A stretch of 64,000 nt of DNA, taken from positions 1-64,000 of the IMG/VR virus record IMGVR_UViG_3300035070_002905. One strand, 5' to 3'. Each line of letters opens with the position of its first letter. The first letter of the stretch is position 1. The position numbers were made by a program, and so were the translations under genes. Shown piece by piece: positions 1-64,000 of the stretch. The stretch is from a virus. Below the pieces are notes generated by a model. That model worked only from the letters and a program-made list of their open reading frames with translations. It ran no database searches and was not told the origin of the DNA.

Positions 1-174
1 GTTCAGGTTCAGGCCGAGTTCATCCTAGAACAGGTAGGTAGTCTAAAGGACTGTAAAGTCTGGGCCGAAGACTACCAGGTATGCGTTCAGCGTCAAGGCT
101 CTGAACTACCGCTGGTATTCTCAATGACTACCAATCCAAAACTAGTAGTAGATCTACTACTTCCACTTCTTTAG
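1..174 (+). CDS. 3' end of a hypothetical protein
   Basis: This is an open frame from the first base of the window to TAG at 172-174, giving the last 57 residues of a protein that starts upstream. The visible part (VQVQAEFILEQVGSLK...) is mixed alpha/beta in character with no motif I recognise. It is followed after 8 bases by the next gene, so it belongs to the same plus-strand operon. Function unknown. Confidence 0.6.
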   Translation, partial: VQVQAEFILEQVGSLKDCKVWAEDYQVCVQRQGSELPLVFSMTTNPKLVVDLLLPLL

Positions 175-182
175 AGGTACTT

Positions 183-512
183 ATGAAAAAATTATTAGGT
201 TTAGCGATCAGCGCATTCGGTCTTATGGCTGCAAAGAAACTTGTAGACTCTGCGTATGTTAAGAAGATTCCTTCGGATTGTGACTATCCGATCGTCCTGG
301 CGCTTGGCGGTCCTGGCAATATCCTCGGTGTACGTGAGCATGGTACCGGCGTACTGTGCTTCGGCCTAAAGAACATCGACGCCATAGAGTACGCATTCCT
401 TACCGAGTGCGGGTTCGGTGACTCTGTAGAATGTCCGAAGGAAGGAACTCTACTTATCAACCATCCGGAAAGCGACAAGGTCGCAGCAGCAATCAACGCA
501 TTATTTGTATAA
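183..512 (+). CDS. PTS EIIB-like small protein (tentative)
   Basis: 109 residues. The N-terminus (MKKLLGLAISAFGLMAAKK) looks like a hydrophobic anchor or uncleaved signal. Residues 34-107 follow the pattern of glucose-type PTS EIIB domains: IVLALGGPGNI matches the conserved ALGGxxNI start, followed by a TxxLxF/KN strand and a late VAAAINAL helix. The phosphorylated cysteine of EIIB (C-x-T-R-L-R) appears to be replaced by EHGTGV, so if the resemblance is real the domain is probably a regulatory or binding relic rather than a phosphocarrier. The similarity is by eye and could be chance. RBS AGAGGT lies upstream of ATG 183. Confidence 0.5.
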   Translation: MKKLLGLAISAFGLMAAKKLVDSAYVKKIPSDCDYPIVLALGGPGNILGVREHGTGVLCFGLKNIDAIEYAFLTECGFGDSVECPKEGTLLINHPESDKVAAAINALFV

Positions 513-522
513 GGAAATCATT

Positions 523-819
523 ATGTTCACAGTCGTTCCTAAGAGTCAAGCGGTACGTATTCACCAAGAGCGTAACCGTAACAAGATCCGTAAGCTGATG
601 CTGGTCATCGCTACTAAGCAGCCTACGTTCTTTGAGTTCTATCTGCTAGTCGTTCCTATGGGACTCGACGAGACTCTCTGGCCGGTGTGGGCATTGAAAT
701 CTATCTTCGATCAGGCTCAGGGTCAGGTCGTTAATCCTAGCCAGCTGGACATCGAAGATTACACTGGTACCGTTACCGCCTCGTCTGAGGCACATTATTA
801 TGCAAGGGGATATCTATGA
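523..819 (+). CDS. hypothetical protein, 98 aa
   Basis: ATG 523 is chosen because AAGGA sits 8 bases upstream at 511-515; the longer frame from a TTG at 505 would overlap the previous stop and lacks an RBS. The N-terminus is basic (QERNRNKIRKLM) and the middle hydrophobic (FFEFYLLVVPMGL). I recognise no family. It overlaps the next gene by 4 bases (ATGA), indicating translational coupling. Confidence 0.7.
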   Translation: MFTVVPKSQAVRIHQERNRNKIRKLMLVIATKQPTFFEFYLLVVPMGLDETLWPVWALKSIFDQAQGQVVNPSQLDIEDYTGTVTASSEAHYYARGYL

Positions 820-1181
820 GTCAACTTATGATAGGCAAATGTTACTTCTACTTCAGCGCGTTAATCTGCATTACAGATGTCGATGCTGACTTCGTCCACT
901 ATGTCCATGCAGATACTGCAGGTCAGCCGGACTTTAATCGTCCAGGTCGTGCGTGTATCGTACGCTTCCTGGATAACAGCAAGATCTACCACGTTCCTGG
1001 CGTGAGCTTCTGGCATAAAGCCATGGCTCGCATCCACGAACTTCGTGAAGCTATGGGCTTCTGCGTACATCATTACGAAGATGAACTGGAGAAGCATACA
1101 GAGCTTGCAGGCTTTATTAGTGGCGGTGAGATCCTTCAGCGCTGCGTTCGTTGCAACAAGGTAAACCATGTTAAGTACTGA
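816..1181 (+). CDS. hypothetical protein with terminal Cys pair, 121 aa
   Basis: Starts inside the stop of the previous gene. The only visible motif is a C-terminal RCVRCNK (CxxC) plus FCVHHYED, a possible metal-binding set. The start (MIGKCYFYFSALICITDVDADFVHYVH) resembles small beta-rich phage proteins. Function unknown. Its end overlaps the next gene by 14 bases. Confidence 0.65.
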   Translation: MSQLMIGKCYFYFSALICITDVDADFVHYVHADTAGQPDFNRPGRACIVRFLDNSKIYHVPGVSFWHKAMARIHELREAMGFCVHHYEDELEKHTELAGFISGGEILQRCVRCNKVNHVKY

Positions 1182-1377
1182 TTGGTATAAACCGGAGGGC
1201 GGCCTAGATGCCGCTCTACTTCAATTCCTACGTAAAGATCATCGGCTAGCAGACCCGTTGATCACTAAGATCATCGTCCACTCGATTCACATCGCTAGGC
1301 CCTCTACCCTCGAAGTAGAATACTGGCGCACTCTAGCAGGCAACACTCAAGTAAACTTCGCTACTATCACTATCTAG
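1168..1377 (+). CDS. hypothetical protein, 69 aa
   Basis: Small soluble protein whose ATG lies inside the end of the preceding gene. No recognised motif; the C-terminal half (EVEYWRTLAGNTQVNFATITI) looks beta-stranded. Followed by AGGAG at 1377-1381 that serves the 501-residue gene at 1387. Confidence 0.6.
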   Translation: MLSTDWYKPEGGLDAALLQFLRKDHRLADPLITKIIVHSIHIARPSTLEVEYWRTLAGNTQVNFATITI

Positions 1378-1386
1378 GAGATACAC

Positions 1387-2892
1387 ATGTTCAAACCTAA
1401 AGCTGACTTCGATAAATTCCTAATGGAACTACGCTCTAACATCCCTGCCGATCAGCCTATCTTCACTACGGCCGGCGATCACTACGACGTATACCTTGCG
1501 TCTTACCCGCTGCTTGATCGTCAAGAGTACACCTGTAACTGCTGTAAGTCATTCATCCGTAAGTATGCAGGCCTGGTTACAATCGACGAGCAAGGCGCCG
1601 TTACTCCGGTACTATGGCAACTCGGTAAAGACTACGGTTACTTCAACTCGGTAGTCGTAGCGATGAACCATGCAGTACGTCGCTCTGCGGTAAACGGAGT
1701 ATTCCTAACCCGTGATTCGGTACTGGGTACACCTACCGCCGGCGGCTGGTCTCACCTAGCGGTTACTGCTCCTGCAGGCGCTTCAATCGGTGGCTACGAT
1801 CCTGTGAACCAGGTGATCGCCGAGAAGACCGAGAACTACGGTATGGTTAGCCGTGCACTCGATAAGTTCAGCGAAGAGGTAATCCAGCAGGGTTACCAGC
1901 TACTGAATACCGGCTTCCTGCCTCGTTCAGAGATCGGTCTGGGTCCCGTGAAGTTCCTAGCGGATCTTAAAGAGGCCATCAAGTGTGGTAACCGTATGAA
2001 CCTCATCTGGAAGGCGGTAGCGACTGCTCCGAATGGCTTCTGCCATATCAACAGCGGCATGACCGGTTTCCTAATGGAGACGATCGAAGAAGATAGCAAT
2101 GCGGAAGTCGTTAAGCGTAAGTGGTCAGAGAAGGTCGGCGGTCTGGCGTACCAGCGTCCTACTACCGCTCCTGCAGCTCAGAACATTGCGCGCGGCGAGA
2201 AGATCATCGAGCAGGCAGGCTACAAGCCTTCTCTACGTCGTCGTCATGCCACTATGGATGACCTGCGTTTGATCTGGGCGCCTAAGGCAGAAGAGCAATC
2301 TTCCGGCGTATTCGGCCACCTCGTACCGCGCTCTACCAAGCCGGACTTGGATCTAGGTACCCCTGCCGTCGAGATGACATTCTCGAAGTTCGCCCGCACA
2401 ATCCTACCGACTGCCGAGCAGATCCTGGTACACGTACCCGGTAAAGGTCAGTTCTCTGGCTTGACTACTGCGGTAGATCCTACGGCGCCAGGTCTATTCC
2501 AGTGGAATAACCCGGTATGTTGGTACCTGTACAGCGGCGGCTCTACGGCTAACCGTTGGAACCTTACTGCAGCCAGCTGGGTTGAAGTAACCGGTATCAC
2601 TCCGCAGCCTAACATGTGGGAGAACGAGTCGCCTAACACCGGCGAAGCTATCTTCTTCCTATTGAAGGGTTGTTACGATACTCACGATGCCAGCCTCTGT
2701 CTATTCCCTAGCACACTGAAAGGTGATCTGCACGAGATCCGTAAGACGATCGAAGCGTTCTCCAATGCCGGTAAGCTAGAAGGTCGTGGTCCAGGTAATG
2801 CTGCAGGTCTGCGTCTACGCGATAACTCGATCACCGTGAAGGTTATCTGCAAGGGCGTCACTACTAAATACATTCTAGATCGTCTGGAGTAA
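1387..2892 (+). CDS. conserved-type phage protein, 501 aa, N-terminal Cys cluster
   Basis: A large soluble protein preceded by a strong AGGAG RBS. Near residue 50 there is a CNCCKS cluster followed by a FIRKYAGLVTID segment, which could be a zinc site. The rest is mixed alpha/beta without a signal peptide or membrane segment. There is no catalytic motif I can name. Its codon use (CTA, GGT, CGT, GTA) matches the neighbours. It is the largest gene of the left end and lies directly upstream of the envelope operon (2-base gap), so it may be co-expressed with it. Function unknown. Confidence 0.75.
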   Translation: MFKPKADFDKFLMELRSNIPADQPIFTTAGDHYDVYLASYPLLDRQEYTCNCCKSFIRKYAGLVTIDEQGAVTPVLWQLGKDYGYFNSVVVAMNHAVRRSAVNGVFLTRDSVLGTPTAGGWSHLAVTAPAGASIGGYDPVNQVIAEKTENYGMVSRALDKFSEEVIQQGYQLLNTGFLPRSEIGLGPVKFLADLKEAIKCGNRMNLIWKAVATAPNGFCHINSGMTGFLMETIEEDSNAEVVKRKWSEKVGGLAYQRPTTAPAAQNIARGEKIIEQAGYKPSLRRRHATMDDLRLIWAPKAEEQSSGVFGHLVPRSTKPDLDLGTPAVEMTFSKFARTILPTAEQILVHVPGKGQFSGLTTAVDPTAPGLFQWNNPVCWYLYSGGSTANRWNLTAASWVEVTGITPQPNMWENESPNTGEAIFFLLKGCYDTHDASLCLFPSTLKGDLHEIRKTIEAFSNAGKLEGRGPGNAAGLRLRDNSITVKVICKGVTTKYILDRLE

Positions 2893-2894
2893 CA

Positions 2895-3770
2895 ATGAAA
2901 AAACTTCTAGCTCTTTGCCTGTTGCTGACAGGTTGTACAAGCCCTCAGACAGAGAGCTGGAAAGAGGAGGCGGCTTCGGCCGCTTCTTGTCCTGCACCTG
3001 TCACCGTCGAGGTTCCCGTCGAGAAGATCGTCGAGGTCCCTGTTGAAAAAATCGTAAAGGTTCCCGTCGAGAAGATCGTCGAGGTTCCCGTGGAGAAAAT
3101 CGTCTATGTTACCAAAACCGAAACAGCCCAGTGTCCCAGCCCCAAGCCTGCCCCGAGCCCTAGTCCTAAAAAGCCTAAAGCCCCGAAGCCTAAAGCACCG
3201 AGCGAACAGCCATCCATCAAGGCACCAAAGCAGTACAACCACCCGCTAGACGATTCGGATAAGATGGTGTTCATGATGGGCACCGACGACTACGGACGCT
3301 ACCTGTACGGCGAAGGGGCTATCGCTCCTGGAACGTACAAGAAATTCCTTAAGTATGTAGCGTACTATAAAGAGCAGGGTACTCCTGTAAGCCGCTTAAT
3401 GATGAACAGCCCGGGCGGTTCTATGCGAGAGGGTATTCTAATCGGAGAGTACTTACACGAGAACAACTGGACTACCGATAGCGATAAGCATATGAGCTGC
3501 TATTCTTCATGTGGGATTATCTACATGGGGGGCGTTAAGAAACGCATGCAGTCTGGAGCTCAGGTAGGATTCCACCGTCCGTATATGCCGGGACAGGCAG
3601 ATACTCCGGCGTTCATCAAAGATATGTACCATACGTATAAGCCCTATTGGGAGTACGTAAATGGCTCGCCGTTATTGTACGATGAGTTCATGACTAAATA
3701 CGACCGTGATATGATGCTAGTTATCATGGCGGAAACTGCAAGACAATTTATTAATGTTGAGGTATATTAA
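2895..3770 (+). CDS. periplasmic lipoprotein with ClpP-superfamily (COG3904-like) protease domain
   Basis: 291 residues. Residues 1-14 form a lipoprotein signal ending in the lipobox LTGC (Cys14). Residues 37-72 carry four copies of a VPVEKIV heptad-like repeat, then a Pro/Lys-rich linker (about 80-110), then a ClpP/crotonase-fold domain. That domain shows NSPGGSMREG (171-180, oxyanion loop), CYSSCGIIYMGGVKKR (202-217; Ser204 aligns with the nucleophile of the CxSxC motif in COG3904 proteins) and GFHRPY (His227). Such proteins are periplasmic serine proteases or protease-like proteins. The repeat-plus-linker stalk would let an acylated protein reach across the periplasm. It overlaps the downstream membrane gene by one base (TAATG). 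The protease assignment is from motifs; target unknown. Confidence 0.75.
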   Translation: MKKLLALCLLLTGCTSPQTESWKEEAASAASCPAPVTVEVPVEKIVEVPVEKIVKVPVEKIVEVPVEKIVYVTKTETAQCPSPKPAPSPSPKKPKAPKPKAPSEQPSIKAPKQYNHPLDDSDKMVFMMGTDDYGRYLYGEGAIAPGTYKKFLKYVAYYKEQGTPVSRLMMNSPGGSMREGILIGEYLHENNWTTDSDKHMSCYSSCGIIYMGGVKKRMQSGAQVGFHRPYMPGQADTPAFIKDMYHTYKPYWEYVNGSPLLYDEFMTKYDRDMMLVIMAETARQFINVEVY

Positions 3771-5095
3771 TGCGTAATAAACTTAAAGAATTTCTAGGGA
3801 TTACTCTCCCGGAACATCCAATGATGTGGATCACATTGTTGGTAATGGGTGCTCTAGTAGTATCCTTTAACGTGATGGGGTATGATATCCTATTCGCTGC
3901 AGACCCGTGGTTCGGCATTGCCAGCCCGTTCGGAATCATGCTAGGCACCTGTGAGGTAGCCGTGCTCCTCTGGATGTCCTCGGTGATCAGCGAATGGTAT
4001 AAGTCCAGTCGCATCCTAAAGGTCCTAACCATTCCAGTATTCCTGGCGTTCTCCTTCCTATGCTACTCGGGTATTAACAGCTACCTGACGACTCTGGCTA
4101 CCGCCGAGATTCAGAAGGTAGAAGAAGTTAAGCTGCAGACCGGTCATAACGAAGAGTACATGATCAAGCTTACCGATGAGAACCTAGATCTATCTACTAA
4201 GCTAGACGAGGCTCGTACCGTACGTGATCGTCTAGATGCGTCTATCGCTGCAGCCAACGGTAGCATCAAAGACTTAGACTTCAAGATCAGCGAGCGTATG
4301 CTGAAGGTCGCTAAGTGTGACGCAGTAGCCGACTGTCGACGTGCCGTTAAGGGTTTTGCAGATCAGAAGGTACCGTACCAGAAGAGCGTCTCTAATATGA
4401 ACGCCGATCGAGAGCTAGTGAATACTCGTATCGTTCGCATGGAGAAGCAACTTAACGAGAACGCCGACGAGATCCGTACGCTTACTAAGAAGTCGGTAGT
4501 TCAGCTAAACGATCAGGCCGGCACCGAGTCCAACTTCACGATGAAGAAAGATTCATACGAGAAGATCGTTCTATCGGTTACCGGTCTATTCGGCTGGGTT
4601 CCAGAGAATCCCTTCCAGGTATTCATTGGATTCGTCTCGGCGTTGATCTACCCGATCTACTTCTTCCTGAACCTATTCCTAAGCCTAAACAGCGAAGGTA
4701 ATCAAGAAGTACGTCGTAAGCGTCAGTCCGATAAGGAAGCTCGTCTAGGTCTATTCCAAGAGCTGCGTCTCGACCTGGAACACCATAAGCTTAATCAGTA
4801 CCGTAAGGCCGCTAAGTACTTCCGAGTATGGGCTGCCCGTCGTACTAAGATTAAGTCTGTCGAGAAGCTGGTAGAAGTAGAAGTACCTACAGATACCATC
4901 GTAGAGAAGCGTGTAGAGGTCCCTGTTGAAGTCATTAAGATTCAGAAGGTAACCGAGCAGGTAGTTATTAAAGAGCCTGAGGTGATCATCCACGAACGTC
5001 TGGTACCTGTACCGGAGAATGCATCTGCAGCTGAACTTAAGGAGTTACTGAATGAAGAGCCTCGATCTGACGCAACTCAATCAGAGCAATCGTAA
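3770..5095 (+). CDS. inner-membrane protein with long coiled coil and VEVPVE-type repeats
   Basis: 441 residues. Three hydrophobic segments (about 19-41, 50-72, 84-102) are followed by a long coiled coil (about 105-270) and a fourth segment near 283-308. A basic stretch (RRKRQ) after the last segment predicts a cytoplasmic C-terminus, so the coil would be periplasmic. A Cys pair (KCDAVADCRR) in the coil could form a disulfide. Residues 350-415 contain repeats (EKLVEVEVP, EKRVEVPVEVI, ERLVPVPE) like those of the upstream lipoprotein and the downstream protein, suggesting a shared complex. The gene overlaps the next by 44 bases. Function unknown. Confidence 0.75.
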   Translation: MRNKLKEFLGITLPEHPMMWITLLVMGALVVSFNVMGYDILFAADPWFGIASPFGIMLGTCEVAVLLWMSSVISEWYKSSRILKVLTIPVFLAFSFLCYSGINSYLTTLATAEIQKVEEVKLQTGHNEEYMIKLTDENLDLSTKLDEARTVRDRLDASIAAANGSIKDLDFKISERMLKVAKCDAVADCRRAVKGFADQKVPYQKSVSNMNADRELVNTRIVRMEKQLNENADEIRTLTKKSVVQLNDQAGTESNFTMKKDSYEKIVLSVTGLFGWVPENPFQVFIGFVSALIYPIYFFLNLFLSLNSEGNQEVRRKRQSDKEARLGLFQELRLDLEHHKLNQYRKAAKYFRVWAARRTKIKSVEKLVEVEVPTDTIVEKRVEVPVEVIKIQKVTEQVVIKEPEVIIHERLVPVPENASAAELKELLNEEPRSDATQSEQS

Positions 5096-5462
5096 GACGG
5101 CACTCGAAAAGGCTTCTGCACGTGATCGTCAGGAGTCTAACCGAGAGGTGCGCCATGACCTCGTCCAGTACAAGGCCCAGCGTGCCACTACAATCGATAA
5201 GGATAAGCGCCTACTGAAGCGTGTACTCCTTACGATTGGCTGTCTGTTTATCGCCGGATGTGCCGCACTAGCACTGCTATACGGATACATCCACATTACC
5301 ACTACGCCGATCATTGAAGAGGTTCCCGTGGAAGTCGTCCCTGAAGAATGCTCTCAGGTACGTCGTAACGGAAAGATCTACATGAACTGCGATGGCGTTA
5401 AGGTCGATGGGGTTACCACCCTCGGCCCTAACGTCGATAACGTCCCGGAACTATTGGAGTAA
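5052..5462 (+). CDS. bitopic membrane protein, 136 aa
   Basis: The start lies 44 bases inside the previous gene. The N-terminal 55 residues are charged and soluble, one membrane segment spans about 57-80 (LLTIGCLFIAGCAALALLYGYI), and the rest should be periplasmic. Just outside the membrane is EEVPVEVVPEE, a shortened form of the repeat seen in the two preceding proteins, followed by a possible disulfide pair (ECSQVRRNGKIYMNC). It probably belongs to the same envelope complex. Confidence 0.7.
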   Translation: MKSLDLTQLNQSNRKTALEKASARDRQESNREVRHDLVQYKAQRATTIDKDKRLLKRVLLTIGCLFIAGCAALALLYGYIHITTTPIIEEVPVEVVPEECSQVRRNGKIYMNCDGVKVDGVTTLGPNVDNVPELLE

Positions 5463-5465
5463 TTT

Positions 5466-5897
5466 ATGAAAGGCTTTATGAGAAACTCGTTTAACGATCA
5501 AGGTCGCACCGACCGTTCTTACTACTGGCACATTCAGAGTCAGTTCTTGATAATCGGCATGCTACTACTCATGTCATCCTTCGTAGTGGCTGCCAGCTTC
5601 TACGTCCAGGTTACCGATGTAGTACCGTACATCGAGCAGGCCATGTGGTTCCTACGTGGAGTAGTCGCCCTAGGGATTCTAGGCTGGATCGCTACGGCGC
5701 CCGCCCTGATCACTCTTACAGTTCGACGTGCCCGGGACTCGGGTATTAACATCACCTACGCATACATCCTAGGTATCCTGGATGCCCTTAGTATTCTACT
5801 GGGTCCTGTCTGGCTGATCGTCCTACTGCTCAAACTCTTGACTATGACGCATAAGTCTAAGGTCGAGCCTAAACAACTTCCTATACTAGCGGAGTAA
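5466..5897 (+). CDS. DUF805 family inner-membrane protein
   Basis: 143 residues. It has the two signatures of DUF805 (YhaH-type) proteins: GRTDRSYYW near residue 13 (GRxxRxxYW) and RRARDSGIN near 85 (RRxxDxG), separated by hydrophobic helices (about 27-46, 60-80, 97-122). DUF805 proteins are polytopic inner-membrane proteins of unknown biochemical role and are typically bacterial, so it was probably acquired from a host. Three bases separate it from the upstream gene, so it is part of the envelope operon. Confidence 0.7.
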   Translation: MKGFMRNSFNDQGRTDRSYYWHIQSQFLIIGMLLLMSSFVVAASFYVQVTDVVPYIEQAMWFLRGVVALGILGWIATAPALITLTVRRARDSGINITYAYILGILDALSILLGPVWLIVLLLKLLTMTHKSKVEPKQLPILAE

Positions 5898-5900
5898 CTT

Positions 5901-6284
5901 ATGTGGAAATATCTACTTGCACTCGTCCTGAGCTGCGCCTTCGTGACTCATGCAAATGCACACAGTCATTCGCCGACATCTTTCGGTGGTCCTGACAATC
6001 CTCTGGATGCCGTTACGGTAACTGGCGTTCAGACCGTTACGATTACCGTAGGGAACCTCAACTCGTTCCCTCAGTCATACGAGATCTATGTCGACGACGA
6101 ACTAGTAGGTACTACTTCTGAAGTAGCGCCTAACCTGTTCCGTAAGCTGCCAATTCCTGTCAAACTAAGTAAGCCGAATACACCGGAGATTCATAAGGTG
6201 TGTTCTATTAGCGTCGCTAAAGAAGGCGACATGTTCCGTTCTAAGATTTGTACTGAAGCCAAATTATACTGGAGTAAGAAATGA
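5901..6284 (+). CDS. exported protein, 127 aa
   Basis: Residues 1-20 are a clear Sec signal peptide with an AxA-type site (THANA-HSHS). The mature start is His-rich (HSHSPTSFGG), then comes a beta-rich domain (TVTITVGNLNSFPQSYEIYVDDELVGTT) resembling immunoglobulin-like or chaperone-like folds. It contains a Cys pair (KVCSIS, SKICTE). Periplasmic by prediction, function unknown. It overlaps the next gene by 4 bases. Confidence 0.7.
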   Translation: MWKYLLALVLSCAFVTHANAHSHSPTSFGGPDNPLDAVTVTGVQTVTITVGNLNSFPQSYEIYVDDELVGTTSEVAPNLFRKLPIPVKLSKPNTPEIHKVCSISVAKEGDMFRSKICTEAKLYWSKK

Positions 6285-6649
6285 AAAAGATTATCATAGC
6301 AATCCTAGCAGTCTTCACGTTCGCTGCATGTCAACCTGCTGTAGCAGACACAATCCGCACCGCCGATGGCATTAGCTGTTCGTTCGATGCCGACGACTCT
6401 CCTTACGAAGTCGAAACGTATATCGAAAGCGGTAGTGACGATTACAACAATAACTATAACGATGGGTATAGCAATACCGATCGTGATGATCATAAGGTCG
6501 GAGTTAAGCTAACGTACAAGTTCGGCGGCCCTAAGCGTCTGAATTGTGACACGTTATATCAATTAGAGCTCCGTGACAAGAGCGCTAAAGTTAAGCAGCT
6601 AGAAGCAAAGATTAAGATGCTTGAAGCTGCACAAGATATTAAATGGTGA
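6281..6649 (+). CDS. exported coiled-coil protein, 122 aa
   Basis: An N-terminal Sec signal (MKKIIIAILAVFTFAACQPAVA) may be cleaved after AVA or lipidated at Cys17. The middle is very rich in Asp, Asn and Tyr (SGSDDYNNNYNDGYSNTDRDD), suggesting a disordered or cation-binding loop. A KVGVKLTYKF strand and a C-terminal helical stretch (residues 100-120) follow. Two Cys (SCSF, NCDT) could pair. Last exported protein of the left-end operon; function unknown. Confidence 0.65.
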   Translation: MKKIIIAILAVFTFAACQPAVADTIRTADGISCSFDADDSPYEVETYIESGSDDYNNNYNDGYSNTDRDDHKVGVKLTYKFGGPKRLNCDTLYQLELRDKSAKVKQLEAKIKMLEAAQDIKW

Positions 6650-6653
6650 TCCT

Positions 6654-6788
6654 GTGGAATTAGAAACTGTAAAAACCATCTGTGAAATCCTGAACTACGC
6701 TGCAGCATTTGCCGGTCTGGCTCTGTTCGTAGTTCTCATGGGCAAGGCCGATGAAGCCCTGCATAGCAACAACGGTACTATTAATTAA
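6654..6788 (+). CDS. 44-aa single-span membrane protein (GTG start)
   Basis: Reads VELETVKTICEILNYAAAFAG... from GTG at 6654 to TAA at 6786, four bases after the previous stop region. One hydrophobic helix (about 14-30) is followed by a short polar tail. No ATG is available, so GTG is the likely start. The size and context (end of a membrane operon, immediately before a promoter) fit a small accessory membrane protein. Confidence 0.5.
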   Translation: MELETVKTICEILNYAAAFAGLALFVVLMGKADEALHSNNGTIN

Positions 6789-6803
6789 ACATCCTACGCA
6801 GAA

Positions 6804-6826
6804 CTTGTTATAAGTAATGTGTACAG
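6804..6826 (+). promoter_or_regulatory. promoter-like motif upstream of pilin-like gene
   Basis: CTTGTTATAAGTAATGTG is one of five near-identical copies in the window (others near 23111, 33026, 42416, 47046), each shortly upstream of the first gene of a unit. It contains TGtTATAAG, which fits an extended -10 element, and also resembles the T4 late element TATAAATA. Recurrence at operon starts is the evidence; the class is inference. Confidence 0.6.
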
Positions 6827-6862
6827 AGGAATACTCCTCACCCTAACGATCTGGAGATCAAC

Positions 6863-7339
6863 ATGAAAAAATCTATCCTAGCTCTACTTGCTGTTTCTGC
6901 ACTTTCTACTTCTGCTTTCGCTGCTGGTATTAACAAAGGTGACTCTGTCTCTGACGACCTGCGCTTCCAGGAAAAGGTAGTTCGTGTTTGCGGTATCAAG
7001 TCAGCAAGCGATGTAGGCACAATCAAGTTCGGTAATGAAAACGGTACTCAAGAAGCTGCCGCTAAGTTCATCGTAGTTGATAATGGTGCTCATAAGTCTG
7101 ATGGCCAGACTGAAATCTCTATCAATACAAAGCGTATGTCAGAGAACTTAGAGCTGGCAGGTGCGACTGTGAAGTACGCAGTGAACAACATCTACGATCC
7201 GCGTGATAGCATTAACCACGCTCCTGTTTCAGTAGGTGTTACGCAAGAAGTATTCGCAACTGTTGACTCTGATAAAACCCTAGTGAATACTGGCGTTGCA
7301 CGAATCAAAGCAGTTGTAGAAGTACATTGCGGTAACTAA
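6863..7339 (+). CDS. secreted pilin-like protein 1
   Basis: 158 residues with a textbook Sec signal (MKKSILALLAVSALSTSAFA). The mature part has two Cys (RVCGIK near 45, VHCGN at the end), a GTIKFGNENG strand and a C-terminal beta strand, the layout of fimbrial-subunit or spore-coat-U-like Ig folds. RBS GGAG lies 8 bases upstream. It is first of three tandem relatives with the same signal/Cys layout. It could decorate the cell surface or act in the periplasm. The fimbrial fold is inferred from pattern, not proven. Confidence 0.6.
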   Translation: MKKSILALLAVSALSTSAFAAGINKGDSVSDDLRFQEKVVRVCGIKSASDVGTIKFGNENGTQEAAAKFIVVDNGAHKSDGQTEISINTKRMSENLELAGATVKYAVNNIYDPRDSINHAPVSVGVTQEVFATVDSDKTLVNTGVARIKAVVEVHCGN

Positions 7340-7351
7340 GAACCTTGCAAG

Positions 7352-7369
7352 GGGCGTAGAGATGCGCCC
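7352..7369 (+). terminator. weak hairpin between pilin-like genes
   Basis: GGGCG-tagagatg-CGCCC forms a 5-bp GC stem, 12 bases after the stop of the first pilin-like gene. There is no proper T tract (AACTTTAACTT follows), so it is more likely an RNA-stability or attenuating hairpin than a full terminator. Confidence 0.35.
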
Positions 7370-7404
7370 AACTTTAACTTAAATTTAATGATCTGGAGAT
7401 CAAT

Positions 7405-7824
7405 ATGAAAAAGACTATCCTAGCTGTAATCCTTGCTGCAACTTCATTCGGTTCTTTCGCTGCTACTTCTGACAATCTTACATTTACTGCTACCGTTCCT
7501 GCGACGTGTGGCATTGCGATTACCGACGGTGCAGGAACTCTACTCTTTAAGGATGATACCGGTCCTACGGATACAGAGTTCACCCTATCAAGTAATGTAG
7601 CCGACGGTAGAATTAATGTAACGCCTTCTATCACCACGAAAGGTGGTATCGATAAAGACGACGTTGCGTTATCCGTAGCAGGAGGTGGAGTTCTAACTGA
7701 TAGCTCTACTGTCCACCTCGGTGCCGGTGAGTATAAAGCTCGAGCTAGCGTAAATACCTCTAAGAGTAGCGTGGCTGCCGGTGTGGTAGAAGCTGTAGTA
7801 ACTCTAGAAGTAAGCTGTAAATAA
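7405..7824 (+). CDS. secreted pilin-like protein 2
   Basis: 139 residues: signal peptide (MKKTILAVILAATSFGSFA), then TSDNLTFTATVPATCGIAI, the typical start of fimbrial or spore-coat-U-like domains with a first Cys after the opening strand, and a terminal EVSCK Cys. The GAGEYKARASV and VVEAVVTLEVSC strands support an Ig-like fold closed by a disulfide. It has the same leader (GATCTGGAGATCAA) before ATG as gene 1, so the tandem copies include their translation signals. A strong terminator follows. Confidence 0.65.
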   Translation: MKKTILAVILAATSFGSFAATSDNLTFTATVPATCGIAITDGAGTLLFKDDTGPTDTEFTLSSNVADGRINVTPSITTKGGIDKDDVALSVAGGGVLTDSSTVHLGAGEYKARASVNTSKSSVAAGVVEAVVTLEVSCK

Positions 7825-7831
7825 GTAATAT

Positions 7832-7868
7832 CCCCGTAGAACCCTAACCCGGTTCTACGGGGCCTTCT
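7832..7868 (+). terminator. rho-independent terminator
   Basis: A perfect 12-bp stem (CCCCGTAGAACC, 7832-7843) with a 7-base loop pairs with GGTTCTACGGGG (7851-7862) and is followed by a T-rich run. It ends the unit containing pilin-like genes 1 and 2; gene 3 lies 33 bases beyond, so readthrough or another promoter must serve it. Confidence 0.85.
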
Positions 7869-7895
7869 TTATTCTTTTTCTTTTCGGAGATCCAA

Positions 7896-8366
7896 ATGAA
7901 AAAACTAATTCTAGCTACAATCCTAGCTGCGACTTCACTCACTTCTGTTGCAGCAACTGACTCTAAGGGCCTATCCTTCAGCCATGTAGTCGACCCTACT
8001 TGCAGTATAGTCATTGAAAATTCTACTGGCTCTATCGAGTTTAACGACTCGGAAGTAAGAGAAGATACCATGGCTTGGGTGAAAGTACGTAGTAATGTAT
8101 CTAGTCACCTTGTTACTGTAAACATGTCAGAGGGGACTGCGTCAAGTAGTCTACAGGGGATGCCGTTCGACTACAAATTTTCCGGATCCTCTCAGGATAT
8201 AGGTAACGGTGTATACGTGGATGCGGGGGAAGATTTACAGGTTCCTATTAATCAGTATACTGGAGAGACTAGCTTGTGGGTAGCAGCATCAGTTAAAGCA
8301 GACTCGGCCTCTCTAGGTTCTGGTACTCACACTATTACCTCGACAATCACTGCAAACTGTAACTAG
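7896..8366 (+). CDS. secreted pilin-like protein 3
   Basis: 156 residues, signal peptide MKKLILATILAATSLTSVA, then GLSFSHVVDPTCSIVIENSTGSIEF with the first Cys near residue 38 and a terminal ITANCN Cys, matching the layout of the two upstream relatives. A CGGAG RBS precedes ATG. The mature sequences of the three proteins have diverged strongly while signal and disulfide positions are kept, which suggests selection for variation at the surface. Function unknown. Confidence 0.6.
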   Translation: MKKLILATILAATSLTSVAATDSKGLSFSHVVDPTCSIVIENSTGSIEFNDSEVREDTMAWVKVRSNVSSHLVTVNMSEGTASSSLQGMPFDYKFSGSSQDIGNGVYVDAGEDLQVPINQYTGETSLWVAASVKADSASLGSGTHTITSTITANCN

Positions 8367-8374
8367 GAGTTCAG

Positions 8375-8602
8375 ATGAAAGGTCAAGCAAACGGAAACTG
8401 TAACGTTACCGCCTGTCAGAAGCCAGGTGCAATCTACCACAATAGCGTCATGCGTGCGTACTACTGCGAGAGCTGTGCAGTGGAGATCGAAAGATACGCC
8501 GGTGACTCGGTGCTATTCCCGAATCTAAAAGAGAAACGTCTGAAGGCACGTCAGTGCTGGTCGGACGGTCTCGAACCTACCGTGGAGCTAATCGAATGCT
8601 AA
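8375..8602 (+). CDS. small zinc-ribbon-like protein, 75 aa
   Basis: Cys residues are arranged CNVTAC ... YYCESC (residues 9-36), a C-x4-C ... C-x2-C set typical of small zinc fingers. The rest is charged and helical. AGGAG lies just upstream. It may bind nucleic acid or protein; no family recognised. Confidence 0.6.
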   Translation: MKGQANGNCNVTACQKPGAIYHNSVMRAYYCESCAVEIERYAGDSVLFPNLKEKRLKARQCWSDGLEPTVELIEC

Positions 8603-8796
8603 TTAAGCAAAAGCCCTACGGCTTCGAAAAGAAATACCTAGCTATGAAGCATGAGCGTAACATGTGGGCTACGTTCTTCATCTTCATCTCTCTGTCGTCT
8701 ATCGGCCTTATGTTCATGCAGGGTGATCATATAGCTAATCAGGCTACTGCAATCGTCCAGCTACAGGAGCAACTAGATGAGCAGACAGGACTTTAA
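8596..8796 (+). CDS. single-span membrane protein, 66 aa
   Basis: ATG 8596 overlaps the preceding stop by 7 bases and is preferred over an upstream start at 8554 buried in that gene. The protein has a basic N-terminus, one membrane helix (about 22-43, WATFFIFISLSSIGLMFMQ) and a helical, Gln/Glu-rich tail. It overlaps the next small membrane-protein gene by 20 bases. Confidence 0.6.
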   Translation: MLIKQKPYGFEKKYLAMKHERNMWATFFIFISLSSIGLMFMQGDHIANQATAIVQLQEQLDEQTGL

Positions 8797-9085
8797 CGAT
8801 TTCCTAAAGGGACTCACGGCATGCGTACTGATGTTCTCCCTATTCTATGGCTTCGTGTGCCTACTTAGTTACTGGAAGGGCGAAGACCGTAAGGAGGAAT
8901 ACTGTGGTGAGCTGTATGAAGGCCGCCATATCTATGCCCGTGTCACTAAGGAAGTCTTCCTGGAGCACACCGTGGAAGACGGAGATTCACTCGGAGAGAA
9001 GGCTGCTATTAAAGGCTGGAACTCTAAAACATGTGAGCAGTACAACTCTGCTCGCAAAAACTTATCTGTCAAGCTGAGGGATTAA
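8777..9085 (+). CDS. single-span membrane protein, 102 aa
   Basis: Begins 20 bases inside the previous gene. It has one hydrophobic helix (about 10-32, LTACVLMFSLFYGFVCLLSYW), then a charged domain with two Cys (EYCGEL, KTCEQY) that would be periplasmic or cytosolic depending on topology. It ends at the base where the next ATG begins. Function unknown. Confidence 0.6.
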   Translation: MSRQDFNDFLKGLTACVLMFSLFYGFVCLLSYWKGEDRKEEYCGELYEGRHIYARVTKEVFLEHTVEDGDSLGEKAAIKGWNSKTCEQYNSARKNLSVKLRD

Positions 9086-9366
9086 TGGAAAAGCTAACCT
9101 TTGTATCTGTGGAATTCCAATCGCCACTCTCTAATATTATCGATGATGATTCCGCCTTGGATGAACTGTTCGAGTTAGATGGTGGCAGCTTCACTTATTC
9201 TTGTGAAGTAGTAGATGAGATTCACCGCCACTTCATTATGGCTAGCTATGAAGGTGCGCACCAGCGTAACTTCGTAGAGGAACTAGCTAAAATTCTGACG
9301 CTGTTACGTGGATGGTCTGCGTTCGGCGATGTTGTATCTATTCATGTGGAGAAATTAAATGATTAA
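9085..9366 (+). CDS. hypothetical acidic protein, 93 aa
   Basis: Soluble, acidic N-terminal half (IIDDDSALDELFELDGG) and a helical C-terminal half. No motif recognised. It overlaps the neighbours at both ends, as part of a translationally coupled chain. Confidence 0.6.
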   Translation: MEKLTFVSVEFQSPLSNIIDDDSALDELFELDGGSFTYSCEVVDEIHRHFIMASYEGAHQRNFVEELAKILTLLRGWSAFGDVVSIHVEKLND

Positions 9367-9802
9367 TCTATTCGGTTTCTGGACATCAGTCACCCTGATT
9401 ATAATCCCACCGTTCTTCTTCCTGTCGTTCATCGTGATCGGCATTACTGAGACCTACCTAGAAGATGTATCTAATCGAGTCTATAAGGCTAGGCTGGCAC
9501 CGAAGTTCGAGAGCTTCTGCGGGCGAGTTGAAGATACGCTCGGTGGAGGTCTGACCATGACGCTATTCGCAATCGGCCTACTAGGTGCGCTTATGTGGGC
9601 GATCACCTTCGTAGTAGCCGGCCTGGCGTACTTTATGGATGACATCTCTACGGACTTCGTCGGCATGGTTGCCCTCATGGCAGAAGAGATGGCACCCTTC
9701 ACGGCCTGGGCGGTAATCGTCACGTCGGTACTAATCGCCATCCACCTACTACTGAAGAACTTCTTCAAGATCGTTAAGAAAATAGAGGACGCACTAAAAT
9801 GA
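9359..9802 (+). CDS. polytopic membrane protein, paralogue A
   Basis: 147 residues with hydrophobic segments near 6-28, 62-88 and 112-135. It begins MINLFGFW, almost the same as the following gene (MINLLGFW), and both end in a short amphipathic KIxDAL/KLAAL helix, so the two are tandem paralogues. No transport or catalytic motif is visible. Possibly they form a hetero-oligomer in the inner membrane. Confidence 0.65.
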   Translation: MINLFGFWTSVTLIIIPPFFFLSFIVIGITETYLEDVSNRVYKARLAPKFESFCGRVEDTLGGGLTMTLFAIGLLGALMWAITFVVAGLAYFMDDISTDFVGMVALMAEEMAPFTAWAVIVTSVLIAIHLLLKNFFKIVKKIEDALK

Positions 9803-10329
9803 TTAATCTACTTGGTTTCTGGTTCAACGTATCGCTTCTAACTGTAGTTCCAATGGTGATGCTAGCCATCTACCTAATGGAGCCGGCATGGCATCTACTT
9901 AACAAGGCCAGCGAAGGTCGCTATGACTGCGTTAAGATCCGCGAGTTCTACCGCTGGGTATGGATGACGGATGATTACCGCGGCCGCGGCCAGAGATTCC
10001 CTACGGGGTATGATAATAAGTGGGATGACTACTTCGGTCGCTGTATCACCATCGTCCTGAGTTCTCTTGCGGGTATTCTGATGATAGTAGTATCGGTAGT
10101 ACATAATATCGCATATCTGCAAGGTCATAGTATCATGTGGGGCGTCTACTATAAGAGTGCCTCTGCGATGACGGTCGGCTGGGTATCTACTATTGCAGAA
10201 GCCGCGTCTCCCTTCACTGGCTGGGTGGCATTGGCCTTAATGAGTACCGTAGGTGTGTACGGAGCACTTAAACTAGGATTCCGTATGTATTATTCTGTGG
10301 CCGATAAGCTGGCCGCTCTGGAGAAGTAA
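9799..10329 (+). CDS. polytopic membrane protein, paralogue B
   Basis: 176 residues, tandem paralogue of the upstream gene: the same MINLxGFW start, a hydrophobic segment near 6-27, further segments near 88-108 and 125-160, and an added Arg/Tyr/Trp-rich loop (residues 40-75). The first 24 bases of the two genes are nearly identical. Function unknown. Confidence 0.65.
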   Translation: MINLLGFWFNVSLLTVVPMVMLAIYLMEPAWHLLNKASEGRYDCVKIREFYRWVWMTDDYRGRGQRFPTGYDNKWDDYFGRCITIVLSSLAGILMIVVSVVHNIAYLQGHSIMWGVYYKSASAMTVGWVSTIAEAASPFTGWVALALMSTVGVYGALKLGFRMYYSVADKLAALEK

Positions 10330-10725
10330 ATGGAAGGCCTAGCGTATTACCCTAAAGTGGAAGTGCGCTCGGCCCTAGCTAAAGTCGAGAAGCTTAAACT
10401 ACTAGCCGCCGAGTTGGTAGAACGAGCTGAAGATAAGGCTAAGGCCGAGATACAAACCGTAGGATGGATCTTTAAGAACGAGATCTCTCTGTACGACATC
10501 ATGCGCAGCGAACTCGGAGATAGCAATCCGTGTTTCTACAGTCGTATACTATTCGAGAATGGATTGATTACTCAGGACGAGTTCACCATCATCGACTTCG
10601 CGATTAGCGATTGGTTCCGCAGTAATAGCTTCGACCTTAAGCGTGTATTCGCCGATGGCCGTGACTGCTACCTACCGCCTAGTCTATCGAGCTTCATAAC
10701 GTCAGTGGAGAAGTTATGCGATTAG
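10330..10725 (+). CDS. hypothetical protein, 131 aa
   Basis: ATG follows directly on the previous stop. The N-terminal 45 residues form a probable helix rich in Ala, Lys and Glu; the remainder (LYDIMRSELGDSNPCFYSRILFENGL) appears globular. No family recognised. Overlaps the next gene by 10 bases. Confidence 0.6.
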   Translation: MEGLAYYPKVEVRSALAKVEKLKLLAAELVERAEDKAKAEIQTVGWIFKNEISLYDIMRSELGDSNPCFYSRILFENGLITQDEFTIIDFAISDWFRSNSFDLKRVFADGRDCYLPPSLSSFITSVEKLCD

Positions 10726-10934
10726 TAAAAGTACGTCTGCGCAATAAGGAAGGTCAGCAGATCTTCCAGCACTTCCTAAGCACTTCGACTAGTAGCGATA
10801 AGATAAACCAGAAGGTGACTGAGCATTACGCCGAACGTCATCCTTCCTGGTCTATTCGTGAAGTTTATGAGGTCATTCCAGATCCTGAAGATATAATTGA
10901 AGTTTTTGGCGACGACCTCCAAAAGTTGGAGTAA
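10716..10934 (+). CDS. hypothetical protein, 72 aa
   Basis: Small protein with a basic beta-like start (MRLVKVRLRNKEGQQIFQHF) and an acidic end (DPEDIIEVFGDDLQKLE). Last protein gene before the tRNA cluster. Its stop codon TAA forms part of a TAAAATA promoter-like element reading into the tRNAs. Confidence 0.6.
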   Translation: MRLVKVRLRNKEGQQIFQHFLSTSTSSDKINQKVTEHYAERHPSWSIREVYEVIPDPEDIIEVFGDDLQKLE

Positions 10935-10945
10935 AATATAATTAC
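10932..10945 (+). promoter_or_regulatory. TAAAATA-N4-TAC promoter-like motif before tRNA array
   Basis: TAAAATATAATTAC lies immediately upstream of the first tRNA and overlaps the stop codon of the preceding gene. The same TAAAATA-N4-TAC/TAT pattern occurs before several minus-strand spike units. It resembles the T4 late element (TATAAATA). Likely to drive the tRNAs, by inference. Confidence 0.45.
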
Positions 10946-10949
10946 CGAA

Positions 10950-11024
10950 GCGTACTTCGTATAGGGGTTATTACCTCTGCCTTCCAAGCAGATGACGCGG
11001 GTTCGATTCCCGCAGTACGCTCCA
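10950..11024 (+). tRNA. tRNA-Gly (anticodon TCC)
   Basis: Acceptor stem GCGTACT pairs with AGTACGC, TTCGATT T-loop present, anticodon loop CTTCCAA gives TCC, and 3' CCA is encoded. Reads GGA/GGG. Confidence 0.9.
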
Positions 11025-11025
11025 A

Positions 11026-11101
11026 GGCCCCTTAGCTCAGCGGTAAGAGCGCGCGACTCATAATCGTACGGTCCCCAGTTCAAATCTGGGAGGGGCCACC
11101 A
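11026..11101 (+). tRNA. tRNA-Ile2 (anticodon CAT, lysidine type)
   Basis: Anticodon loop CTCATAA gives CAT. The body (GGCCCCTTAGCTCAG start, GACTCATAATCG core, AGGGGCCACCA end) is very like E. coli tRNA-Ile2 rather than a methionine tRNA, so the C34 is probably modified to lysidine by host TilS to read AUA. The outer anticodon stem pair is weak (C-A). Confidence 0.8.
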
Positions 11102-11113
11102 ATAAGGATCTTT

Positions 11114-11290
11114 ATGAGAATCGTAAAGAAGACGAAAGAGTTTATCGTCACGGTGAATAGCAATGGATGCCATCAACGTATTAAACTTGATGAATTAGAC
11201 GAGTATATTAGAAAGCTCGTTGCATCTAAACGAATTGCTCCCGGTACCGTAGACGGTCGCCGAGGAGAATGTCTATGTTCGAAGCCCTAG
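11114..11290 (+). CDS. 58-aa basic protein within tRNA cluster
   Basis: Encodes MRIVKKTKEFIVTVNSNGC... to KP-stop. AAGGA at 11104-11108 precedes the ATG with good spacing. Lys/Arg-rich with a C-terminal CLC; function unknown. It lies between tRNA-Ile2 and tRNA-Arg. Confidence 0.55.
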   Translation: MRIVKKTKEFIVTVNSNGCHQRIKLDELDEYIRKLVASKRIAPGTVDGRRGECLCSKP

Positions 11291-11346
11291 CGTTAATCGC
11301 TTTACTCTGGTTGGTATCAGTTACTATAGCCAGTAAGATGTACTAA
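11275..11346 (+). CDS. 23-aa hydrophobic micro-protein
   Basis: Encodes MFEALALIALLWLVSVTIAS plus KMY. It overlaps the previous ORF by 16 bases, has AGGAG 10 bases upstream (11262-11266), and its TAA overlaps the ATG of the next gene. Almost the whole peptide is one membrane helix. The coupled overlaps on both sides argue that it is translated. Confidence 0.5.
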   Translation: MFEALALIALLWLVSVTIASKMY

Positions 11347-11555
11347 TGAAATACAAGATGCAATTCATGGATGATGAACACGCTGAAAGAGCTTATGACG
11401 AGCTCACTTGTATTAAAGTATTAATGGGATCTGCGATAGCCGTAGACTTCCCGTATAGTTACGGTAACACCGTCAGTGAGATCATCAGTAGACACCGAGG
11501 ATACACCGACCAACTTACCGAACACGATTTAAGCGCCCTTAGCTCAGCTGGATAG
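11346..11555 (+). CDS. 69-aa protein running into tRNA-Arg
   Basis: Encodes MKYKMQFMDDEHAERAYDEL...SSAG. Start is coupled to the upstream stop (TAATG). The last eight codons and the stop lie within tRNA-Arg (11533-11609), so its C-terminus ALSSAG is read from the tRNA acceptor and D-arm sequence. This suggests either truncation by tRNA insertion or deliberate overlap. Function unknown. Confidence 0.55.
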   Translation: MKYKMQFMDDEHAERAYDELTCIKVLMGSAIAVDFPYSYGNTVSEIISRHRGYTDQLTEHDLSALSSAG

Positions 11556-11609
11556 AGCGCATCCCTCCTAAGGATGATGTCGCCAGTTCAACTCTGGCAG
11601 GGTGCACCA
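11533..11609 (+). tRNA. tRNA-Arg (anticodon CCT)
   Basis: Acceptor GCGCCCT pairs with AGGGTGC, anticodon stem CATCC/GGATG with loop CTCCTAA (CCT), T-loop TTCAACT, encoded CCA. Reads the rare AGG codon. Its 5' 23 bases overlap the end of a protein gene. Confidence 0.9.
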
Positions 11610-11776
11610 AATGGCGAGTGCGTGGTCGATCACAAAGTATGACGAAAGGAACAAAGTAGCGTAGGTCCCTCGGGCAGCGAAAGTAACAAAGTAGACGAAA
11701 CGTATCGAGATTCCGCGGCCTTTGCTGTGAGGAATACCATCTAGATCAATAGACTAGTGATACTTACAGCACAAAC
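11610..11776 (+). other. non-coding spacer with imperfect hairpin inside tRNA cluster
   Basis: No ORF with an RBS is visible in these 167 bases. At 11724-11770 GCTGTGAGgaatacc...cTTACAGC forms a long imperfect stem (G-T pairs and bulges) just before tRNA-Lys. It could be a remnant tRNA, a processing signal, or a small RNA. Nothing else recognised. Confidence 0.4.
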
Positions 11777-11851
11777 CGGGGCGTAGCTCAGCGGTAGAGC
11801 AGCTGACTTTTAATCAGTTGGTCGATGGTTCGAATCCATCCGCCCCGACCA
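11777..11851 (+). tRNA. tRNA-Lys (anticodon TTT)
   Basis: Acceptor CGGGGCG/CGCCCCG, anticodon stem CTGA/TCAG with loop CTTTTAA (TTT), GTTCGAAT T-loop, encoded CCA. tRNA-Lys is the target of the PrrC anticodon nuclease, relevant to the RnlA/PseT genes in this window. Confidence 0.92.
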
Positions 11852-11852
11852 T

Positions 11853-11928
11853 CCGAGATTAGCTGAGTTTGGTATAGCGCACCGTTTGGGACGGTGGGAC
11901 GCACGTTCGAGTCGTGCATCTCGGACCA
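11853..11928 (+). tRNA. tRNA-Pro (anticodon TGG)
   Basis: Acceptor CCGAGAT/ATCTCGG, anticodon stem CACCG/CGGTG with loop TTTGGGA (TGG), T-arm GCACGTTCGAGTCGTGC, discriminator A and encoded CCA. Confidence 0.9.
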
Positions 11929-11934
11929 TTTTCT

Positions 11935-12009
11935 AGGGGATTAGCTCAGTTGGTAGAGCAGCGGATTCCAAATCCGTAGGTCAGGCGTTCGAGTCGTCTA
12001 TCCCCTGCC
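11935..12009 (+). tRNA. tRNA-Trp (anticodon CCA), terminal A not encoded
   Basis: Acceptor AGGGGAT/ATCCCCT, anticodon stem CGGAT/ATCCG with loop TCCAAAT region giving CCA. After discriminator G12007 only CC is encoded; the next base (G12010) is the first base of tRNA-Thr. The final A must be added by a CCA enzyme, which the phage itself encodes at 26543. Confidence 0.85.
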
Positions 12010-12085
12010 GCCGTTATAGCTCAGTAGGTAGAGCAGCTCACTTGTAATGAGCAGGTCCCGGGTTCGATTCCTGGTGACGGCACCA
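12010..12085 (+). tRNA. tRNA-Thr (anticodon TGT)
   Basis: Acceptor GCCGTTA/TGACGGC, anticodon loop CTTGTAA (TGT) on stem CTCA/TGAG, T-arm CCGGGTTCGATTCCTGG, encoded CCA. Abuts tRNA-Trp with no spacer. Confidence 0.9.
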
Positions 12086-12086
12086 T

Positions 12087-12161
12087 ATCCCGTTCGTCTA
12101 GTGGTCAGGACACTACCCTTTCACGGTGGTAACACGAGTTCGAATCTCGTACGGGATACCA
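12087..12161 (+). tRNA. tRNA-Glu (anticodon TTC)
   Basis: Acceptor ATCCCGT/ACGGGAT, anticodon stem CTACC/GGTGG with loop CTTTCAC (TTC), T-arm ACGAGTTCGAATCTCGT, encoded CCA. Confidence 0.9.
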
Positions 12162-12162
12162 T

Positions 12163-12237
12163 AGGGGTATCGCCAAGCGGTAAGGCCTCGGCTTTTGATG
12201 CCGATATTCGGTGGTTCGAATCCACCTACCCCTTCCA
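12163..12237 (+). tRNA. tRNA-Gln (anticodon TTG)
   Basis: Acceptor AGGGGTA/TACCCCT, anticodon stem CGGC/GCCG with loop TTTTGAT (TTG), T-arm GGTGGTTCGAATCCACC, discriminator T and encoded CCA. Confidence 0.9.
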
Positions 12238-12322
<85 letters not shown>

Positions 12323-12325
12323 CTT

Positions 12326-12352
12326 TAAAATATCCTTGAGCAATCAAGGAGA
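12326..12352 (+). promoter_or_regulatory. late-type promoter motif plus SD-sequestering hairpin
   Basis: TAAAATA (12326-12332) matches the motif before the spike genes. It is followed at once by a perfect 7-bp hairpin TCCTTGA-GCAA-TCAAGGA (12333-12350) with a GNRA tetraloop. The 3' arm contains the Shine-Dalgarno AAGGAG of the gene at 12358. A readthrough transcript from the tRNAs would have the RBS masked, whereas a transcript starting just after TAAAATA would lack the 5' arm. This is the logic known for T4 late genes such as lysozyme e. Confidence 0.6.
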
Positions 12353-12357
12353 TTTAC

Positions 12358-12738
12358 ATGGCAATAATCTACAATCCACCTGAGTGGACAGCAGGAGATA
12401 CGGAAAGTCTACAGTATAGAATTACCGATGAGTTTGGCGCTGCAATCGACATTACCGGATATACTGGTACAATGCAGGTTCGCAGTACGTTCGACGGTGC
12501 ACTAATCGCTACGTCGACAGGAGTACTTAACGTTGACGATTCGACTATCACGTATACATTCCCTCCGTTACAAACCGCTAACTTCCGTTCGACCGGCGCC
12601 GGCAACTATCTATACGATGCCGAAACCGTTTCACCGGATGGAGTTACAACCACAGACGTCCGAGGTACCATTGCAGTAGTAATGGATATCACTCGAGCAG
12701 CTGCAGCACCGGCCGGAACATTCGGAGGTCCTGTATGA
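12358..12738 (+). CDS. Ig-like virion/tail-associated protein
   Basis: 126 residues, beta-rich: WTAGDTESLQYRITDEFGAAIDITGYTGTMQVRS... then TYTFPPLQTANFRSTGAGNYLYDAETVSPDG. This pattern (polarised strands, alternating Thr/Val, G-Y-Y-D-E in a late strand) is characteristic of BppU-N-like or accessory domains next to phage tail genes. No signal peptide. Expression is probably confined to late infection by the hairpin over its RBS. It lies apart from the other structural genes. Virion role is inferred. Confidence 0.6.
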   Translation: MAIIYNPPEWTAGDTESLQYRITDEFGAAIDITGYTGTMQVRSTFDGALIATSTGVLNVDDSTITYTFPPLQTANFRSTGAGNYLYDAETVSPDGVTTTDVRGTIAVVMDITRAAAAPAGTFGGPV

Positions 12739-12815
12739 TCGTAATCATTCCTCGGGTAAAACAGACAGCAAGTATAATCGTCACGGCTAAACGTCGTGCA
12801 GTAATCATCTCGTGA
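12735..12815 (+). CDS. 26-aa basic micro-protein
   Basis: Encodes MIVIIPRVKQTASIIVTAK plus RRAVIIS, starting in an ATGA overlap with the preceding stop. Short, alternating hydrophobic and basic residues. The coupling suggests translation, but no function is recognised. Confidence 0.4.
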   Translation: MIVIIPRVKQTASIIVTAKRRAVIIS

Positions 12816-12927
12816 TACATCACTGCGTAACGCGACTTGCCGACTGGGCGGTCAGGAATTCCGAGACCAGATGGGTCTTTTGTGTGGAGCGTAAAACAAG
12901 GCTGATGGAATACCATCGAGAATAACT
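12816..12927 (+). other. non-coding spacer with small hairpins
   Basis: No convincing gene. AGACC-agatg-GGTCT followed by TTT (around 12869-12886) looks like a short terminator, and GATGG-aata-CCATC (12903-12916) is a small perfect hairpin. The rest shows nothing I can name. Confidence 0.35.
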
Positions 12928-12953
12928 AAAAGGCTACCTTCGGGTAGCCTTTT
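12928..12953 (+). terminator. rho-independent terminator
   Basis: AAAAGGCTACC (12928-12938), TTCG tetraloop, GGTAGCCTTTT (12943-12953): an 11-bp stem with a T-rich 3' end. It ends the tRNA/virion-protein unit. Confidence 0.85.
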
Positions 12954-12974
12954 CTCGTTCCTGGAGTATAGAAA

Positions 12975-13181
12975 ATGTTATTTGAACAAGCATTAGATAG
13001 AGTAGCAGAGTTATCTGCCGATAAGAAATACCGCGAGTACATGGGAGGCGCTCCTATTGCTCGTGGTTACAACCTAACTGAAGCTGGAGAGATCCTTGCA
13101 GATATCTACGGTTGGGATTCTAAGGAGACTACCGAGGATCTTCAGGCACGTGAAGACAAGCGATTCAAGGAGATGCTATGA
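12975..13181 (+). CDS. hypothetical protein, 68 aa
   Basis: Small helical, charged protein (MLFEQALDRVAELSADKKYREY start). A TGGAG RBS lies upstream after the terminator. It overlaps the following membrane-protein gene by 4 bases. No motif recognised. Confidence 0.6.
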   Translation: MLFEQALDRVAELSADKKYREYMGGAPIARGYNLTEAGEILADIYGWDSKETTEDLQAREDKRFKEML

Positions 13182-13384
13182 TTCCGTTCATCTTTCGTAT
13201 CTTACTGTGTTGCGTAACATATCCCTTGGGATTGGCACTCTTCGTGTTCGTAATATTCGCCTGTGCCATGGCTGGAGAGTTCGGTCCAGGTATTCTAATG
13301 ATGATCCACCCTCGTGCTCACTATGAGTTCAACAAGGAGTGGACTGGTAATGTGTACAATTGGTTTAAAGAGGAAACAAAATGA
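13178..13384 (+). CDS. single-span membrane protein, 68 aa
   Basis: The N-terminal 35 residues are strongly hydrophobic (IFRILLCCVTYPLGLALFVFVIFACAM region), the rest polar (HPRAHYEFNKEW). One or two membrane helices. Function unknown. It overlaps both neighbours by 4 bases. Confidence 0.6.
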   Translation: MIPFIFRILLCCVTYPLGLALFVFVIFACAMAGEFGPGILMMIHPRAHYEFNKEWTGNVYNWFKEETK

Positions 13385-13719
13385 AAGTAATTCTTATAGA
13401 AGATTATGATGAGCACAAAGCAGGCGAGATCTTCTGGGATCTGGGTGCCACTCACTTCGGTCGCCTGGCAGCTCCGATGAGTCAAGTTAACAATGCCATC
13501 ATGGAGAATCTTAACGATGTAGATGAGTTCTACTCGATTCCCGCTCGACATATGAAGGCGTTCCTTCACAACATCATCGAGATTGATGGACGTGATATTG
13601 CCGTTACGGAAGAGCGCCTAGCAGAGATCCAGGCTCACTCCTCCAAAGCCCTATCTCACATGGAGTCTCGCGTCGAGTCTCTTAATGAATTTCAAGATAA
13701 GCTACATGGTGCCGTATGA
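13381..13719 (+). CDS. hypothetical protein, 112 aa
   Basis: Soluble acidic protein. The C-terminal half is a predicted long helix (residues 75-108). It starts in an ATGA overlap and itself overlaps the exported-protein gene that follows. No family recognised. Confidence 0.6.
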   Translation: MKVILIEDYDEHKAGEIFWDLGATHFGRLAAPMSQVNNAIMENLNDVDEFYSIPARHMKAFLHNIIEIDGRDIAVTEERLAEIQAHSSKALSHMESRVESLNEFQDKLHGAV

Positions 13720-14126
13720 AACTATTGATTGCTCTACTCATTCCATTCGCAGCTTCTGCCGGTATCAAAGAAACTCTCCTCGATGCTAATCCCGTGGTAA
13801 TCTGTACGCAGGAGCAGTACGAAGATGCTCGTACCTGGCAGGACTTGTGCGGTACTACTAGTAATAGTATCTCTAACAGCTACTGTACTCTAGTGGCCGT
13901 TAACCGTTACTGTGAACCTGCGACTCGTGTAGACGCCGCCGCTAGAGGTAGCCTGGCTCCCTCATTCCGCTCAGGTGGTACGATGAAGAACACCTATCTG
14001 GAAGCCCGTAAAGATTCAAACTGTGGCGCCGACGAGATCGTCGAAGCGTATAGCCAATGTAAAGTAGCCGGTGGTGAAGACTGCCTGGCTGAAGCGAAGA
14101 AAGTCCAACAACTAATCTGCGAGTAA
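13716..14126 (+). CDS. exported cysteine-rich protein, 136 aa
   Basis: Short Sec signal (MKLLIALLIPFAASA). The mature protein has eight Cys (VICTQ, DLCGT, SYCTL, RYCEP, NCGAD, QCKVA, DCLAE, LICE), an even number suited to disulfides in the periplasm. Helical C-terminal half. Function unknown, but its position directly before the RlmN-like gene is probably just operon packing. Confidence 0.65.
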   Translation: MKLLIALLIPFAASAGIKETLLDANPVVICTQEQYEDARTWQDLCGTTSNSISNSYCTLVAVNRYCEPATRVDAAARGSLAPSFRSGGTMKNTYLEARKDSNCGADEIVEAYSQCKVAGGEDCLAEAKKVQQLICE

Positions 14127-14129
14127 ATT

Positions 14130-15074
14130 ATGTTCGATAAAATTCAAGAAATTAAAGGTTCAGACGATAACGTAATCAAGTATGTCTTCGAGACTACCGG
14201 TGATAGCCCTGCGATCTTCGAAGCGGTACTATACAAGTATCCTACCTACGAAGAGCGTACAGTAATGTGCGTTAGCAGCCAGTCAGGTTGTCCGATGGGT
14301 TGTACCTTCTGTGGTACCGGTAAGTTCTTTAACCGTAACGCTACCGGTGATGAGATCCTAGAGCAGGTCGGCTACATGGCCGCTAAGAATAACATCGCCC
14401 TGCGTGACGTGGAGAAGCTGCAGATCATGGTGATGTCAATGGGTGAACCGGTACTTAACGCCGAGAACCTAGATCATGCCTTCGCTAATATCTACGAAGC
14501 AGTTCCGAATGCACAGCTATTGATCTCTACTGCTGCACCGCGTTCAGATCTCGGCTGGAAGATCATCATGAAGATGTGTGAGCGTATCCCTACGATCGGC
14601 CTACAGTTCAGCGTACACGATTCTACCAATGAAGCCCGTGACCTGATCATGCCGATGCGTGCCAAGTTAACTCTAGAGCAAATCGCCGAGAAGGGTGTAG
14701 AGTTCTACGAGCGTACCGGCCGCCGTCCGTTCTTCAACTACTGTGCACATGCAGGTAATGCTACTGAAGCCGATGCTGCACGATTGGCTACTATGTTCAA
14801 CCCTGAAATCTGGGAGGCCACTATCAGTGTAATCTGTGAAGCCGACGAGACTATGGCCGATGCCGTACAGAACCAGGAAGATATGGTTAACGGATTCTCC
14901 GGCATGCTGGTAGAGCGTGGCTTTAATACCCGTGTATTCAACCCGGCCGGTCAAGATGACATCGGGGGTGGATGTGGGCAACTATGGCAGGTCCAGAAGT
15001 GGGCCGAAGAAAACCCTGAGCTGATGAAGCAGTCGGCTGGTAATAAATGCCTGGAGCGTCGTAATGATTCTTAA
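14130..15074 (+). CDS. rlmN: RlmN/Cfr-like radical SAM RNA methyltransferase
   Basis: 314 residues. It carries the full mechanistic set of RlmN: Cys47-VSSQSG-Cys54 matches the E. coli C118...C125 spacing, Cys54-x3-Cys58-x2-Cys61 binds the 4Fe-4S cluster, GEPVLN (105-110) binds SAM, and DDIGGGCGQL places Cys282 at the position of the methyl-carrying Cys355. RlmN makes m2A2503 in 23S rRNA and m2A37 in some tRNAs; Cfr relatives make C8-methyl A2503. The protein lacks most of the N-terminal accessory domain of bacterial RlmN (384 residues in E. coli). Substrate in the phage is unknown; its own tRNAs are candidates. It overlaps the next gene by 11 bases. Confidence 0.85.
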   Translation: MFDKIQEIKGSDDNVIKYVFETTGDSPAIFEAVLYKYPTYEERTVMCVSSQSGCPMGCTFCGTGKFFNRNATGDEILEQVGYMAAKNNIALRDVEKLQIMVMSMGEPVLNAENLDHAFANIYEAVPNAQLLISTAAPRSDLGWKIIMKMCERIPTIGLQFSVHDSTNEARDLIMPMRAKLTLEQIAEKGVEFYERTGRRPFFNYCAHAGNATEADAARLATMFNPEIWEATISVICEADETMADAVQNQEDMVNGFSGMLVERGFNTRVFNPAGQDDIGGGCGQLWQVQKWAEENPELMKQSAGNKCLERRNDS

Positions 15075-15417
15075 GATTGAAAGTAGCTGTGAATGCGAGC
15101 CTCTCTATCAGCAACACGAAGAAGGCTGGTGGTACTCGGTAGATGCAGGCGACTTGGGTCTTCCCGACCGCCTGGTTAACGCGATAGATGATTGGGCTGG
15201 ACAGCGCTGTATGTTCAACTCCTCTCTGCCATTCGTCGGCGAACTCCTAATGACTGAAAGTCAGCAGAAGGAGATCGACCGTCTGAACGGTATAGCTGCA
15301 GGTATCGCCGAGCTAGTCAAAGCCATCTTCCCTGAGTGGGTGGTATTCTTTAACGATTCAGTAGTTATGGAGGCTGAGTATGACGAGTTACAGGCTCTTC
15401 CGCAACGAAAGCGGTAA
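15064..15417 (+). CDS. hypothetical protein, 117 aa
   Basis: Starts inside the RlmN-like gene. It contains CECEP near the N-terminus and aromatic patches (EEGWWYSVDAG). No recognised domain. It overlaps the next ORF by 38 bases. Confidence 0.55.
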   Translation: MILKIESSCECEPLYQQHEEGWWYSVDAGDLGLPDRLVNAIDDWAGQRCMFNSSLPFVGELLMTESQQKEIDRLNGIAAGIAELVKAIFPEWVVFFNDSVVMEAEYDELQALPQRKR

Positions 15418-15619
15418 GTTTAACATCCAGTATAAGACCCGCTGGTGGCCTTTCTGGAACTTCCTTCGACTGCTGAAGAAGCATAATCGTAAGGTAGATC
15501 CGATGTTCGGTAGCGATATGGACTCCACTAAAGCCGAGGGTACTCGTGAGGAGATGATGGAGATCATCGATAACCTTACTAAAGTTGGTCCAGAGCAGGA
15601 GGTATTCCATGCAAACTAA
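15380..15619 (+). CDS. hypothetical protein, 79 aa
   Basis: Basic, Trp/Phe-rich N-terminal half (TRWWPFWNFLRLLKKHNRK) that could associate with membrane, then an acidic helical tail. Overlaps neighbours at both ends. Function unknown. Confidence 0.5.
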   Translation: MTSYRLFRNESGKFNIQYKTRWWPFWNFLRLLKKHNRKVDPMFGSDMDSTKAEGTREEMMEIIDNLTKVGPEQEVFHAN

Positions 15620-15794
15620 AACGGTGTGCCAGAAGTGCGTCGACGGGTACGGCGATGAAGAGATGATGCTAGGGATGTGCTGCGGCCTTCCCTTGGTTCA
15701 AGTCCCGTGGACTGAAGAGGATTACGAGAATGAGCGTAAGCGCGAAGTAGCTCGTAAGAACATTCTTGAAGCGGCTAAGAAGATGGGCTGGTAA
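15609..15794 (+). CDS. small CxxC protein, 61 aa
   Basis: ATG 15609 is preferred because GGAGG lies upstream at 15599-15603; a start at 15585 would be buried in the previous gene. Residues VCQKC and MCCGL give a possible zinc knuckle; the second half is a charged helix (EEDYENERKREVARKN). Function unknown. Confidence 0.55.
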   Translation: MQTKTVCQKCVDGYGDEEMMLGMCCGLPLVQVPWTEEDYENERKREVARKNILEAAKKMGW

Positions 15795-16216
15795 TGGCTA
15801 AGAAGAAACTGAATCCGATCGCTGCGTATATCGCGCACTGTATCGAATGGGCTCGTATCTGTCGTGAGACGGTTTACGGTAAGAAGATCTTGATTAACGG
15901 TGAAGAGGTCCAGCTGTTTAACTTCGACCTCGATAAAGAGTTCGACTACCACTGCCCTACTCGCTCCGACTCTATCAAGATCAAGGGTGAGTATCGTGGC
16001 TCTGGTACATACAAGGCGTACTATCTCCTTGCCTGTGCCGAGCGTTCAGAGCGTGAAGCAGAACTGCTAGAGCATCAAGGGTTCCTAGAGGAGCTCGAGA
16101 TCCTGGCTATTCGCTGTAACTATAAGGACGGATCTGATCTGATCCGGAAGTCAATGCATTATGATGAAAGTGCTCAAGAGCTTCGCGACAAGCTGTTTGC
16201 GTTGTTTATGCTATAA
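15794..16216 (+). CDS. hypothetical protein, 140 aa
   Basis: Soluble, basic start (MAKKKLNPIAAYIAHCIEWARICRE), mixed charge, long helix near 80-105. No motif recognised. The ATG overlaps the previous TAA. Confidence 0.6.
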   Translation: MAKKKLNPIAAYIAHCIEWARICRETVYGKKILINGEEVQLFNFDLDKEFDYHCPTRSDSIKIKGEYRGSGTYKAYYLLACAERSEREAELLEHQGFLEELEILAIRCNYKDGSDLIRKSMHYDESAQELRDKLFALFML

Positions 16217-16226
16217 GGAAATTCCC

Positions 16227-16460
16227 ATGACACTAGATGAGCTATGGACGGCTCTAGGAAGTCATGACTGGTACTATGATATGTCGGAGGATCCTACCGT
16301 CTATCGTGCCGGTCGTGCAGAAGGAGGTCGCCTGTTCGCGGCCTCTGGACAATCTGAAGAGCATATGCAGATGTATATCGCTTACCAAAAATTCGTATGG
16401 GGCAACGGCCCTGAACCAAAGAGAGAAGACTATGTTTACAGTAACGACTTACTTGCGTGA
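16227..16460 (+). CDS. hypothetical protein, 77 aa
   Basis: ATG 16227 follows AAGGA (16216-16220); the longer frame from 16161 lies within the previous gene. Small acidic, aromatic protein (TALGSHDWYYDMSEDP). Its 3' end overlaps the Prs-like gene by 29 bases, so it is probably coupled to it. Confidence 0.55.
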   Translation: MTLDELWTALGSHDWYYDMSEDPTVYRAGRAEGGRLFAASGQSEEHMQMYIAYQKFVWGNGPEPKREDYVYSNDLLA

Positions 16461-17265
16461 TAATACAATCGTTGAAGAAGTAGAAACCTTCACATTCCCT
16501 GGCGGCGAAGTACAAGTGCGCCTTCCTCTACGTCCGTCAGATGAAGATCCTGTCGAGTGCGTGATCTCTGCTCAGATGATGCGTCCGGAAGATGCGTTCA
16601 CTCTGGCCCTAGTTAAAGGTGCAGTAGAAGCCCGCTACCCTGGCGTAGATATTAGCCTGCGTATGGCTTACGTTCCGTACGCTCGTCAGGACCGTGTATG
16701 CGTTGAAGGTGAGGCTCCGGCTGCACGAGTATTCTGTGAGTTCATTAACTCGTTGAATTTCCGTACGGTTAACATCATGGATCCTCATTCAGATGTAGTC
16801 GGCGCGGTACTAGATCGAGTGGTCATTACCGACCGCAACGATGTAATCCCTGGGACTTCTTTCGGTGAGATGATGCTGCACATCGAAGACGCTGTACTGG
16901 TTAGTCCGGATGCCGGCGCTAATAAGAAGACGTTCGAGCTGGCGTACGATTTAACCGTGCCGATGATTCGTGCCGATAAGAAGCGCTGTGTACGTACCGG
17001 CGATATCCTTGAGACGGAAGTCTTCGGTGATGTAGAAGGTAAGGTCTGCTTCATTGCAGATGATATTGCCGATGGCGGTGCTACATTCATGTTCCTTGCG
17101 CGTGCTCTGAAAGAGAAGGGTGCTGCAGAGGTTCACCTATGGGTTACCCACGGTATCTTCAGCAAGGGCGTAGAGTATCTGTTCGCGGATATCGATACGA
17201 TCCACACAACTAACTCATGGCCTCAAGATGAGATCTCTGGCCTACACGTAGAGGAAATCGTATGA
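16432..17265 (+). CDS. prs: ribose-phosphate pyrophosphokinase-like (Prs or Adps-type)
   Basis: 277 residues from ATG 16432. PRPP-synthetase features: MAYVPYARQDRV (79-89, ATP-binding flexible-loop start), MDPHSD (116-121), SPDAGANKK (158-166), and the PRPP loop CFIADDIADGGATF (206-219). Bacterial Prs makes PRPP from ribose-5-phosphate and ATP; it is about 315 residues, so this is a short form. In the described phage NAD-reconstitution pathway NARP1 a Prs-like enzyme (Adps) instead pyrophosphorylates ADP-ribose, working with a NAMPT-like partner. The NAMPT-like gene one position downstream makes that reading possible. Sequence alone does not settle the substrate. Confidence 0.88.
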   Translation: MFTVTTYLRDNTIVEEVETFTFPGGEVQVRLPLRPSDEDPVECVISAQMMRPEDAFTLALVKGAVEARYPGVDISLRMAYVPYARQDRVCVEGEAPAARVFCEFINSLNFRTVNIMDPHSDVVGAVLDRVVITDRNDVIPGTSFGEMMLHIEDAVLVSPDAGANKKTFELAYDLTVPMIRADKKRCVRTGDILETEVFGDVEGKVCFIADDIADGGATFMFLARALKEKGAAEVHLWVTHGIFSKGVEYLFADIDTIHTTNSWPQDEISGLHVEEIV

Positions 17266-18041
17266 GCCTAGCTAAACTTAAGGAAGCCTTTGGGAACGAC
17301 GGCGATGCACCTCTTAGTAGCCTACTTCGCCATAAGCGTTACATGGAGATCTACCCTTTCATCTATATCGAGAAGGGGTTGGCTCGTAAGGAGTTAGAGC
17401 TTAACATGGTCCTCTGTAAGTCTAAGGAAGACCTTGAGTACAGCGAAGAGCATGGCCATATGATGTACGTCGGGTCTGGTCGTCATGAATTCAAAGTGAC
17501 TACCTGTACGGCAGATGATCAGGCCGAGTTCGACGAGTTCGTAGAAGGCTGGTACAATACGGCCGACCTTCCTCGACCTGATCCTATGGTTCCAGTCGTC
17601 CAGGATATCATCGATCTACCGGTACTCAGTACTCGTACGATCGGCGAGGTAGCTATGGCCTTCGACGACGATGTACTATTCGACATTCAGTACTCGGCTA
17701 CGCAGTCGATCTACGAAGAGCATCCTGATGTTAAGATCGAAAAGATCATGCAGTACACTACTGAGTACGGTAAGTACGGCCAGGAAGTCTACCGTCTAGC
17801 TTACTTCGGTAAGGTGTTCGGATTCCTTACTAGCTCTGGTAAATACCTAGATACATACACTGCGTATATTCTAGACGAGCACACTTATAAGTGTTTCTGT
17901 ACGATGCTCGAAAATGAATACTGGGAGAAAGACGAGTGGACTGGTACCGCTGAACTTACTCCCGACTCTCCACTAACATTCTTAAGCGACCAACTGCTAG
18001 ATGCTCTAGCGGAAGGCGACTCAATCGATCAAACTCATTAA
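17262..18041 (+). CDS. hypothetical protein between Prs- and NAMPT-like genes
   Basis: 259 residues, acidic and soluble, starting in an ATGA overlap with the Prs-like gene and ending 10 bases before the NAMPT-like gene. No motif I recognise. Its position inside a NAD-related operon suggests an accessory or regulatory part in that pathway, which is inference from context only. Confidence 0.7.
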   Translation: MSLAKLKEAFGNDGDAPLSSLLRHKRYMEIYPFIYIEKGLARKELELNMVLCKSKEDLEYSEEHGHMMYVGSGRHEFKVTTCTADDQAEFDEFVEGWYNTADLPRPDPMVPVVQDIIDLPVLSTRTIGEVAMAFDDDVLFDIQYSATQSIYEEHPDVKIEKIMQYTTEYGKYGQEVYRLAYFGKVFGFLTSSGKYLDTYTAYILDEHTYKCFCTMLENEYWEKDEWTGTAELTPDSPLTFLSDQLLDALAEGDSIDQTH

Positions 18042-18051
18042 GGAAATCATC

Positions 18052-20058
18052 ATGGAAATTACACTAGAACAGCTACGCGCAAACTACCTAGAAGCAGCAA
18101 TGGTATTCGAAGTACCTGCAGAAGCAATGACTGACTCTTACAAGATCGGTATGTCTATGCTACACGAACTAAGCATCTTCGGTTGCCTGGTAGAGATCGC
18201 TAACTCGTACTCTAACTTCACTCCTCGTAAGAATGCCTACATGGAATTCTGTGAGCTGAGCGATGAGCACATCGTCGTGTACGGTACTCGTGAGAGCTAC
18301 CAGGTGATCGTCGATATGTGGGACCGTACGTTCTTCAAGGTAGACCAGAAGCTGGCTATGAAGCGTCTGCGTCGTCGTACCCGTAACCACTTCGGTTCAA
18401 TTGCAGAGCACAGTAAGTTCCTGCACGATATGAAGTCGCTGCACGACCTAGGCTACCTGCCGCTTGAAGTCCGTGCGATTGACGAAGGTACTAAGTACCC
18501 GATCGGTCTGCCGGTATTCACCGTTAAGGCTACAGTAGACGGCTACGGCTGGTTGGTGAACTTTACCGAGACGTTATCGTCAGGTCTGATCTGGCCGATG
18601 ATCAACACGGCTACTAAGATCGAGCAGTTCTTCCTACAGGCTAAACACTACGGTGAGCTGTCTGCACCTCAGGAAGTAGTTGACATGTGGCTACCTATCT
18701 GTATCCACGAGTTCGGTATGCGCGGCTACCGTGGTCCTCAGGATCAGATCCGTACATCTTCGTGTCATAACCTGTTCTTCCTCGGTTCAGATACGATCGG
18801 TACAATCGACTTCTTCGAGCACTACTACGGCGCCGACTCGGATACCGCTCCGATTGCCGTAAGTGTACGTGCCTCTGAGCATGCAGATATCAGCCGTATG
18901 CTGAGCCTGTTCCGCCATATCGCACAGAAGGCAATTGACGAAGATGCGATTACCCATAAGTGTGTGGCGGTAATGAAGACTGCAGAGGAGCAGGCTAACT
19001 TCAAGATCTCTACTCTAGGAGAAGGAGAGTGCGTTAAGGGTTACCGTGGAGGTTACTTTGAGAATATCGATGAAGATCCTGCAGAGGTCTTCCCGATCCA
19101 TGTCGATCCTCAGGATGTTCTGGATAATACTGAGTTCTACGTGCTGAAATACTTCGTAGATAATTCTACCGGCATCATGTCGTATGTATCTGATACGGAG
19201 AACTACTACCGCCTGCTTAACGAGTACGGTGCGCAACTTAAGGGTGCTATCGAGAACCGTGAAGCTCGTGAAGACGGTCAACCGCCTATCCTCGTGTTCC
19301 GTCCCGATAGCTCTCGCCATACTCCTCTTAACGTAATCTGTGGTTACCAGATCTTCGAGCATATGAGCGATTACTCTAAGGGTGATTACGTTACGTATGA
19401 TAATCGACATGATGATAACATCGTCGTCAAGAATGGTAAAGGCGAGTACTACCTTGCGAAGTTCAGCGGATGGGCTCCGGGCAAGTATCACTACTTGATC
19501 GGTGAACAGATCACTAAAGAAGAAGCGCAGGGTTCACTGGTAAGCCTATGGAATACCTTCGGTGGTGCAGAAGTGGAAACTCCTGCCGGTCTGATGAAGT
19601 TGATTAATCCTGCAGTAGGCTTGATCTACGGCGAGGCTATCAGCCAGAAGCACCAGAAGGAGATCTACGAGCGCATGATCGAGATGGGCTTCTCTGCAGT
19701 TAACGTATTGATGGGCAAGGGTTCTTATGCTTCGCTTGAGAATTCTACACGTGACCTATTCTCTATGTCGTACAAGCAGACGTTCTCTGAAGCGATCATC
19801 GACGGCGAACGCGTTAACCTTGAGCAGCAGAAGACTCCGATGGGAGACATGAGCAAGAAGTCGGCTAAGGGTCTACTATGTGTACCTTACGTAGATCCGC
19901 TACTAGGGTTCGTCTTAGAGCAGGAAGTTAGCGAAGAGCGTGAGCAGGAAGGTTGCTTGACTCTGCTACTGCGCAACGGCGTATTCTACAAGAACCAGAC
20001 GTTGGATGATATCAAAGCCAACTACGCGTCTAACACTTACTACCACCTGGAGAAGTAA
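18052..20058 (+). CDS. nadV: nicotinamide phosphoribosyltransferase-like (NadV/Namat-type)
   Basis: 668 residues. NAMPT-family hallmarks: NSYSNFTPRKNAY near 48 (substrate-binding start), KIEQF after a PMINTATK segment, HEFGMRGYRG near 219, SVRASEHADISRML near 272, FRPDSSRHT near 416, and GLIYGEAIS near 524 followed by a FSAVNVLMGKGSY glycine loop. These enzymes join nicotinamide to PRPP to make NMN. The protein is about 170 residues longer than usual NadV/NAMPT (460-500). In the NARP1 pathway the NAMPT-like enzyme (Namat) joins nicotinamide to ADP-ribose pyrophosphate to give NAD directly. The AAGGA RBS at 18041-18045 and operon with a Prs-like gene support a joint role. Confidence 0.88.
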   Translation: MEITLEQLRANYLEAAMVFEVPAEAMTDSYKIGMSMLHELSIFGCLVEIANSYSNFTPRKNAYMEFCELSDEHIVVYGTRESYQVIVDMWDRTFFKVDQKLAMKRLRRRTRNHFGSIAEHSKFLHDMKSLHDLGYLPLEVRAIDEGTKYPIGLPVFTVKATVDGYGWLVNFTETLSSGLIWPMINTATKIEQFFLQAKHYGELSAPQEVVDMWLPICIHEFGMRGYRGPQDQIRTSSCHNLFFLGSDTIGTIDFFEHYYGADSDTAPIAVSVRASEHADISRMLSLFRHIAQKAIDEDAITHKCVAVMKTAEEQANFKISTLGEGECVKGYRGGYFENIDEDPAEVFPIHVDPQDVLDNTEFYVLKYFVDNSTGIMSYVSDTENYYRLLNEYGAQLKGAIENREAREDGQPPILVFRPDSSRHTPLNVICGYQIFEHMSDYSKGDYVTYDNRHDDNIVVKNGKGEYYLAKFSGWAPGKYHYLIGEQITKEEAQGSLVSLWNTFGGAEVETPAGLMKLINPAVGLIYGEAISQKHQKEIYERMIEMGFSAVNVLMGKGSYASLENSTRDLFSMSYKQTFSEAIIDGERVNLEQQKTPMGDMSKKSAKGLLCVPYVDPLLGFVLEQEVSEEREQEGCLTLLLRNGVFYKNQTLDDIKANYASNTYYHLEK

Positions 20059-20396
20059 TGGAATTCATCGACGTATGCGGTAAGACAAGCGTCGACGCAA
20101 GCACCGGGGAGCGCTCTACACGCCTCCTGGCGCCTGGCGTCATTCTATATCAAGTAAACGTATTATGGCAGACTCCGAGAGTAGATGAGTTAGAAGTAAT
20201 ACACAGCGATGGTCGAGAGGTTATGCTACGTAACACTTCCACACAGGCTGCTAGTCTGGTCAACTGGAAGAAGATCGTGTTTAACGATACGGCTGCCTGC
20301 TACTTTGCCCACAAGAGCGATGCGTTCTTGATGGCTCTTGAACATTACAAAACTGTAACCGCTAAGGTAGGTATAGCCTGCCAAGAATTGGAGTAA
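20058..20396 (+). CDS. hypothetical protein, 112 aa
   Basis: Starts on the stop of the NAMPT-like gene (TAATG). Soluble, mixed alpha/beta (STRLLAPGVILYQVNVLW), no recognised motif. Probably part of the same transcript. Confidence 0.6.
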   Translation: MEFIDVCGKTSVDASTGERSTRLLAPGVILYQVNVLWQTPRVDELEVIHSDGREVMLRNTSTQAASLVNWKKIVFNDTAACYFAHKSDAFLMALEHYKTVTAKVGIACQELE

Positions 20397-20400
20397 CACA

Positions 20401-20868
20401 ATGAGCCTATACACAACTATTAAAGCAGATCTACTGGCGTCACGTAAAAGCGGTGACACTTCTCGTACAAGCGACTTGATCGGCATCATCGACGGTGCAG
20501 ATAAGCGTCTGGATACTCAGAACGAAGTGATCCGTAAGAAGTGCAAGAAGACTGGCACTGACTTCGCTCCGTTGGTAATGACCGACGAGCTGGTGATCGC
20601 CGAGATCAAGAACCAGGTGAAAAACCTTAACGAATCAATCGATCAGGTGAACAACCCGTACGCTGAAGGTTGCATGTCGGTTACGGTAATTCGTCTGGAA
20701 GAGTACCTTCCGAAGCAACTTACCGAAGCAGAGCTGACGGCTAAGATCTACGGACTGGAGTTCAGTAATATCGGTCAGGGTATGCAGGCAATCGTTAAGC
20801 TTGCCGCTGACGAAGACTTTGACTTCGATAAGGGTATGGCTAGCAAGATCATTCGAGGCAGCCTATGA
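20401..20868 (+). CDS. yqeY: YqeY/GatB-tail family protein
   Basis: 155 residues, the full length of YqeY proteins. The MSLYTTIKADLLASRKSGD start and the VIRLEEYLPKQLTEAELTAKI segment near 97-117 are characteristic. YqeY domains resemble the tail domain of GatB and are thought to bind tRNA; the cellular role is not defined. In a phage with many tRNA genes, a tRNA-linked role is plausible. It overlaps the next gene by 4 bases. Confidence 0.7.
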   Translation: MSLYTTIKADLLASRKSGDTSRTSDLIGIIDGADKRLDTQNEVIRKKCKKTGTDFAPLVMTDELVIAEIKNQVKNLNESIDQVNNPYAEGCMSVTVIRLEEYLPKQLTEAELTAKIYGLEFSNIGQGMQAIVKLAADEDFDFDKGMASKIIRGSL

Positions 20869-21116
20869 GATCCATTAAGCAGCTAGACAAAGAGCGATCC
20901 GAGCTCCATAAGCTAGTAGACGACGCCTATTGGAATAAGCGTCGTGAGCTTCAAGCAGAGTGCCCTCACGATAACGAAGGGCGCTTCAAAGACGATCGCG
21001 ACATCCATCCCCATAACGGAGATGAGATAGGCGATGCCTATTGGATTTGCAGTAACTGTGATCGACATATTATTCTCACCGACGAGCAGTACAGAAATAA
21101 GGTGAAACCGGTATGA
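20865..21116 (+). CDS. small zinc-binding-like protein, 83 aa
   Basis: Residues ECPHDNEG ... HPHN ... WICSNCDRH supply a C/H set (C-x-H, CxxC-xx-H) suggesting a treble-clef-like zinc site. Basic N-terminal helix. Function unknown. Confidence 0.6.
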   Translation: MRSIKQLDKERSELHKLVDDAYWNKRRELQAECPHDNEGRFKDDRDIHPHNGDEIGDAYWICSNCDRHIILTDEQYRNKVKPV

Positions 21117-21175
21117 TTTGGAACTGGGGTGGATTTCCTAACGGCGGCAGCACTAGACCGCCAAAACGTAAGTAA
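21113..21175 (+). CDS. 20-aa micro-protein
   Basis: Encodes MIWNWGGFPNGGSTRPPKRK in an ATGA overlap with the preceding stop. Trp/Gly-rich, then basic. Coupling supports translation; no function recognised. It could also be only a spacer before the next RBS (AAGGA at 21174-21178). Confidence 0.35.
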   Translation: MIWNWGGFPNGGSTRPPKRK

Positions 21176-21184
21176 GGATTAACA

Positions 21185-21424
21185 ATGAGCTTTAAAGCAT
21201 ACGCAGTAGATATCTTCAACGTACTCCGCGGAGTGCAGGTTAAATCTGACGTGGAACTTCAGCACGCCTACCGTACCTATACGATCGATTGTAAGAAAAG
21301 CGATTGGCCGGCAATGGGTTACGACGAATGGTATCTTAGCGGATATCGCAAAGCAATGCACGAGGGCAGGGCCTGCTACCGTGTACCTAACACTAACGAC
21401 ATTCTATTCTACGTGGAGGTGTAA
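21185..21424 (+). CDS. tandem paralogue 1, 79 aa
   Basis: Contains YRTYTIDCKKSD...MGYDEWYLSGYRKAMHEGRACYRVP. The next gene has the same layout (YVLYRKDC...MSYDEFWASGYRRCTWRGRLCY), so the two arose by tandem duplication. Aromatic/basic, one or two conserved Cys; function unknown. Confidence 0.65.
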   Translation: MSFKAYAVDIFNVLRGVQVKSDVELQHAYRTYTIDCKKSDWPAMGYDEWYLSGYRKAMHEGRACYRVPNTNDILFYVEV

Positions 21425-21658
21425 ATGTCATTCATTAAATGGTTAATTGATTATCTAAGCGAAAAGCCTGTAGATACTTCTCATCACGAAGCCGATCTTC
21501 GTGCCCAGTACGTACTGTACCGTAAAGACTGCGCTGCGGTTAACACGGAAGCAATGAGCTACGATGAGTTCTGGGCGAGCGGCTATCGTCGCTGTACATG
21601 GCGTGGCCGTCTGTGCTATGCTAAACCTGGCACAACTGAAGTACTGATGTATGCTTAG
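21425..21658 (+). CDS. tandem paralogue 2, 77 aa
   Basis: Second member of the pair, starting directly after the stop of the first. Conserved features are an N-terminal amphipathic stretch (FIKWLIDYLSEK), a DC motif, MSYDEFWxSGYR and GRLCYxxP. No family known to me. Confidence 0.65.
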   Translation: MSFIKWLIDYLSEKPVDTSHHEADLRAQYVLYRKDCAAVNTEAMSYDEFWASGYRRCTWRGRLCYAKPGTTEVLMYA

Positions 21659-22121
21659 TAGTGAAGCGCAGGCTGAGTGTCTTGCAGGTGAGCGTCAGGG
21701 TTGTCATTCCAGTCGCCACTGGTACAACGTAAGTCGAGTGGCCGTACTTCTGGCTATGCAAAACGGAGGTGACCCTGCGGTCGCCTCTGCCTTCGGCTGG
21801 TACCATGACTGTCGTCGAGAGAATGATAACGAAGATCCCGACCATGGTAATCGTGGCGCTGTACTGGCGATGAAGCACTGGCAGGCCGGCTGGCTGGACC
21901 TTACTAAGGATCAACTGGACGTACTGCTATTCGCATGTCAATGGCATACTGCAGGGCATCTAGACGATGATCCTACCGTCCAAGCCTGTTGGGATGCCGA
22001 TCGCCTAGACCTACCTCGAGTAGGAAAAATCGTAGACCCGTACTACTTAAATACGGACACTGCCAAAGAAATGGTTAAACTAATTGGTACACAATATATT
22101 GGAGTATGTGACTGTGGCTAA
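21651..22121 (+). CDS. HD-domain phosphohydrolase-like protein
   Basis: 156 residues. HSSRHWYNVSRV (His19/His23 region), FGWYHDCRRENDNEDPDHG (HD near 53-54) and later DADRLDLPRVG (third metal-ligand Asp) give the H...HD...D pattern of HD phosphohydrolases, which cleave nucleotides or RNA 2',3' phosphates. Substrate unknown. It overlaps both neighbours and is paired with a CYTH protein, another phosphate-ester enzyme. Confidence 0.7.
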   Translation: MLSSEAQAECLAGERQGCHSSRHWYNVSRVAVLLAMQNGGDPAVASAFGWYHDCRRENDNEDPDHGNRGAVLAMKHWQAGWLDLTKDQLDVLLFACQWHTAGHLDDDPTVQACWDADRLDLPRVGKIVDPYYLNTDTAKEMVKLIGTQYIGVCDCG

Positions 22122-22602
22122 AGAAATCGAAAGCAAGTTCCTGATCGACCTCAAGAAGTTCCCTGCTAATGCAGGTCGCGGCGACTTCATCCGTCAGGGT
22201 TACGTGAGCATGGGCACCAACACCGTCCGTGTGCGTACCCTGGGTAACAAGGGGTATTTGACCGTTAAGAGTCGCGGTCTGGTTGTACGCGATGAATACG
22301 AGTACGAGATCCCGTTCAACGATGCATGTGAAATGCTCGAGAACTGCCTCGACTTGGTAATCGAGAAGTGGCGCTTCACTGTACGTGTAGGCGACTACAT
22401 CTGGGAGATCGACCACTTTAAGAAGGAGCACGAAGGTCTGGTAGTAGCAGAAGTCGAGTTCCAGGATATGGATCATCGTACAGAGTTCTACGAAGATGTA
22501 GAGCGCGGTCTATTCGACTGGATCGTAAGCGATGTAACTGAAGTACCGTACTACACAAACGTAGAGTTGGCTCGTGGTAATATGAGCTGGTTAACTGAAT
22601 AA
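22114..22602 (+). CDS. CYTH/triphosphate tunnel family protein (GTG start)
   Basis: 163 residues if started at GTG 22114, which is 9 bases after GGAG and places the family signature at the very N-terminus: KEIESKF (ExExK). Later strands (NTVRVRTLGNKGYLTVKSRG, EYEYEIP, IEKWRFTVRVGDYIWEIDHF, GLVVAEVEF) alternate charged residues facing a tunnel, as in CYTH (adenylate cyclase/thiamine triphosphatase/inorganic triphosphatase) enzymes. Likely a metal-dependent (tri)phosphatase; substrate unknown. TTG/GTG starts further upstream are possible. Confidence 0.8.
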   Translation: MAKEIESKFLIDLKKFPANAGRGDFIRQGYVSMGTNTVRVRTLGNKGYLTVKSRGLVVRDEYEYEIPFNDACEMLENCLDLVIEKWRFTVRVGDYIWEIDHFKKEHEGLVVAEVEFQDMDHRTEFYEDVERGLFDWIVSDVTEVPYYTNVELARGNMSWLTE

Positions 22603-22616
22603 GAAAGGAGACAAGG

Positions 22617-22871
22617 ATGTCTGTACAATATCATTGCTATGATGGCAAACGTGTAATCGCTACTGTAGCGGTAAAAGAATCTCACCGAGAAGCTATTGAA
22701 GAACTAGTAGCTGCAGTCCTACCTAAACTCGGGCAGTACCTCTATGATGAAGAGGAGACTTCCTGGGCGGTACGTGACTTCATGCGACTGTCTCGAGCTC
22801 CCTACAATAAGCAACAGATCTTGGAGTTCTGCACACTGGACTTCAACATTGTAATCCAAAGGACATATTGA
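22617..22871 (+). CDS. hypothetical protein, 84 aa
   Basis: Preceded by AAAGGAG. Small soluble protein (HCYDGKRVIATVAVKESHREAIEELV) with a beta-beta-alpha feel. No motif recognised. Its TGA overlaps the next ATG. Confidence 0.6.
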   Translation: MSVQYHCYDGKRVIATVAVKESHREAIEELVAAVLPKLGQYLYDEEETSWAVRDFMRLSRAPYNKQQILEFCTLDFNIVIQRTY

Positions 22872-23098
22872 TGACTACAACTGTACATCACACTGAGCAC
22901 GAACAGGGTTGGGGTAGTAAGGTCGAGACGATTCTCGAGTTTAAATACGCCGACGATGCCGAGGCGCATGTCGAGAAGAAGAACGAAGAGTGGTCTAACG
23001 ACTCCTACGAGTACTTCTGGCGTGCTTCAATCGCTCACTGTAACGGTGTTCGTCACGGCGGCAAACCTAACCCTGACGCGTACACATGTATTAAATAA
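22871..23098 (+). CDS. hypothetical protein, 75 aa
   Basis: ATG 22871 overlaps the previous stop (TGATG). His- and Trp-rich (TTVHHTEHEQGWGS...), aromatic core (YEYFWRASIAHCN). Last gene before the promoter and porin. Function unknown. Confidence 0.6.
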   Translation: MTTTVHHTEHEQGWGSKVETILEFKYADDAEAHVEKKNEEWSNDSYEYFWRASIAHCNGVRHGGKPNPDAYTCIK

Positions 23099-23107
23099 AC
23101 AGGGTAA

Positions 23108-23134
23108 ACCTGTTATAAGTTCTTTGAGGTACAA
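23108..23134 (+). promoter_or_regulatory. promoter-like motif upstream of porin
   Basis: CCTGTTATAAGTTC carries the TGTTATAAG core shared with four other sites. The downstream half (TTTGAGGTACAATATG) differs from the other copies, so strength may differ. It lies 60 bases before the porin ATG in the only gap of this stretch. Confidence 0.55.
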
Positions 23135-23169
23135 TATGCCTCATTCAATCCTAGAAAAGAGAGAAAAAC

Positions 23170-24057
23170 ATGAAAAAGATCCTAATCGCTTCTGCTATCG
23201 CACTTGCAACTTCTCCGGCTTTCGCTTCAATCCAGGCTCCTGCTGCAGATCAATTTGTAGTATCTGGTGAACTGGCTGCTGGTGGTTACTCTAACGATGG
23301 TAAAGTGATCAACGATGGTGTAACTGGTATCGAGCTGGGCGTTAGCTATATGAACGGTCCGTTGGTAGGTTACGCTGAGATCGATGCTGATCTTGACAAT
23401 GACTTCGGCGTAGACCATACTGGTTCAGATGCAGTTGACTTGGACAAACTATGGTTCGGCTACCAGACAAAAGTTGGTACTCTATCATACGGTGTGGAAA
23501 ATGATACAGCCCTGGATAAGATCGATGGTGCTGGCGACCAGTCTATCGAGTTCGGCCTAAGCGCGGCGGATGCATCTGATGCATTCAACGTGGTGAAATG
23601 GGAGGGCGGCTACGGTCCTGTAGTATACGGCGTGTCTACTTCTGATACAGGTGATGACGCAGGTGATGACTTCACGTTCAACACTTACGCTGGTATCGAA
23701 GACGGCATTCTTAAGATGTACGTAGGTTACGAGCAACGTGACTCTGACTTCGAAGTTCTGACGGTTACTGGTAACGCTACTCTGGGCGATTTCGTCCTAG
23801 GTGCAAACGTATGGCGTGAAGGTGAAGACCTTGACAAAGACGGTTACTACGTATCTGCAGGCTACCAGATTAACGAACTGTACATCGGTGGTGGTGCTGG
23901 TCGTAAGAGCGAAGACGATAATGGCAACATCGAAGACGTGGCTAACATCGGCGTATCGTACGCGTTCACTGATCAGGTAGAAGGTCTATTCGACTACCAA
24001 CGTGAGATCGACGCAGAGAAGGACAACTTCTTCGCGAAAGTAGCTTACAATTTCTAA
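23170..24057 (+). CDS. phage-encoded outer-membrane porin-like protein
   Basis: 295 residues: Sec signal (MKKILIASAIALATSPAFA), then alternating amphipathic beta strands with many Gly/Asp/Tyr (GVSYMNGPLVGYAEIDADL, LWFGYQTKVGTLSYGVEND, YVSAGYQINELYIGGGAG) and a C-terminal strand ending in Phe (FFAKVAYNF), the recognition signal of the BAM machinery. This is the build of general Gram-negative porins of the marine Vibrio/Shewanella type. Phage porins (for example Lc of PA-2) replace host porins and change phage receptors. It has its own promoter and terminator, so it is a stand-alone unit. Its codon use is more highly optimised than that of the neighbours. Confidence 0.8.
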   Translation: MKKILIASAIALATSPAFASIQAPAADQFVVSGELAAGGYSNDGKVINDGVTGIELGVSYMNGPLVGYAEIDADLDNDFGVDHTGSDAVDLDKLWFGYQTKVGTLSYGVENDTALDKIDGAGDQSIEFGLSAADASDAFNVVKWEGGYGPVVYGVSTSDTGDDAGDDFTFNTYAGIEDGILKMYVGYEQRDSDFEVLTVTGNATLGDFVLGANVWREGEDLDKDGYYVSAGYQINELYIGGGAGRKSEDDNGNIEDVANIGVSYAFTDQVEGLFDYQREIDAEKDNFFAKVAYNF

Positions 24058-24075
24058 GACTCCCTCGGGGGTCGT

Positions 24076-24099
24076 GAGGGTCTTCTGACCCTCTTTTTT
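24076..24099 (+). terminator. rho-independent terminator after porin
   Basis: GAGGGTC-TTCT-GACCCTC (24076-24093) followed by TTTTTT. It isolates the porin gene transcriptionally. Confidence 0.88.
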
Positions 24100-24122
24100 C
24101 TTAGCGGACTATAGGAGAGAGC

Positions 24123-24323
24123 ATGGAATTCTTTCAAATGGCAGCAGTACTAGTGATTCTCACCTGGACGTGGTATCGCTTCACGCAATGTTGTGCATGT
24201 TGTGGAACCAAAATCCAGCATCACGATTATATGGGTAACGGAAAGATTCGTTACCGACTTAAAGGAACCCAGCGCCCCGTGTGTCGGGCTTGTGGAAACA
24301 ATAACCCGGACATGGTGGACTAG
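24123..24323 (+). CDS. small membrane/zinc-ribbon protein, 66 aa
   Basis: One hydrophobic N-terminal helix (FFQMAAVLVILTWTWY) then CCACCGTK ... VCRACGNN, a CxxC ... CxxC zinc ribbon. RBS AGGAGA is 8 bases upstream. Function unknown. Confidence 0.6.
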   Translation: MEFFQMAAVLVILTWTWYRFTQCCACCGTKIQHHDYMGNGKIRYRLKGTQRPVCRACGNNNPDMVD

Positions 24324-24360
24324 GAGAGCAATAGCCTCCAATCATCCCGGGAGACATGGA

Positions 24361-25116
24361 ATGTCTAGAAGAAGACGTAAAAGCAAGATCGCAAAAGTAA
24401 ACCTACGTAAAGCATACAACCTGAGTGGCTTAAAGTGCCCTTACTCGCGGTTCGTCCGTGAGAAGGTCATCCCCGTTATCGGAGAGTCCGCTCTACACCC
24501 TCTACCTCGCCGGAAGGGATCTCGCGAGAACGAGTGGTGGGTGACTAAGAATAACTTCGCGCGAGTTCTGCGTGAACACGATTACCGTCTACCAGCCAAG
24601 GTCAGTACTGAACAGGTAGATGCAGTGACTCAGTTCGTTGCCCAGCATCCCGATGCAGGTGGTACATTGATTCTTAGTCTTGTTGAAATGCTCCGTGAAC
24701 GCGGCGATGAAGACTCGGCGGTTGCGCTAGTGCAACCCAACGAAAACGAGTTGGTTTACTGTATTCCAATTCACCCGTTCTCCAATAACCATCAGTACGA
24801 GTACACACCTCGGGGTTCTGGAGTTCGATGTACCGATAAGTACAATGAGTGGAAGCGAGATGCAGACGCTTTACTAGCAGCGTTAGTTCAAGATGGTGAC
24901 CGTGAGAAGATCGACTGGACGCAACCGGTCCACGTAGATTACCATTTCCGTCATCTAGCGAGATTCGACACGATGAATTTCATCAAGTCAGCACAGGACG
25001 TGCTTGGTCGAGTATTCGCCTTTGATGACAAAAGAGTTAAATCAAGTAATGTATCCGCAGAGGATGCGTCCGGCTATGACGATGGCCATATCCTGTTTAC
25101 AATAAGGCAGAAATAA
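24361..25116 (+). CDS. RusA-like Holliday-junction resolvase with N-terminal extension
   Basis: 251 residues from ATG 24361; an upstream frame to 24193 is rejected because it runs over the previous gene. Residues 1-100 are basic with SRRRRKSKIAK and a possible DNA-binding helical part. The C-terminal half fits RusA endonucleases: strands VYCIPIHPFSNN and VHVDYHFRH, then RFDTMNFIKSAQDVLGRVFAFDDKRV, the D-x2-N-x3-K-x-x-x-D-x-L ... DD motif. RusA-type enzymes cleave four-way junctions during phage recombination and packaging. The fusion to an N-terminal domain is less usual. Assigned by motif. Confidence 0.6.
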   Translation: MSRRRRKSKIAKVNLRKAYNLSGLKCPYSRFVREKVIPVIGESALHPLPRRKGSRENEWWVTKNNFARVLREHDYRLPAKVSTEQVDAVTQFVAQHPDAGGTLILSLVEMLRERGDEDSAVALVQPNENELVYCIPIHPFSNNHQYEYTPRGSGVRCTDKYNEWKRDADALLAALVQDGDREKIDWTQPVHVDYHFRHLARFDTMNFIKSAQDVLGRVFAFDDKRVKSSNVSAEDASGYDDGHILFTIRQK

Positions 25117-25439
25117 TGATCCAATACAACCCGAACGTAGCGATTGCTAATCGCCAGAACGTAGCAGCAATGTTAGAGTACCACGGTCCGTCTACCGCTC
25201 CAGAGATCGCAGAGGTTCTCTGTGAGCAATTCCCCGAGATGGTTAGTACTAAGGCCCGTCGCCTACTCTCGCTTGATCCTACCGATGAAGATCGTGAGAT
25301 TGCAGCGGAAGGTGCTATCGCCCAGGTTACCCAGGAAGTCATCCGCTGTATCTACGATGAAGTCCACGGTCGTAACCGTTACAATATCAACCGAGGTTTT
25401 CCTATCAATCAGCGCATGATCGCGTGGATTGAGGGTTAA
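25116..25439 (+). CDS. winged-helix-like protein, 107 aa
   Basis: The segment NRQNVAAMLEYHGPSTAPEIAEVLCEQF reads as a winged helix (helix, GPSTAPEIAEVL recognition part). The gene at 25698 has a similar N-terminus (PVNIASVLSQMGPITCTHIVDILMRDF), so both may share a DNA- or protein-binding domain. It is followed by a terminator. Confidence 0.55.
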   Translation: MIQYNPNVAIANRQNVAAMLEYHGPSTAPEIAEVLCEQFPEMVSTKARRLLSLDPTDEDREIAAEGAIAQVTQEVIRCIYDEVHGRNRYNINRGFPINQRMIAWIEG

Positions 25440-25444
25440 TCATT

Positions 25445-25472
25445 AGGCGTCCTACGGGGCGCCTCTTTTTTT
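25445..25472 (+). terminator. rho-independent terminator
   Basis: AGGCGTCC-TACG-GGGCGCCT (25445-25464, one G-T pair) followed by CTTTTTTT. Confidence 0.85.
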
Positions 25473-25485
25473 GCTTGGAGGGAAC

Positions 25486-25701
25486 ATGAGCAAGATTACT
25501 AAATTGATTGAACTGTTGAATCAGATGGCTAGTTATCCGGATAATAACGTGGCGGCTGATGCAGTAGAACTTCGTATCGAGATAGAGGAGTTACAGGCCC
25601 GCGCCAAGACTACTCATGGATGCAGTTGCCAGGGTTGGGGTTGTTACTCATGTTGTTCATCGGAAGCTGAGCTCCGTCAGAGACAGGGGACATTCTCATG
25701 A
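25486..25701 (+). CDS. small Cys-rich protein, 71 aa
   Basis: Starts at ATG 25486 after TTGGAGGG. N-terminal helix and then HGCSCQGWGCYSCCSSE, a cluster of six Cys that likely binds metal. Function unknown. It overlaps the next gene by 4 bases. Confidence 0.6.
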   Translation: MSKITKLIELLNQMASYPDNNVAADAVELRIEIEELQARAKTTHGCSCQGWGCYSCCSSEAELRQRQGTFS

Positions 25702-26534
25702 GCATATTCTCAATGGGCACGGTCCGTGTCGAGCAAGAGCATTACCCTGAGTATATCGACAAGCCGCCGATGCATCCAGTTAACATAGCCTCCGTGCTAA
25801 GTCAGATGGGTCCGATTACCTGTACTCATATAGTAGATATCCTGATGAGGGATTTCCCGGATGCCCCTGAAGAGGACCTTCATTTTGATGGTCTTAGACA
25901 GGTACTCGAACAGGGATACTACTCGAGTCTGGAGGGGGACGTTCATTACAATATGAACATACGCAGTATCCAGCCGATAATGGAGGATCATGAACTTACG
26001 CTATACTACCTGTCGTCTTACAGCGAACAGGAAGCAGTGCGATTTGATATACCAGATCTCAACGGGCACTTCTTCCACTCCACTCCCATGGAATACGACG
26101 GTGATCCTACGGGAATTCGAATAGAGGCTCCTACGTCCCCGTTCGTTCTCGGCGGCGAACATCGTATGGATGCATCGGCCTTCGGAGGAATCCGAGTAGA
26201 GCCTAATGACCCTGACCTCCCTAGACTCGTTCCTCGTGGTGTAGTACCTCGCGGACAACGGGCGATAGCCGATGGAGTCGACTCGGTATTCGACGGGGAA
26301 GACTGGGCTCCAGTTGAACCTACCGAGGAGCTGGAAGAGATCGACATGGAAGAAGTTATGCGGCGTGCCCGTGAAATCACTGGGATGGATGACTACACCG
26401 AAACGTACACACGCGAGGCTATAATAGAAGCCACGCAACCATTTGTAGGTCGACCGATGACAGAGGCGACTTTCCTCGAGATGCGAGACACTGTACACAA
26501 TACCGTGCATAGTGTTCTAGAAGGTACACGATAG
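25698..26534 (+). CDS. hypothetical protein with winged-helix-like N-terminus, 278 aa
   Basis: Residues 27-75 resemble the helical domain of the protein at 25116. The middle (residues 110-200) is Pro/Asp/Gly-rich and looks extended; the C-terminus is acidic and helical. No enzyme motif. It could be a virion or DNA-associated protein. It precedes cca by 8 bases. Confidence 0.6.
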   Translation: MSIFSMGTVRVEQEHYPEYIDKPPMHPVNIASVLSQMGPITCTHIVDILMRDFPDAPEEDLHFDGLRQVLEQGYYSSLEGDVHYNMNIRSIQPIMEDHELTLYYLSSYSEQEAVRFDIPDLNGHFFHSTPMEYDGDPTGIRIEAPTSPFVLGGEHRMDASAFGGIRVEPNDPDLPRLVPRGVVPRGQRAIADGVDSVFDGEDWAPVEPTEELEEIDMEEVMRRAREITGMDDYTETYTREAIIEATQPFVGRPMTEATFLEMRDTVHNTVHSVLEGTR

Positions 26535-26542
26535 GAGTTACC

Positions 26543-27775
26543 ATGAAGATATATCTAGTTGGCGGAGCTGTCCGCGACGAGTTGCTTGGCCTGGAGCCTA
26601 AAGACCAAGACTACGTGGTCGTTGGAGCAACACCAGAAGAAATGCTTAACGCAGGCTACAAACAGGTCGGCGCTGAGTTCCCTGTATTCCTACATCCAGA
26701 TAGTGGAGAAGAGTATGCACTTGCAAGAACTGAAGTTAAGAACGGAAATGGGTACCAAGGGTTCAACTGCGCCTTTGGGCCAGAGGTTACTCTCGAAGAA
26801 GATCTCGCACGTCGTGACCTCACGATCAATGCCATGGCTCGAGATGTTATCTCAGGAGAGCTGTATGACCCGTACGGAGGTCAACAAGATCTAGAGGACA
26901 AAGTGCTAAGGCCTACTACAGAAGCCTTCAGAGAGGATCCTGTGCGCGTTCTACGCGTTGCTCGATTCCTTGCTCGATACGATGGCTTCTCGTACAGCGA
27001 TGAGCTATTCGATACGATCGGCAGTATGATTAACTCCGGAGAGCTAGAGCACCTTAAGCCTGAGCGAGTATGGATCGAGACCGAGAAGGCCCTTATGGAA
27101 CCTAAGCCGTCACGCTACTTCAAGTTCCTACGTGGCATGGGGATATTCCCCGAGATCGATAACCTGCAGAAGGTCGAGCAGAGTGAGCGCTGGCATCCCG
27201 AGGGCGACGCCTTTATCCATACGATGATGGTGATCGACGAGGCTGCCCGCCGTGGCTGTGACCTAGAGACTCGCTTCGGCTGTCTGATGCACGACCTAGG
27301 TAAGTGGCCGACATACCAGGAGCGTGGCAATACGCATGGTCATGAGGGTGATGGTGTCGAGCACATCGAAGCCTTCTGCCGTCGCCTGAAGATTCCTAAC
27401 GATCACCGCGAGTTCGCTAAGCTGGTCAGCCGGTATCATACGCATACTCATAAGGCCTTCGAGTTGAAGCCGGCTACCTTGCACGATATGATCGCTGCAG
27501 TTAGTCGTAAGGACTTCTGGTTCGCGCGCTTCCTAGACGTCTGCGTCTGTGATAAGAACGGCCGAGCCGAGCCGGCATGCGATTGGGATTACTTCCAGCC
27601 TGCCTATGTACACGCCTGCGAACACCGTATGCGTCTTACCGATACTAAGCCGATCACCGATCGTATGGCTCCCGGCCCTGCAGTCGGCGAGGCTATTCGC
27701 TCGGCACGCATCGCGTCGATCCGCGGAGTACACAAAGAGTTCTATCAAAGTAAGAATCTTAAGGGAGAGAACTAA
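26543..27775 (+). CDS. cca: CCA-adding enzyme (tRNA nucleotidyltransferase)
   Basis: 410 residues, the length of the E. coli enzyme (412). Nucleotidyltransferase domain: YLVGGAVRDELLG (4-16) and the metal-binding DQD (21-23), RRDLTINAMA near 96-105, YGGQQDLEDKVLR and the EDPVRVLRVARFLAR class II signature near 135. A C-terminal HD domain (CLMHDLGKW near 248) matches proteobacterial Cca. It adds or repairs the 3' CCA of tRNAs, required here because the phage tRNA-Trp gene does not encode the last A. Preceded by AGGAG. Confidence 0.95.
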   Translation: MKIYLVGGAVRDELLGLEPKDQDYVVVGATPEEMLNAGYKQVGAEFPVFLHPDSGEEYALARTEVKNGNGYQGFNCAFGPEVTLEEDLARRDLTINAMARDVISGELYDPYGGQQDLEDKVLRPTTEAFREDPVRVLRVARFLARYDGFSYSDELFDTIGSMINSGELEHLKPERVWIETEKALMEPKPSRYFKFLRGMGIFPEIDNLQKVEQSERWHPEGDAFIHTMMVIDEAARRGCDLETRFGCLMHDLGKWPTYQERGNTHGHEGDGVEHIEAFCRRLKIPNDHREFAKLVSRYHTHTHKAFELKPATLHDMIAAVSRKDFWFARFLDVCVCDKNGRAEPACDWDYFQPAYVHACEHRMRLTDTKPITDRMAPGPAVGEAIRSARIASIRGVHKEFYQSKNLKGEN

Positions 27776-28260
27776 TGAAAGCGTACACATTTATCAACAG
27801 CTACATCTGCGGGATTCAAGTAGGTATTCAAGCCGGTCACTCTATCGTCGAGTTGATGACTAGGTACCGTCCAGAGCCTTGCGAGTCATACCCAGATCCG
27901 ACCGTACAGGAAAAGGTCGTCATGGATTGGGCTGACCATCATAAGACATTCGTCTGGCTGGACGGCGGAGATGCTAAGGCTATGGATACAGTATACGATG
28001 TAGCGCGTAACTCTCGACTTCCGTTTTCTTTCTTCGAGGAACCTGGACTAGGCGGGTACATGACGGCTGTAACTGTACTACTACCTAGTGATCTGGTGGA
28101 TACTGTGAATCTACTACGTAATAATCGCGATGCAGTATACACTGAAGGTATGGAGGGCGAAATCTTCTGGGAGACCGATATGGTGCTCTCTAACGATTGT
28201 ACTAAAAGAGAGGCTCCTTTACTGGAGCTGATCGCTAACTCTCGGAGTAAAAGTCTATGA
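27775..28260 (+). CDS. Pth2-like peptidyl-tRNA hydrolase (tentative)
   Basis: 161 residues, starting on the stop of cca (TAATG). The pattern GIQVGIQAGHSIVEL, VVMDWADHHKTFVWLDGGD, AMDTVYDVARNSRLPFSFFEE, GGYMTAVTVLLPSDLVDTV follows the order of the archaeal/eukaryotic-type Pth2 fold (QxxxGHA, K-V-V, gl.....DaG, TVLAigP). A tRNA-directed enzyme fits the neighbouring cca. The C-terminal 30 residues are extra. The match is by motif order only, and catalytic residues are not certain. Confidence 0.55.
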   Translation: MKAYTFINSYICGIQVGIQAGHSIVELMTRYRPEPCESYPDPTVQEKVVMDWADHHKTFVWLDGGDAKAMDTVYDVARNSRLPFSFFEEPGLGGYMTAVTVLLPSDLVDTVNLLRNNRDAVYTEGMEGEIFWETDMVLSNDCTKREAPLLELIANSRSKSL

Positions 28261-28505
28261 AGCCTCATGTTGAAGTTGCTAAGGGATATCTATTTTACTT
28301 CTCGGAAGATGCAGTATGCAGTCCAGATACTCCCTTGGAAAACAGTCACTTGCACTGGATGCTCTTAGAGATTATCGGTACTGAGATGTCCGATACTAAG
28401 GCTAATTGCTGGCTCGGTTTCGTTCAGGGTATCATGACGTCTAAGGGTTATCTCGACGTTCAGGATGAGCGTAACCGCACTCGTGAAATCTTCAAGGGGG
28501 CCTGA
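28257..28505 (+). CDS. hypothetical protein, 82 aa
   Basis: Starts in an ATGA overlap. Helical soluble protein (LHWMLLEIIGTEMSDTKANCWLGFVQGIM). No motif recognised. Confidence 0.6.
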   Translation: MKPHVEVAKGYLFYFSEDAVCSPDTPLENSHLHWMLLEIIGTEMSDTKANCWLGFVQGIMTSKGYLDVQDERNRTREIFKGA

Positions 28506-28705
28506 TGTCTACTGAAGCACCTATAGATCGAGTGGCCGCCCGAAGGAAGCGTATAGCCGAGCGTTCGGTTGATCTACTTAACGGCGCCGAGGTTAGTCCC
28601 TCGGATCGATGCCTGTACTGTATGAACTACGGGAATTATATAGTTAACACTGATGTGCGATACTGTCGCGAACATATGGAGAAGCGTCATGAAACAAATA
28701 GTTAA
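28505..28705 (+). CDS. small zinc-finger-like protein, 66 aa
   Basis: Basic N-terminus (RVAARRKRIAERS) and C-terminal CLYCMNYGNY...RYCREH (C-x2-C ... C-x2-H). Possibly RNA or DNA binding. It overlaps the RlaP-like gene by 17 bases. Confidence 0.6.
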   Translation: MSTEAPIDRVAARRKRIAERSVDLLNGAEVSPSDRCLYCMNYGNYIVNTDVRYCREHMEKRHETNS

Positions 28706-29729
28706 GCATTATGCAGGGAGCCTGGCATATGGAACGAACCTTCCGACAAGTGATGTGGACTTTCGAGGGATCTACTGTGATCCCCCGCAGGGTATCATTA
28801 CGCCCTGGACCAAGCCTCGTACAGAGGTCTGGAAGGATAAGTCCGAAGAAGATACGGAGTTCTACGAGCTCCACAAGTACATGGGCGGATATATCGACGG
28901 GTCACCGAATATCCTAGAGACTCTCTGGGTTGATCGAGAGGACATCGTCCAGTCTCTTCCTGTGTACGACTACCTACGTGCGCACGCCCCCGATCTGCTC
29001 AGCCGTAAACTCCGCTACACCTTCGGCGGATATGCCCTAGGTCAGATGAAGCGAATCAAAGGCCATAACAAGTGGATTAACAATCCTCAGGAAGAGGCTC
29101 CACCGGTTCGTGCCGATTACTTCAAGTTGATCCAGAACTTCCTCCCGCAGCAGATCTTCGCTAAAGACTTCAGCATCCGTGAGTGTAACGGGCACCATAT
29201 CCTAGTGCCTTACGGTAATGATATCTACGGCGTAGTAGCCTGCCACGGCGGACGCGTCCTGAACGACGACGGTTCTATCCACAAGCTGGACTATAAGAAT
29301 CTCCCGGACGAGATGAAGAAGAAACATCCACAGTTCATCGTTAAGCTGAACGAAGATGTCTTCCAGCACGATCTGGCCAACCATAAGAACTACTGGAAAT
29401 GGAAGAGAGAGCGTAATGAATCACGATCAGACCTCGAAGAGAAACACGGGTACGACACCAAACACGCCATGCACATCGTACGACTTCTTAGAATGGGTGA
29501 GGAAGTTCTTCGGGATGGAGTGGTTAACGTCAAACGACCGGACGCCGCCGAACTACTAGCCATTCGTAATGGCGCTTGGACGTACGAGGAGTTACTCGAA
29601 TGGTCTGAGCATCAGGATAACGAGCTGAATAAGCTTATGCTTACCAGCCCACTCCCCGCTAAGCCTGACTACGAGTTGGCTAAGCGAGTACTAATCAAGG
29701 CAGAGGAGATGTGCCATGAAATTTCTTAG
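28689..29729 (+). CDS. RlaP-like nucleotidyltransferase (COG3541 type)
   Basis: 346 residues from ATG 28689. The N-terminus has the DNA-polymerase-beta-superfamily signature GSLAYGTNLPTSDVDFRG (10-27), where GS and D-x-D bind nucleotide and metal. The rest (GGYIDGSPNILETLWVDRE, KHAMHIVRLLRMGEE) fits the large COG3541/RlaP group. RlaP proteins are predicted to add nucleotides to broken RNA ends in repair systems, which agrees with the nearby ligases and kinases. Activity not demonstrated. Confidence 0.72.
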   Translation: MKQIVKHYAGSLAYGTNLPTSDVDFRGIYCDPPQGIITPWTKPRTEVWKDKSEEDTEFYELHKYMGGYIDGSPNILETLWVDREDIVQSLPVYDYLRAHAPDLLSRKLRYTFGGYALGQMKRIKGHNKWINNPQEEAPPVRADYFKLIQNFLPQQIFAKDFSIRECNGHHILVPYGNDIYGVVACHGGRVLNDDGSIHKLDYKNLPDEMKKKHPQFIVKLNEDVFQHDLANHKNYWKWKRERNESRSDLEEKHGYDTKHAMHIVRLLRMGEEVLRDGVVNVKRPDAAELLAIRNGAWTYEELLEWSEHQDNELNKLMLTSPLPAKPDYELAKRVLIKAEEMCHEIS

Positions 29730-29823
29730 ATTTGATACTGACACCGAGCGCTGCGAAGTATGCGGCCGTATGTACGATCCACTAGGCTACTGCTGTAAGA
29801 AGCTATGCCTAAGGGGGTTATAG
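29716..29823 (+). CDS. 35-aa zinc-knuckle protein
   Basis: Encodes MKFLRFDTDTERCEVCG...LCLRGL, overlapping the previous gene by 14 bases; its TAG abuts the next ATG. CEVCGRMY...YCCKKLC provides four or five Cys in a tiny treble-clef-like arrangement. Confidence 0.5.
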   Translation: MKFLRFDTDTERCEVCGRMYDPLGYCCKKLCLRGL

Positions 29824-30198
29824 ATGTGGACGATCGAGATAGATTATACTACCGGTAACTCCTTCGGGAGTGAACGTGGTACCGAGGAGATCGGCTGCGT
29901 GTTCGAGCATCTGGATGACGCCAAGACGGCTCTAGGCTACATCAAGGAGCATTACGCGGCTGTACAAGCGGAAGAGTGTAGTACTAACTACTACCACCGC
30001 AGTCGAGGACTTAAATTTGATATCGAAGCGTTCAAGTCCCGCCCATGGTATTCTAAAGACTATTGGACAGGATCTCTATTCGTCCCGATCGGTACTGAAG
30101 AGCAGAAGATCTCTGCCTTCTGGACGGGTTACTTTGAGACCCTCCACGGAGCTAAGATTAGAGCTATTGGAGATTCAGATATGGAGTTCACTTTATGA
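29824..30198 (+). CDS. hypothetical protein, 124 aa
   Basis: Soluble. Residues 30-60 are helical (LDDAKTALGYIKEHYAAVQ), and an aromatic segment (RPWYSKDYWTGSLFVPIG) suggests a beta core. No family recognised. Overlaps the next gene by 4 bases. Confidence 0.6.
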   Translation: MWTIEIDYTTGNSFGSERGTEEIGCVFEHLDDAKTALGYIKEHYAAVQAEECSTNYYHRSRGLKFDIEAFKSRPWYSKDYWTGSLFVPIGTEEQKISAFWTGYFETLHGAKIRAIGDSDMEFTL

Positions 30199-30482
30199 TA
30201 ATCCAAATGCCGCAACAGGCTCCTGAGCCGATATTCGATCAGGATGGTAATGAACTGCCGCCGAATATCGCCGAGCAGGAGTTCGTGGAATGGCTGCGAG
30301 GTAAGTTGGATGAATTCATCCCGCACCTCAAAGCTGTCTGCGAGGAAAAGAAGTTATACTTCAAGGAGTTAGGATTCGATCAGATGCAGAATGGTCCAGT
30401 CTTTCAAGTTGAAGATGAAGAGTACGTGATCTACAAAGATGGGTTCACGGTTGGTTGGCGTTATGTAGGGAAAGTAGCATGA
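30195..30482 (+). CDS. hypothetical acidic protein, 95 aa
   Basis: Pro-rich acidic start, helical middle ([21 protein letters not shown]). Its last codons overlap the ATG of nadE, so the two are translationally coupled. No motif recognised. Confidence 0.6.
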
Positions 30483-31291
30483 AACAGCAAATTTTAGCAG
30501 AAATGAAAGTTAAACCAGAGATCCACGTAGACGAAGAAGTACGTAAGCGCGTGGATTTCCTTAAGTACAATCTAACCGAGACGGGTATGAGAACGTTGGT
30601 ACTGGGTATTAGCGGCGGCGTAGACTCCACGGTCTGCGGCAAGTTATGTCAGATGGCCGTCAACGAGCTCGGCAGCGACTACCGCTTCATTGCAGTACGT
30701 CTGCCACACGGCGTCCAGGCCGATGAAGATGATGCTCAGGATGCTCTGAAGTTCATCAACCCGAGCAAGGTCGTTACCATTGACGTCGAGCCTGGTACTT
30801 CAGGTATTCACTTCGCTACCATGAGCGCTCTATGGGCTGCCGGCGAGGAGGGTGTTACTAAGAAGAACATCGACTTCGTTAAGGGTAATGTAAAGGCCCG
30901 CATGCGCATGATCGCCCAGTACGAGATCGCCGGTCTAACCAACGGGCTTGTAGTAGGTACCGATCATTCAGCTGAAGCGGTAGTAGGCTTCTATACCAAG
31001 CACGGCGATGGTGCCTGCGATCTGGCTCCGCTGTTCGGTCTGAATAAGCGTCAGGTTCGTTCGCTGGGCGAGTATCTAGGTGCTCCCGACTACCTATTCA
31101 ATAAGGAGGCTACCGCAGATCTTGAAGAAGATAAAGAGCAGCTTCCCGATGAACAGGCCCTCGGTCTGGACTACGACGAGATCGATGACTTCCTAGAGGG
31201 TCGCGAGGTCTCCGACTCGGCTGACGATACGATCGTCGGCTGGTATCTAACGACGCAGCATAAGCGTCATCCTGCACGAACTCCGGAGTAG
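30479..31291 (+). CDS. nadE: NAD synthetase, ammonia-type
   Basis: 270 residues from ATG 30479, close to E. coli NadE (275). [12 protein letters not shown] (40-51) is the N-type ATP pyrophosphatase P-loop (SGGxDS). [23 protein letters not shown] and [14 protein letters not shown] are strongly diagnostic of NadE, as is [17 protein letters not shown] near the end. It amidates deamido-NAD to NAD. There is no glutaminase domain, so it uses ammonia. With the Prs/NAMPT pair it gives the phage a second entry into NAD synthesis. Confidence 0.93.
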
Positions 31292-31294
31292 ACT

Positions 31295-31927
31295 ATGTAC
31301 AAGAAGTACCCACGTACCTTACACCATCCGATGTCACTATCGGTATCTTCAGATGATAAGATAATCTCGAGCCTAGACGATATGATCGGTCGTGAGTGCT
31401 TCGCCTCTATTAAGATGGACGGTGAGTGTACTACGATCTATCCTAATGCGTACACGCATGCACGCTCTACGGACTCTAAGTACCATCCAAGCCGTACCCA
31501 CCTGCAGTCCTTCGCGGCGAGTATCGCGTACAAGATCCCCGAGGGCCTTCGGGTCTGCGGGGAGAACTGTTATGCCCAGCACAGCCTAGCGTACACCGAC
31601 CTCCGAGATTACTTCCTCGGGTTCAGCGTATGGGACGACGAGAAGGCGCTCTCGCTGGACGATACCCTAGAGCTCTTCGAAGAGCTTGGGGTTACTCCGG
31701 TAGAGATTGTCTGGCGCGGCATACTGACACAAGAGATCATCGACGAGCTATGGGCCGGCGTAGATCCTGAAGTAACTGAAGGCCTGGTCTTCCGCGTAGT
31801 CGACGAGGTTCCTTACGAGGACTTCGGCCGACTGGCGTTTAAGATCGTCCGTGATAACCACGTTCAGACTAATAAACATTGGTCTCACCAAGAGGTAGTA
31901 CCTAATGAACTTGCGAAATCTCGATGA
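31295..31927 (+). CDS. KxDG-type RNA ligase
   Basis: 210 residues. Adenylation motif I ASIKMDGEC puts the nucleophile at Lys40; motif III-like GLRVCGENCYAQHS, then a LGFSVWDD segment, motif IV TEGLVFRV and motif V LAFKIVRDN follow in order. It is a compact nucleotidyltransferase core without a large C-terminal domain, like Rnl2-related ligases next to HD-Pnk in bacteria. It overlaps the HD-Pnk gene by 23 bases, strongly suggesting healing and sealing of the same RNA. Confidence 0.82.
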   Translation: MYKKYPRTLHHPMSLSVSSDDKIISSLDDMIGRECFASIKMDGECTTIYPNAYTHARSTDSKYHPSRTHLQSFAASIAYKIPEGLRVCGENCYAQHSLAYTDLRDYFLGFSVWDDEKALSLDDTLELFEELGVTPVEIVWRGILTQEIIDELWAGVDPEVTEGLVFRVVDEVPYEDFGRLAFKIVRDNHVQTNKHWSHQEVVPNELAKSR

Positions 31928-33020
31928 AGTAATTGAGAAGTACCTGCTGCGATATCCACTGCTAAGACGTATGGAGTACACCGAGCAGGATCCAGTATTC
32001 CACGCCGAGGGTAACGTTAAGATCCACACGCAGATGGTTCTAGACGAAGCCTGGAAGATCATCGACTCCGGCATCCTGACTGACCGAGAGGAGAAGCTAC
32101 TGATCTTCTCTGCGATCTTCCACGATTACGCTAAGTCTATCACTACGACTACCGATGTACGCGGCGGTCGTGAATGCGTAGTATCCCCCGGTCATGAGGA
32201 TGTAGGCGCCGCGCATATTCTACTGCTCCAGGCTCCCGATGAGCTTACTCCCGATGAATGGGTCGACGTAGCCCGTCTGGTTAAGTACCATCAGATGTGC
32301 AAGAAGGCCGTCCGTAAGGAATTTACTCGCGGTCAGTACCTGGAGCTGCAGCGTAATGTAGGCGATATGCACCTGCTGTATCTACTGGAGGTCTGTGATT
32401 TCCGCGGGCGTGACTGTGTGGATATCGAGGAGCAGTTCATGTACCTAGAAGAGTTCTGGGCTCAGTGCTCTGCGTTAGACCTTACTCGTCCGGATGGACT
32501 TACTCCTAAGCAGTATGCCCTAGGATGTACGGCTATGGCTGAAGGTAGAATCTACGACTTGGCCGAGGTGACCAGCCTGCCATTTAACTACGAGGATCGT
32601 CCTGAGGTTACAATCATGTGCGGTCTTCCGGGTTCAGGTAAGAGTACCTACGCAAGTAGCTTCACGGGCACTGTAATCAGCCTAGACGAGATTCGACGAG
32701 CTAACCCTAAGATGGGTAACGATGAAGTCCGTCGCACGGCTATGGACCTCCTGCGAGCTTCTCTGCGTAACAATGAGGAGATCCTCTGGGATGCTACCTG
32801 CTATCGTAAGGACTTCCGACTTAAGGTCCGCGACCTGGCCTGGCAGTACGGAGCGTTCGTACGGATAGTCGTCGTGACTACCGATCTATTCACCTGTATT
32901 ACTAACGATGGGAATCGTCAGGAACCGGTAGGAGCAGAGGTGATCAGCAATCAATATGATCGCTTCCAGATGCCTAGTCAGGACGAGGCAGACGAGCTGA
33001 TTTTCTTCAATAATCAGTAG
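31905..33020 (+). CDS. HD-Pnk fusion: 2',3'-phosphoesterase plus 5'-OH polynucleotide kinase
   Basis: 371 residues. The N-terminal HD domain shows His41, HD at 73-74 (IFHDYAKS), further His near 97 and 129 and D170 region. The C-terminal P-loop kinase has GLPGSGKST (240-248), SLDEIRR, and a lid with WDATCYRKDFR. The same domain order was characterised biochemically in Runella slithyformis HD-Pnk, which heals RNA/DNA ends. Together with the overlapping KxDG ligase it makes a complete end-repair set, separate from the RnlA/PseT set downstream. Confidence 0.82.
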   Translation: MNLRNLDEVIEKYLLRYPLLRRMEYTEQDPVFHAEGNVKIHTQMVLDEAWKIIDSGILTDREEKLLIFSAIFHDYAKSITTTTDVRGGRECVVSPGHEDVGAAHILLLQAPDELTPDEWVDVARLVKYHQMCKKAVRKEFTRGQYLELQRNVGDMHLLYLLEVCDFRGRDCVDIEEQFMYLEEFWAQCSALDLTRPDGLTPKQYALGCTAMAEGRIYDLAEVTSLPFNYEDRPEVTIMCGLPGSGKSTYASSFTGTVISLDEIRRANPKMGNDEVRRTAMDLLRASLRNNEEILWDATCYRKDFRLKVRDLAWQYGAFVRIVVVTTDLFTCITNDGNRQEPVGAEVISNQYDRFQMPSQDEADELIFFNNQ

Positions 33021-33025
33021 ATTCC

Positions 33026-33045
33026 TGTTATAAATAATATGTAAG
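33026..33045 (+). promoter_or_regulatory. promoter-like motif
   Basis: TGTTATAAATAATATGTAAG: the most T4-late-like copy (contains TATAAATA) of the five-copy plus-strand motif. It lies directly after the HD-Pnk stop and 9 bases from AGGAGG of the next gene. Confidence 0.6.
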
Positions 33046-33053
33046 GAGGATTT

Positions 33054-33212
33054 ATGATTATCCTATTGACATTCATTAGAGCTATCATGACCGATAAAAT
33101 CAACACCCGTACCTTAGGTGATGGCGTTATCTTTGGTATCTGGGTTGCAGGTATGGTCGAGATGGTTATGGAATACACATTACTACTTGGAGTAGCTAGC
33201 CAATGTTCGTAA
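33054..33212 (+). CDS. 52-aa membrane protein
   Basis: Encodes MIILLTFIRAIMTDKINTR... ending VASQCS. Strong AGGAGG RBS 4 bases upstream. Hydrophobic start and a second hydrophobic stretch (VIFGIWVAGMVEMVM). Overlaps the rnlA-like gene by 10 bases. Function unknown. Confidence 0.55.
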   Translation: MIILLTFIRAIMTDKINTRTLGDGVIFGIWVAGMVEMVMEYTLLLGVASQCS

Positions 33213-34366
33213 TCGAATATCTAAACAAACACTCTGGTACCGTAGAGGCCCTAGAGAAGCTCAAGGATGAGCTTGGAATTAAGTACTCTATCAACGAGAA
33301 CTATCCCGAGCTTGTAGTGCTCAACTACTGTCAGATAGATTCTCCTAAGCACCATCCGATTACGCTTGAGTGCCGCTCGCTGGTACTCGAGATGCCGATC
33401 TACAGCCATGCAGCTCCGGCTAATTGCTGTAAAGATTGGACGGTGATATCCTCGGCGTTCGACCGCTTCTTTAATCTGCAGGAAATTGACTGCGGATATA
33501 ACATGACGGAACTCCACTCGTACGATAAGGTGGACGGCTCTCTATGCTGTCTGTTCAACTATCACGGCGAGTGGCTCTACCGTACCCGCTCGATGATCAT
33601 GCCTACTGAGTCTATCTTCGGACACGACTACAGCTGGGGTTGGTTCATCGAGACTTGTCTGGGTTGGTCTATGGACTCGCTCAAACTCGATACGGATTAC
33701 ACGTATATCTTCGAGGTCTGCGGACCGGAGAATCGTGTGGTAACTCGTTACACTGAACGTAAGGCCTATCTACTGGCTGCTCGACATGGTAAGCTACGGC
33801 ACTACATGGCGGGTCATAAGGTAGATCAAGTTGCCCGTGAGCATGACTGGCCTCGACCTAAGCGATATACCTTCGAGTCTGTCGCCGAGATTACAGCTGC
33901 TGCACTGGCGCTACGAGACCTCGAAGAAGGTTACGTGATGTACGATCGTCACGAAGAGCCAGTCGTCAAGTGTAAGAACCCTGCCTATGTTGCAGCCCAT
34001 CACCTACGCGGTGAAGGTCCTAAGACGCCTAAGCAGATTATCAATCTGATCATTATCGGAGAAACCGATGAATACCTAGGAATCTTCCCTGAAGATAAAC
34101 CTAGTTTCGATCCTTATCTAGACGGCTGGGAAGTCCTCTGGAATGAAGTAGGCTCTCTCTGGCCTGTCGTTAAGGATATCGAAGATCACAGAGAGTTCGC
34201 TATCTCTATCAAAGATGCGGAGTGTAAGCATATCCTATTCGGAATGCGCAAAGGTCTAACTGGTCGAGAAGCATTCGATCGTTTCCTGGATACAGGTAAA
34301 CGTCGTCTGGTCGAGACATATGCGAGGAATTATGGACAAGCAGAAAGTACTAGAACAACTACGTGA
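33203..34366 (+). CDS. rnlA: T4 RnlA-like RNA ligase 1
   Basis: 387 residues (T4 Rnl1 374). Motif I SYDKVDGSL gives Lys109 as the adenylated residue; CRSLVLEM (58-65) upstream, RTRSMIMPTES motif Ia/III region, TYIFEVCGPENRVV motif IIIa, EEGYVMYD motif IV and VVKCKNPAYV motif V are all in order. A C-terminal helical domain of about 100 residues fits Rnl1, which specialises in tRNA anticodon-loop nicks. It pairs functionally with the PseT-like enzyme at 37880. Confidence 0.9.
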   Translation: MFVIEYLNKHSGTVEALEKLKDELGIKYSINENYPELVVLNYCQIDSPKHHPITLECRSLVLEMPIYSHAAPANCCKDWTVISSAFDRFFNLQEIDCGYNMTELHSYDKVDGSLCCLFNYHGEWLYRTRSMIMPTESIFGHDYSWGWFIETCLGWSMDSLKLDTDYTYIFEVCGPENRVVTRYTERKAYLLAARHGKLRHYMAGHKVDQVAREHDWPRPKRYTFESVAEITAAALALRDLEEGYVMYDRHEEPVVKCKNPAYVAAHHLRGEGPKTPKQIINLIIIGETDEYLGIFPEDKPSFDPYLDGWEVLWNEVGSLWPVVKDIEDHREFAISIKDAECKHILFGMRKGLTGREAFDRFLDTGKRRLVETYARNYGQAESTRTTT

Positions 34367-34469
34367 TGCCATTCAAGATGCCGAGCAATTCGGCCTTGTA
34401 CGCACCGAAGATGGAACTCCGATCACCGGAGTATTGGATGGTCCAGACGGATTCACCCTGGTAGAATAA
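34332..34469 (+). CDS. 45-aa hypothetical protein
   Basis: Encodes MDKQKVLEQLRDAIQDAEQ...FTLVE with GAGGAA upstream, overlapping the end of rnlA by 35 bases. Helix then a GxPITGVLDGPDG turn-rich end. Function unknown. Confidence 0.55.
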   Translation: MDKQKVLEQLRDAIQDAEQFGLVRTEDGTPITGVLDGPDGFTLVE

Positions 34470-34486
34470 CTAATAAAGGAGACTCT

Positions 34487-34618
34487 ATGTCTACTCAAGC
34501 AGAACGCAAAGCCGCATACCTTCAAGTATTTTGTTCAGCTCCACAGTTGAACCCGGGCAACTCAGGCAAGAACTATAAGCGTTCTTACAACAAGACTAAG
34601 AGCAACCGCTCAGAGTAA
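34487..34618 (+). CDS. 43-aa basic protein
   Basis: Encodes MSTQAERKAAYLQVFCSAPQ...SNRSE with AAAGGAG upstream. The C-terminal half is Lys/Asn/Ser-rich and probably disordered. It lies before a hairpin. Function unknown. Confidence 0.55.
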   Translation: MSTQAERKAAYLQVFCSAPQLNPGNSGKNYKRSYNKTKSNRSE

Positions 34619-34623
34619 TCTAC

Positions 34624-34638
34624 GGGGCCTTCGGGCCC
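34624..34638 (+). terminator. GC hairpin without clear T tract
   Basis: GGGCC-TTCG-GGCCC within 34624-34638, followed by TATCTTAAATT. The same hairpin recurs at 36052 after the SPFH gene. It may terminate partially or protect mRNA ends. Confidence 0.55.
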
Positions 34639-34665
34639 TATCTTAAATTCCTAAGAGGAAATCAA

Positions 34666-36045
34666 ATGCAGATCAATCCATTAAATCACCTTGGTAAAAT
34701 CGCACTAGGTCTATTTACGGCTATAGTAGTATTCACTGGTATGGGTTACAACGATTCAGGTGTATCGACACGTGTGCAACAGCCAATGTTCGGTTACAAC
34801 TGGATTACTGAAGAAGGTTACTACTTCAAGCTTCCGCTAGTCAGCCGTGACCGTTCGTACGACCAGATCATTACGGTTGCCGTAACGACTAACGAAGACA
34901 TCTGTAATACTGCATCTGTGTGTATTGCTCCAGATCGTGCAGGTATTCCGTTCGCAGATACTTACCGCATGCAGTTAGAATACCAGATGCGTTTCCGCAT
35001 TCCGGTAATCGAGTCTGGTCTTGACGAGCAGGGTATCCTTAAGGCTATCGGTCTTGAAGAGATGCACGGCGACGTTAAGAGCCTAGAGAACCTGCGTGGT
35101 AACACTCTACTACCATTCGCACAGACTCTGGTAAGCGATACTGCTAACCAAATGCTTGCGACTAAAGTGGCACAGGGTGGCCAGAACGCATTCCGTACTC
35201 GTCTAGCAGATCAGGCTAGTAATGGTATGCTGGTAACTACCGTACAGAAAGTTCCAGTTACAGCTGAAATTGCAGACACTTCAAGTGATCGTGATGCATC
35301 TACTACTAAGATGGGCCAGCAGTTCATCACCCAGGTAGTTGTACATGAAGATGATAAAGGCCTTGCTCTACGTAATCCTACATCTATCTCTGCGTACGGT
35401 GTGACTCTAGTTCCTAACTCTATTCAGATCATTAAGGCTACGCCGGTTGGTCGTCTAGTAACTTACATCGATAACAAGCAGAAGAACATTGCCCTGCAGA
35501 TCGAGCAAGAGGAAACTCAGAAGCTACAACGTCAGAAGGCTAAGACTGCACAGCTTAAAGGTGCTACTGACTTAGTTACTCGTACTAACCAGTTGAACAT
35601 CGAAAAGGCTGAAGCTGTAATCGCCGCTGAGAAGCGTAACGAAGAGGCTGCACTACAGGCCGAGAAAGAGTTGATCGAAGCTAATAAAGTTAAAGACCTG
35701 GCGGTAGTTGACAAGGCTCGTGAACTTGAAATCTCTACGGCTAACCTTGGTATCCAAGAAGCTAACTACAAGTCTACTAAGTTTGAAGCTCAGGCTATCA
35801 AAGAGAAGGGTCTTGCAGAGGCACAGGTTGCTAAAGCTAAACTTGGTGCGAAGAATGCCAACAAAGAGATCTACCTTGCAGAGCTAGACGTTGAGAAGAC
35901 TCGACTAATGGCTGACGCTCTACCTAAGATGCAGATCACTGGTCCTAGCGTAGTAATGGGCGCAGGTGGTAACGGTACTGGTATGGTACAAGATCTACTA
36001 TCTACAAGCTTAGCTAAAGGTCTTCTAGACCCTAAATCTAAGTAA
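34666..36045 (+). CDS. SPFH/band-7 domain membrane protein
   Basis: 459 residues. An N-terminal membrane segment (about 11-28) is followed by a band-7-like beta/alpha domain (YYFKLPLVSRDRSYDQIITVAVTT...; SISAYGVTLVPNSIQIIKATPVG) and a long charged coiled coil (about 270-425) rich in EKAEAVIAAEKRNEEA-type heptads, ending in a Gly-rich tail. Such proteins form ring- or cage-like oligomers on membranes. The gene is flanked by hairpins on both sides and is a stand-alone unit with RBS GAGGAA. Related SPFH proteins are found in other large phages; role unknown, possibly scaffolding at the membrane. Confidence 0.75.
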   Translation: MQINPLNHLGKIALGLFTAIVVFTGMGYNDSGVSTRVQQPMFGYNWITEEGYYFKLPLVSRDRSYDQIITVAVTTNEDICNTASVCIAPDRAGIPFADTYRMQLEYQMRFRIPVIESGLDEQGILKAIGLEEMHGDVKSLENLRGNTLLPFAQTLVSDTANQMLATKVAQGGQNAFRTRLADQASNGMLVTTVQKVPVTAEIADTSSDRDASTTKMGQQFITQVVVHEDDKGLALRNPTSISAYGVTLVPNSIQIIKATPVGRLVTYIDNKQKNIALQIEQEETQKLQRQKAKTAQLKGATDLVTRTNQLNIEKAEAVIAAEKRNEEAALQAEKELIEANKVKDLAVVDKARELEISTANLGIQEANYKSTKFEAQAIKEKGLAEAQVAKAKLGAKNANKEIYLAELDVEKTRLMADALPKMQITGPSVVMGAGGNGTGMVQDLLSTSLAKGLLDPKSK

Positions 36046-36051
36046 TCTAAC

Positions 36052-36095
36052 AGGGCCTTCGGGCCCTATTTAAGGGTCCTGCGGGACTCTTTTTT
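36052..36095 (+). terminator. double-hairpin terminator
   Basis: AGGGCC-TTCG-GGCCCT (36052-36067), then AGGGTCC-TGCG-GGACTCT (36073-36090) followed by TTTTTT. The second hairpin is a full rho-independent terminator. Confidence 0.85.
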
Positions 36096-36109
36096 AGCTG
36101 GAGAATATC

Positions 36110-36982
36110 ATGAATTTTTCTATTGTAGTACCTGGAAACTGTAACGCTACGTGCTCATTCTGTGACTCACACTATATGAGACGTGCACCTGATAACTATC
36201 TAGAGCTTCTCCGTGAGGCTGTAGAATATGCTACCGTAGAGCTAGGTATGCGCGAGTGCTCTATTACCGGCGGAGAGCCGACGATCAGTCCTATGCTACC
36301 AGAGATCCTTGAGATTGCTCGTGAGAGCTTCGAGAAAGTCGTACTGACTACTAACGGTACTCGTCTGGCATCTAATATGGAGTTGATCTGTGAGAATGTA
36401 GATCACGTTAATCTCAGTCGTCATGCCGTAGGGTTCCATGCTAATACTCAAGTATTCCGTACTACTGCTATTCCGGATGATTCAGTTGTCCCCTGCATGA
36501 TTACCGAGTTGAATAAGGCCGGTATAGACGTTACTCTGAACTGTGTCTACGAGGATGACATGGAGGATTCAATAGAATTCCTTCGATACGCTAATACTCT
36601 AGGCGCCAATCGCGTATGCTTCCGTAATGATCATCGTCTGGGTATGGACGAGACTACTCTGGAACGTCGCTGGGCGGACTGGACGGTCATCGAGACGGGT
36701 GGATGTCCTACCTGCCGAAGTTCTACGATCCTAGCGTTCGGTAAGGAGGTTACATTTAAAGCCTCGGTCGAAGAGCCTAGTCGTACAATCGGTAGTGTAT
36801 ATGAGTTAATCTTCCAGCCGGAAGGAAAGCTTACTACGGACTGGGCGGGAGAGATAGAGTACAGTATAGTAGATGCGTCGGATTGGAACTATATACCGAG
36901 CGCCCTGTTCCATGAAAGCGTAGCTGCAGTTACTCGTTCGGGTGGCTGTGGTCGTGTTGAATATAACTCGAGAGGTTGCTAA
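36110..36982 (+). CDS. radical SAM protein (unknown substrate)
   Basis: 290 residues. CNATCSFC (residues 11-18) is the cluster motif CxxxCxxC right at the N-terminus, and SITGGEPTISP near 50 is the SAM-binding GGEP. VLTTNGT and later strands follow a MoaA/NifB-like TIM barrel. C-terminal Cys (GGCPTCRSS near 200, SGGCGRVEYNSRGC at the end) may bind a second cluster or metal. No nearby pathway points to the substrate. Different from the RlmN-like protein, which has the Cys at 282 for methyl transfer. Confidence 0.8.
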   Translation: MNFSIVVPGNCNATCSFCDSHYMRRAPDNYLELLREAVEYATVELGMRECSITGGEPTISPMLPEILEIARESFEKVVLTTNGTRLASNMELICENVDHVNLSRHAVGFHANTQVFRTTAIPDDSVVPCMITELNKAGIDVTLNCVYEDDMEDSIEFLRYANTLGANRVCFRNDHRLGMDETTLERRWADWTVIETGGCPTCRSSTILAFGKEVTFKASVEEPSRTIGSVYELIFQPEGKLTTDWAGEIEYSIVDASDWNYIPSALFHESVAAVTRSGGCGRVEYNSRGC

Positions 36983-37293
36983 TGAACACTATTAAAGTAT
37001 TTGGTTTTGAACACGAGGGAATGCCTAAATGTATCCTTCTATGTGAAGAGTATATAGGTGGTAAGCCTGATATAGGTACCTTCCCGATGGAACTTAAAGA
37101 GGTTCTGTCGGCTACCCTAGTGCGCGGCGGTGCGTATCTAGAGACTAAGGGCTTTAAAGAGTTCTTTGAAGAGCTGCTAGAAGAGCGTTCTCTAGGCGAC
37201 GGCTGGTATACAGACGTTAACGACGATCTCGAGCATAAGGTTCGAGCGGCTATCCAGCTATTAATTAGCGCAGTAGGAGCAGACGTATTATGA
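36982..37293 (+). CDS. hypothetical protein, 103 aa
   Basis: ATG 36982 overlaps the radical SAM stop (TAATG). Helical, acidic protein (FPMELKEVLSATLVRGGAYLETKGFKEFFEELLEE). It may be an accessory to the radical SAM enzyme by position only. Confidence 0.6.
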   Translation: MNTIKVFGFEHEGMPKCILLCEEYIGGKPDIGTFPMELKEVLSATLVRGGAYLETKGFKEFFEELLEERSLGDGWYTDVNDDLEHKVRAAIQLLISAVGADVL

Positions 37294-37883
37294 TTACATT
37301 AACTAAAACTGGCGGAATAATGGTCGGCCATCCTGCAGGTACTCAAATCGTTCCTGCTAATCCGCTTCCCGGCAGAGAGTACGCTATGGATTGCGGCGAG
37401 AAGGTCTTCACCATCCCTTGCGAGAGTAAGGATCCTAGTGATCCGCAGGCGTACGTGTATCTTAAACCTGAGCACTATACAGTGACCAGTCGCTATACCG
37501 AGCAGGTTGAGCGGTGGTCGGACGGCGGTCATTGGATCGAGAAGGACGGAGAGTATATGGATACTTCCGACTGCTTCAATGAGTTACGAGCTCTGGAAAG
37601 CGGCATGCAGCCGTTAATCCCGGTAGTAGCTATCCACGACAGTGACCGATTCAGCGGTTTGTTCTACAGTAAGACTGCGGCACTGGCGTACTTCAATAGA
37701 GTATTCCAGGCGCAAGGTAAGAGCGACCTAGAGTTCCTATCCAGTAGAGATATGGATTCATCTCACGGATGGGCTGGTCAGGCCACCGAGGCTGCCCAAG
37801 TACGATCTACTCGCGTACTGACCGAAGACTCGCTACGAGAAGAAGAGAACATTACGTTAATCGAACAGGGGTTTACAGCATGA
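37290..37883 (+). CDS. hypothetical protein, 197 aa
   Basis: Soluble protein with a beta-rich first half (GREYAMDCGEKVFTIPCESKD) and a helical second half ending TLIEQGFTA. Coupled by 4-base overlaps to both neighbours, including the pseT-like gene. No family recognised. Confidence 0.6.
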   Translation: MITLTKTGGIMVGHPAGTQIVPANPLPGREYAMDCGEKVFTIPCESKDPSDPQAYVYLKPEHYTVTSRYTEQVERWSDGGHWIEKDGEYMDTSDCFNELRALESGMQPLIPVVAIHDSDRFSGLFYSKTAALAYFNRVFQAQGKSDLEFLSSRDMDSSHGWAGQATEAAQVRSTRVLTEDSLREEENITLIEQGFTA

Positions 37884-38767
37884 AAAAACTAGGTATTATT
37901 CTAACGATCGGCATTAGCAACTCAGGTAAGACTACGTTCACGCGTGAGTTCGTTAAAGAGAACCCTATGTACACGGACATCAACCGTGACGATATGCGCG
38001 TGGCATTCTTCTGCGGCGGCGATCAGAGCGAGTATGTCAACTATAAGTTCAGCCAGGGTCGTGAGCAGATGATTACTACGGTAGCTGAGGTACGTGCACG
38101 CTGTGCTATTACTAGCGGCCAGGGCGTGATCATTAGCGATACGAATCTTAACGCTACGACGCGTGATTTCTGGAAGGCATTCGCCGAGGAACATAACGTT
38201 CCTTACGAAGAGAAGATTTTCCCAGTAGATCTGCACGTGGCGCTGGCACGTAACCGCAAGCGTCCTATCACTCTACCGCCTCGCGTAATCCGCCAGCAGT
38301 ACGTAAACTTCCGTAAGTTCATGGGACTTCCGTTCTACGAGCCTAACGAATCTCTACCGGAGGCGGTGATCTGTGATCTAGACGGTACCTTCTGTATCCA
38401 TAATGGACGTACTCCGTTCGAGTATGATAAGGTCTCTACTGATCTACCCGATCAAGACGTCTGGTTCCTACTGGATAGTCTGCGTGATGCCGGTACCGAG
38501 ATCTTATTCTTTACCGGTCGTGAAGATAAAGACGATTGTCGTAAGGATACCTTAGACTGGCTGGCAGAGCGCGGCCATGCTCCTACGGTATTCGAGATGC
38601 GAGAAAGAGGCGACTCTCGACCGGACGTGCAGGTTAAGGAGGAGTTCCTTTGGAAGCATGCAGACGATTATAACATTACGCTGGCGCTGGACGATCGCAA
38701 TCAGGTGGTCGATCTATGGCGTACTCTAGGCATTAAGTGCTGGCAAGTTTCTGAGGGCGATTTCTAA
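37880..38767 (+). CDS. pseT: PseT-like polynucleotide 5'-kinase/3'-phosphatase
   Basis: 295 residues (T4 Pnkp 301) from ATG 37880. The kinase domain has GISNSGKTTF (11-20) and DINRDDMR (33-40, the catalytic Asp region); the lid is near RNRKRP. The C-terminal HAD phosphatase has CDLDGTFCIHNGR (D166 and D168), FFTGRED and ALDDRNQVVDLW. It restores 5'-phosphate and 3'-OH ends at nuclease cuts, so that RnlA can reseal them, as in T4 versus PrrC. Confidence 0.93.
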   Translation: MKKLGIILTIGISNSGKTTFTREFVKENPMYTDINRDDMRVAFFCGGDQSEYVNYKFSQGREQMITTVAEVRARCAITSGQGVIISDTNLNATTRDFWKAFAEEHNVPYEEKIFPVDLHVALARNRKRPITLPPRVIRQQYVNFRKFMGLPFYEPNESLPEAVICDLDGTFCIHNGRTPFEYDKVSTDLPDQDVWFLLDSLRDAGTEILFFTGREDKDDCRKDTLDWLAERGHAPTVFEMRERGDSRPDVQVKEEFLWKHADDYNITLALDDRNQVVDLWRTLGIKCWQVSEGDF

Positions 38768-38974
38768 ATGAGCGCGATACGCAGAGTTTTAGCAGAGAAG
38801 AAGTTGGCCCAGAAGGATTGCTGGGCTATGGGAGAGGCCCAGGACGGGGTTAACGAGGAGCTGTACGCCCCTCATTGGCATAACGAGACTGAGCCTTCGG
38901 ATTTCGAAAAGGCTCGCGCGTATGAAAAGCTTGTGGAGAAAATGAATGACATACGATTTGGAGATCGCAATTGA
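38768..38974 (+). CDS. hypothetical protein, 68 aa
   Basis: Starts directly after the pseT stop. Charged helical protein (VLAEKKLAQKDCWAMGEAQ). No motif. Overlaps the next gene by 29 bases. Confidence 0.55.
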   Translation: MSAIRRVLAEKKLAQKDCWAMGEAQDGVNEELYAPHWHNETEPSDFEKARAYEKLVEKMNDIRFGDRN

Positions 38975-39488
38975 GGAGATAACTCTTCTATGCGAGATTG
39001 AATACGAGCGCCTGAATAAGCTCCCTAGGAAGACTCGATACCGTCCTCGTGGTACTAAGCCGGGAGATATACGCAATGATATCTTAGAGCAGTTCATAGA
39101 GCTTCTCGAGGATCTGTACTTCGAGGAGTTCGAGGACGAGCTCCCTGGGTACAATCGCATCGATAACTTCTCGTCTGTCTGGATGCCCCGCCTATGGGAT
39201 ATCTGCGAGGGTGGATGGGATCAGATGCACCCTAAGTATCTAACACCTGGTATCTGCTGCTGGGTGTTGACCATGAAGGAGAAGGGTAGGTCCTGGTACT
39301 GGATTGTAAATGAAATCTACGAGTGGGAAGCAGAACACCACTGGAACCTTAACGTTACTAAGAGGAAAGAAAATGTCAAGAACATGGCTAATGAGCGACC
39401 CGCACATCGAACATCAACGGATCGGCGTCTTCCGAGATATTCCCGAGGAGTATCTCGAGGCCGCGGACGGGGACGCGGTACTCGCTAA
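38946..39488 (+). CDS. hypothetical protein, 180 aa, extended over next gene
   Basis: Residues 1-140 are an acidic, aromatic globular protein (LLEDLYFEEFEDELPGYN; WYWIVNEIYEWEAEHHW). The last 38 residues are read from the start of the metallophosphoesterase gene in another frame and become Arg/Gly-rich and low-complexity (YSRGVSRGRGRGRGTR). The out-of-frame overlap is 116 bases, far longer than other overlaps in the window. The original stop may have been lost, leaving an extended tail. Confidence 0.6.
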   Translation: MTYDLEIAIEEITLLCEIEYERLNKLPRKTRYRPRGTKPGDIRNDILEQFIELLEDLYFEEFEDELPGYNRIDNFSSVWMPRLWDICEGGWDQMHPKYLTPGICCWVLTMKEKGRSWYWIVNEIYEWEAEHHWNLNVTKRKENVKNMANERPAHRTSTDRRLPRYSRGVSRGRGRGRGTR

Positions 39489-39945
39489 CACACTACATAT
39501 TCGAGCGGATGTATGCCGCTTCGTTCGTCCACGTGATAAGCTACTTATCCTAGGCGATTCTACCTGGTCCGAGAAGGGGATCCTAGAGATCGCCTCTTGG
39601 CCTGGCGATAAGGAGAACTTCGGCGGTAACCACGATGATCTACACGCCGAGATCTACCTTCAAGCCTTCAGCAATATCCGTGGCTGTAAGAAACTCCGTA
39701 AGGGTCGTGGCTGGGCGAGTCACTTCCCGGTACACGAGCAGGAGCTACGCGGCCACTTCTGTAACCACGGGCATGTACATAGCGCTACCATTCCGGACTG
39801 GCGTTATGTTAACCTGTGCTGTGACAACCTGTATAAGGAGACGGGATTCAACCTGATCTCCCTGGAAGATCTTGACGCCACGCACGCACACCGTCGTGAG
39901 CATAAGGATACTCGAATCATTCTAGCACCGAGGAAGGCGAGTTAA
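39373..39945 (+). CDS. calcineurin-like metallophosphoesterase
   Basis: 190 residues from ATG 39373 (AGGAAAG upstream). Metal motifs in order: WLMSDPHIEH (D-x-H), LILGDSTW (GD), NFGGNHDD (GNH), ASHFPVH and NHGHVHS (GHxH). Typical of small phage metallophosphoesterases related to YfcE-like enzymes; substrate could be RNA 2',3'-cyclic phosphate or nucleotides. It follows the RNA-repair genes, which fits but does not prove an RNA role. Confidence 0.82.
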   Translation: MSRTWLMSDPHIEHQRIGVFRDIPEEYLEAADGDAVLANTLHIRADVCRFVRPRDKLLILGDSTWSEKGILEIASWPGDKENFGGNHDDLHAEIYLQAFSNIRGCKKLRKGRGWASHFPVHEQELRGHFCNHGHVHSATIPDWRYVNLCCDNLYKETGFNLISLEDLDATHAHRREHKDTRIILAPRKAS

Positions 39946-40241
39946 CCAGCTAGTCTGCTACAATTATACAAAATGATACAGGAATGATACAGCCTAAAGC
40001 CTTGATTCTAAAGGGTTTACTGCTATTTGTAGCAATGTAGCAAAATAATCGGTAACTATACACATACTAATAGAGAGAGACATATAAGTTTTGCTAAAGT
40101 CTCTTATTAAATTATTATAAAGTATATACCAATATATTATGCTACAATGCTACATAGGGTGCTCAGGCCAGGTGGGATAAGGGCTGAGGCTGTATCATAC
40201 CCCTGCTACACGTTTGCTACAAATGATACAAGGAATGTGAC
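39946..40241 (+). repeat. AT-rich non-coding region with TGCTACA and ATGATACA repeats (origin or regulatory candidate)
   Basis: About 295 bases with no gene, unusual here. TGCTACA occurs at 39956, 40140, 40148, 40204 and 40215, and inverted (TGTAGCA) at 40028 and 40036. ATGATACA occurs at 39973, 39984 and 40223, and inverted at 40191. Pairs are spaced 8 or 11 bases apart. The centre (40042-40140) is very AT-rich. This iteron-plus-AT-rich layout is like replication origins or multi-operator regions. Confidence 0.6.
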
Positions 40242-40661
40242 ATGAAAGAATTTATACTGGACGGTATAGAAGAGATCCGAGATATTACCAGTGAACTACA
40301 CGCTAAGTACTTGGAGTATATCTCGGGAGAGGATCCTATCTGCGAACGCTTCTACGTCTTCCGCGCTGCTCCAGAAGACTGGAAGGAGCACGGCGGCTAT
40401 CTCCGTACCGGTGATGGAATACCTGGATGGGATCATAGGAATATGGACTGGGAGCGCTATCGTAATATCGACTGGGAGTGGATCATCGAGAATATGGCAG
40501 AGAGTAGCGGCAGTGGAGTAGACTGGGATTCTATTCCAGACGATCTCCAGGATAAAGACTGGCTGTACTCGGCTCTGCAGAGATTCCCAGATAGTTTCTT
40601 TGCGCAGGGCGTCGACGCCGTCCTTCAGAAGAACTTAGGCTCATACAAATACGACTGGTGA
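40242..40661 (+). CDS. hypothetical protein, 139 aa
   Basis: First gene after the repeat region; the upstream TACAAGGAATG supplies the RBS. Trp/Asp-rich (NMDWERYRNIDWEWIIENM; GVDWDSIPDDLQDKDWLY). No motif recognised. Confidence 0.65.
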   Translation: MKEFILDGIEEIRDITSELHAKYLEYISGEDPICERFYVFRAAPEDWKEHGGYLRTGDGIPGWDHRNMDWERYRNIDWEWIIENMAESSGSGVDWDSIPDDLQDKDWLYSALQRFPDSFFAQGVDAVLQKNLGSYKYDW

Positions 40662-40665
40662 TTTA

Positions 40666-41229
40666 ATGGCAAAGCTACACTACCACTACAGTGCAATGAA
40701 TGCAGGTAAGTCTTCGCACCTACTACAGGCTGCGTTTAACTACCAGGAGCGCGGCATGAAGGTCGCTCTATTTAACTTCCAAGGAGATACTCGTTTCGGA
40801 GAGGGCGTAATCGCCAGCCGTATCGGTCTGCAAATGCCGGCCGTACCGTTTAACGCCGAGACTGAATTCCTCGAGGAGATCTATAAGTTCGAAGACGTAG
40901 ACTGCATCTTCGTCGACGAGGCGCAGTTCCTGACGAAGGTTCAGGTAGAGTCCCTGACGAACCTAGTAGACCGTTACGATATTCCGGTAATGGCATACGG
41001 ACTTCGTACCGACTTCCTACTGGAACCATTCGAAGGCTCTAAGTATCTATTGGCCTGGGCCGATGAGATCAACGAGATTCCGTCTATCTGTACCTGCGGT
41101 CGTAAGGCCCGTGCAGTAGTTCGTATGGATGACGGTCGCGCGGTGACCTCTGGAGATCAGGTGGTCATCGGAGATTCGAACTACGTGAGTCTATGTCGTC
41201 GCTGCTATAAGGAGGCTATCAATGAGTAG
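40666..41229 (+). CDS. tdk: thymidine kinase
   Basis: 187 residues. P-loop MNAGKSSHL (11-19), DCIFVDEAQFL (85-95, DExQ), AYGLRTDF (substrate loop) and two zinc pairs CTCG (near 144) and CRRCYKE (near 178), all as in class II Tdk. It phosphorylates thymidine for phage DNA synthesis. Length matches family norms. Confidence 0.95.
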   Translation: MAKLHYHYSAMNAGKSSHLLQAAFNYQERGMKVALFNFQGDTRFGEGVIASRIGLQMPAVPFNAETEFLEEIYKFEDVDCIFVDEAQFLTKVQVESLTNLVDRYDIPVMAYGLRTDFLLEPFEGSKYLLAWADEINEIPSICTCGRKARAVVRMDDGRAVTSGDQVVIGDSNYVSLCRRCYKEAINE

Positions 41230-41237
41230 TCACAGAC

Positions 41238-41291
41238 GTCGCCTACGCCTCTCTGCGAGGCGTTAGTACGTCCAGGGAACACTTAGGCGAC
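41238..41291 (+). ncRNA. structured RNA candidate in tdk downstream gap
   Basis: An outer 7-bp stem GTCGCCT/AGGCGAC (41238-41244 with 41285-41291) encloses a perfect 7-bp hairpin ACGCCTC-TCTGC-GAGGCGT (41245-41263), coaxial with it, and a 21-base single-stranded part. The two stems are adjacent, which is typical of folded RNA elements. No T tract follows, so it is not a normal terminator. Confidence 0.45.
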
Positions 41292-41338
41292 ATATCTTAA
41301 TAACCTCTCACAGGGCTACACAGCTCGTAGGATACAGC

Positions 41339-41701
41339 ATGAACATTACAATAGGTAACAAGGAAGTAGGTGAGGCCATTCGTCGATACATCAAATCGGA
41401 GACCGGCATGGATGCCGAGGGTGATATCGCCTGGGATATCGGCGGAGATCATCCCGGCGAGCCACGTATCATTGGCATCCATTCCGAGATCAGGATCGAC
41501 GTTAATGTGGATATAAAAAAGCCTGCGCCCGACTTGAGTAAACCCACACCTCGTAAAATAAATGATCTAGGGGATATCTTTAGGGATAGAGCCATCGAGC
41601 GAGGTCTACCATACCAAGAGCCACAGCCTCGGTGGCAGCACCCTCACTACCAACCGCACACGATATTATGTAAGGGACAACATGTGGATACCAAGGCATA
41701 G
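41339..41701 (+). CDS. hypothetical protein, 120 aa
   Basis: N-terminal half globular (ITIGNKEVGEAIRRYIKSETG; EIRIDVNVDIKKP), C-terminal half Pro/His/Gln-rich and probably disordered. The RBS is weak (TAGGATACAGC). It overlaps the GroES-like gene by 20 bases. Confidence 0.55.
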   Translation: MNITIGNKEVGEAIRRYIKSETGMDAEGDIAWDIGGDHPGEPRIIGIHSEIRIDVNVDIKKPAPDLSKPTPRKINDLGDIFRDRAIERGLPYQEPQPRWQHPHYQPHTILCKGQHVDTKA

Positions 41702-41930
41702 CTACGCTTTAATTCAGGAAGATCCTCCTAAGCGTATCAGCAACATCATCGAAGCAACTATACACGAAGTTCCCTCTGACGAGGGTACTGTCATTCACGG
41801 CGGCGACACCGACCTAGAGATAGGTCAACGTGTTAAATTTAAACGTCATTTCACTACTACTGATATCGACGGCCAACTACTAATTAACGACAAGGATATA
41901 ATCGCATGCTTAGCGCCTACCAAGTCTTAG
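41682..41930 (+). CDS. GroES-like co-chaperonin (tentative)
   Basis: 82 residues. The order of elements fits Cpn10: an initial strand (YALIQED), [20 protein letters not shown] (the G-x-V-xx-G turn), [12 protein letters not shown] (GD-x-V-x-F), then [16 protein letters not shown]. The mobile loop would be [12 protein letters not shown]4 Gp31 and RB49 CocO are phage replacements for GroES. The sequence is shorter than GroES (97), and the match is judged by eye. Confidence 0.5.
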
Positions 41931-42274
41931 ATGCACACGAAGAAGATATGATCGGTTCAATCTGGATCGTAGAAGACGGGACAGCGCGATGCGTTGCCGG
42001 TCGTAAGGATATGGAAGGCCTAGTAGTAGAAGAGTCTGATCTTCTATTCCTAGAGAGCCGACCTGTAGAAGTAAAGACCTGCCCTAAAGTAGAAGGCGGT
42101 CAACACCTCAATGTGAACGTACTGGATCGAGAGACGCTGATGGACGCAGCTGAGAATCCCGAGAAGTACCCTCAGTTAACCATCCGAGTCTCTGGATATG
42201 CAGTGCGTTTTAACTCACTGACTAAGGAGCAACAACAGGATGTCATCAACCGGACCTTCACAGAAGCAGTCTAA
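41906..42274 (+). CDS. grcA: autonomous glycyl radical cofactor (GrcA/YfiD-like)
   Basis: 122 residues. The C-terminal half ([19 protein letters not shown], then [16 protein letters not shown]) is nearly identical to the C-terminus of pyruvate formate-lyase and GrcA; Gly97 in RVSGYAV is the radical site. GrcA replaces the damaged C-terminus of PflB after oxygen exposure. T4 carries a homologue. The N-terminal 60 residues are unlike E. coli GrcA. It would keep mixed-acid metabolism active in an infected, oxygen-fluctuating host. Confidence 0.9.
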
Positions 42275-42386
42275 TCCGGTAGCTAAGTACGCCCGTGACT
42301 TTAACGTCGCGGCCGTACACCGGGACCGTAAGAAAGATAATCGTAAAGGTTATCGCAAACACAAAGGCTCCTACGGGGGCCTTTAA
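42240..42386 (+). CDS. 48-aa basic protein
   Basis: Encodes [20 protein letters not shown]...GSYGGL. AAGGAG lies upstream; it overlaps grcA by 35 bases. Strongly basic ([16 protein letters not shown]), likely nucleic-acid binding. Its last codons and stop form the following terminator stem. Confidence 0.55.
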
Positions 42387-42393
42387 TTTTTTT
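42363..42393 (+). terminator. rho-independent terminator overlapping a CDS end
   Basis: AAAGGCTCC-TACG-GGGGCCTTT (42363-42384, one G-T pair) then AATTTTTTT. The stop codon TAA (42384-42386) sits at the foot of the stem. Confidence 0.85.
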
Positions 42394-42413
42394 AGCTCAA
42401 CTTAAGTCCTAAA

Positions 42414-42436
42414 AATTGTTATAAGTAATATGTAAG
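42414..42436 (+). promoter_or_regulatory. promoter-like motif
   Basis: ATTGTTATAAGTAATATGTA: canonical copy of the plus-strand motif, 30 bases after a terminator and about 38 bases before the next ATG, exactly where a promoter is expected. Confidence 0.7.
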
Positions 42437-42472
42437 GATGTATATTATTTGTCGTAATTAAAGGATATTATT

Positions 42473-43105
42473 ATGAAAAAGCTAATAGCGTTGTTATTTG
42501 TACTTATACTTTCAGGCTGTGCTAATGGAATACCTACTATGAGTTATTCTAGTACTACGCCGGAAGCCCTTGAGAATACTGAAAAACTATTCGTCGGAGT
42601 CCCCGTACTGCTAAGTATGGAAGGTTCTTCTGCACGTCTTAATGAGGACTGGATCGTCACCGTTAAGCACAACTCGCTAATCATGGGTCTACAAGGAGTA
42701 GAATCCTACGAACACCCTACGTGTGATATAGCATTGATTAAATCTAAAGGAGATAACGTAGTACCTACAGGTAAGTTGTATTCAAACGATAAGGTAGTCC
42801 ATGTCGGCTATCCCGTTGGAATGCCCCTGTCTGTGAATGAAGGAGTTTACCTAGGAGATACCTCCGTTCGAGGTTGGGGTGAATGTTCTTACTCTGCTAC
42901 TACCGGAGTCGTAATGAGCGGTATGAGTGGAGGTGGCGTGTATAACGCCGCAGGAGAATTAGTAGGAGTAAACCATGGGTTTGCTACGGGTGAGCTAGTC
43001 TGGCCCGACGGACGCACGGCAGATTCGCCAGCAGTATTCCTATCGCTATTCGCGGTAGAGGATTGGATCGAAGAAGTAACAGGTTTAAAGTTGTATGCTA
43101 ATTAA
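42473..43105 (+). CDS. periplasmic trypsin-like serine protease lipoprotein
   Basis: 210 residues. Lipobox LSGC with Cys16 (MKKLIALLFVLILSGC). A chymotrypsin-fold protease follows with a complete catalytic set: WIVTVKHN (His66), CDIALIK (Asp85) and GVVMSGMSGGGVYN (Ser152, GxSGG). GVNHGF is the usual late strand. Such proteins cut envelope or secreted proteins. It is the second periplasmic protease in the window besides the ClpP-like one. Promoter and RBS are directly upstream, so its expression is independent. Confidence 0.85.
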   Translation: MKKLIALLFVLILSGCANGIPTMSYSSTTPEALENTEKLFVGVPVLLSMEGSSARLNEDWIVTVKHNSLIMGLQGVESYEHPTCDIALIKSKGDNVVPTGKLYSNDKVVHVGYPVGMPLSVNEGVYLGDTSVRGWGECSYSATTGVVMSGMSGGGVYNAAGELVGVNHGFATGELVWPDGRTADSPAVFLSLFAVEDWIEEVTGLKLYAN

Positions 43106-43153
43106 TAACAGAGGGCATTTTCGAGTGTCCTCGATTATTAACTAGGAGATACC

Positions 43154-43579
43154 ATGAGACTACTATTATTATTAATGTCGTTCAGCCTACAGGCGCATCC
43201 ATTAGATGAGCTTGTAGATATATTCGACGAGCTACAGTACGATACCGTAGAGCAGTGCCAGGAGATTATCGATACCAATCCGGTAGCAGTCCCCGAGTCA
43301 CCGCAATGCCAGTACCTAGCAGAGAAGGGTGCGCGAGTCATCGAGGTCATCGCCCTGAGCATGGCCGCCGAGGGGATCCCTGTACATAAAGATAATCGTC
43401 GCGAGCTAATCACTCCGGCGATATTGGAGGTAGGTCTATTCGATGCTACCGTAGTAATAGCTGATGCCATGGACGTCTCGGACGCCTCTGTGTACATCGG
43501 CAAGAATCACCCAGAGATGGTTGAAAAGTATATTCGTCCAGAGATGGTCGACACGTTAACTAAAGCAGGTTTATTATGA
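43154..43579 (+). CDS. exported protein, 141 aa
   Basis: Short signal peptide (MRLLLLLMSFSLQAHP). The mature part is acidic and helical with a Cys pair (EQCQEI, PQCQYL). AGGAG RBS. No motif recognised. Overlaps the HD gene by 4 bases. Confidence 0.65.
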   Translation: MRLLLLLMSFSLQAHPLDELVDIFDELQYDTVEQCQEIIDTNPVAVPESPQCQYLAEKGARVIEVIALSMAAEGIPVHKDNRRELITPAILEVGLFDATVVIADAMDVSDASVYIGKNHPEMVEKYIRPEMVDTLTKAGLL

Positions 43580-44229
43580 AACACTATTATGAATTTTTAT
43601 TAGAACTACCCGTACACCTACTGTCAGATTCATACGAGTACATTAAACGCTCGGATGCCGCTCATAACGAGGAGCATATCCGTGCCGTTGTACGTGCTGC
43701 AGATGATCTGGCAGATCGTTCAGAACTACCCCCGTCTATCCGTCCGCATCTAATGGCGGCGGCGTTGATGCACGACCTAGGCTGTGCCATTCGCGGTGGT
43801 CGAGATATCCACGAGACTCTCTCGGCTCAGATCGCCTACGGCTTACTTAAGGATTGCGGCATGTACCTAGAGCCTAACATCGTTCTACCGGCCATCCGTA
43901 AGCACCGTGCAAGTTACACCGGTGAACGTACCGGTAAGATCGAGAAGATCCTCGCAGCGGCAGATCGTTGCGATACCCTAAACCTAGGCCTGCTGTTCTA
44001 CCGTTCGGCTGTATACGCTATGGATGCCTATGATGTCTGTGAGGATGTCGCAATCGCCCATAGCCATGAGCACATCGCTACTAAGTACAAGTCGACCGGC
44101 CGCGGCTGTCTACTGAATAACTGTATGATGATGGAGTTCTACCCAGAAGAATGCCGCGAGATTACTGCGCGCATGGAAACTATCACCGTCGAAGAAGTAC
44201 GTCAACTAGTTATGGAGTTTAAGAAATGA
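43576..44229 (+). CDS. HD-domain phosphohydrolase
   Basis: 217 residues. AAHNEEHIRAVVR (His29/His33 region), LMHDLGCAIRGG (HD near 71-72), KHRASYTG (His near 115) and AADRCDTLNLG (Asp near 135) give the full H-HD-H-D set of HD hydrolases. Substrate unknown; phage HD proteins include nucleotide and cyclic-nucleotide hydrolases. It is translationally coupled to the Rha-like gene. Confidence 0.78.
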   Translation: MKHYYEFLLELPVHLLSDSYEYIKRSDAAHNEEHIRAVVRAADDLADRSELPPSIRPHLMAAALMHDLGCAIRGGRDIHETLSAQIAYGLLKDCGMYLEPNIVLPAIRKHRASYTGERTGKIEKILAAADRCDTLNLGLLFYRSAVYAMDAYDVCEDVAIAHSHEHIATKYKSTGRGCLLNNCMMMEFYPEECREITARMETITVEEVRQLVMEFKK

Positions 44230-44660
44230 GCTTAGTTACTAATACGCAAAACCTAGCAGTTACTACTAGCCGCAAGATCGCAGATACTTTCGGTAAGCAG
44301 CATAAGCACGTACTTCGCGATATCGAATCGTACCTAGGTATGAAAGATCTTATTCTAAGTCCAGACCTGGACCTAGATTTTTCCGTTAACATTCAAGAAC
44401 TTGAAGGCGGCAATGGACGAGGCAAGGAGTACATCCTATCTGAAAGTGCCTGCACGCTAGTCATTATGTCGTACACCGGACCTCGCGCGATGGACTTTAA
44501 GAAGTCGTACATCCGGGAGTTCAACCGTATGCGCGGCTACTTGACTGCACGAGATTCTGCTCTGGCAGATTATGATGAGGATCGTGAAGATCCTGGAGAT
44601 AAATACGAGTTCGCTCGCATCGATGGTTTCCACGGTGTATTGGAGGACTTAGGGTTATAA
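44226..44660 (+). CDS. Rha family phage regulatory protein
   Basis: 144 residues. NLAVTTSRKIADTFGKQHKHVLRDIE is the pRha signature (TSRxIAExFGKxHKxVLRDI), followed by YILSESACTLVIMSYTG...MDFKKSYIREFNRM as in Rha/ORF6N proteins. In lambdoid phages Rha interferes with infection under certain host states; the DNA- or protein-binding role is inferred by family. Usually Rha sits in temperate phages, so its presence in this genome is notable. Confidence 0.85.
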   Translation: MSLVTNTQNLAVTTSRKIADTFGKQHKHVLRDIESYLGMKDLILSPDLDLDFSVNIQELEGGNGRGKEYILSESACTLVIMSYTGPRAMDFKKSYIREFNRMRGYLTARDSALADYDEDREDPGDKYEFARIDGFHGVLEDLGL

Positions 44661-44673
44661 TTAAGGAGACATT

Positions 44674-44739
44674 ATGAGACGTTCAACTAAACTACGTCAA
44701 CGTAAGCGCCTATGGGCGTTCTATCAAAACAAAAAGTAA
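44674..44739 (+). CDS. 21-aa basic micro-protein
   Basis: Encodes MRRSTKLRQRKRLWAFYQNK plus K with a strong AAGGAG 8 bases upstream and 10 of 21 residues basic. The good RBS favours translation; likely RNA or DNA binding or a host-directed peptide. Confidence 0.5.
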   Translation: MRRSTKLRQRKRLWAFYQNKK

Positions 44740-44747
44740 GGTATCTT

Positions 44748-45320
44748 ATGTACAGCAAAGCGTTAACTGAAATGATGAAGGTGGCTACCGAGCACGGTCT
44801 AACGGCCGATACTCTAGTTATGACTGAAGAGATGTCTGGGGATTGGAAGAGTAAGGTAGGAGAGGCCCTTCCAGAGGACTTCGAAGGCCTGTCTCCAGAA
44901 ACCATGGGCATGCTTAAGATTATCATCCACCCTCTACCGGAGAATCATCTAGTTCTCCAGGAAAGTGAGTACGTCAAGGGCCAGGTAATCTGGGATGGCG
45001 AGAAGGCAGCCTACGCAGGTATCCCTAAGAATCCTACAGATCCTGTAGACGTTCTTAATGATATGATCTATGATAAGTTCGTCAGCTGTGCCAAGATGGA
45101 AGACGGCGAGCGAGTCGCCTTGATCGTCATCACTGAAGCCTGTAAGCCGGCCATGATGAAAGTCTGGGATAAGATCTACACTCCTTACGGCGGGTACCAG
45201 CTCCATATCGTACCTACTGAAGGCTACATCATCTCGTTCGCAGGCCAGAGTACCGATACTCTAGCGTTAATGGACATCTTGGATCCTGAAGTAGTGGAGG
45301 AACTATGCAAGCGTATATAG
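44748..45320 (+). CDS. hypothetical protein, 190 aa
   Basis: ATG 44748 is used because it lies after the micro-protein stop. Soluble acidic protein with a helical start (KALTEMMKVATEHGL) and a beta-rich end (GGYQLHIVPTEGYIISFAGQ). No family recognised. Overlaps the next gene by 16 bases. Confidence 0.6.
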   Translation: MYSKALTEMMKVATEHGLTADTLVMTEEMSGDWKSKVGEALPEDFEGLSPETMGMLKIIIHPLPENHLVLQESEYVKGQVIWDGEKAAYAGIPKNPTDPVDVLNDMIYDKFVSCAKMEDGERVALIVITEACKPAMMKVWDKIYTPYGGYQLHIVPTEGYIISFAGQSTDTLALMDILDPEVVEELCKRI

Positions 45321-45700
45321 ACGGAAGACTAGAACACAGCTGGAGCTGGGTGTATTTCCATGCGGCTCTTAACGATCTGATGGATGAGATACAAGACGCT
45401 CAGTACGCCGCCGGCGAGATTGATCATACCGTTCCGGGAGACCTAGTCTCTGCCGACGTAGATCAGCAGGAGGCTCCCCTCGGAATCTCCCCTGTGAATA
45501 TCCCCAACCCAGATAAAGATGATCCGGGAGAGGAGGAATTCCTTAAAGCCACCCTCTACATGTGGGAGGACGGGAGTACCTCTCGGGGAGTCCAAGGGGA
45601 GTACAACCGACGTCGCGGCTTGATCATTCTAAACGATGACGAGCAGAAACATCACGACTATGCACGTAAGTGTATGGAGGAACGTAAGGGGTCTCTATGA
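45305..45700 (+). CDS. hypothetical acidic protein, 131 aa
   Basis: Acidic with a helical start and a Pro/Asp-rich middle (NIPNPDKDDPGEEEF). The second half (EDGSTSRGVQGEYNRRRGLII) may be beta. Overlaps the next gene by 4 bases. Confidence 0.55.
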   Translation: MQAYIDGRLEHSWSWVYFHAALNDLMDEIQDAQYAAGEIDHTVPGDLVSADVDQQEAPLGISPVNIPNPDKDDPGEEEFLKATLYMWEDGSTSRGVQGEYNRRRGLIILNDDEQKHHDYARKCMEERKGSL

Positions 45701-45915
45701 GTAAACTAGGCGCTGCTGGACATACATTCGATGTCCTTCAGGCCGGCTATGAAATCCATAAGTACCGAAAGGGTAAAATAGGTAAGAGGGCTCTAGCAGA
45801 GAATCTCTCTATTGTTGGAGCCGGAGTAGTCGGCGGTATATTTGGTGGTGTTATCGGAGGCCTTGCAGCGGGAGCTGCAGCTGGTCGTCTGGTAGACCAC
45901 CTCAAGAAGGCTTAG
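45697..45915 (+). CDS. glycine-zipper membrane protein, 72 aa
   Basis: A basic helical start and then IVGAGVVGGIFGGVIGGLAA, a classic Gly-zipper (GxxxG repeats) typical of membrane-inserting or oligomerising helices. Its stop codon lies in the loop of the following terminator. Confidence 0.65.
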   Translation: MSKLGAAGHTFDVLQAGYEIHKYRKGKIGKRALAENLSIVGAGVVGGIFGGVIGGLAAGAAAGRLVDHLKKA

Positions 45916-45926
45916 GCCTTCTTTTT
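45904..45926 (+). terminator. rho-independent terminator overlapping CDS end
   Basis: AAGAAGGC-TTAG-GCCTTCTT (45904-45923) followed by TTT. The tetraloop contains the TAG stop of the Gly-zipper gene. Confidence 0.8.
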
Positions 45927-45942
45927 CGCTTAAGGAAGAAAC

Positions 45943-46200
45943 ATGAACGAGCCAATCAACTCGTACGAAGGCTGGATGATTAATCCGGCGTACTTAACAC
46001 CAGCGCATATGGGTCAGTTCCGGCCTGCGTATAAGGAGAACAAGATGTCATTGAAAGAGAAGGCTCTACGAATCGCTAAGGGTAACGACGGCGAAGTCGA
46101 GAAGGGTGAAGCTAAGAAATTCCATAAGAATATGAAGGATATGAAAGATGACGGCAAACTTAACCGATCAGCGGAGCTTGCAGCTAAAGCGCGCAAGTGA
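45943..46200 (+). CDS. basic protein, 85 aa
   Basis: AAGGAAG RBS. N-terminal part with Pro/Tyr (GWMINPAYLTPAHMGQF), C-terminal part Lys-rich and helical (KKFHKNMKDMKDDGKLNRS). The last 53 bases overlap the next gene in another frame. Confidence 0.55.
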   Translation: MNEPINSYEGWMINPAYLTPAHMGQFRPAYKENKMSLKEKALRIAKGNDGEVEKGEAKKFHKNMKDMKDDGKLNRSAELAAKARK

Positions 46201-47038
46201 TGCTCTAGAGAAGCAGGCGATTCTCGGTGCGGTAACTAGTTACTTCGCTCAGAATGCATATGGCGCCAAGCTAGCTCGTTCGGGTAAGTTCAAGAAGGAG
46301 ATTGCTACTTCAGCCGCCCAGGGTATCCTAGGCAAGAAGGCTCCACGGACCCTTAAGACGGTCGGTAAGGATGCCTGGTATGGAGTGGCCGCTCCGGAAG
46401 TTAACTCTATTAAGAACGAGGCCTATACCCAGGCTCAGCTCTTCCGGAGTAAACATGACGTCGGCGGGATGCTCGGTAAGCTTAGTAAGCGAGATCAGGC
46501 GGTAGCCCGTCTAGCCGCTGCAGGTGATATGGAAGGACTTAAGCGTATCGGTCAGCACAATAACCCGATCATTAAGAAGATCCAGGAGCAGAAGTCTAAG
46601 TATAACGTTCCAGATATCCCTAAGAAGACCATGAAGGAAGTCGGCAAGCTACCCGAGGGTTCTCGTGTACCGTCTAGTAATAAGGCTGCCATTGCCGCTA
46701 ACGTAGCGAGTATTCCAGTACTGGGTACCGGTACCGCCGCGCTGAACGCCGCCAAGCTGGCTGCAGGTACAGAGGCTGCCGGTAAGACTAATCTGATGCA
46801 GAAGGCTAAGGACAAGTTCGTAACGAAGCCGTTGAAGGCTAGCTTTAAGGCCGGTGAGGTAGGCAAGGAGTTTAACGCTAAGAAGTACTGGGCGGAGAGT
46901 CTATCGATGAACCCGTTCACTGCAGAGGCTAATAGGCAGGCTCATAAGGCCGGTTCTACTAGTGGCAAGAACGAAATCGTCCAGCGTGCACGTGCCGCCA
47001 AGGCAGAGGCAAAACGCATGCAGAGTATCAATAAATAG
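46148..47038 (+). CDS. basic Ala/Lys-rich protein, possible internal virion protein
   Basis: 296 residues, very basic and rich in Ala, Lys and Gly throughout, without signal or enzyme motif (FAQNAYGAKLARSGKFKK; ANVASIPVLGTGTAALNAAK). A short hydrophobic Gly/Ala patch lies near 182-205. Such composition resembles DNA-associated internal or ejected virion proteins, an inference. It starts 53 bases inside the previous gene. Confidence 0.55.
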   Translation: MTANLTDQRSLQLKRASDALEKQAILGAVTSYFAQNAYGAKLARSGKFKKEIATSAAQGILGKKAPRTLKTVGKDAWYGVAAPEVNSIKNEAYTQAQLFRSKHDVGGMLGKLSKRDQAVARLAAAGDMEGLKRIGQHNNPIIKKIQEQKSKYNVPDIPKKTMKEVGKLPEGSRVPSSNKAAIAANVASIPVLGTGTAALNAAKLAAGTEAAGKTNLMQKAKDKFVTKPLKASFKAGEVGKEFNAKKYWAESLSMNPFTAEANRQAHKAGSTSGKNEIVQRARAAKAEAKRMQSINK

Positions 47039-47043
47039 GTCCG

Positions 47044-47064
47044 AAATTGTTATAAGTAATATAG
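47044..47064 (+). promoter_or_regulatory. promoter-like motif
   Basis: AATTGTTATAAGTAATATAG: fifth copy of the plus-strand motif, placed 6 bases after the upstream stop and before the GGAGG of the next gene. Confidence 0.65.
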
Positions 47065-47076
47065 AATGGAGGACTT

Positions 47077-47175
47077 ATGGATACTCTACAAGCAGCCGTA
47101 ATTGGCTTAAAAGTATTAGTGATAATTGCCGGTGTCTGCTATGCAGTCTACCATCTAGCTAACGGCTCAACCTAA
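47077..47175 (+). CDS. 32-aa single-span membrane protein
   Basis: Encodes MDTLQAAVIGLKVLVIIAGV then CYAVYHLANGST. GGAGG RBS 5 bases upstream and directly behind a promoter-like motif. The stop lies in the terminator loop, so this can be a self-contained 32-codon transcription unit. Confidence 0.55.
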   Translation: MDTLQAAVIGLKVLVIIAGVCYAVYHLANGST

Positions 47176-47191
47176 TGGTTGGGCCTTTTTT
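47164..47191 (+). terminator. rho-independent terminator overlapping CDS end
   Basis: GGCTCAACC-TAAT-GGTTGGGCC (47164-47185, one G-T pair) then TTTTTT. The loop contains the TAA stop. Confidence 0.85.
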
Positions 47192-47204
47192 ACAGGGTAA
47201 GAAA

Positions 47205-47402
47205 ATGATTCAATCTAAGATCGATGGAATGGCTAAGGCCAAAGCAAAGAAAGTTCTACTGGCTAAAGCTATTGAAGCCGGACTGGATCCTGAACTAATG
47301 ACCGAGAACATTGAAGCTAAGCTCGATGATCTCCTACAAGCTGTACTCGACGATGTCGGTTACGCACAACTAGCGGGCATTGCCCTAAGTAAGATGGACT
47401 AA
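47205..47402 (+). CDS. hypothetical helical protein, 65 aa
   Basis: ATG 47205 follows GGGTAAGAAA. Ala/Lys/Leu-rich, predicted fully helical (AKAKAKKVLLAKAIEAGLD). The next ATG follows directly on the stop. Function unknown. Confidence 0.55.
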   Translation: MIQSKIDGMAKAKAKKVLLAKAIEAGLDPELMTENIEAKLDDLLQAVLDDVGYAQLAGIALSKMD

Positions 47403-47534
47403 ATGTATACTATCTGTCACCGTGAAAACGGGTATATCACCCACTCGTACGTCCTGGCAGATAGTCTGGGCGAAGCCCGAGTGAAAGCCTATGTAAATTA
47501 TTCTACTACAATGAACGTAATGAGGTTCGTATGA
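47403..47534 (+). CDS. 43-aa hypothetical protein
   Basis: Encodes MYTICHRENGYITHSYVLAD...MRFV; starts immediately after the previous TAA and overlaps the next gene by 4 bases (ATGA), a typical coupled arrangement. No motif. Confidence 0.5.
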   Translation: MYTICHRENGYITHSYVLADSLGEARVKAYVNYSTTMNVMRFV

Positions 47535-47737
47535 AAAAACTATTAGTTATTGCCGTCCTGGTTCTTACAGGTTGCGGCGCACAGCCTAACCCTGAAGCCG
47601 AAGCAACGGCTTTAGCTAATAAATGCTTCTCAGGAGTAACCTCGCCGGTTGATTCCATGGAATGGCACAAGAAGTCTGACGACTGGAAAAACTCTTACTA
47701 CATGCACTTTGACGCAATCAACTGCGAGGAAATCTAA
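47531..47737 (+). CDS. small lipoprotein, 68 aa
   Basis: Signal MKKLLVIAVLVLTGC with Cys15 in the lipobox LTGC, residue +2 Gly. The mature part is short with a Cys pair (KCFSG, NCEEI). Function unknown; one of a cluster of exported proteins. Confidence 0.7.
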   Translation: MKKLLVIAVLVLTGCGAQPNPEAEATALANKCFSGVTSPVDSMEWHKKSDDWKNSYYMHFDAINCEEI

Positions 47738-47738
47738 C

Positions 47739-48104
47739 ATGAAATATCTACTTATTATACTAGCGTTATTCTCTCTGGCCGGTTGTGGTAAAACTGAAAC
47801 TGTATGGGGAGCAACTACTGGATTCGATGACTACGGCTTTAAGAGAGCTTCGGTAATCGGAGTCTCTACTGATGGGGATCACTACCTGATGTACTCTTGC
47901 GTAGACCGAGGGGTCGAGCCTACTGTACATACCTTCATCGGGAACAATAAGACTCATAAGGTTATCAAAGGAGTTTCTACTGTAGAGCTGCATGCTGCTA
48001 AATACGGTGGAGATAAATACGCTGAAATAGAATCTATAGAGTTTTCCGTTAGTAATTTCGGTGAGACTATGGATGAAGCCTGGAGCTACTGCAGAGGTAA
48101 GTAA
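47739..48104 (+). CDS. lipoprotein, 121 aa
   Basis: ATG 47739 gives the signal MKYLLIILALFSLAGC (Cys16 in LAGC). Mature beta-rich domain (SVIGVSTDGDHYLMYSCVDRG) with Cys pair. An upstream start at 47649 is inside the previous gene and would bury the signal. Confidence 0.7.
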   Translation: MKYLLIILALFSLAGCGKTETVWGATTGFDDYGFKRASVIGVSTDGDHYLMYSCVDRGVEPTVHTFIGNNKTHKVIKGVSTVELHAAKYGGDKYAEIESIEFSVSNFGETMDEAWSYCRGK

Positions 48105-48325
48105 TGCAAACACATCCTGATCTACGTAAGGTCTTTGAAGACGCGTACAACAATCGTATCCTGACGTTCACCCTGAACGGGATAACTTTCATAGAAGTAT
48201 GGTTTTCCGAAACTAAACATTACGAATACATTCGTGGTACAAACCGAGGCTCGCCGATGAAGTTCTGTGAGTCTGAAGTAAACACTGCACTACTAAACAA
48301 CAAGTTCACCTGGAGAACAAAATGA
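48104..48325 (+). CDS. hypothetical protein, 73 aa
   Basis: Soluble, beta-rich (RILTFTLNGITFIEVWFSET). The start overlaps the previous TAA. No motif. Confidence 0.6.
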   Translation: MQTHPDLRKVFEDAYNNRILTFTLNGITFIEVWFSETKHYEYIRGTNRGSPMKFCESEVNTALLNNKFTWRTK

Positions 48326-49209
48326 AGAAACTATTAGCACTTGCACTATTCACACCTATGGCTTTCGCTATGCCTACCGACCTTGCAGATATCTGTGAGA
48401 ACCCTGTAGTTCTACCTGCAGTAGTCGAGTACGCCGAGTGGAAGTATGCTCAGCCTGAGAACATCACGCTGGATCTATTGGAGAGCCGTCCTGGTGGAAG
48501 CTGGAAGGAGAAGGGTAAGCAACTCTTCAAGGACGTCCGTACCGAGAACGACAAGATCGCGATGCGCCTAGAAGAGTACCTAGATGTAGCCGACTATGAA
48601 GTAGCCGACCGCGTACTCGTTAAATTCGTCAAGATCAACGGTTCGATCCAGGGAGATAAGGAAGTCGAAGAACTATGTAACGTAGTCTACTCGGCCGAGC
48701 AGTTCCGTACCTACCAGGCCCGTCGTGTCGGACAGCTTAACGATGTAAGCTACAAGATCGATCAACTAGTAGTGAACCAGCCGGTTACCGTACACGAGCA
48801 CGCTCAGGTTAAGCGTGCCGAGATCGCGAAGGCCGAGCAGGAACGTAAGGCTAAGGAAGAGGCGGCTATCCGTGAGGAGGCTAAGCAGGAGGCCCTTCGT
48901 CTAGAGGCGGAGATGGCCAAGAAGGAAGCTGCAGCTCGTGTGGCTGCCGAGAAGGCTAGGGCTAAAGATCTGCTGGAAGAGGAAGCCCTGAAGCTTACTA
49001 TGGAGCTCGAGCAGAACTACATGGTGATCGAGAACTCTGCGATTGAAGTAGAGAAACTTGAGCAGATCCGTGCCGAGCTAGTCGAGAAGCTTGACCTAGT
49101 TAATCAAGGCGTGGAAGGCGCTAAGAATCGTGCCGATCAAGCGAGCATGAATGCAAGTGGAATCAAAGTGGTCCTTAAGGGTCTTAAAGCTAAATTGGAG
49201 AAAATGTAA
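48322..49209 (+). CDS. exported coiled-coil protein, 295 aa
   Basis: Signal peptide MKKLLALALFTPMAFA. Residues 17-150 are a globular domain with a Cys pair (ICENP, LCNVV). Residues 165-295 are a long, highly charged Ala/Glu/Lys coiled coil (KAEQERKAKEEAAIREEAKQ) like that of TolA. Such a rod could span the periplasm. It follows two lipoproteins and may work with them. Overlaps the sspB-like gene by one base. Confidence 0.7.
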   Translation: MKKLLALALFTPMAFAMPTDLADICENPVVLPAVVEYAEWKYAQPENITLDLLESRPGGSWKEKGKQLFKDVRTENDKIAMRLEEYLDVADYEVADRVLVKFVKINGSIQGDKEVEELCNVVYSAEQFRTYQARRVGQLNDVSYKIDQLVVNQPVTVHEHAQVKRAEIAKAEQERKAKEEAAIREEAKQEALRLEAEMAKKEAAARVAAEKARAKDLLEEEALKLTMELEQNYMVIENSAIEVEKLEQIRAELVEKLDLVNQGVEGAKNRADQASMNASGIKVVLKGLKAKLEKM

Positions 49210-49766
49210 TGAAATATCGTTTACTAGAAGGTGTACTAAATGCAATTTGTGATGCCGGAAATACGCCTTATGTTAAGTGTTCTAACCTGCACCCTAACTA
49301 CCGTGGGCCTGAAGAATACGCTGTGGCTGGCTTTACCATTCACGCTATAGGTGGCAATGATGTCACTCACTTCGGTCTTGACGAGAACGGGATCTGCTTC
49401 CGTGCGTCATACAAAGGTGTAGCTCAAGACGTAACGCTTCCGCTAGATGGAATCTCTGCGCTCTACGCTAAGGAAGATCCTGAGATGGGTCTGCATTTCG
49501 ATGTAGCCGATGAGTTCCGAGATGTATTCTCAGAGCAGCAGATGGCAGCTGAACAGCAGGCGGTTACCATGTACGCTCACATCCTACAGCTACGCGATAA
49601 GCATGAGTTCTTCATGGAATCCGTAGAGACTCAGGGCGAGCAGCTACACGAGAAGCTGAAGGAGATCGTACGCTCGGCTCCTGCTCCGGCTCCTGCTCCG
49701 GCTCCTGACGAGTCTACCGGTTTCCGTAAGGAAGCTCATGTAGGCTGGAAGCCGCAAGTAGTATAA
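49209..49766 (+). CDS. sspB: SspB-like ClpXP adaptor
   Basis: 185 residues. Residues 2-100 follow SspB: YRLLEGVLNAICDAGNTPYV (helix plus strand start), PEEYAVAGFTIHAIGG, GICFRASYKGVAQDVTLPLDGISALYAKED, matching the SspB substrate-binding fold (FxGxxxxVxVPxxAVxAIYAxE). An acidic, Pro-rich linker (APAPAPAPAPDES) separates a short C-terminal tail (GWKPQVV) that could act like the ClpX-binding tail of SspB. SspB delivers ssrA-tagged proteins to ClpXP. A phage copy could redirect or block host proteolysis. Confidence 0.8.
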   Translation: MKYRLLEGVLNAICDAGNTPYVKCSNLHPNYRGPEEYAVAGFTIHAIGGNDVTHFGLDENGICFRASYKGVAQDVTLPLDGISALYAKEDPEMGLHFDVADEFRDVFSEQQMAAEQQAVTMYAHILQLRDKHEFFMESVETQGEQLHEKLKEIVRSAPAPAPAPAPDESTGFRKEAHVGWKPQVV

Positions 49767-49772
49767 AGCAAG

Positions 49773-49796
49773 AAGGGCACCCGTCTGGGTGCCCTT
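49773..49796. terminator. bidirectional terminator at convergent junction
   Basis: AAGGGCACCC-GTCT-GGGTGCCCTT, a perfect 10-bp stem. On the plus strand it is followed by a loose T-rich stretch, and on the minus strand by TGCTTTATAC. It separates the plus-strand genes from the minus-strand tail block. Confidence 0.8.
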
Positions 49797-49817
49797 CGCT
49801 TACTGCTTCTTTTTTCG

Positions 49818-50348
49818 CTAATGTATACCAATCGACACCGACTTGAATATCACATCGGTTATCGACTGACCGTCGTTCTGTACTATGGCAAAGCGAATCT
49901 TATCGCTCGTGTTAAGTTCCAGCGAGAACTCTACCGACTGAGTGGAATCCCGGTTATTACGCGAGTGTTCGAACATGGTAGGCAGTCCGGCGATACGCCA
50001 GGTTGCTCCACCGTCTCTACTTACGAATGGCGTAATTGCCATCTCTCGGTTGGCCTGGGCTAGGTTAACGATAAACCTGCCGATTATGACGAATGGATTC
50101 ACGGAGAATCCACCTTGATATGTAACAGTGCCGTCTGTGGGATCTACAGTAAACTGATTCCCTTGGACTAGCGTGAACTCTGCAGGGTTGGCTACTTCAA
50201 TCTTAGAGTATAGACTGTAGGTATTCACCGATCCGCCCGAGGTAATCAGGTCGGTTATAGGTGTGGTTACTGCTGTATTCTCCCCGGTCAGCCCGAGGAT
50301 AGTTCGCATGTGTGGACTGGGTGCTCCGATGACCGTTGATAGAATCAT
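49818..50348 (-). CDS. virion protein, beta-rich, 176 aa
   Basis: Hydrophilic, Thr/Val/Ser-rich protein (GNQFTVDPTDGTVTYQGGFS; ITPFVSRDGGATWRIAGL). Its pattern resembles tail-fibre distal or connector jelly-roll-like domains. It ends the minus-strand block before the terminator and starts on the stop of the next gene (TAATG). Exact role unknown. Confidence 0.65.
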   Translation of the reverse strand: MILSTVIGAPSPHMRTILGLTGENTAVTTPITDLITSGGSVNTYSLYSKIEVANPAEFTLVQGNQFTVDPTDGTVTYQGGFSVNPFVIIGRFIVNLAQANREMAITPFVSRDGGATWRIAGLPTMFEHSRNNRDSTQSVEFSLELNTSDKIRFAIVQNDGQSITDVIFKSVSIGIH

Positions 50349-50653
50349 TACACCCCCGAATGAGTGGCCTTTAGGAATATAGGAGCTGCACCATCGTAAT
50401 CCGTTACGGTAACGAATAGCGGGCTCTTGAATCCTAGGACTACTTCAACTGAAAAATCTGTGGTATGTGTACCGCCGACAGGAAGTGTAGTCACAGGAGA
50501 TTTCTCTCCGTTTACTTCCAACTGCGTCTGCAGCTCTACTCGAGTGGTTGTACCCCAATCTCCTAGACAGGTCACGATCTCACGACCGGTAATCGAACTG
50601 TCCAACAACATGAATTCTGATACATCCCCTTCTATTTTTAGCTCTCTTGCCAT
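50348..50653 (-). CDS. small virion-type protein, 101 aa
   Basis: The start is placed at ATG 50653 (MARELKIEGDVSEF...), with GGAG 8-11 bases upstream; a longer frame to 50743 runs over a terminator and is rejected. Beta-rich (TTTRVELQTQLEVNGEKSPV), like phage tail accessory proteins. The terminator hairpin directly upstream implies that its mRNA begins nearby or by readthrough. Confidence 0.6.
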   Translation of the reverse strand: MARELKIEGDVSEFMLLDSSITGREIVTCLGDWGTTTRVELQTQLEVNGEKSPVTTLPVGGTHTTDFSVEVVLGFKSPLFVTVTDYDGAAPIFLKATHSGV

Positions 50654-50666
50654 ATGCTTTCTCCAT

Positions 50667-50692
50667 AAAAGAAAAGGCACCCGAAGGTGCCT
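50667..50692 (-). terminator. minus-strand terminator
   Basis: On the minus strand AGGCACC-TTCG-GGTGCCT (50692-50675) followed by TTTCTTTT. It lies between the end of the 754-residue spike gene and the next gene. Confidence 0.8.
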
Positions 50693-50741
50693 CGATGAGT
50701 GGCCAGCCCGAGGTAAAGGAGGAAATCCCCGAACCGGCGCC

Positions 50742-50756
50742 ATACTCTTATTTTAC
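50742..50756 (-). promoter_or_regulatory. TAAAATA promoter-like motif
   Basis: Minus-strand GTAAAATAAGAGTAT, eight bases after the spike stop. Followed about 55 bases later by a terminator, so it could produce a very short leader RNA before the small virion gene. Confidence 0.4.
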
Positions 50757-50760
50757 TACA

Positions 50761-53025
50761 CTATAAGGGGTATGCAGTAGGTGTACCGTCGGAAGCTACT
50801 CCTAATCGGTACCTGCTCCCGTTAGGTGCAAGCATATCTACTCCATCATACGCGAATATCTCTCGGAATCTATTAGTGACAGAGCCTAGATCGTATGCAT
50901 TATTAGAAGTAGGAGTTACGCTAGTAGTTTCTAGGTTAAGATTCCCGAATCTGCGGCCTGGGCTATAGTCTTGACTTGGGACGTCTGTAAATTTCACACC
51001 CCCTATGGCATTTGCGAATCCAGATACTCTAGCATTATTCTCCGAGTTGTACACTGTAATGAACACTGATGTGTTGGCCCGGAACTGTGCTATGGATACT
51101 TCCTGAGATACAACCTCGTCGGTGTGTAGATTGAATACCGTATCGAAACACTGATCTCTGGTTAGTGACTGAGTTACTAAATGGTTGACGGATCCGATTT
51201 GCTTAATATCAAATGTACACCTATAGGTAGCGAAGCCTTGGTCTGGACTAGATCCGTCATCTTTCCACGAGGTATTGTTATAGAGTGCACTTACCGTAGT
51301 CCCACCCGTCTGATGTTCATAAGTACCCTGGAAGCTTACATTAGTGCATATCCCTTGGATAAAGGAATTGATAGCTACTGTATTGGCATTGTATACATGA
51401 ACGTTAGAGATTACTGCGTTCGCACCTCGGTCGAAACGGATAGGCTGCCTGATGTTGTTGCCTGATACATTAGATATGGTACATGATTGAGAGTCGGCAG
51501 AGTGGGGGTACCCTGCTCCATTACCGAATATAGCTATTAGTTTCTCGCAGTCTGCGCCAACTACGTTAGATACTACTACGTTATTCTTTCTAGATCCGGT
51601 ATACCCATTAATAGCGAATACTGTATCGACCAGCGTACAGTACAATCCGTCTATGATAATATTGGCAGGTGCACCGGTATTACCCTCTACTATAACACCC
51701 CTACCTCCTCCACGTACAGCATCCCAGGATGCGTTGCGTACTACAGTATTATAGACACGTATTTCTGAAGTGTTATCACGAATGATAAACCCTGAGTTGG
51801 CTGCGAAATTACCACAGTCAATATCTAGATCGTGCACGTCGATATTCGTTGCATCCCACGCCATGAATACTGACTCGTATCCCGTAAGAATACCGGTAGC
51901 AATGAATGTACCTCTATTATAAAACTTAGTGTTACTACGGAACTCAAGTGCAGCCGATACATTATAAGTGCCTTCTGGAACAAATATATGTCCTGCCAGA
52001 TCTAGAGCAGCTTGAATAGCAGCTGTATCATCCGCTACACCATCACCTACCGCACCGAAGTCCTTGACGTTCACTACATCGGCAAAACGATCGCCTAGAG
52101 TACGGCTTACTGTAGCGCCGGTAGATGTAACTTCAGCTTCCGTAACGATGTTACTAATGATCTCTACGCGACGATTATACGTCAGAGTAGCTGCGGCACC
52201 GGCAGAGTCTACGGCACTAACCGTCAGAGTATCTCCGACTACATTCCAGCTCTGTACCGTGTAGGTATCAGTCCAGTTATTACCGTACTCCCAGAGGACT
52301 CCTGCAGTCTCTAGGATAGAGTGATTGCCAGTAGTACTTTCGACCATTACACCGTCGGCAAGCGTCCAGCGGTTCAGACGAAGTCCGTTAGCCAGCACCT
52401 GACGCTGACGTCCGGTAGCTTGAATCCAGTAAGCGTAGCTCTCTTGGGTATCACGGAAGCGATCGGATAGAGACTTAGTAGAAGTCCCATCGTTCACTAC
52501 CATCGAGTTCGGATCGACCCATGCCAGACGACCGCCCTGAACGCCCTCTAGGGTGGTTCCAGCCGGGAAGGTATGAGTTAGTCGGATAGACGTCGCAGAG
52601 ATCACTGAGTAGTCTACAGGAGTCTCTAGACGGCCTCGATCGACTAGTGGACCGGAAACGTATACTTCCAGACCGTCGGTCTCGATAGACGTGAAGACTA
52701 TATCAGTCTGTCCGTCGGTTAGCGTATGGCTTTCGCCCTGCGCCTTGTTGAATGGGATCTCGTTCGCCAGTGCACGGCCTACTAGAAGAAGCTCATCGCC
52801 TGCCGTAAGGGCAGTCGTTAGAGTAATCGTCGAGCCTGCAGCATCACGAGTATAATCCTGTGTCGCACCGAATAGTAGGCGGGCACCGTTTAGATAGACC
52901 TCTTCCGCCCCGTCGATGAACGTCAGGTCGAATACAGTCTCGCCGCCTACAGCTACAAACTGCTGGCGGTCGATGATAGAACCGGCGCTAGTATAGTCAC
53001 CGGTAATGTTACTTAGTCTTGCCAT
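50761..53025 (-). CDS. tail spike with pectate-lyase-like beta-helix
   Basis: 754 residues. An N-terminal connector (residues 1-300) contains repeated small beta domains (FVAVGGETVFDLTFIDGAEE; FNKAQGESHTLTDGQTDIVF). At about 315, VNVKDFGAVGDGVADDTAAIQAAL is the pectate-lyase superfamily entry motif, starting a right-handed beta-helix with repeated N-x-I turns (IIDGLYCT, NNVVVSNVVG). The C-terminus (NAYDLGSVTNRFREIFAYDGV) resembles trimeric tip domains. Such proteins recognise or degrade surface polysaccharide. Catalytic residues cannot be assigned by eye. Confidence 0.85.
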   Translation of the reverse strand: MARLSNITGDYTSAGSIIDRQQFVAVGGETVFDLTFIDGAEEVYLNGARLLFGATQDYTRDAAGSTITLTTALTAGDELLLVGRALANEIPFNKAQGESHTLTDGQTDIVFTSIETDGLEVYVSGPLVDRGRLETPVDYSVISATSIRLTHTFPAGTTLEGVQGGRLAWVDPNSMVVNDGTSTKSLSDRFRDTQESYAYWIQATGRQRQVLANGLRLNRWTLADGVMVESTTGNHSILETAGVLWEYGNNWTDTYTVQSWNVVGDTLTVSAVDSAGAAATLTYNRRVEIISNIVTEAEVTSTGATVSRTLGDRFADVVNVKDFGAVGDGVADDTAAIQAALDLAGHIFVPEGTYNVSAALEFRSNTKFYNRGTFIATGILTGYESVFMAWDATNIDVHDLDIDCGNFAANSGFIIRDNTSEIRVYNTVVRNASWDAVRGGGRGVIVEGNTGAPANIIIDGLYCTLVDTVFAINGYTGSRKNNVVVSNVVGADCEKLIAIFGNGAGYPHSADSQSCTISNVSGNNIRQPIRFDRGANAVISNVHVYNANTVAINSFIQGICTNVSFQGTYEHQTGGTTVSALYNNTSWKDDGSSPDQGFATYRCTFDIKQIGSVNHLVTQSLTRDQCFDTVFNLHTDEVVSQEVSIAQFRANTSVFITVYNSENNARVSGFANAIGGVKFTDVPSQDYSPGRRFGNLNLETTSVTPTSNNAYDLGSVTNRFREIFAYDGVDMLAPNGSRYRLGVASDGTPTAYPL

Positions 53026-53060
53026 TTAGGAATTCCTTATGTTATGAGGTCGCGATCCTC

Positions 53061-53075
53061 GTATACATATTTTAG
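53061..53075 (-). promoter_or_regulatory. TAAAATA-N4-TAC promoter-like motif
   Basis: Minus-strand CTAAAATATGTATAC, between the terminator of the S74 fibre gene and the spike gene at 53025. Matches the common pattern before several fibre units. Confidence 0.55.
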
Positions 53076-53081
53076 CAGAAA

Positions 53082-53098
53082 GCCCTCGCGAGGAGGGC
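53082..53098 (-). terminator. minus-strand terminator
   Basis: GCCCTC-ctcgc-GAGGGC stem (53082-53098), followed on the minus strand by TTTCTGC. The hairpin and its flanking GGGTTTA-type sequence recur at 58471, suggesting a shared 3' cassette of fibre genes. Confidence 0.75.
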
Positions 53099-53105
53099 TT
53101 TGGGT

Positions 53106-54569
53106 TTATATACCGAGATGCTCTTTGATACTTGCTATATCTTTAGCTTGACGTTGGATTATCTCCCCTTGAATACCGATGAATTCCTGGTACCCTATAG
53201 TATATACGTCTTCGCCGCCGTTAACTGAGTGATGTTGTAGTCCTGCAAAGTCCACGTTGTGTCGTAGCATGGCCTCCTCTACTTGCTGAGCTATAGCTCC
53301 TATATGGTACCTAGAACCCGACCTAGAGCCGTCTTTATCTACTGCGGTTACAGTGCCATCGGCATCCGTATCCGCGTATGACTCTCGATAATCCATACGG
53401 TATTGTCTCCATTCTATATCCATGAAGAATGCTATATGATCGTCTGTTAAAGACTTAATATCAATCTTATCGCGCCTATCAGAACGATCTTGAACTGCAC
53501 CATACGCGTATGTCGTAGTACCAGTAGTACCTAGTTGTATTTGATCATTACCAGTTACAGTAGAAGCCTGACCTATAGCCGTAGTTCTCGAAAACGCATG
53601 ATTCCTATTAGCCAGGTATCCTAGAGAAGAATTATACGTTCCAGTCAGACCCTCACACGCCTGTCGACCGAAGCCGGTATTGCCCGTCCCTACTCCTACT
53701 CCATATCCTGCACGATATCCCATCAAAGTAAGGTTGCTAGAGTCTATGGCAGAAGAGTCCCCTCTATATGCCGCCTGGTATCCTACTGCCGTATTATTAA
53801 TAGCGTTACTGTTTTCCAAGACTCTAGAGCCTATTGCAACGTTGAAATCAGAAGCAGTCGTGGCATTTCCGAGGGAGTAATCCCCTACCGCAACTTGAGA
53901 GTCTCCGTCAGATCCCAGACCTGCATGATATCCTACGGCAGTCTGGTTAGCGCCGTTACTCTGGTATCCAGATTGCTTACCTATAGATACTTTATTATTA
54001 CCGGTGGCCTGTTCACCTGCCCTCCACCCAATACCTACAGATTCCTCAGAGGTCGTAGTGTTGCCTGAATAGGATCCTACCCAAACACCTCTACCTCCGT
54101 TAAGATGGTTCCCCGTCTCTGCACCTATGGCAACAGTAGAAGATGCTCCCGTAGAGTCGTGCAGAGCTAGTCTGCCTACTCCAACTGAGTAACCAGAGTC
54201 AAAAGTACTAGAGGATATATCTGCATCTTGACCTGCCTGAATACCAACGAACACCCCATTCTCCCCAGTGGATCGATATCCTGCACGATATCCCACTGCA
54301 GTCTTCTGATCCCCTGAAGTTCTATCGGATACTCCGAATAGTCCGTTGTTTACTTGCCCACCATCGGTAGCGCTATATGCCACTGGAGTAGGGTATTCAG
54401 TCGGGTCGATGTACACATAATTCCCATATAAAGCATGTCCCGGCACGCTGTTTCTATAGAGAGTCCCGGGGTTTACAGTGGAATCTACTGTTACTACTCC
54501 ACCCCAAGTTATTCCGAATGAGGAGTCCCCTTCGTCAATCATTCGGTTATTTACTTTTGTTAAAGCCAT
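53106..54569 (-). CDS. tail fibre with C-terminal S74 intramolecular chaperone
   Basis: 487 residues. The N-terminus MALTKVNNRMIDEGDS is a common fibre attachment start. Residues 80-330 are YadA-head-like repeats (AVGYRAG, VGIQAG, VGRLAL, AIGAETG) of about 14-20 residues, suited to a trimeric left-handed beta-roll. The C-terminus has the S74 peptidase/chaperone domain: SDRRDKIDIK near 375 (SDxRxK, catalytic Ser-Lys) and YHIGAIAQQVEEA near 435. The chaperone cleaves itself off after trimer folding. Confidence 0.88.
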   Translation of the reverse strand: MALTKVNNRMIDEGDSSFGITWGGVVTVDSTVNPGTLYRNSVPGHALYGNYVYIDPTEYPTPVAYSATDGGQVNNGLFGVSDRTSGDQKTAVGYRAGYRSTGENGVFVGIQAGQDADISSSTFDSGYSVGVGRLALHDSTGASSTVAIGAETGNHLNGGRGVWVGSYSGNTTTSEESVGIGWRAGEQATGNNKVSIGKQSGYQSNGANQTAVGYHAGLGSDGDSQVAVGDYSLGNATTASDFNVAIGSRVLENSNAINNTAVGYQAAYRGDSSAIDSSNLTLMGYRAGYGVGVGTGNTGFGRQACEGLTGTYNSSLGYLANRNHAFSRTTAIGQASTVTGNDQIQLGTTGTTTYAYGAVQDRSDRRDKIDIKSLTDDHIAFFMDIEWRQYRMDYRESYADTDADGTVTAVDKDGSRSGSRYHIGAIAQQVEEAMLRHNVDFAGLQHHSVNGGEDVYTIGYQEFIGIQGEIIQRQAKDIASIKEHLGI

Positions 54570-54579
54570 TTGTTACTCC

Positions 54580-56775
54580 TTAATCTACTATCTTACCTAC
54601 ACCGAGTATACGCCACACACCCAGGTCGTTATACAGAGTGGCAGATGAATGTGCCCCTGCCTGATTACCTACGGTAAGACCTGTAGATCCAAAATCTTGG
54701 GTAGGAGTATCAGGTAGGCTTACTTGCCAGCTATATCCTATTAAATGTACTATGCGACCGTACTCAACTCCGTCTACGTCTATTTCACATCCAGTCTTAG
54801 CACTAGATCCACCCGTCAATCGATACCTATCGATACCTTGAGTTAGGGATACTACCTGATCATTACTAGTCAGCGATAGAGTGGAATCGTGGAATACTGG
54901 AGGTATTCCACCAGACCCACGTATCGTGTTAGTACCACCATCATATTGGATAGTAGAGGTGTCGTAGAGTCTTACTGGCTCGGTATCTGCAGTAGTAGCC
55001 TGACAATTTGTAACTCTTAACGTAGAACCGCCGCGCAGATATATGATCCTACTGAAAGTAGAGTTATTCATATATAGAGTAGAGCCTTCATTAACTTCTG
55101 CAGGTTCTAAGTCGATATCAAACCAAGTCATAGTCATAGTACCGCCACTAGATACTTCTATACCGTCATTTATCTGTGAACGTACCGTCGAACTTAATCC
55201 GGCACATCTAACCGTCCCTCCTGCACCTACAAATACTCCTAAGCTGCCTGCGCCTGACGAGAACACGTGATTTAACTGAGTTGCGTCAGTCTGTACCATT
55301 TGGATCAACCCGTATAGGCACTGTACGTTTCTGATTAAAGCGCCGCGCAAAGTTGAGTTAGATATAGTAATTACATCACCGTCTGTTAGAGTAACGATAT
55401 TATAATCACAGTTACGTATCTTAGAGTCCTTGGTGATCTCAAGTTGGCCGTTTGACTCAGTGTAGGCTCCGTATGTCGCGAACCCACGCCCATCGATGAT
55501 TGTCTTAAATACGTGAACGTAAGTATCAGTACGATGTGCAACCAGTAATCCAGAAGACTTATTTACTCCGTTACTCTGTATGGTTATACCGTTTATACCG
55601 ATGTTACCCTTCTGAATATATACACCGTATTTGTAATCGGAAGTAGTCTCTATGATTACATTTTCAGGGTTAGTCAGATTGCCACGTATAGTTATTGCAC
55701 CGTCTAACTCATCTCCGTTACTAGATGACCTGTATGCTGTAACCTTACCATATCCATATAGAATGGCAGCCCTAGCTTGACTTGATGCAGGCTCTACGCT
55801 TTCATTGTATAGACCATCGGCTAGTTGAATAGTCTGAGGATGATATATGATTTCAGGGATAGAGTTCCACGCCATTTGAACGGTCTTAAAGGGGTTGGCC
55901 TGAGATCCATCCCCTGCAGTATCGCTACCTGTAGGAGATACATACCAAGTCACTTCTTCAGTAGTCCTTCCTGCCTTTTGAGTAATATCGTATGTCCAAT
56001 TCTCCATGGTACGAGGAGCTATAGACCCTGCAGCTACTGCCAGAGCCTCCGAAACGTCGGTACCCGGTAGCTCGCCTGGAGACACTGGACGGTAGAACGT
56101 TACGCTTACCTGCGCGCCTGCAGGAGGAGCCTCGGTGAACGAGATCTGTCCCGGAGCGGTAGTATAGCTGTCTACTGGAATCTGCACGACGCCGTCTACC
56201 GTTACCAGGAAGCTGGTCGCCGGAGATGAGTCTGCATGCGGTGCGTCGAATGTCGTCTTCGTGCCATCACCTAGTTGTACCGGTTGAAGTACTGGAAGCT
56301 GCTGCTCGGGTACATCTTGGCTAAGACCGGCGAAGCGGCTGTACGGACGGTAGGTTAGTGCACCTGAACCATCTCGTACCTGTACGTCTAGACGATCTCC
56401 TACCGGAGTACCGATTGATACTACCGTGAACGACTCGGTCGCCTCATCGTCCGGCCACCACAGTTGACCGAGGTGGAAGAATGTCGAGGTCTTGCCTGCC
56501 AGATCTACCTGCCAGACACCGGTAGCGTCCTTAGAGAATGGAGCGATTGTGGCACCTACTACGCCGACGGTAGATTTACGCCCGGTCAACGCCTCTTGAT
56601 CGTCCATCTTAGGAACGAATACGTTGCCCGATGGAAGCGGGAAGCCTTCGCTTAGGAAGTCTCCTGTAGCATCGACTACTACGCCGTCGATCAGGGCTGG
56701 GTCCAGAACTCGCACTGGAGTCCCGGTAAGAATACTCGCCAGCTGCAGCTGCGCAAGTGTATTGAATACCTTCAT
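54580..56775 (-). CDS. tail spike with beta-helix domain, 731 aa
   Basis: N-terminal half is a connector with a linker module (LGDGTKTTFDAP...YTTAPGQISFTEAPP...VTFYRPV, about 167-230) that is shared with the spike at 60715. From about 275, TWYVSPTGSDTAGDGSQANPFKTVQ (the DUF1565-type start) leads into a beta-helix with many N/G turns. Lacks the KDFGAVGDG motif of the other spikes, so the receptor-binding part is of separate origin. Ten bases separate it from the S74 fibre gene, so the two are co-transcribed. Confidence 0.83.
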   Translation of the reverse strand: MKVFNTLAQLQLASILTGTPVRVLDPALIDGVVVDATGDFLSEGFPLPSGNVFVPKMDDQEALTGRKSTVGVVGATIAPFSKDATGVWQVDLAGKTSTFFHLGQLWWPDDEATESFTVVSIGTPVGDRLDVQVRDGSGALTYRPYSRFAGLSQDVPEQQLPVLQPVQLGDGTKTTFDAPHADSSPATSFLVTVDGVVQIPVDSYTTAPGQISFTEAPPAGAQVSVTFYRPVSPGELPGTDVSEALAVAAGSIAPRTMENWTYDITQKAGRTTEEVTWYVSPTGSDTAGDGSQANPFKTVQMAWNSIPEIIYHPQTIQLADGLYNESVEPASSQARAAILYGYGKVTAYRSSSNGDELDGAITIRGNLTNPENVIIETTSDYKYGVYIQKGNIGINGITIQSNGVNKSSGLLVAHRTDTYVHVFKTIIDGRGFATYGAYTESNGQLEITKDSKIRNCDYNIVTLTDGDVITISNSTLRGALIRNVQCLYGLIQMVQTDATQLNHVFSSGAGSLGVFVGAGGTVRCAGLSSTVRSQINDGIEVSSGGTMTMTWFDIDLEPAEVNEGSTLYMNNSTFSRIIYLRGGSTLRVTNCQATTADTEPVRLYDTSTIQYDGGTNTIRGSGGIPPVFHDSTLSLTSNDQVVSLTQGIDRYRLTGGSSAKTGCEIDVDGVEYGRIVHLIGYSWQVSLPDTPTQDFGSTGLTVGNQAGAHSSATLYNDLGVWRILGVGKIVD

Positions 56776-56810
56776 GATATCTCCTTGTTAAGCCGGATGC
56801 CTCCGGTTTG

Positions 56811-56824
56811 TATTTATATTTTAG
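56811..56824 (-). promoter_or_regulatory. late-type promoter motif
   Basis: Minus-strand CTAAAATATAAATAC contains both TAAAATA and the exact T4 late octamer TATAAATA. It lies 36-49 bases before the spike ATG. A small CCGGA-ggca-TCCGG hairpin lies in the leader. Confidence 0.65.
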
Positions 56825-56844
56825 AGGCACCAGGATATTTGCAA

Positions 56845-58428
56845 TTAGGCGGCTATAGGACCGAAACCTTTCCACGTACCAGGAGTACCTGCGGTAACGC
56901 ATACCCAACCTTCATACCCACCAGCAGTGACTACTGAAGGGTCTGCATATACCTTATCCCCTACTTTCCACGTTGCCGCAGATCCTGGATTACCTACATC
57001 TGGCGGGTTAAAGTAGAAACCATTGACTATCTGTGCTATGGTCGAGGATCCGTAGTAGGCGAACTGCATATCCTGAGGCAGAGCGTTAGTATCTACTACT
57101 ACTCGCTGCCCGAACTGCTCCCCTTCTGCACTTATAAAAGCTCTACACGCAGTAGAGTTAAACACGGTATTACCTGATATAATACCGAATGAGTTAGCTG
57201 GTAGTGCAGGAGCTCCTGATGCGGTCTGAATGATATGGTTAGTACCACTCCCTAGACCGCATCTCTCGAATGTGTTATTAGAAACATTAAAACTTATAGC
57301 ATTCATGCGTATACCTGCACCTTCTATATTAGATAAAAGATTACCGGATATACTCAGGGTCTTTTGCGTCAGAGATCTGTTGTATAGGATCCCCGCACTA
57401 GATCCTGCATTAGAGTTGATAATAATGTTATCATCAATATTAACGTACTCTCCGCTCGATACTGCTATACCATAGCCGTCATATCCCTCTACAGTGTTAC
57501 CTACAACCTTACAGAATCCTACGTCTTCCATCAGGCATTCTATGCCGTACACACCCGACCCTTTGACCATATTACCTTCTATCAAGTAATCTCGCATATC
57601 CTTAACCCAGATGCCTGATCCGGCAGTAGTCTCTATGAAGTTATTTCGGATTATATGATTGCCATTGGCGTTTAATACCGGAGCGTTACCTGCGTCGAAT
57701 CGTATCCCTCTAGAGCTTGCAGGATTGACTGCATCACCTACTACATTGGTAATATGATTACCTTCTACATGAATCCTCTCAAAGATGTGTCCTACACCTT
57801 CGATGTTAATTCCGCCAGTACCCCAGATATTTACTATAGTATTATCCTGTACCCATATATCCGTGCCTGCAGATATAGCCACTCCATTACCGAAGTTGCC
57901 TATGGGATCGCTAGAGTCACCTATATTATAAATAGTGTTTCCTCGTATACGTACATCTGAAGGTGCCACCCCTACTGTCCCATATCCACAGTAGATACCA
58001 ACTCGATATGCGTCGTGGACTATGTTGTTCTCTATTAATATACGCTTAGATCCAGTGGTCACGTGTATAGGGAATGGGTCTCCTGATGTATAGGAGTACG
58101 CGTCTTTGTTTCCGTCAAACTCCAGCATAGTTATAGTTACGTCTGAAACTGTATCCATACGAAACTGGGCTCTAGATGTAGTAGCCCGTAAGATAGCACC
58201 TTTACCGTATAGACAAGTTAGGCTGGGTACAGCTATCGGATCTGAGTACATGTATACTCCAGGGGGAAATTTTACATGCCCACCGCTACTCACCGCCGCC
58301 TGAATAGCCGCAGTATCATCCGTTACGCCATCTCCTACGGCGCCAAAGTCTTTCACAGAGACGATTCCAGTTGACTCCGGTGTCAGTGCCTGGTAGCCTC
58401 TATCTGCTAGATCACGTGATCTTGTCAT
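56845..58428 (-). CDS. tail spike, pectate-lyase-like beta-helix, 527 aa
   Basis: Short attachment start (MTRSRDLADRGYQALTPEST), then at about 25 VSVKDFGAVGDGVTDDTAAIQ begins a right-handed beta-helix. Coils repeat with N-x-I-x-N patterns (RGNTIYNIGD, VEGNHITNVVGD, IDDNIIINSNAG). The C-terminus WKVGDKVYADPSVVTAGGYEG is a small carbohydrate-binding-like end. The shortest spike of the block. Confidence 0.85.
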   Translation of the reverse strand: MTRSRDLADRGYQALTPESTGIVSVKDFGAVGDGVTDDTAAIQAAVSSGGHVKFPPGVYMYSDPIAVPSLTCLYGKGAILRATTSRAQFRMDTVSDVTITMLEFDGNKDAYSYTSGDPFPIHVTTGSKRILIENNIVHDAYRVGIYCGYGTVGVAPSDVRIRGNTIYNIGDSSDPIGNFGNGVAISAGTDIWVQDNTIVNIWGTGGINIEGVGHIFERIHVEGNHITNVVGDAVNPASSRGIRFDAGNAPVLNANGNHIIRNNFIETTAGSGIWVKDMRDYLIEGNMVKGSGVYGIECLMEDVGFCKVVGNTVEGYDGYGIAVSSGEYVNIDDNIIINSNAGSSAGILYNRSLTQKTLSISGNLLSNIEGAGIRMNAISFNVSNNTFERCGLGSGTNHIIQTASGAPALPANSFGIISGNTVFNSTACRAFISAEGEQFGQRVVVDTNALPQDMQFAYYGSSTIAQIVNGFYFNPPDVGNPGSAATWKVGDKVYADPSVVTAGGYEGWVCVTAGTPGTWKGFGPIAA

Positions 58429-58450
58429 TTTGTTTCTCCTTATGTTCAGT

Positions 58451-58464
58451 ATACCTTATTTTAC
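58451..58464 (-). promoter_or_regulatory. TAAAATA-N4-TAC promoter-like motif
   Basis: Minus-strand GTAAAATAAGGTATAC upstream of the 527-residue spike, just downstream of a terminator. Confidence 0.5.
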
Positions 58465-58470
58465 GAAAAA

Positions 58471-58487
58471 GCCCTCACGAGGAGGGC
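58471..58487 (-). terminator. minus-strand terminator
   Basis: GCCCTC-ctcgt-GAGGGC stem (58487-58471) followed on the minus strand by TTTTTCG. Near-duplicate of the terminator at 53082. Confidence 0.78.
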
Positions 58488-58494
58488 TTGGGGT

Positions 58495-58545
58495 TTAGTC
58501 GACGGACGCGCCGTCAATCATTCTGTTATTTCCTTTTGTTAACAT
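58495..58545 (-). pseudogene. relic of a tail-fibre N-terminus
   Basis: Minus-strand ATG...TAA encodes MLTKGNNRMIDGASVD, matching the fibre start MALTKVNNRMID at 54569 and the common phage continuation DGASVNVKDFGAVGDG. The reading frame stops after 16 codons, just where the receptor-binding part should start, and is followed by a fibre-type terminator. It has its own RBS (GGAGCAATAA). Best explained as the remains of a deleted fibre gene. Confidence 0.65.
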
Positions 58546-58555
58546 TTATTGCTCC

Positions 58556-60715
58556 TTAATCAACTCTGCCGGCAATACGTTTAATCTTAAAAACTGAACC
58601 AGCCTTTAAAACACAATTCGTACTTTGGGTGACGACTTCTAGTCGAACAGTGTTATTCGGGTTGATCTGCCTACGTGTTGATAGCGTAATACTCTGATAG
58701 TCGGCATCAGCCGGGTTTGCGTAAGTACGAGTTAAGTTAGAGTTTACCGATCCAATCTTTAACTCCGCCCATCGTAGGCCGTCACCTAGGAATGAACCAT
58801 TAAACTCCACTTCGTACGTACTAACCATATCTCCATTATCCATGCCTTGAGTGTTGCCCCAAGGAGAGTTGGTTTCTACGGTATTGAACGTTATGATATT
58901 AGCTCCACTCGCTAGTGGAATATCTGTATTACCTACGTAACAAACAGCGTATGGTTCATTAAAAGAGTCGAAGTTAATGTTGGCGAATCCATCGGAATCA
59001 ATACGGTCTGGTATCAGAGGTTGACCAGATGAGACGTATGCATTACGGAAGTCTACTTTAGCGAAGCCCGTGATACTGAAGTATACGCTAGAGTTATCAC
59101 CTCCTGGCAAGGAACAACCTTCGAACGATACATAAGTTCCATCAATATCGTACAATTTCTGATTTGAACTGTTGTCGTAACCAAACAACTTCAGGTTCAT
59201 ACCATTAACTTCCATTGTCTCAGTACCTCTAGCATAAAACAATTTTGCAACAACAACTGATGCGTCAGTAAATAAACTGTTCTCTGCTCCACACGATGTA
59301 AGTGTTGTACCTAAGCAAGTGTTGAAACTGTAAGCATATGGAGTGTCACCTGAAGTCACGCCCCAACCCCAATCATCTACTGTAGCATTTGTAAATGCTG
59401 AGTAAGATAGTCCGAAGAAGCTCCAACCATTTAACACACGAGACGCACCACAGTTGTTAACTGTCAAGCTTGTACCTGAAGCAGTCTTTGTACCGATAGT
59501 GGCGTGGTTGATAATGTGATGAGCATTACGGAAGTCTATTGACTCTAATAGTGTTCTGTAGATATCGTTTGTATGAATACCCGCATTAACATATTGGAAC
59601 TCAATATCACTCAGGTGTGAATGAGCGAAAGATGGCCCATAGATACCGCTAATAGTGTAGTCATCAAACAACGTATCTGGTGTATGACCCTTAACACGGA
59701 AGTCTCGGAATGTCAAACCCCATTGAGCAGTGGCATTAGCTAAGCCTCGGCCTTCATCTAAATCGGCACCATCAGTGGCACTTGCTAGTCGACGAGAAGC
59801 AGCGATCATAAAGATACAGTCTTCATTGTAAGTGTAGCCACGAGTACCTGCTCCGTTTAACGCAGAGAATGTAGCATTAAGCTGTAGGCTGTAGTTATCC
59901 GCGCCTTGGAAGATTGTTGCGTACTTACCAGCACCCTGTATAACGATACCATCACATTCGTACATCTGAATAGCATTAGAGACGATATAGATTCCGGCGG
60001 GGAAGAAAAGCGTGTTACCGTAAGTGATGTTCCCTTTAGTTGTAATGAAATCCACTGCCGCCTGAATAGCCGCAGTATCATCCGTTACGCCATCACCTAC
60101 TGCACCGAAGTCCTTGACGTTCACTACGTCTGCCGCTCGGTCTGCTAGAGTACGTGCAGTAGTTCCTCCGGTCGCCGTCGCATAGCCTAGACTAACGTCT
60201 GTACCTTCAGCTACATCGGTAGTTACCGGTTTGAAGTACGTTACGTCGATCTCGGCTGCAGCTGCAGGAGCTGTAGTAAAGATGATCTGTCCGGGCGCCG
60301 TAGTATAATCAGTACCCGCACGCGAGACTAGCCCGTCGACTACCACGAAGAACGCCTGTGGAAGTTCGGCTGAAGTCCCCGGAGCATCGAAGGTAGTGGT
60401 CGTACCGTCACCGGTCTGACGCGGCTGGATTAGCGGTGTAGCAGTAGCTGCAGTGATCTCACGTGCCCATAGGCCATTACCTAGCTGATAGTCTGCTACA
60501 GCCGTCTGGATTAAATAATCGCTAAGCGGTGAGATTACTTTAACGTAATCCCCTAGTCCTAGCGCCGTGCTGCCTACCATCGCGGCAACATTGTCGAATA
60601 CATTTGTGATTTGACGTTTAGAAGACGTCCACTTTATGCCGTCGTAGGCGTAAGTGAATTGTCCTTCAGTGTACGTCTGTCCAACCACTGGGTTGGACGG
60701 AAACGTTAGTGCCAT
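58556..60715 (-). CDS. tail spike, pectate-lyase-like beta-helix, 719 aa
   Basis: Residues 1-95 (MALTFPSNPVVGQTYTEGQFTYAYDG...) are a fibre attachment domain with a close relative in the next spike (MAISFPTAPIVGQVYEYGDYRYTWDG). The GDGTTTTFDAP...YTTAPGQIIFTTAP...VTYFKPV linker follows. VNVKDFGAVGDGVTDDTAAIQAAV near 205 opens a beta-helix. The remaining two thirds use different codons (more TTT, CCA, GTT) from the N-terminal part. Likely a swapped receptor-binding module. Confidence 0.85.
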   Translation of the reverse strand: MALTFPSNPVVGQTYTEGQFTYAYDGIKWTSSKRQITNVFDNVAAMVGSTALGLGDYVKVISPLSDYLIQTAVADYQLGNGLWAREITAATATPLIQPRQTGDGTTTTFDAPGTSAELPQAFFVVVDGLVSRAGTDYTTAPGQIIFTTAPAAAAEIDVTYFKPVTTDVAEGTDVSLGYATATGGTTARTLADRAADVVNVKDFGAVGDGVTDDTAAIQAAVDFITTKGNITYGNTLFFPAGIYIVSNAIQMYECDGIVIQGAGKYATIFQGADNYSLQLNATFSALNGAGTRGYTYNEDCIFMIAASRRLASATDGADLDEGRGLANATAQWGLTFRDFRVKGHTPDTLFDDYTISGIYGPSFAHSHLSDIEFQYVNAGIHTNDIYRTLLESIDFRNAHHIINHATIGTKTASGTSLTVNNCGASRVLNGWSFFGLSYSAFTNATVDDWGWGVTSGDTPYAYSFNTCLGTTLTSCGAENSLFTDASVVVAKLFYARGTETMEVNGMNLKLFGYDNSSNQKLYDIDGTYVSFEGCSLPGGDNSSVYFSITGFAKVDFRNAYVSSGQPLIPDRIDSDGFANINFDSFNEPYAVCYVGNTDIPLASGANIITFNTVETNSPWGNTQGMDNGDMVSTYEVEFNGSFLGDGLRWAELKIGSVNSNLTRTYANPADADYQSITLSTRRQINPNNTVRLEVVTQSTNCVLKAGSVFKIKRIAGRVD

Positions 60716-60743
60716 TTGTTACTCCTTTGGTTAAGTTCTCTGT

Positions 60744-62633
60744 TTATCTAGCCCTATAGGAAAAAGAGCCGCCAATTATCACGGTCGGTGATGCAGGTAT
60801 ATCTGCATCACTTAGAAGTGTCTGACCGTCAGGTTTGTATAATGTAATTACAGCGCCCCCGCCAGTTAAAGACATAACTCCACTCGTACTCGCAACGCCA
60901 CCAGTAAAGTTTTGATATCTAACTGAGGCATGCGCGTCCTCATCCACATTAATAGGGAATGGCAATCCCTGTATAGTACAAGATCCGGTCTGGGATCCAA
61001 CTGCGTTAACGTACATAGAAAAGTTAACTGTAACCATGTCATCAATTCTACTCCATGTTCCGCTTTGCTTAACATAAGCAATTCCAGAACTAGATCCCCC
61101 AATAAACAACTCAGGGGTCCATTCACCTTGTTGTATCGTTGTTATTAGGTTATCACGTCGATAGTCATGTAATTCAGGGATGATTTCAGTATAGAGGCCA
61201 TTCGGGCCATCATAGGTGTACTTAGACGTACTTGGCTTTGTTACATACATTGACGGAAATCTAAAATAGGTCGGCGGGTTAGTCCAATGAATTTTTGCAT
61301 CATCCTTTAATATCACGGATTCTTTAAAATAATCCACTGGAGATACCAATGGTAAGGGCCTATCCATCTCGCCACTGATAAATGTTATATCATCACCAGC
61401 CATTGCACTAACCATATACACGGGGTGCGTTGGAGTCTGTCTGTTTAAGTCTTGCCACTTGAAAAATGATCTGTGATTTACTACGGTTACTTTGTTATTT
61501 CCCTCGAAGTTGAAATAAATACCCTTCTCGACTGGATAGTTTGCATCAAGAGGGGTTAGCGTAAATCCTTCATTCCCACAGGATACCAGTGTTAAACACG
61601 TTGCATTTCTAAATGTAAAAGCCGCCTTATATGGGATATCACATCCGCAACCAACTATCTCAGAATATGTATGACCGAATATGTATCCGCCTAGGCCACA
61701 CCAAAGGGCCTCACATCCTTTGAAGTTTGTTGTTGTACCGCTCTGTGTCTCTATCGTTCCATACCCCTGAAAGCTTGTAACCTCAGATAACCATGGCTGC
61801 TTCATAAATAGCATCGTGCCTGTATTGTGGCAGCATACGTCCCTAATAAAAACGCTGTCTCCAGTTGAATAGTAAACGCCGTACGTATTCTGTTGCGAGT
61901 CTAATCCACCACCGCTTATATTTGGGTACCCAGTAGATATGTTCCCTCTGAGTGCGATATTTTCTAGTCTTTGATTTCCCGAGTGATATCTAGTTAAATC
62001 AGAAGGGTAATCAGGATGACGCTGATTATTGTGCATTTGAATTATCGAGTCGTTACCAGCTTCATCAAGGTTATTGGTACTTTTCCATATCGTACAAACC
62101 CACTCAGTTGCATCAATAGTTGGAGTCTGGCTACCAATTAGTGATTTATAAGGAGGAAGAATGATCGGATCGTGAATTTCGTAAAGACCCTCTGGAACAA
62201 AGGTAACAGCATGATTCGAGATGCAAGCTCTAAACGCAGGTTCCCAATTATCCCCCACCCTCGAATTCTCATAATCTAAAACATTTCCGATATCTGAAAA
62301 TCTATCGTAAAGTGTTCTAGGCGTATTACTACCTGCCGCCGTCACTAGGATCTCGTTACCTACTGCGTCGACCAGACCCTGAGGAGCATCTTCGACCCAT
62401 TGGCCTTGAGAAGTCCCTTCGTTCACGTGCCAGATATACGTCAGGCCGTTAGAATCGTCAAACCACTGGAGTCCCGGCTCGGGTGCTGCCGGTGGAGTAG
62501 CGCTCTGGATTTTAACGGCAGAGCTACCGTATTTAATAACTGATGTCCACTTAGTACCGTCCCACGTGTAACGGTAGTCTCCATACTCGTAGACCTGCCC
62601 TACGATCGGGGCGGTTGGGAAGCTAATAGCCAT
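60744..62633 (-). CDS. tail spike, 629 aa, foreign-composition C-terminal part
   Basis: Residues 1-100 form the attachment domain (PIVGQVYEYGDYRYTWDGTKW, then LTYIWHVNEGTSQGQWVED). The remainder is a beta-helix type spike (YEIHDPIILPPYKSLIGS; NTYGVYYSTGDSVFIRDVCCHN) without the KDFGAVGDG entry motif. From about 62300 down, codons shift to TTT, TTA, AAA and ATA, unlike neighbours, so this part was probably gained recently. The last 130 residues look like a separate tip domain. Confidence 0.82.
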   Translation of the reverse strand: MAISFPTAPIVGQVYEYGDYRYTWDGTKWTSVIKYGSSAVKIQSATPPAAPEPGLQWFDDSNGLTYIWHVNEGTSQGQWVEDAPQGLVDAVGNEILVTAAGSNTPRTLYDRFSDIGNVLDYENSRVGDNWEPAFRACISNHAVTFVPEGLYEIHDPIILPPYKSLIGSQTPTIDATEWVCTIWKSTNNLDEAGNDSIIQMHNNQRHPDYPSDLTRYHSGNQRLENIALRGNISTGYPNISGGGLDSQQNTYGVYYSTGDSVFIRDVCCHNTGTMLFMKQPWLSEVTSFQGYGTIETQSGTTTNFKGCEALWCGLGGYIFGHTYSEIVGCGCDIPYKAAFTFRNATCLTLVSCGNEGFTLTPLDANYPVEKGIYFNFEGNNKVTVVNHRSFFKWQDLNRQTPTHPVYMVSAMAGDDITFISGEMDRPLPLVSPVDYFKESVILKDDAKIHWTNPPTYFRFPSMYVTKPSTSKYTYDGPNGLYTEIIPELHDYRRDNLITTIQQGEWTPELFIGGSSSGIAYVKQSGTWSRIDDMVTVNFSMYVNAVGSQTGSCTIQGLPFPINVDEDAHASVRYQNFTGGVASTSGVMSLTGGGAVITLYKPDGQTLLSDADIPASPTVIIGGSFSYRAR

Positions 62634-62679
62634 ATATGACTCTCCTTATGTTATGATTGCCGGGTGATCAATCCGGGTG

Positions 62680-62693
62680 TACTACTATTTTAG
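62680..62693 (-). promoter_or_regulatory. TAAAATA-N4-TAC promoter-like motif
   Basis: Minus-strand CTAAAATAGTAGTAC, between a terminator and the spike gene at 62633. Confidence 0.55.
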
Positions 62694-62695
62694 GC

Positions 62696-62720
62696 AAAAA
62701 GAAAGCCGCCCGAAGGTGGC
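62696..62720 (-). terminator. minus-strand terminator
   Basis: Minus-strand GCCACC-TTCG-GGCGGC stem (62720-62705, one G-T pair), followed by TTTCTTTTT. It ends the partial spike gene to the right. Confidence 0.75.
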
Positions 62721-62727
62721 CTTGTTG

Positions 62728-64000
62728 TTAGATTAGTTTCCAGTCTGAGGATCCGGATCCTATAGAGTTAACTACCATGTATGCATTGTTGGCTGTTACA
62801 TCTACGTATACCTGTCCGTAGTAAGTGCCGCTAAACGCAGGAGGAACTGATCCTATCTGAGCAAACGGGCCTAGATTGACGAAGGATGTTACTGTGGCAT
62901 CCTGTCTAATAGAGGTTTGACGGATACCCTTCAGTACCATATCGTTCGTACCCTCTACTAACTCTACCACGGTACCAGCTACTACTATAGATCTAATAGC
63001 TTCTACTCTATCAGAGACTACCTTATTATCAGATATATTTGCAGTCGAGGCATCTTGAACCCATATACCTGCCCTCGAGCTAGTAGGAGAGGTGACGGAG
63101 CAGTATTCGTCTACAATGTTATTTTTAACATCTATACTAGTAGAAGAGGAGTCTCCTCGAACTGATATAGGAGTAACTGAAGTGTTCCGTATGATATTAT
63201 CGGAAACCACTGCATTACCCGTCACCCATGCGTATATACCGTTCTTATCTATAGTAGATTGGAATCTACCGTCGATTATATTATTAGTGATATACGCGTT
63301 GACAGCAGACTGGTTAGACACGGATACTCCACAACCTAGGAAGGTGTTAGATACTATCGATATGTCACTTACAGGAGATCCTGAATCGATCTGTACCAGT
63401 AAGGCTCCTGCCATGGCACTAGCCCCTGCACCTCCATCGAAAGTATTTCCGCTGACAACAATGGAAGTATCCGCAACAGAACCTCGGTTCCTGAGGACTA
63501 CAAGATCCTGCTCTACGTTACCTACAAATCCATTAGCAGTTACTTGATTATCAGTTATACGCAAGACTCCCTTTCGATAAGTATTGGCGTCCCAGTCAGT
63601 GGAGTTACCTCCGGCATCTATAAAAGTACCTCTACCTACCTCTGCATAGAAGCACTGTACGATATTCCCAGATATCGTATGCTCCATACTTATAGGTTCA
63701 GTAATCTTAATAGCTGATGCACCTACCGAGTTACGGATGGTATTATCTATATAAGATATGCGGTGACCGCCTAGAGTACATCCTCCATCGATATAGTTAC
63801 CCTGGAACGTAATGTTCTCTCCATTACCATGAGTATCTACAGCTCCTACTGAAGTAGTACAGATAGAAGTACAGTTCGTAACTTGGCTGTTACGTACTAC
63901 TATAGACCCGTTAGATCCACCTCCTCCATGAGCTATTCCGTGTCGAATAGACTTAAAGAAGCTGTTAGTTAACGTCAGGTCCTGACAGTTACTTACACTA
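62728..64000 (-). CDS. tail spike, 3' part, runs off the window
   Basis: The frame is open from the right edge (64000) to the stop at 62728, about 424 codons; an internal ATG at 63687 is not the true start because the in-frame sequence upstream continues the same repeats (GGHRISYIDNTIRNSVGASAI). It is a right-handed beta-helix with regular coils (ITDNQVTANGF, VSGNTFDGGAG, VSDNIIRNTSV, ISDNKVVSDRV). The C-terminus (YYGQVYVDVTANNAYMVVNS) is a short tip. The N-terminus and attachment domain lie outside the window. Confidence 0.8.
   Translation of the reverse strand, partial: SVSNCQDLTLTNSFFKSIRHGIAHGGGGSNGSIVVRNSQVTNCTSICTTSVGAVDTHGNGENITFQGNYIDGGCTLGGHRISYIDNTIRNSVGASAIKITEPISMEHTISGNIVQCFYAEVGRGTFIDAGGNSTDWDANTYRKGVLRITDNQVTANGFVGNVEQDLVVLRNRGSVADTSIVVSGNTFDGGAGASAMAGALLVQIDSGSPVSDISIVSNTFLGCGVSVSNQSAVNAYITNNIIDGRFQSTIDKNGIYAWVTGNAVVSDNIIRNTSVTPISVRGDSSSTSIDVKNNIVDEYCSVTSPTSSRAGIWVQDASTANISDNKVVSDRVEAIRSIVVAGTVVELVEGTNDMVLKGIRQTSIRQDATVTSFVNLGPFAQIGSVPPAFSGTYYGQVYVDVTANNAYMVVNSIGSGSSDWKLI

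Follow-up and report, generated by a model that had tools for sequence, protein, structure and literature searches.

To our knowledge, few defence enzymes are known for the stage of infection at which phage DNA and protein pass through the cell envelope. Phage T5 encodes a superinfection-exclusion lipoprotein, Llp, which is reportedly proposed to act in the envelope. Among solved structures, the closest relative of the first product of the cassette analysed here, gp1, is PH1510-N, the NfeD-class stomatin-specific protease (PDB 6m4b, 3bpp, 3viv), which resembles gp1 as a ClpP-class serine protease at the membrane, and ClpP itself shares with gp1 the fold and the Ser/His motif. Zorya type II, whose mechanism has been described (PMC11890865), is like our cassette an inner-membrane, envelope-facing system. 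The repeats in the cassette also have a counterpart in the alveolins, the IMC proteins of apicomplexans, which carry an EKIVEVP heptad and have a VP-rich domain of about 13 repeats of 12 aa (PMC12465100).

The window, i.e., the whole stretch of 64,000 nucleotides that was analysed, comes from a virus record of 172,110 bases (IMGVR_UViG_3300035070_002905). Near its start, on the plus strand to which all features below belong, lie three genes: gp1 (positions 2895–3770, 291 aa), encoding a lipoprotein with a C-terminal ClpP-fold domain; gp2 (3770–5095, 441 aa), encoding a predicted inner-membrane protein with three transmembrane segments (TMs), a periplasmic coiled-coil hairpin, one more TM and a cytoplasmic tail; and gp3 (5052–5462, 136 aa), encoding a predicted bitopic inner-membrane protein with its N-terminus inside. 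The reading frames of gp2 and gp3 share 44 bp. On both sides the cassette is flanked by phage-type genes, phrog_1735 upstream and, downstream, genes for small secreted proteins that occur in Vibrio phages as well; elsewhere the phage has other genes for secreted proteins and lipoproteins. None of the three products has a Pfam or NCBIfam match above cut-off, gp2 and gp3 are not covered by any model of Pfam, NCBIfam or PADLOC, and a literature search on the repeat in phage proteins, on ClpP-like anti-phage systems and on COG3904 yielded nothing on the cassette. Its three protein families are uncharacterised and, as far as tested, the cassette is undescribed. An earlier sequence-only reading had noticed three open reading frames with related valine/glutamate-rich (V/E) repeats at this place, which are indeed present, and had called gp1 ClpP-like and the other two inner-membrane proteins; the former is borne out at the level of the fold (AF2, Foldseek, structural alignment) and the latter by hydropathy and charge.

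The gp1 sequence begins with a signal peptide and lipobox (2895–2936) with lipidated Cys14 (LLTG-C14) followed by Thr at the +2 position, and in gp1 orthologues the residue after the lipobox Cys is mostly Ser or Thr. According to the +2 rule of E. coli lipoprotein sorting, Ser or Thr at this position favours the outer membrane, so that gp1 is probably located there. Residues 15–121 (2937–3257) form a disordered stalk (AF2 pLDDT about 40–50) between the lipid anchor and the protease domain, where the earlier reading had placed the gp1 repeat. This stalk is only 16–23% identical to those of the bacterial orthologues compared, against 50–55% for the domain that follows (residues 122–291; 3258–3767). 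The latter is modelled with pLDDT over 90 and contains S-P-G-G at residues 172–175, C-x-S-x-C with Ser204 and G-x-H with His227, both Ser204 and His227 being invariant in an alignment of 12 relatives. A PDB sequence search with the domain gave no match. Its predicted ClpP/crotonase fold is supported by Foldseek (E-values down to 2.8e-9, the top match being the PH1510-N membrane protease over about 164 columns) and VIA-align (Z 14), and structural alignments with ClpP cover 150–160 residues with Z about 14 and 12–17% identity. At the column of the ClpP Asp, the third catalytic acid, bacterial members have Asp or Glu and the phage gp1 has Met, the alignment being loose there. Overall, gp1 is strongly supported as a lipid-anchored ClpP-fold protein with a conserved Ser/His pair and a disordered tether, and with putative peptidase activity.

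From PH1510-N, gp1 differs in its lipid anchor and its disordered stalk. It also keeps the ClpP-type His227, while the annotation of the solved entries names mutants of S97 and K138. The C-terminal TM region and OB domain of NfeD/PH1510 are missing from gp1, whose ClpP-fold domain ends at residue 291, and no match found ties gp2 or gp3 to stomatin. A 459-aa long-helix membrane protein of the window was considered as a stomatin-like partner of gp1 and received no support. From ClpP, gp1 differs by its export signal and by having no ATPase partner gene, besides the low identity, and from T5 Llp by its enzyme fold and its two partners in the inner membrane.

For nine gp2 sequences, the same topology emerges from hydropathy and charge: the N-terminus is inside, three TMs lead to an external segment, and a fourth TM returns the chain to a basic, internal C-terminal side. 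The external segment is predicted to hold an antiparallel coiled-coil hairpin (residues 111–275; 4100–4594) for which AF2, with a shallow alignment, gives pLDDT of about 90–95 over much of both arms (much of residues 131–240). Cys183 and Cys189 at its turn are invariant in the nine sequences, as would be expected of a periplasmic disulfide. On the other side of the fourth TM there is a V/E-rich tract (residues 361–402; 4850–4975), present in all orthologues, modelled with pLDDT of about 30 and cytoplasmic according to charge topology, and then the C-terminal motif P-x-V-I-I-H-E-R-x-x-P-V-P...E-L-x-E-L-L-N (4976–5053), which is 58–69% identical across orthologues. A Foldseek search with gp2 had no match below 0.001 and turned up only coiled-coil look-alikes. 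From its N-terminus, gp3 is predicted to begin in the cytoplasm with a conserved motif, M-[KR]-S-[LM]-D-L in the orthologue alignment (5052–5078), and a variable stretch, to cross the membrane once, and to continue with a short V/E tract directly after the TM (5304–5345, periplasmic by orthologues and charge topology) and a conserved periplasmic end, E-C-x-Q-x-R-R-x-G...C-D-G-V...P-x-L (5346–5453), with invariant Cys100 and Cys113 and 50–67% identity across orthologues. An inner-membrane location is strongly supported for gp2 and gp3, and both have conserved parts for which a periplasmic position is predicted.

A phage that encodes a lipoprotein and an inner-membrane coiled-coil protein in overlapping genes brings to mind a spanin-like lysis module, in which an outer-membrane lipoprotein and an inner-membrane partner would disrupt the envelope at the end of infection. 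However, a two-component spanin pairs a one-TM bitopic inner-membrane protein with a small lipoprotein devoid of an enzyme domain, whereas gp2 has four TMs and gp1 a 170-residue ClpP-fold domain with conserved Ser and His; moreover, the bacterial trios lie on chromosomes with no phage structural genes in view. We regard this explanation as extremely improbable.

Bacterial relatives of the cassette were found by searching with the gp1 domain. A broad alignment of ClpP-like proteins proved too diverse to be used in scanning a collection. Among 398 Pseudomonadota genomes there were two matches (E about 1e-65, 51–53% identity), both accompanied by orthologues of gp2 and gp3 in the same order. Overall, the cassette was found in ten bacterial genomes, and at all intact loci the gene order and the gp2/gp3 overlap are the same. 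Of 247 genomes from the family of one carrier (G334), nine have gp2; these nine, and no others, also have gp1 (E<1e-90) and gp3 (E<1e-60). The distribution is sporadic at each level (1/369 genomes in the class, 3/394 in the order, 9/247 in the family), and gp2 was not found in plasmids. The cassettes of G334 and G1212 are nearly identical in different surroundings, which indicates that the unit moves; in G1193, one of the nine carriers in that family, gp2 is interrupted and lies beside a transposase-like gene. On the viral side, queries with the phage gp1 and gp2 found no relatives in phage records or viral contigs, and family alignments of all three proteins matched nothing in the viral contigs beyond this phage, which leaves the phage copy as a single case; it groups among the bacterial copies, with low support. 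Co-occurrence in other phages, which the sequence-only reading had proposed to check, was not seen in the viral collections; it was seen in bacterial genomes. These data strongly support that gp1, gp2 and gp3 form one unit, and it is the cassette, not the repeats, that links the genes.

We then compared the surroundings of eight independent cassettes with the models of PADLOC 2.0.0, taking proteins within about 12 kb, with 16 stretches of 12 kb taken from these genomes for comparison, in 8 control sets. Matches with E<1e-60 were present at 6 of 8 cassette loci, and none of the 8 control sets had one (hand-calculated two-sided Fisher test, about 0.007); as this threshold was set after seeing the matches, the result should be taken as an indication, not as the outcome of a preregistered test. 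The best match in the control stretches was 2.5e-48, and at 1e-40 a few matches appear there (a kinase, a regulator). In G1230 the genes gp1-gp2-gp3-orf115-ZorA2-ZorB2-ZorE2 (Zorya II) are contiguous on one strand. PD-Lambda-1 lies about 0.2 kb (G1138) and 0.7 kb (G100) from the cassette, and other copies have DndB/C/D (G1212), AIPR/MzaE with a methyltransferase and HerA/NurA (G334) or PtuA of Septu (G1193) nearby. DarT/DarG are near the cassette of G1175 at 8e-40 and 8e-49, and the cassette of G865 has no known defence gene within the about 12 kb covered by PADLOC. The cassette proteins themselves gave no meaningful PADLOC match, the sole exception being gp3 of locus L229 to ZorA3 (4.6e-4), over a coiled-coil stretch. 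The bacterial cassettes thus lie mostly in defence islands.

As the three genes always occur as a trio and mostly stand beside anti-phage genes, the cassette is probably a phage-exclusion or envelope-defence machine. To the fuller statement, that it is an envelope-spanning protease system for phage exclusion or defence carried by some gammaproteobacteria and by this phage, with proteolysis and exclusion both putative, we give about an even chance. More tentatively, and at slightly less than even, it may be an undescribed anti-phage system in which a tethered periplasmic ClpP-like protease destroys incoming phage proteins under the control of a gp2/gp3 platform. In the main reading, gp2 and gp3 would make the platform in the inner membrane, and gp1, tethered to the outer membrane, would contact it by means of its stalk. 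A breach of the envelope by an incoming phage might lead the platform to position or activate gp1, which could then cleave proteins crossing the periplasm and block the infection; the phage-carried copy would act as superinfection exclusion. If the defence reading is true, the cassette would represent a periplasmic protease arm of bacterial immunity, and the phage would carry the same device as bacteria. It should be kept in mind that defence islands gather non-defence cargo too.

The main rival to this defence reading is a housekeeping or stress role, namely envelope quality control, where a periplasmic ClpP-like protease with a membrane adaptor removes damaged or mislocalised envelope proteins and the cassette is island cargo rather than an anti-phage system; in the phage it would protect the envelope of the infected cell. 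A second arrangement of this kind occurs in alphaproteobacteria, where ClpP-like proteins encoded on plasmids of Rhodovulum, Phaeobacter, Ensifer and Sinorhizobium have a neighbour of about 430 aa with the layout of gp2 (three TMs, a long helical part and one TM by hydropathy). The ClpP-like domain is homologous to that of gp1 (tblastn down to 1e-13), and at 80 of 80 fetched genome loci of the partner the ClpP-like protein overlaps it or follows just after (80/80 is taken from the printed coordinates; a strict distance rule counted 18/80 because the open frames overlap). This constant adjacency looks like a stable function, and the relationship of gp1 to a stomatin-specific membrane protease and the additional secreted and lipoprotein genes of the phage fit quality control as well. 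However, the alphaproteobacterial pair differs from the cassette, as its ClpP-like protein is TM-anchored (Ensifer and Phaeobacter copies), the partner gene is upstream and no gp3 was identified. Nor was homology detected between gp2 and the partner (hhalign probability 0.8%), so that the likeness is one of layout only. The gammaproteobacterial cassette is, moreover, sporadic and clusters with defence systems. We therefore consider a quality-control role somewhat unlikely; even if the cassette serves housekeeping, it comprises three uncharacterised protein families travelling as a unit.

The contiguity with Zorya II in one bacterial genome also allows an explanation by counter-defence, according to which the phage acquired the cassette to inactivate host systems that act at the envelope, for example Zorya. 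We find this highly improbable, since a bacterial cassette beside the cell's own defence genes occupies the place expected of a partner or an independent system, not of an inhibitor. The cassette proteins also differ from Zorya II in that no MotA/MotB homology was found and in having a protease instead of a nuclease.

The V/E repeats, from which the sequence-only reading had started, were analysed separately. In gp1 they are encoded by a true DNA tandem array (3005–3104) which codes for four copies of VPVEKIVE (TRF: period 24 bp, 4.2 copies, 48-bp unit 91% alike); the likeness of the longer unit points to recent expansion. A copying of this array from gp2 DNA left no sign, as the best 24-mer matched at 20/24 positions, within the range of the null (mean 19.2, maximum 21). 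Near the C-terminal end of gp2 there is VEKLVEVEVP...VEKRVEVPVEVIKIQK, and gp3 has a single short EEVPVEVVPEE. Among all open reading frames of the window only these three match the V/E/P motif expression; the gp3 motif alone could be due to chance and is meaningful only because its orthologues have V/E tracts at the same position. Every gp2 and gp3 orthologue retains such a tract, of varying length in gp2. The stalks of the bacterial gp1 orthologues compared contain zero VPVE-type motifs, versus six regular-expression matches in the phage gp1, and are instead PEQQ, DKAHELKGKPRE, KEKEKE or PK-rich.

It had been proposed that the repeats of gp1, gp2 and gp3 zip into a shared beta structure and so assemble a trans-envelope machine. 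The tracts are indeed preserved in gp2 and gp3, those of gp1 and gp3 are on one side of the membrane, and alveolin repeats with the same heptad have been modelled as beta-ribbons, although only with partners present (PMC12465100). For this reason a small chance is left for gp1-gp3 or gp3-gp3 contacts. On the other hand, the tracts of gp1 and gp2 are disordered in AF2 monomers, the bacterial gp1 orthologues have no such tract, and charge topology puts the gp2 tract in the cytoplasm and those of gp1 and gp3 in the periplasm. As the gp2 and gp3 tracts thus face opposite sides of the inner membrane, a zip of all three is unlikely, the position that had been named as refuting it being predicted for gp2 and not for the gp1-gp3 pair. 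In comparison with alveolins, the cassette tracts are short (four 8-aa repeats in gp1, not a long repeat domain) and act as linkers in unrelated proteins, and we treat the similarity as convergent low complexity. Overall, we judge the zip model very improbable. What stands of the proposal is the trio as trans-envelope partners, for which co-occurrence, kept order and anatomy speak; the shared repeats as the link, whether for gp1 or for gp2 with gp1 or gp3, are rejected on the grounds of charge topology, the bacterial stalks and the exchange of repeats described below.

When 2.9 million viral contigs were scanned for exact degenerate-DNA matches to VEVPVEKIVEVPVE, nine stretches emerged, all in proteins unrelated to gp1. 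One of these is a four-TM phage membrane protein whose relatives (n = 80) have a TM core 78–100% identical and tails in which VPVEK is swapped for EEPIEEVV, VNEGVNEG, VTDQ, KAEVNDIP or other repeats. Such swaps, together with the unrelated carriers, indicate that V/E/P repeats recur as spacers and do not prove partnership, and those of the cassette are mostly exchangeable, membrane-proximal spacers. The cassette thus serves as a clear control case: VPVEK-type repeats of phage membrane proteins are linkers that can be exchanged, and alone they are no evidence of interaction. In the four-TM family, the swapped repeat tails often precede a short RLSYVK-like end. A similar V/E tract directly after a TM was also seen in bacterial proteins encoded beside an Hsp70-like gene.

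Zorya II defence genes were found contiguous with the three-gene cassette, which encodes a ClpP-fold lipoprotein (gp1) and two inner-membrane proteins (gp2 and gp3), in one bacterial locus (L252, 2142-9351, minus strand), where the order is gp1-gp2-gp3-orf115-ZorA2-ZorB2-ZorE2, all on one strand. Look-alikes of orf115 also directly follow gp3 in L249-L251. Upstream of the cassette, the window carries a gene (1387-2892, plus strand) for a 501-aa phrog_1735 protein (E = 1e-96), a family present in 476 phage records from many hosts and without a named function.

The pairing of a ClpP-like membrane protein with a helical protein of four TMs is conserved in alphaproteobacteria (L094-L097 and L101-L180); in L176 both lie within a single open frame, being either fused or frameshifted. 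Besides gp1, the window appears to encode a second protease lipoprotein, trypsin-like (42473-43105, plus strand; weak MucD/DegP match, E = 1.3e-4), and a peptidase S1 lipoprotein of Vibrio phage 2.275.O looks similar to it.

Repetitive tracts were also observed in membrane proteins elsewhere. A family of phage proteins with four TMs (L014-L093) combines a nearly constant core with a hypervariable, repetitive tail, and offers a natural experiment for the turnover of linkers. In bacterial loci L222, L223 and L225, a protein of ~210 aa has one TM followed immediately by VEKPVEKIVEVEK repeats, and its gene adjoins an Hsp70-like gene.

Further envelope or secreted proteins are encoded on the plus strand of the window. 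The 295-aa product of 23170-24057, with a signal peptide, a beta-like pattern and a terminal Phe, looks like an outer-membrane porin; a PDB sequence search returned no match for it. Such a search likewise gave nothing useful for the 459-aa membrane-anchored protein of 34666-36045, whose long helical part seems SPFH/prohibitin-like by eye. Three successive secreted proteins (6863-8366), alike in size and pattern, appear pilin- or coat-like, and in Vibrio phage D479 a similar protein adjoins relatives of window 5901-6649.

Follow-up and report, generated by a model that had tools for sequence, protein, structure and literature searches.

A phage Prs-like and NAMPT-like gene pair as a likely NARP1-type NAD+ reconstitution module with a rebuilt substrate-gripping site

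Does a Prs-like and NAMPT-like gene pair in a phage genome encode classical NMN-producing salvage, or NAD+ reconstitution of the NARP1 type? NARP1, a system that has already been described, broadly counteracts NAD-depleting immunity. The question is raised by positions 16432-20058 of the window, a 64,000-nucleotide stretch of a 172-kb phage record (IMG/VR record IMGVR_UViG_3300035070_002905), where a Prs-family protein (P0001) and a NAMPT-family protein (P0003) are encoded on either side of a third gene (P0002). We consider it likely that P0001 and P0003 are a variant of the phage NARP1 module for NAD+ reconstitution, from a side branch with a rebuilt substrate-gripping site. Mechanistically, P0001 would act as an Adps that transfers pyrophosphate from ATP to ADP-ribose, forming ADPR-PP, and P0003 would act as a Namat, in which nicotinamide displaces the pyrophosphate of ADPR-PP and yields NAD+ in a single step. 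In this way NAD+ would be restored after host TIR, SIR2 or SEFIR NADases have cleaved it to ADPR and nicotinamide. The predicted substrates, product and counter-defence role are taken from characterised relatives, with Bacillus phage SPbetaL1 (Adps WIT26982, Namat WIT26983; PDB 9w5w and 9w5x) as the reference NARP1.

The preliminary description had called three ORFs in a single operon-like run, with nadE downstream, and this arrangement stands (Table 1); the family matches of P0001, P0003 and NadE lie well beyond chance. An ATGA overlap joins P0001 and P0002, a gap of 10 nt separates P0002 from P0003, whose ATG is preceded by AGGA, and the following ORF begins within the 3' end of P0003; the overlaps and the short gap thus make one operon-like run. 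The longest ORF begins at 16264; the 277-aa form of P0001 requires initiation at the internal ATG at 16432, a start that agrees with those of the homologues.

Table 1. Features of the locus and the downstream NadE gene, in positions of the window.
Feature	Position	Strand	Basis
Adps-like protein P0001, Prs family, 277 aa	16432..17265	+	phrog_619 1.5e-77; phage Adps clade; Prs motifs kept
Adps-type ribose-phosphate loop DDIADGGATF, P0001 residues 210-219	17059..17088	+	loop counts in 74 phage Adps vs 19 canonical Prs
Orphan P0002, 259 aa, lineage-specific	17262..18041	+	no relatives found; AF2 pLDDT 34
Namat-like protein P0003, 668 aa	18052..20058	+	phrog_448 1.1e-113; phage Namat clade; AF2 fold
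P0003 clamp-loop equivalent RKNAY, residues 59-63	18226..18240	+	Tyr63 at alternative stacking position; PMC12774641 rule
P0003 catalytic histidine His277 (SEH)	18880..18882	+	aligns with SPbetaL1 His245
P0003 insert 1, residues 285-358	18904..19125	+	alignment and AF2; largely disordered
P0003 insert 2, residues 435-489	19354..19518	+	alignment and AF2; ordered, beta-rich
P0003 AMP-phosphate site GEA, residues 527-529	19630..19638	+	aligns with SPbetaL1 360-362 GDA; NadV GDG
P0003 selectivity-clamp helix GSYASLENSTRD, residues 557-568	19720..19755	+	one residue beyond every ordinary Namat of the panel
NadE, ammonia-dependent NAD synthetase, 270 aa	30479..31291	+	PRK00768 1.8e-113

Besides its PHROG match, P0001 scores over the cut-off for TIGR01251 and retains the Prs motifs YARQDR, DPHSD, SPDAG and K..R. 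A Prs-family tree built without the diagnostic loop columns, whose inner branches are weak and some branches long, groups it inside the phage Adps clade, apart from 19 canonical Prs (SH-aLRT 100). The loop itself separates the two sets: position 6 is Thr or Ser in 19/19 canonical Prs and in 0/74 phage Adps (Gly in 64/74), while position 10 is Phe in 74/74 phage Adps and in 1/19 canonical Prs. By this signature (no Thr or Ser at 6, Phe at 10), which was derived in the present analysis and is not a published one, the P0001 loop is of the Adps type; that of the SPbetaL1 Adps reads DDLSSFGGTF. The canonical D[TS][GA]GT-type ribose-5-phosphate loop is not matched, P0001 having DGGAT.

P0003 groups with the Namats of SPbetaL1, felixounaviruses and mycobacteriophages against 24 NadV/NAMPT (SH-aLRT 100), in a tree likewise built without the diagnostic columns. 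The placement that would favour classical enzymes, inside the canonical Prs or NadV clades, was seen for neither protein (SH-aLRT 100 each). The top PDB fold matches of the P0003 AF2 model (pLDDT 88.6, pTM 0.88) are 9w5x and 9w5w, both crystal structures of Namat, above NadV and human NAMPT. P0003 retains D28, Y30, F221, R224, D247, A274, H277, R417, D419 and G527, and agrees with SPbetaL1 at 10 of 12 contact positions, the exceptions being S190 (Gly, as in NAMPT) and D361 (Glu). The catalytic histidine is invariant in 53 sequences, and the nicotinamide-contact aspartate (SPbetaL1 D215, P0003 D247) is kept in a GSDT motif.

The preliminary description had taken atypical protein lengths, together with adjacency, to leave NARP1 open. 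The two lengths are unusual only beside bacterial Prs and NadV, since Prs-family partners in phages span 257-334 aa (272 aa in the SPbetaL1 Adps) and phage NAMPT homologues 463-725 aa; both proteins are ordinary-sized for phages, and length was rejected as evidence. P0003 has two inserts. The first, with residues 300-348 disordered, is largely specific to the present phage, its site bearing a far shorter stretch in Vibrio phage D69 and little or none in the others compared; the site of the second also bears an insert in other phage Namats.

Gene neighbourhood points the same way as the trees. A Prs-family gene lies near the NAMPT gene in 88/91 phage loci versus 2/81 NadV loci, and P0001 and P0003 show this pairing on the same strand. 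NMNAT (PF01467) was not found anywhere in the 172-kb record, which fits the NARP1 reading, whose one-step route needs no NMNAT.

The grip on adenine is what distinguishes Namat from ordinary NAMPT. An aromatic residue occupies position 3 of the clamp helix in 55/56 ordinary Namats and 0/24 NadV (Tyr559 in P0003), and position 362 (SPbetaL1 numbering) is Ser or Ala in 54/56 and 0/24 (Ala529 in P0003). In these alignments an aromatic at position 3 and Ala rather than Gly at 362 are two marks that set Namat apart from the PRPP-using NAMPT, and P0003 bears both. The NadV signature at this site, GDG in 24/24 NadV tree rows and GGxLLQ in nearly all, is absent from P0003, which has GEA and GSYASLENSTRD. 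A published stacking rule for the clamp loop asks for Arg at +3 or a stacking residue at +4 (PMC12774641); P0003 has Ala at +3 (usually Arg, Lys or Tyr) and Tyr63 at +4. The clamp loop was rejected as a discriminator, as Phe or Tyr at +4 is also common in NadV.

Could the pair nevertheless be classical, with P0001 a PRPP synthetase, P0003 a NadV/NAMPT making NMN, and a host NMNAT completing NAD+? Each protein retains the catalytic core residues of its family, Prs or NAMPT, and classical NadV/NAMPT (human, KVP40-like, bacterial) share fold and catalytic core with P0003, as does the NadV of H. ducreyi (HdNadV), which makes NMN (PMC6095924). HdNadV is nested among the Namats as sister of the SPbetaL1 Namat (support 99), so tree position by itself cannot settle the donor, and substrates are not to be called from family trees alone. 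The SPbetaL1 Namat, moreover, accepts PRPP and produces NMN from it in vitro (PMC12774641), which counts against the NARP1 reading. Against classical salvage stand the placement of P0001 and P0003 outside canonical Prs and NadV, the Adps-type loop, the two clamp residues of Namat type (helix position 3 and position 362), and the failure to find an NMNAT in the record. HdNadV, for its part, lacks both clamp marks (Gly at 362; helix GAQTYQRNTRD), and its gene lies on pNAD1 with no Prs neighbour; classical NadV/NAMPT likewise differ from P0003 in having GDG, mostly with G[MS]GG[GA]LLQ (GAQTYQ in HdNadV), and in usually having no adjacent Prs. We regard classical salvage as improbable. The earlier proposal of Adps and Namat rather than Prs and NadV is thus backed by both trees, the selectivity residues, the Adps loop and the pairing.

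The preliminary description had also suggested that P0002 might be a new component. It sits between both enzyme genes, tightly coupled to each, and there is a precedent for an added gene in RyDEP, the RyR-domain protein beside NARP1 in the operon of mycobacteriophage DyoEdafos (PMC13232231); by this analogy P0002 might be, for example, a signal-degrading enzyme or a sponge. P0002 has no Pfam domain, RyR included, no relative by phage tblastn (to E 10) or in viral contigs, and nothing usable from PADLOC or from its AF2 model; its one match is a weak hit to phrog_17356 (E 0.0029), and a PHROG scan of 59 records found it absent from the 58 other NARP1-family phages. Its position holds an 89-aa gene in D69, the nearest relative, and nothing in Pseudoalteromonas phage PH357 and Shewanella phage 1/40, and at roughly half of phage loci the Prs-family and NAMPT genes are separated by a gap or by another gene. 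The suggestion was not borne out: a third pathway component seems a quite unlikely role, and P0002 is probably not part of NARP1.

Returning to the NARP1 reading, P0003 is a variant rather than a typical Namat. The consensus published for the clamp helix is GSX-phi-X-phi-X-phi-TRD, positions 3 and 7 being aromatic (PMC12774641). It is not matched by GSYASLENSTRD, which keeps GS, the aromatic at 3 and TRD and has one residue extra and Glu at 7; at least 21/56 ordinary Namats also lack an aromatic at position 7. These departures and the Glu at 361 count against the assignment. In SPbetaL1, Asp361 contacts the AMP phosphate; a coherent Namat sub-branch of 14 tree rows, P0003 among them, has Glu in its place, a clamp helix longer by one residue and no Tyr396, with the position-3 aromatic in 12/14 and Ser or Ala at 362 in 14/14. 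A viral-contig search with the single P0003 sequence gave no match, and relatives there required an alignment as query.

Compared with SPbetaL1, P0003 follows the Adps gene in the same order and shares the catalytic residues, the position-3 aromatic, Ala at 362 and the fold (TM 0.90 by target length), while the Namats are 30% identical over aligned columns and differ in the helix, Glu for Asp361, Tyr396 and the two inserts; in the present phage the orphan P0002 also separates the pair. Escherichia phage garuso, a felixounavirus used as stand-in for Bas63, has a closely similar Adps loop (DDICDGGRTF...VTHGIFSKG versus DDIADGGATF...VTHGIFSKG in P0001), an enlarged Namat (593 aa) and an aromatic at clamp-loop +4, but an ordinary clamp, GSYTYQYMTRD, and GDS. 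D69, PH357 and 1/40 belong to the P0003 sub-branch, with GEA or GES and GS[YF]A[SN]L...TRD. Their Namats are 74%, 52% and 56% identical to P0003 in the alignment and the upstream Adps 38%, 23% and 26% identical to P0001; the genes are annotated merely as Prs and NAMPT and, unlike in the present phage, are accompanied by neither P0002 nor NadE.

Does the rebuilt site still hold the same donor? The Adps that accompany the variant Namats come from several lineages, and these lineages supply partners to ordinary Namats too; the starred branches force at least 5 label changes. This mixing of partners suggests a common intermediate, and the ADPR-PP donor has therefore probably been retained; we infer that the rebuilt adenine clamp, with its longer helix, Glu361, no Tyr396 and the position-3 aromatic kept, would still hold ADPR-PP. 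That the sub-branch is instead a distinct Namat class, using a different ADP-ribose-like donor, for instance one that gives NADP+ directly or one derived from another immune product, appears very unlikely. Still a shade less credible is a switch to another nucleoside-diphosphate ribose, such as phosphorylated ADPR giving NADP+: Glu361, the longer helix and Tyr396 loss do co-occur in the 14 rows precisely at the AMP-binding site, but the partner Adps form no separate group and the main stacking aromatic is retained in 12/14. By keeping the partner and the catalytic core and rebuilding the grip, the sub-branch offers a natural test of ADPR-PP recognition, distinguishing residues that it requires from those open to exchange, and the published Namat signature would overlook this sub-branch.

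The downstream NadE scores over the cut-off of its NCBIfam model and is rare, occurring in 37/50,697 phage records. It was found in 0/34 other NARP1-family records tested, and its candidacy as a conserved part of NARP1 was rejected; in the present phage it is probably separate from NARP1 and complementary to it.

All three genes were found exactly at the coordinates given for them in the preliminary description: P0001 (an Adps-like Prs-family protein, 277 aa), P0002 (a 259-aa orphan) and P0003 (a Namat-like NAMPT-family protein, 668 aa). P0001 and P0002 overlap by ATGA, a 10-nt gap separates P0002 from P0003, whose start is preceded by AGGA, and the next ORF downstream overlaps the P0003 end. 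The IMG/VR record has 172,110 bases, the window being its first 64 kb. The proposed NARP1 interpretation (Adps making ADPR-PP, Namat joining it to nicotinamide) is largely right as to the pathway, as judged by trees, residue marks and the partner gene, and the pair is probably a variant form of this already described system. Conversely, atypical length proved wrong as evidence for NARP1, and the third gene as a pathway component is unsupported: P0002 has no relatives in phage, viral-contig and NARP1-family record searches, and its predicted model is uninformative.

Features discussed in the text (window positions unless a plasmid is named)
Feature	Location	Strand	Remark
P0001	16432-17265		Adps-like
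P0002	17262-18041		orphan
P0003	18052-20058		Namat-like
P0003 74-residue insert	18904-19125	+	after catalytic His region
NadE	30479-31291	+	
Porin-like protein	23170-24054	+	signal peptide
RNA-repair block	10950-12322, 26543-38764		10 tRNAs, CCA-adding enzyme, RlaP-like nucleotidyltransferase, two RNA ligases, HD+kinase, PNKP
Radical SAM proteins	14130-15071, 36110-36979	+, +	
HdNadV	H. ducreyi pNAD1 3828-5315		
Prs-family + NAMPT-family pair	P. polymyxa pSC2 1562-4006		adjacent

The Adps/Namat references were the pairs of Bacillus phage SPbetaL1 (Namat identical to PDB 9w5w/9w5x), a felixounavirus (as stand-in for Bas63) and mycobacteriophage Lolly9, with Namat diagnostic features taken from PMC12774641. 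Classical salvage via NMN was represented by one KVP40-like NadV, 80 bacterial NadV loci, and Prs from E. coli and the genomes of 15 NadV-bearing bacteria; the human NAMPT reference was identical to its PDB sequence. In trees built without the diagnostic columns, P0003 grouped among phage Namats against NadV and P0001 among phage Adps against canonical Prs (SH-aLRT 100 each, from quick searches), on a phage panel that was drawn with the alignment of the window's own relatives and is therefore an uneven sample of phage NAMPT; the Adps tree contains long branches. Both proteins thus fall outside the canonical Prs and NadV clades, a placement in which the preliminary description had named as evidence against NARP1.

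On the Adps side, position 6 of the ribose-phosphate loop is T/S in 19/19 canonical Prs and in none of 74 phage Adps (G in 64), while position 10 is F in all 74 versus 1/19 canonical Prs. The P0001 loop reads DDIADGGATF, and a loop of the Adps type may provide the space that the AMP moiety of ADPR needs.

The predicted P0003 structure (pLDDT 88.6, pTM 0.88, except for a disordered stretch at 300-348) has its best PDB match in the crystal structures of SPbetaL1 Namat (E 3e-38; TM 0.90, normalised to the target length), followed by HdNadV, the NadV of H. ducreyi, and human NAMPT; fold alone does not separate these classes. An insert at 435-489 is ordered and beta-rich in the model, and other phage Namats carry inserts at the same site. 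Most of a separate 74-residue insert is disordered, and the corresponding stretch in the nearest relative, Vibrio phage D69, is far shorter.

At the residue level, P0003 keeps 10 of 12 NAD-contact positions of SPbetaL1 Namat (D13, Y15, F189, R192, D215, A242, R306, D308, G360, A362), with S190 replaced by G and D361 by E. Within this panel, Namat and NadV can be told apart at two positions: 362 (S/A in 54/56 Namats, G in 24/24 NadV; Ala in P0003) and clamp-helix position 3 (aromatic in 55/56 and 0/24, respectively; Tyr in P0003). HdNadV serves as a control: it is reported to produce NMN (PMC6095924), yet groups as the sister of SPbetaL1 Namat (57% identity, support 99), and tree position therefore does not call the donor. 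It has Gly at 362 and the clamp helix GAQTYQRNTRD, thus lacking both clamp marks, and no Prs was found on its plasmid pNAD1. Both residue marks, like the partner gene, do agree with the donor, and they place P0003 with Namat. HdNadV itself looks like a Namat relative that reverted to PRPP, or one that may also act on ADPR-PP.

P0003 is one of 14 variant rows, which cluster together in the first tree (support 87) and in which GE[AS] replaces GD[SAG] and the clamp helix has 12 residues rather than 11 (14/14 variants, 0/56 ordinary Namats, 1/24 NadV). With HdNadV added, the group requires two changes instead of one, which leaves a single origin probable rather than certain. The Adps partners of variant Namats are not gathered in a single group: on the Adps tree the label switches 7 times, and starred branches force at least 5 of the switches. 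Such partner swapping between variant Namats and ordinary ones speaks for an intermediate that they share, presumably ADPR-PP. In published Namat mutants, removing a single clamp residue had a mild effect and removing the stackers of loop and helix together a severe one (PMC12774641); P0003 still has an aromatic in the helix and a Tyr in the clamp loop, and these mutants are compatible with a variant still using ADPR-PP. No mention of the sub-branch was found in the texts consulted on phage NAD+ synthesis.

The closest NAMPT relatives in the phage collection were those of D69, Pseudoalteromonas phage PH357 and Shewanella phage 1/40 (74%, 52% and 56% identity to P0003 in the alignment); in all three, a Prs-family gene lies upstream. 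Across the whole genome the phage is distantly related to D69, with 95/227 predicted genes matching at a median identity of 48% and a common gene order around the NARP1 locus; by tblastn the D69 Namat is 66% identical and its Adps only 38%.

Phage NAD+ synthesis through NadV, NadM and NadR has been described as a counter to NADase defences (PMC9503650), as has NARP1 (PMC12774641, PMC13232231). In the window, a phage NadE co-occurs with the NARP1-type pair. Since NadE is rare in phages (37/50,697 records) and absent from the 34 other NARP1-family records tested, it probably provides a further route to NAD+, starting from deamido-NAD, and is not part of NARP1; it may help under NAD depletion.

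A dense RNA-repair block lies beside the pair, and its gene content suggests an answer to anticodon nucleases too. The window also encodes a pair of radical SAM proteins; by sequence reading, the one at 14130-15071 resembles an RlmN-type rRNA/tRNA methyltransferase, unusual in a phage. The porin-like protein resembles a Gram-negative outer-membrane porin by sequence reading; it had no Pfam or PHROG match, and a single phage record, Vibrio phage D479, holds a relative (47.5%). Beyond the window, the pair on Paenibacillus polymyxa plasmid pSC2 is likely a plasmid-borne NARP1.
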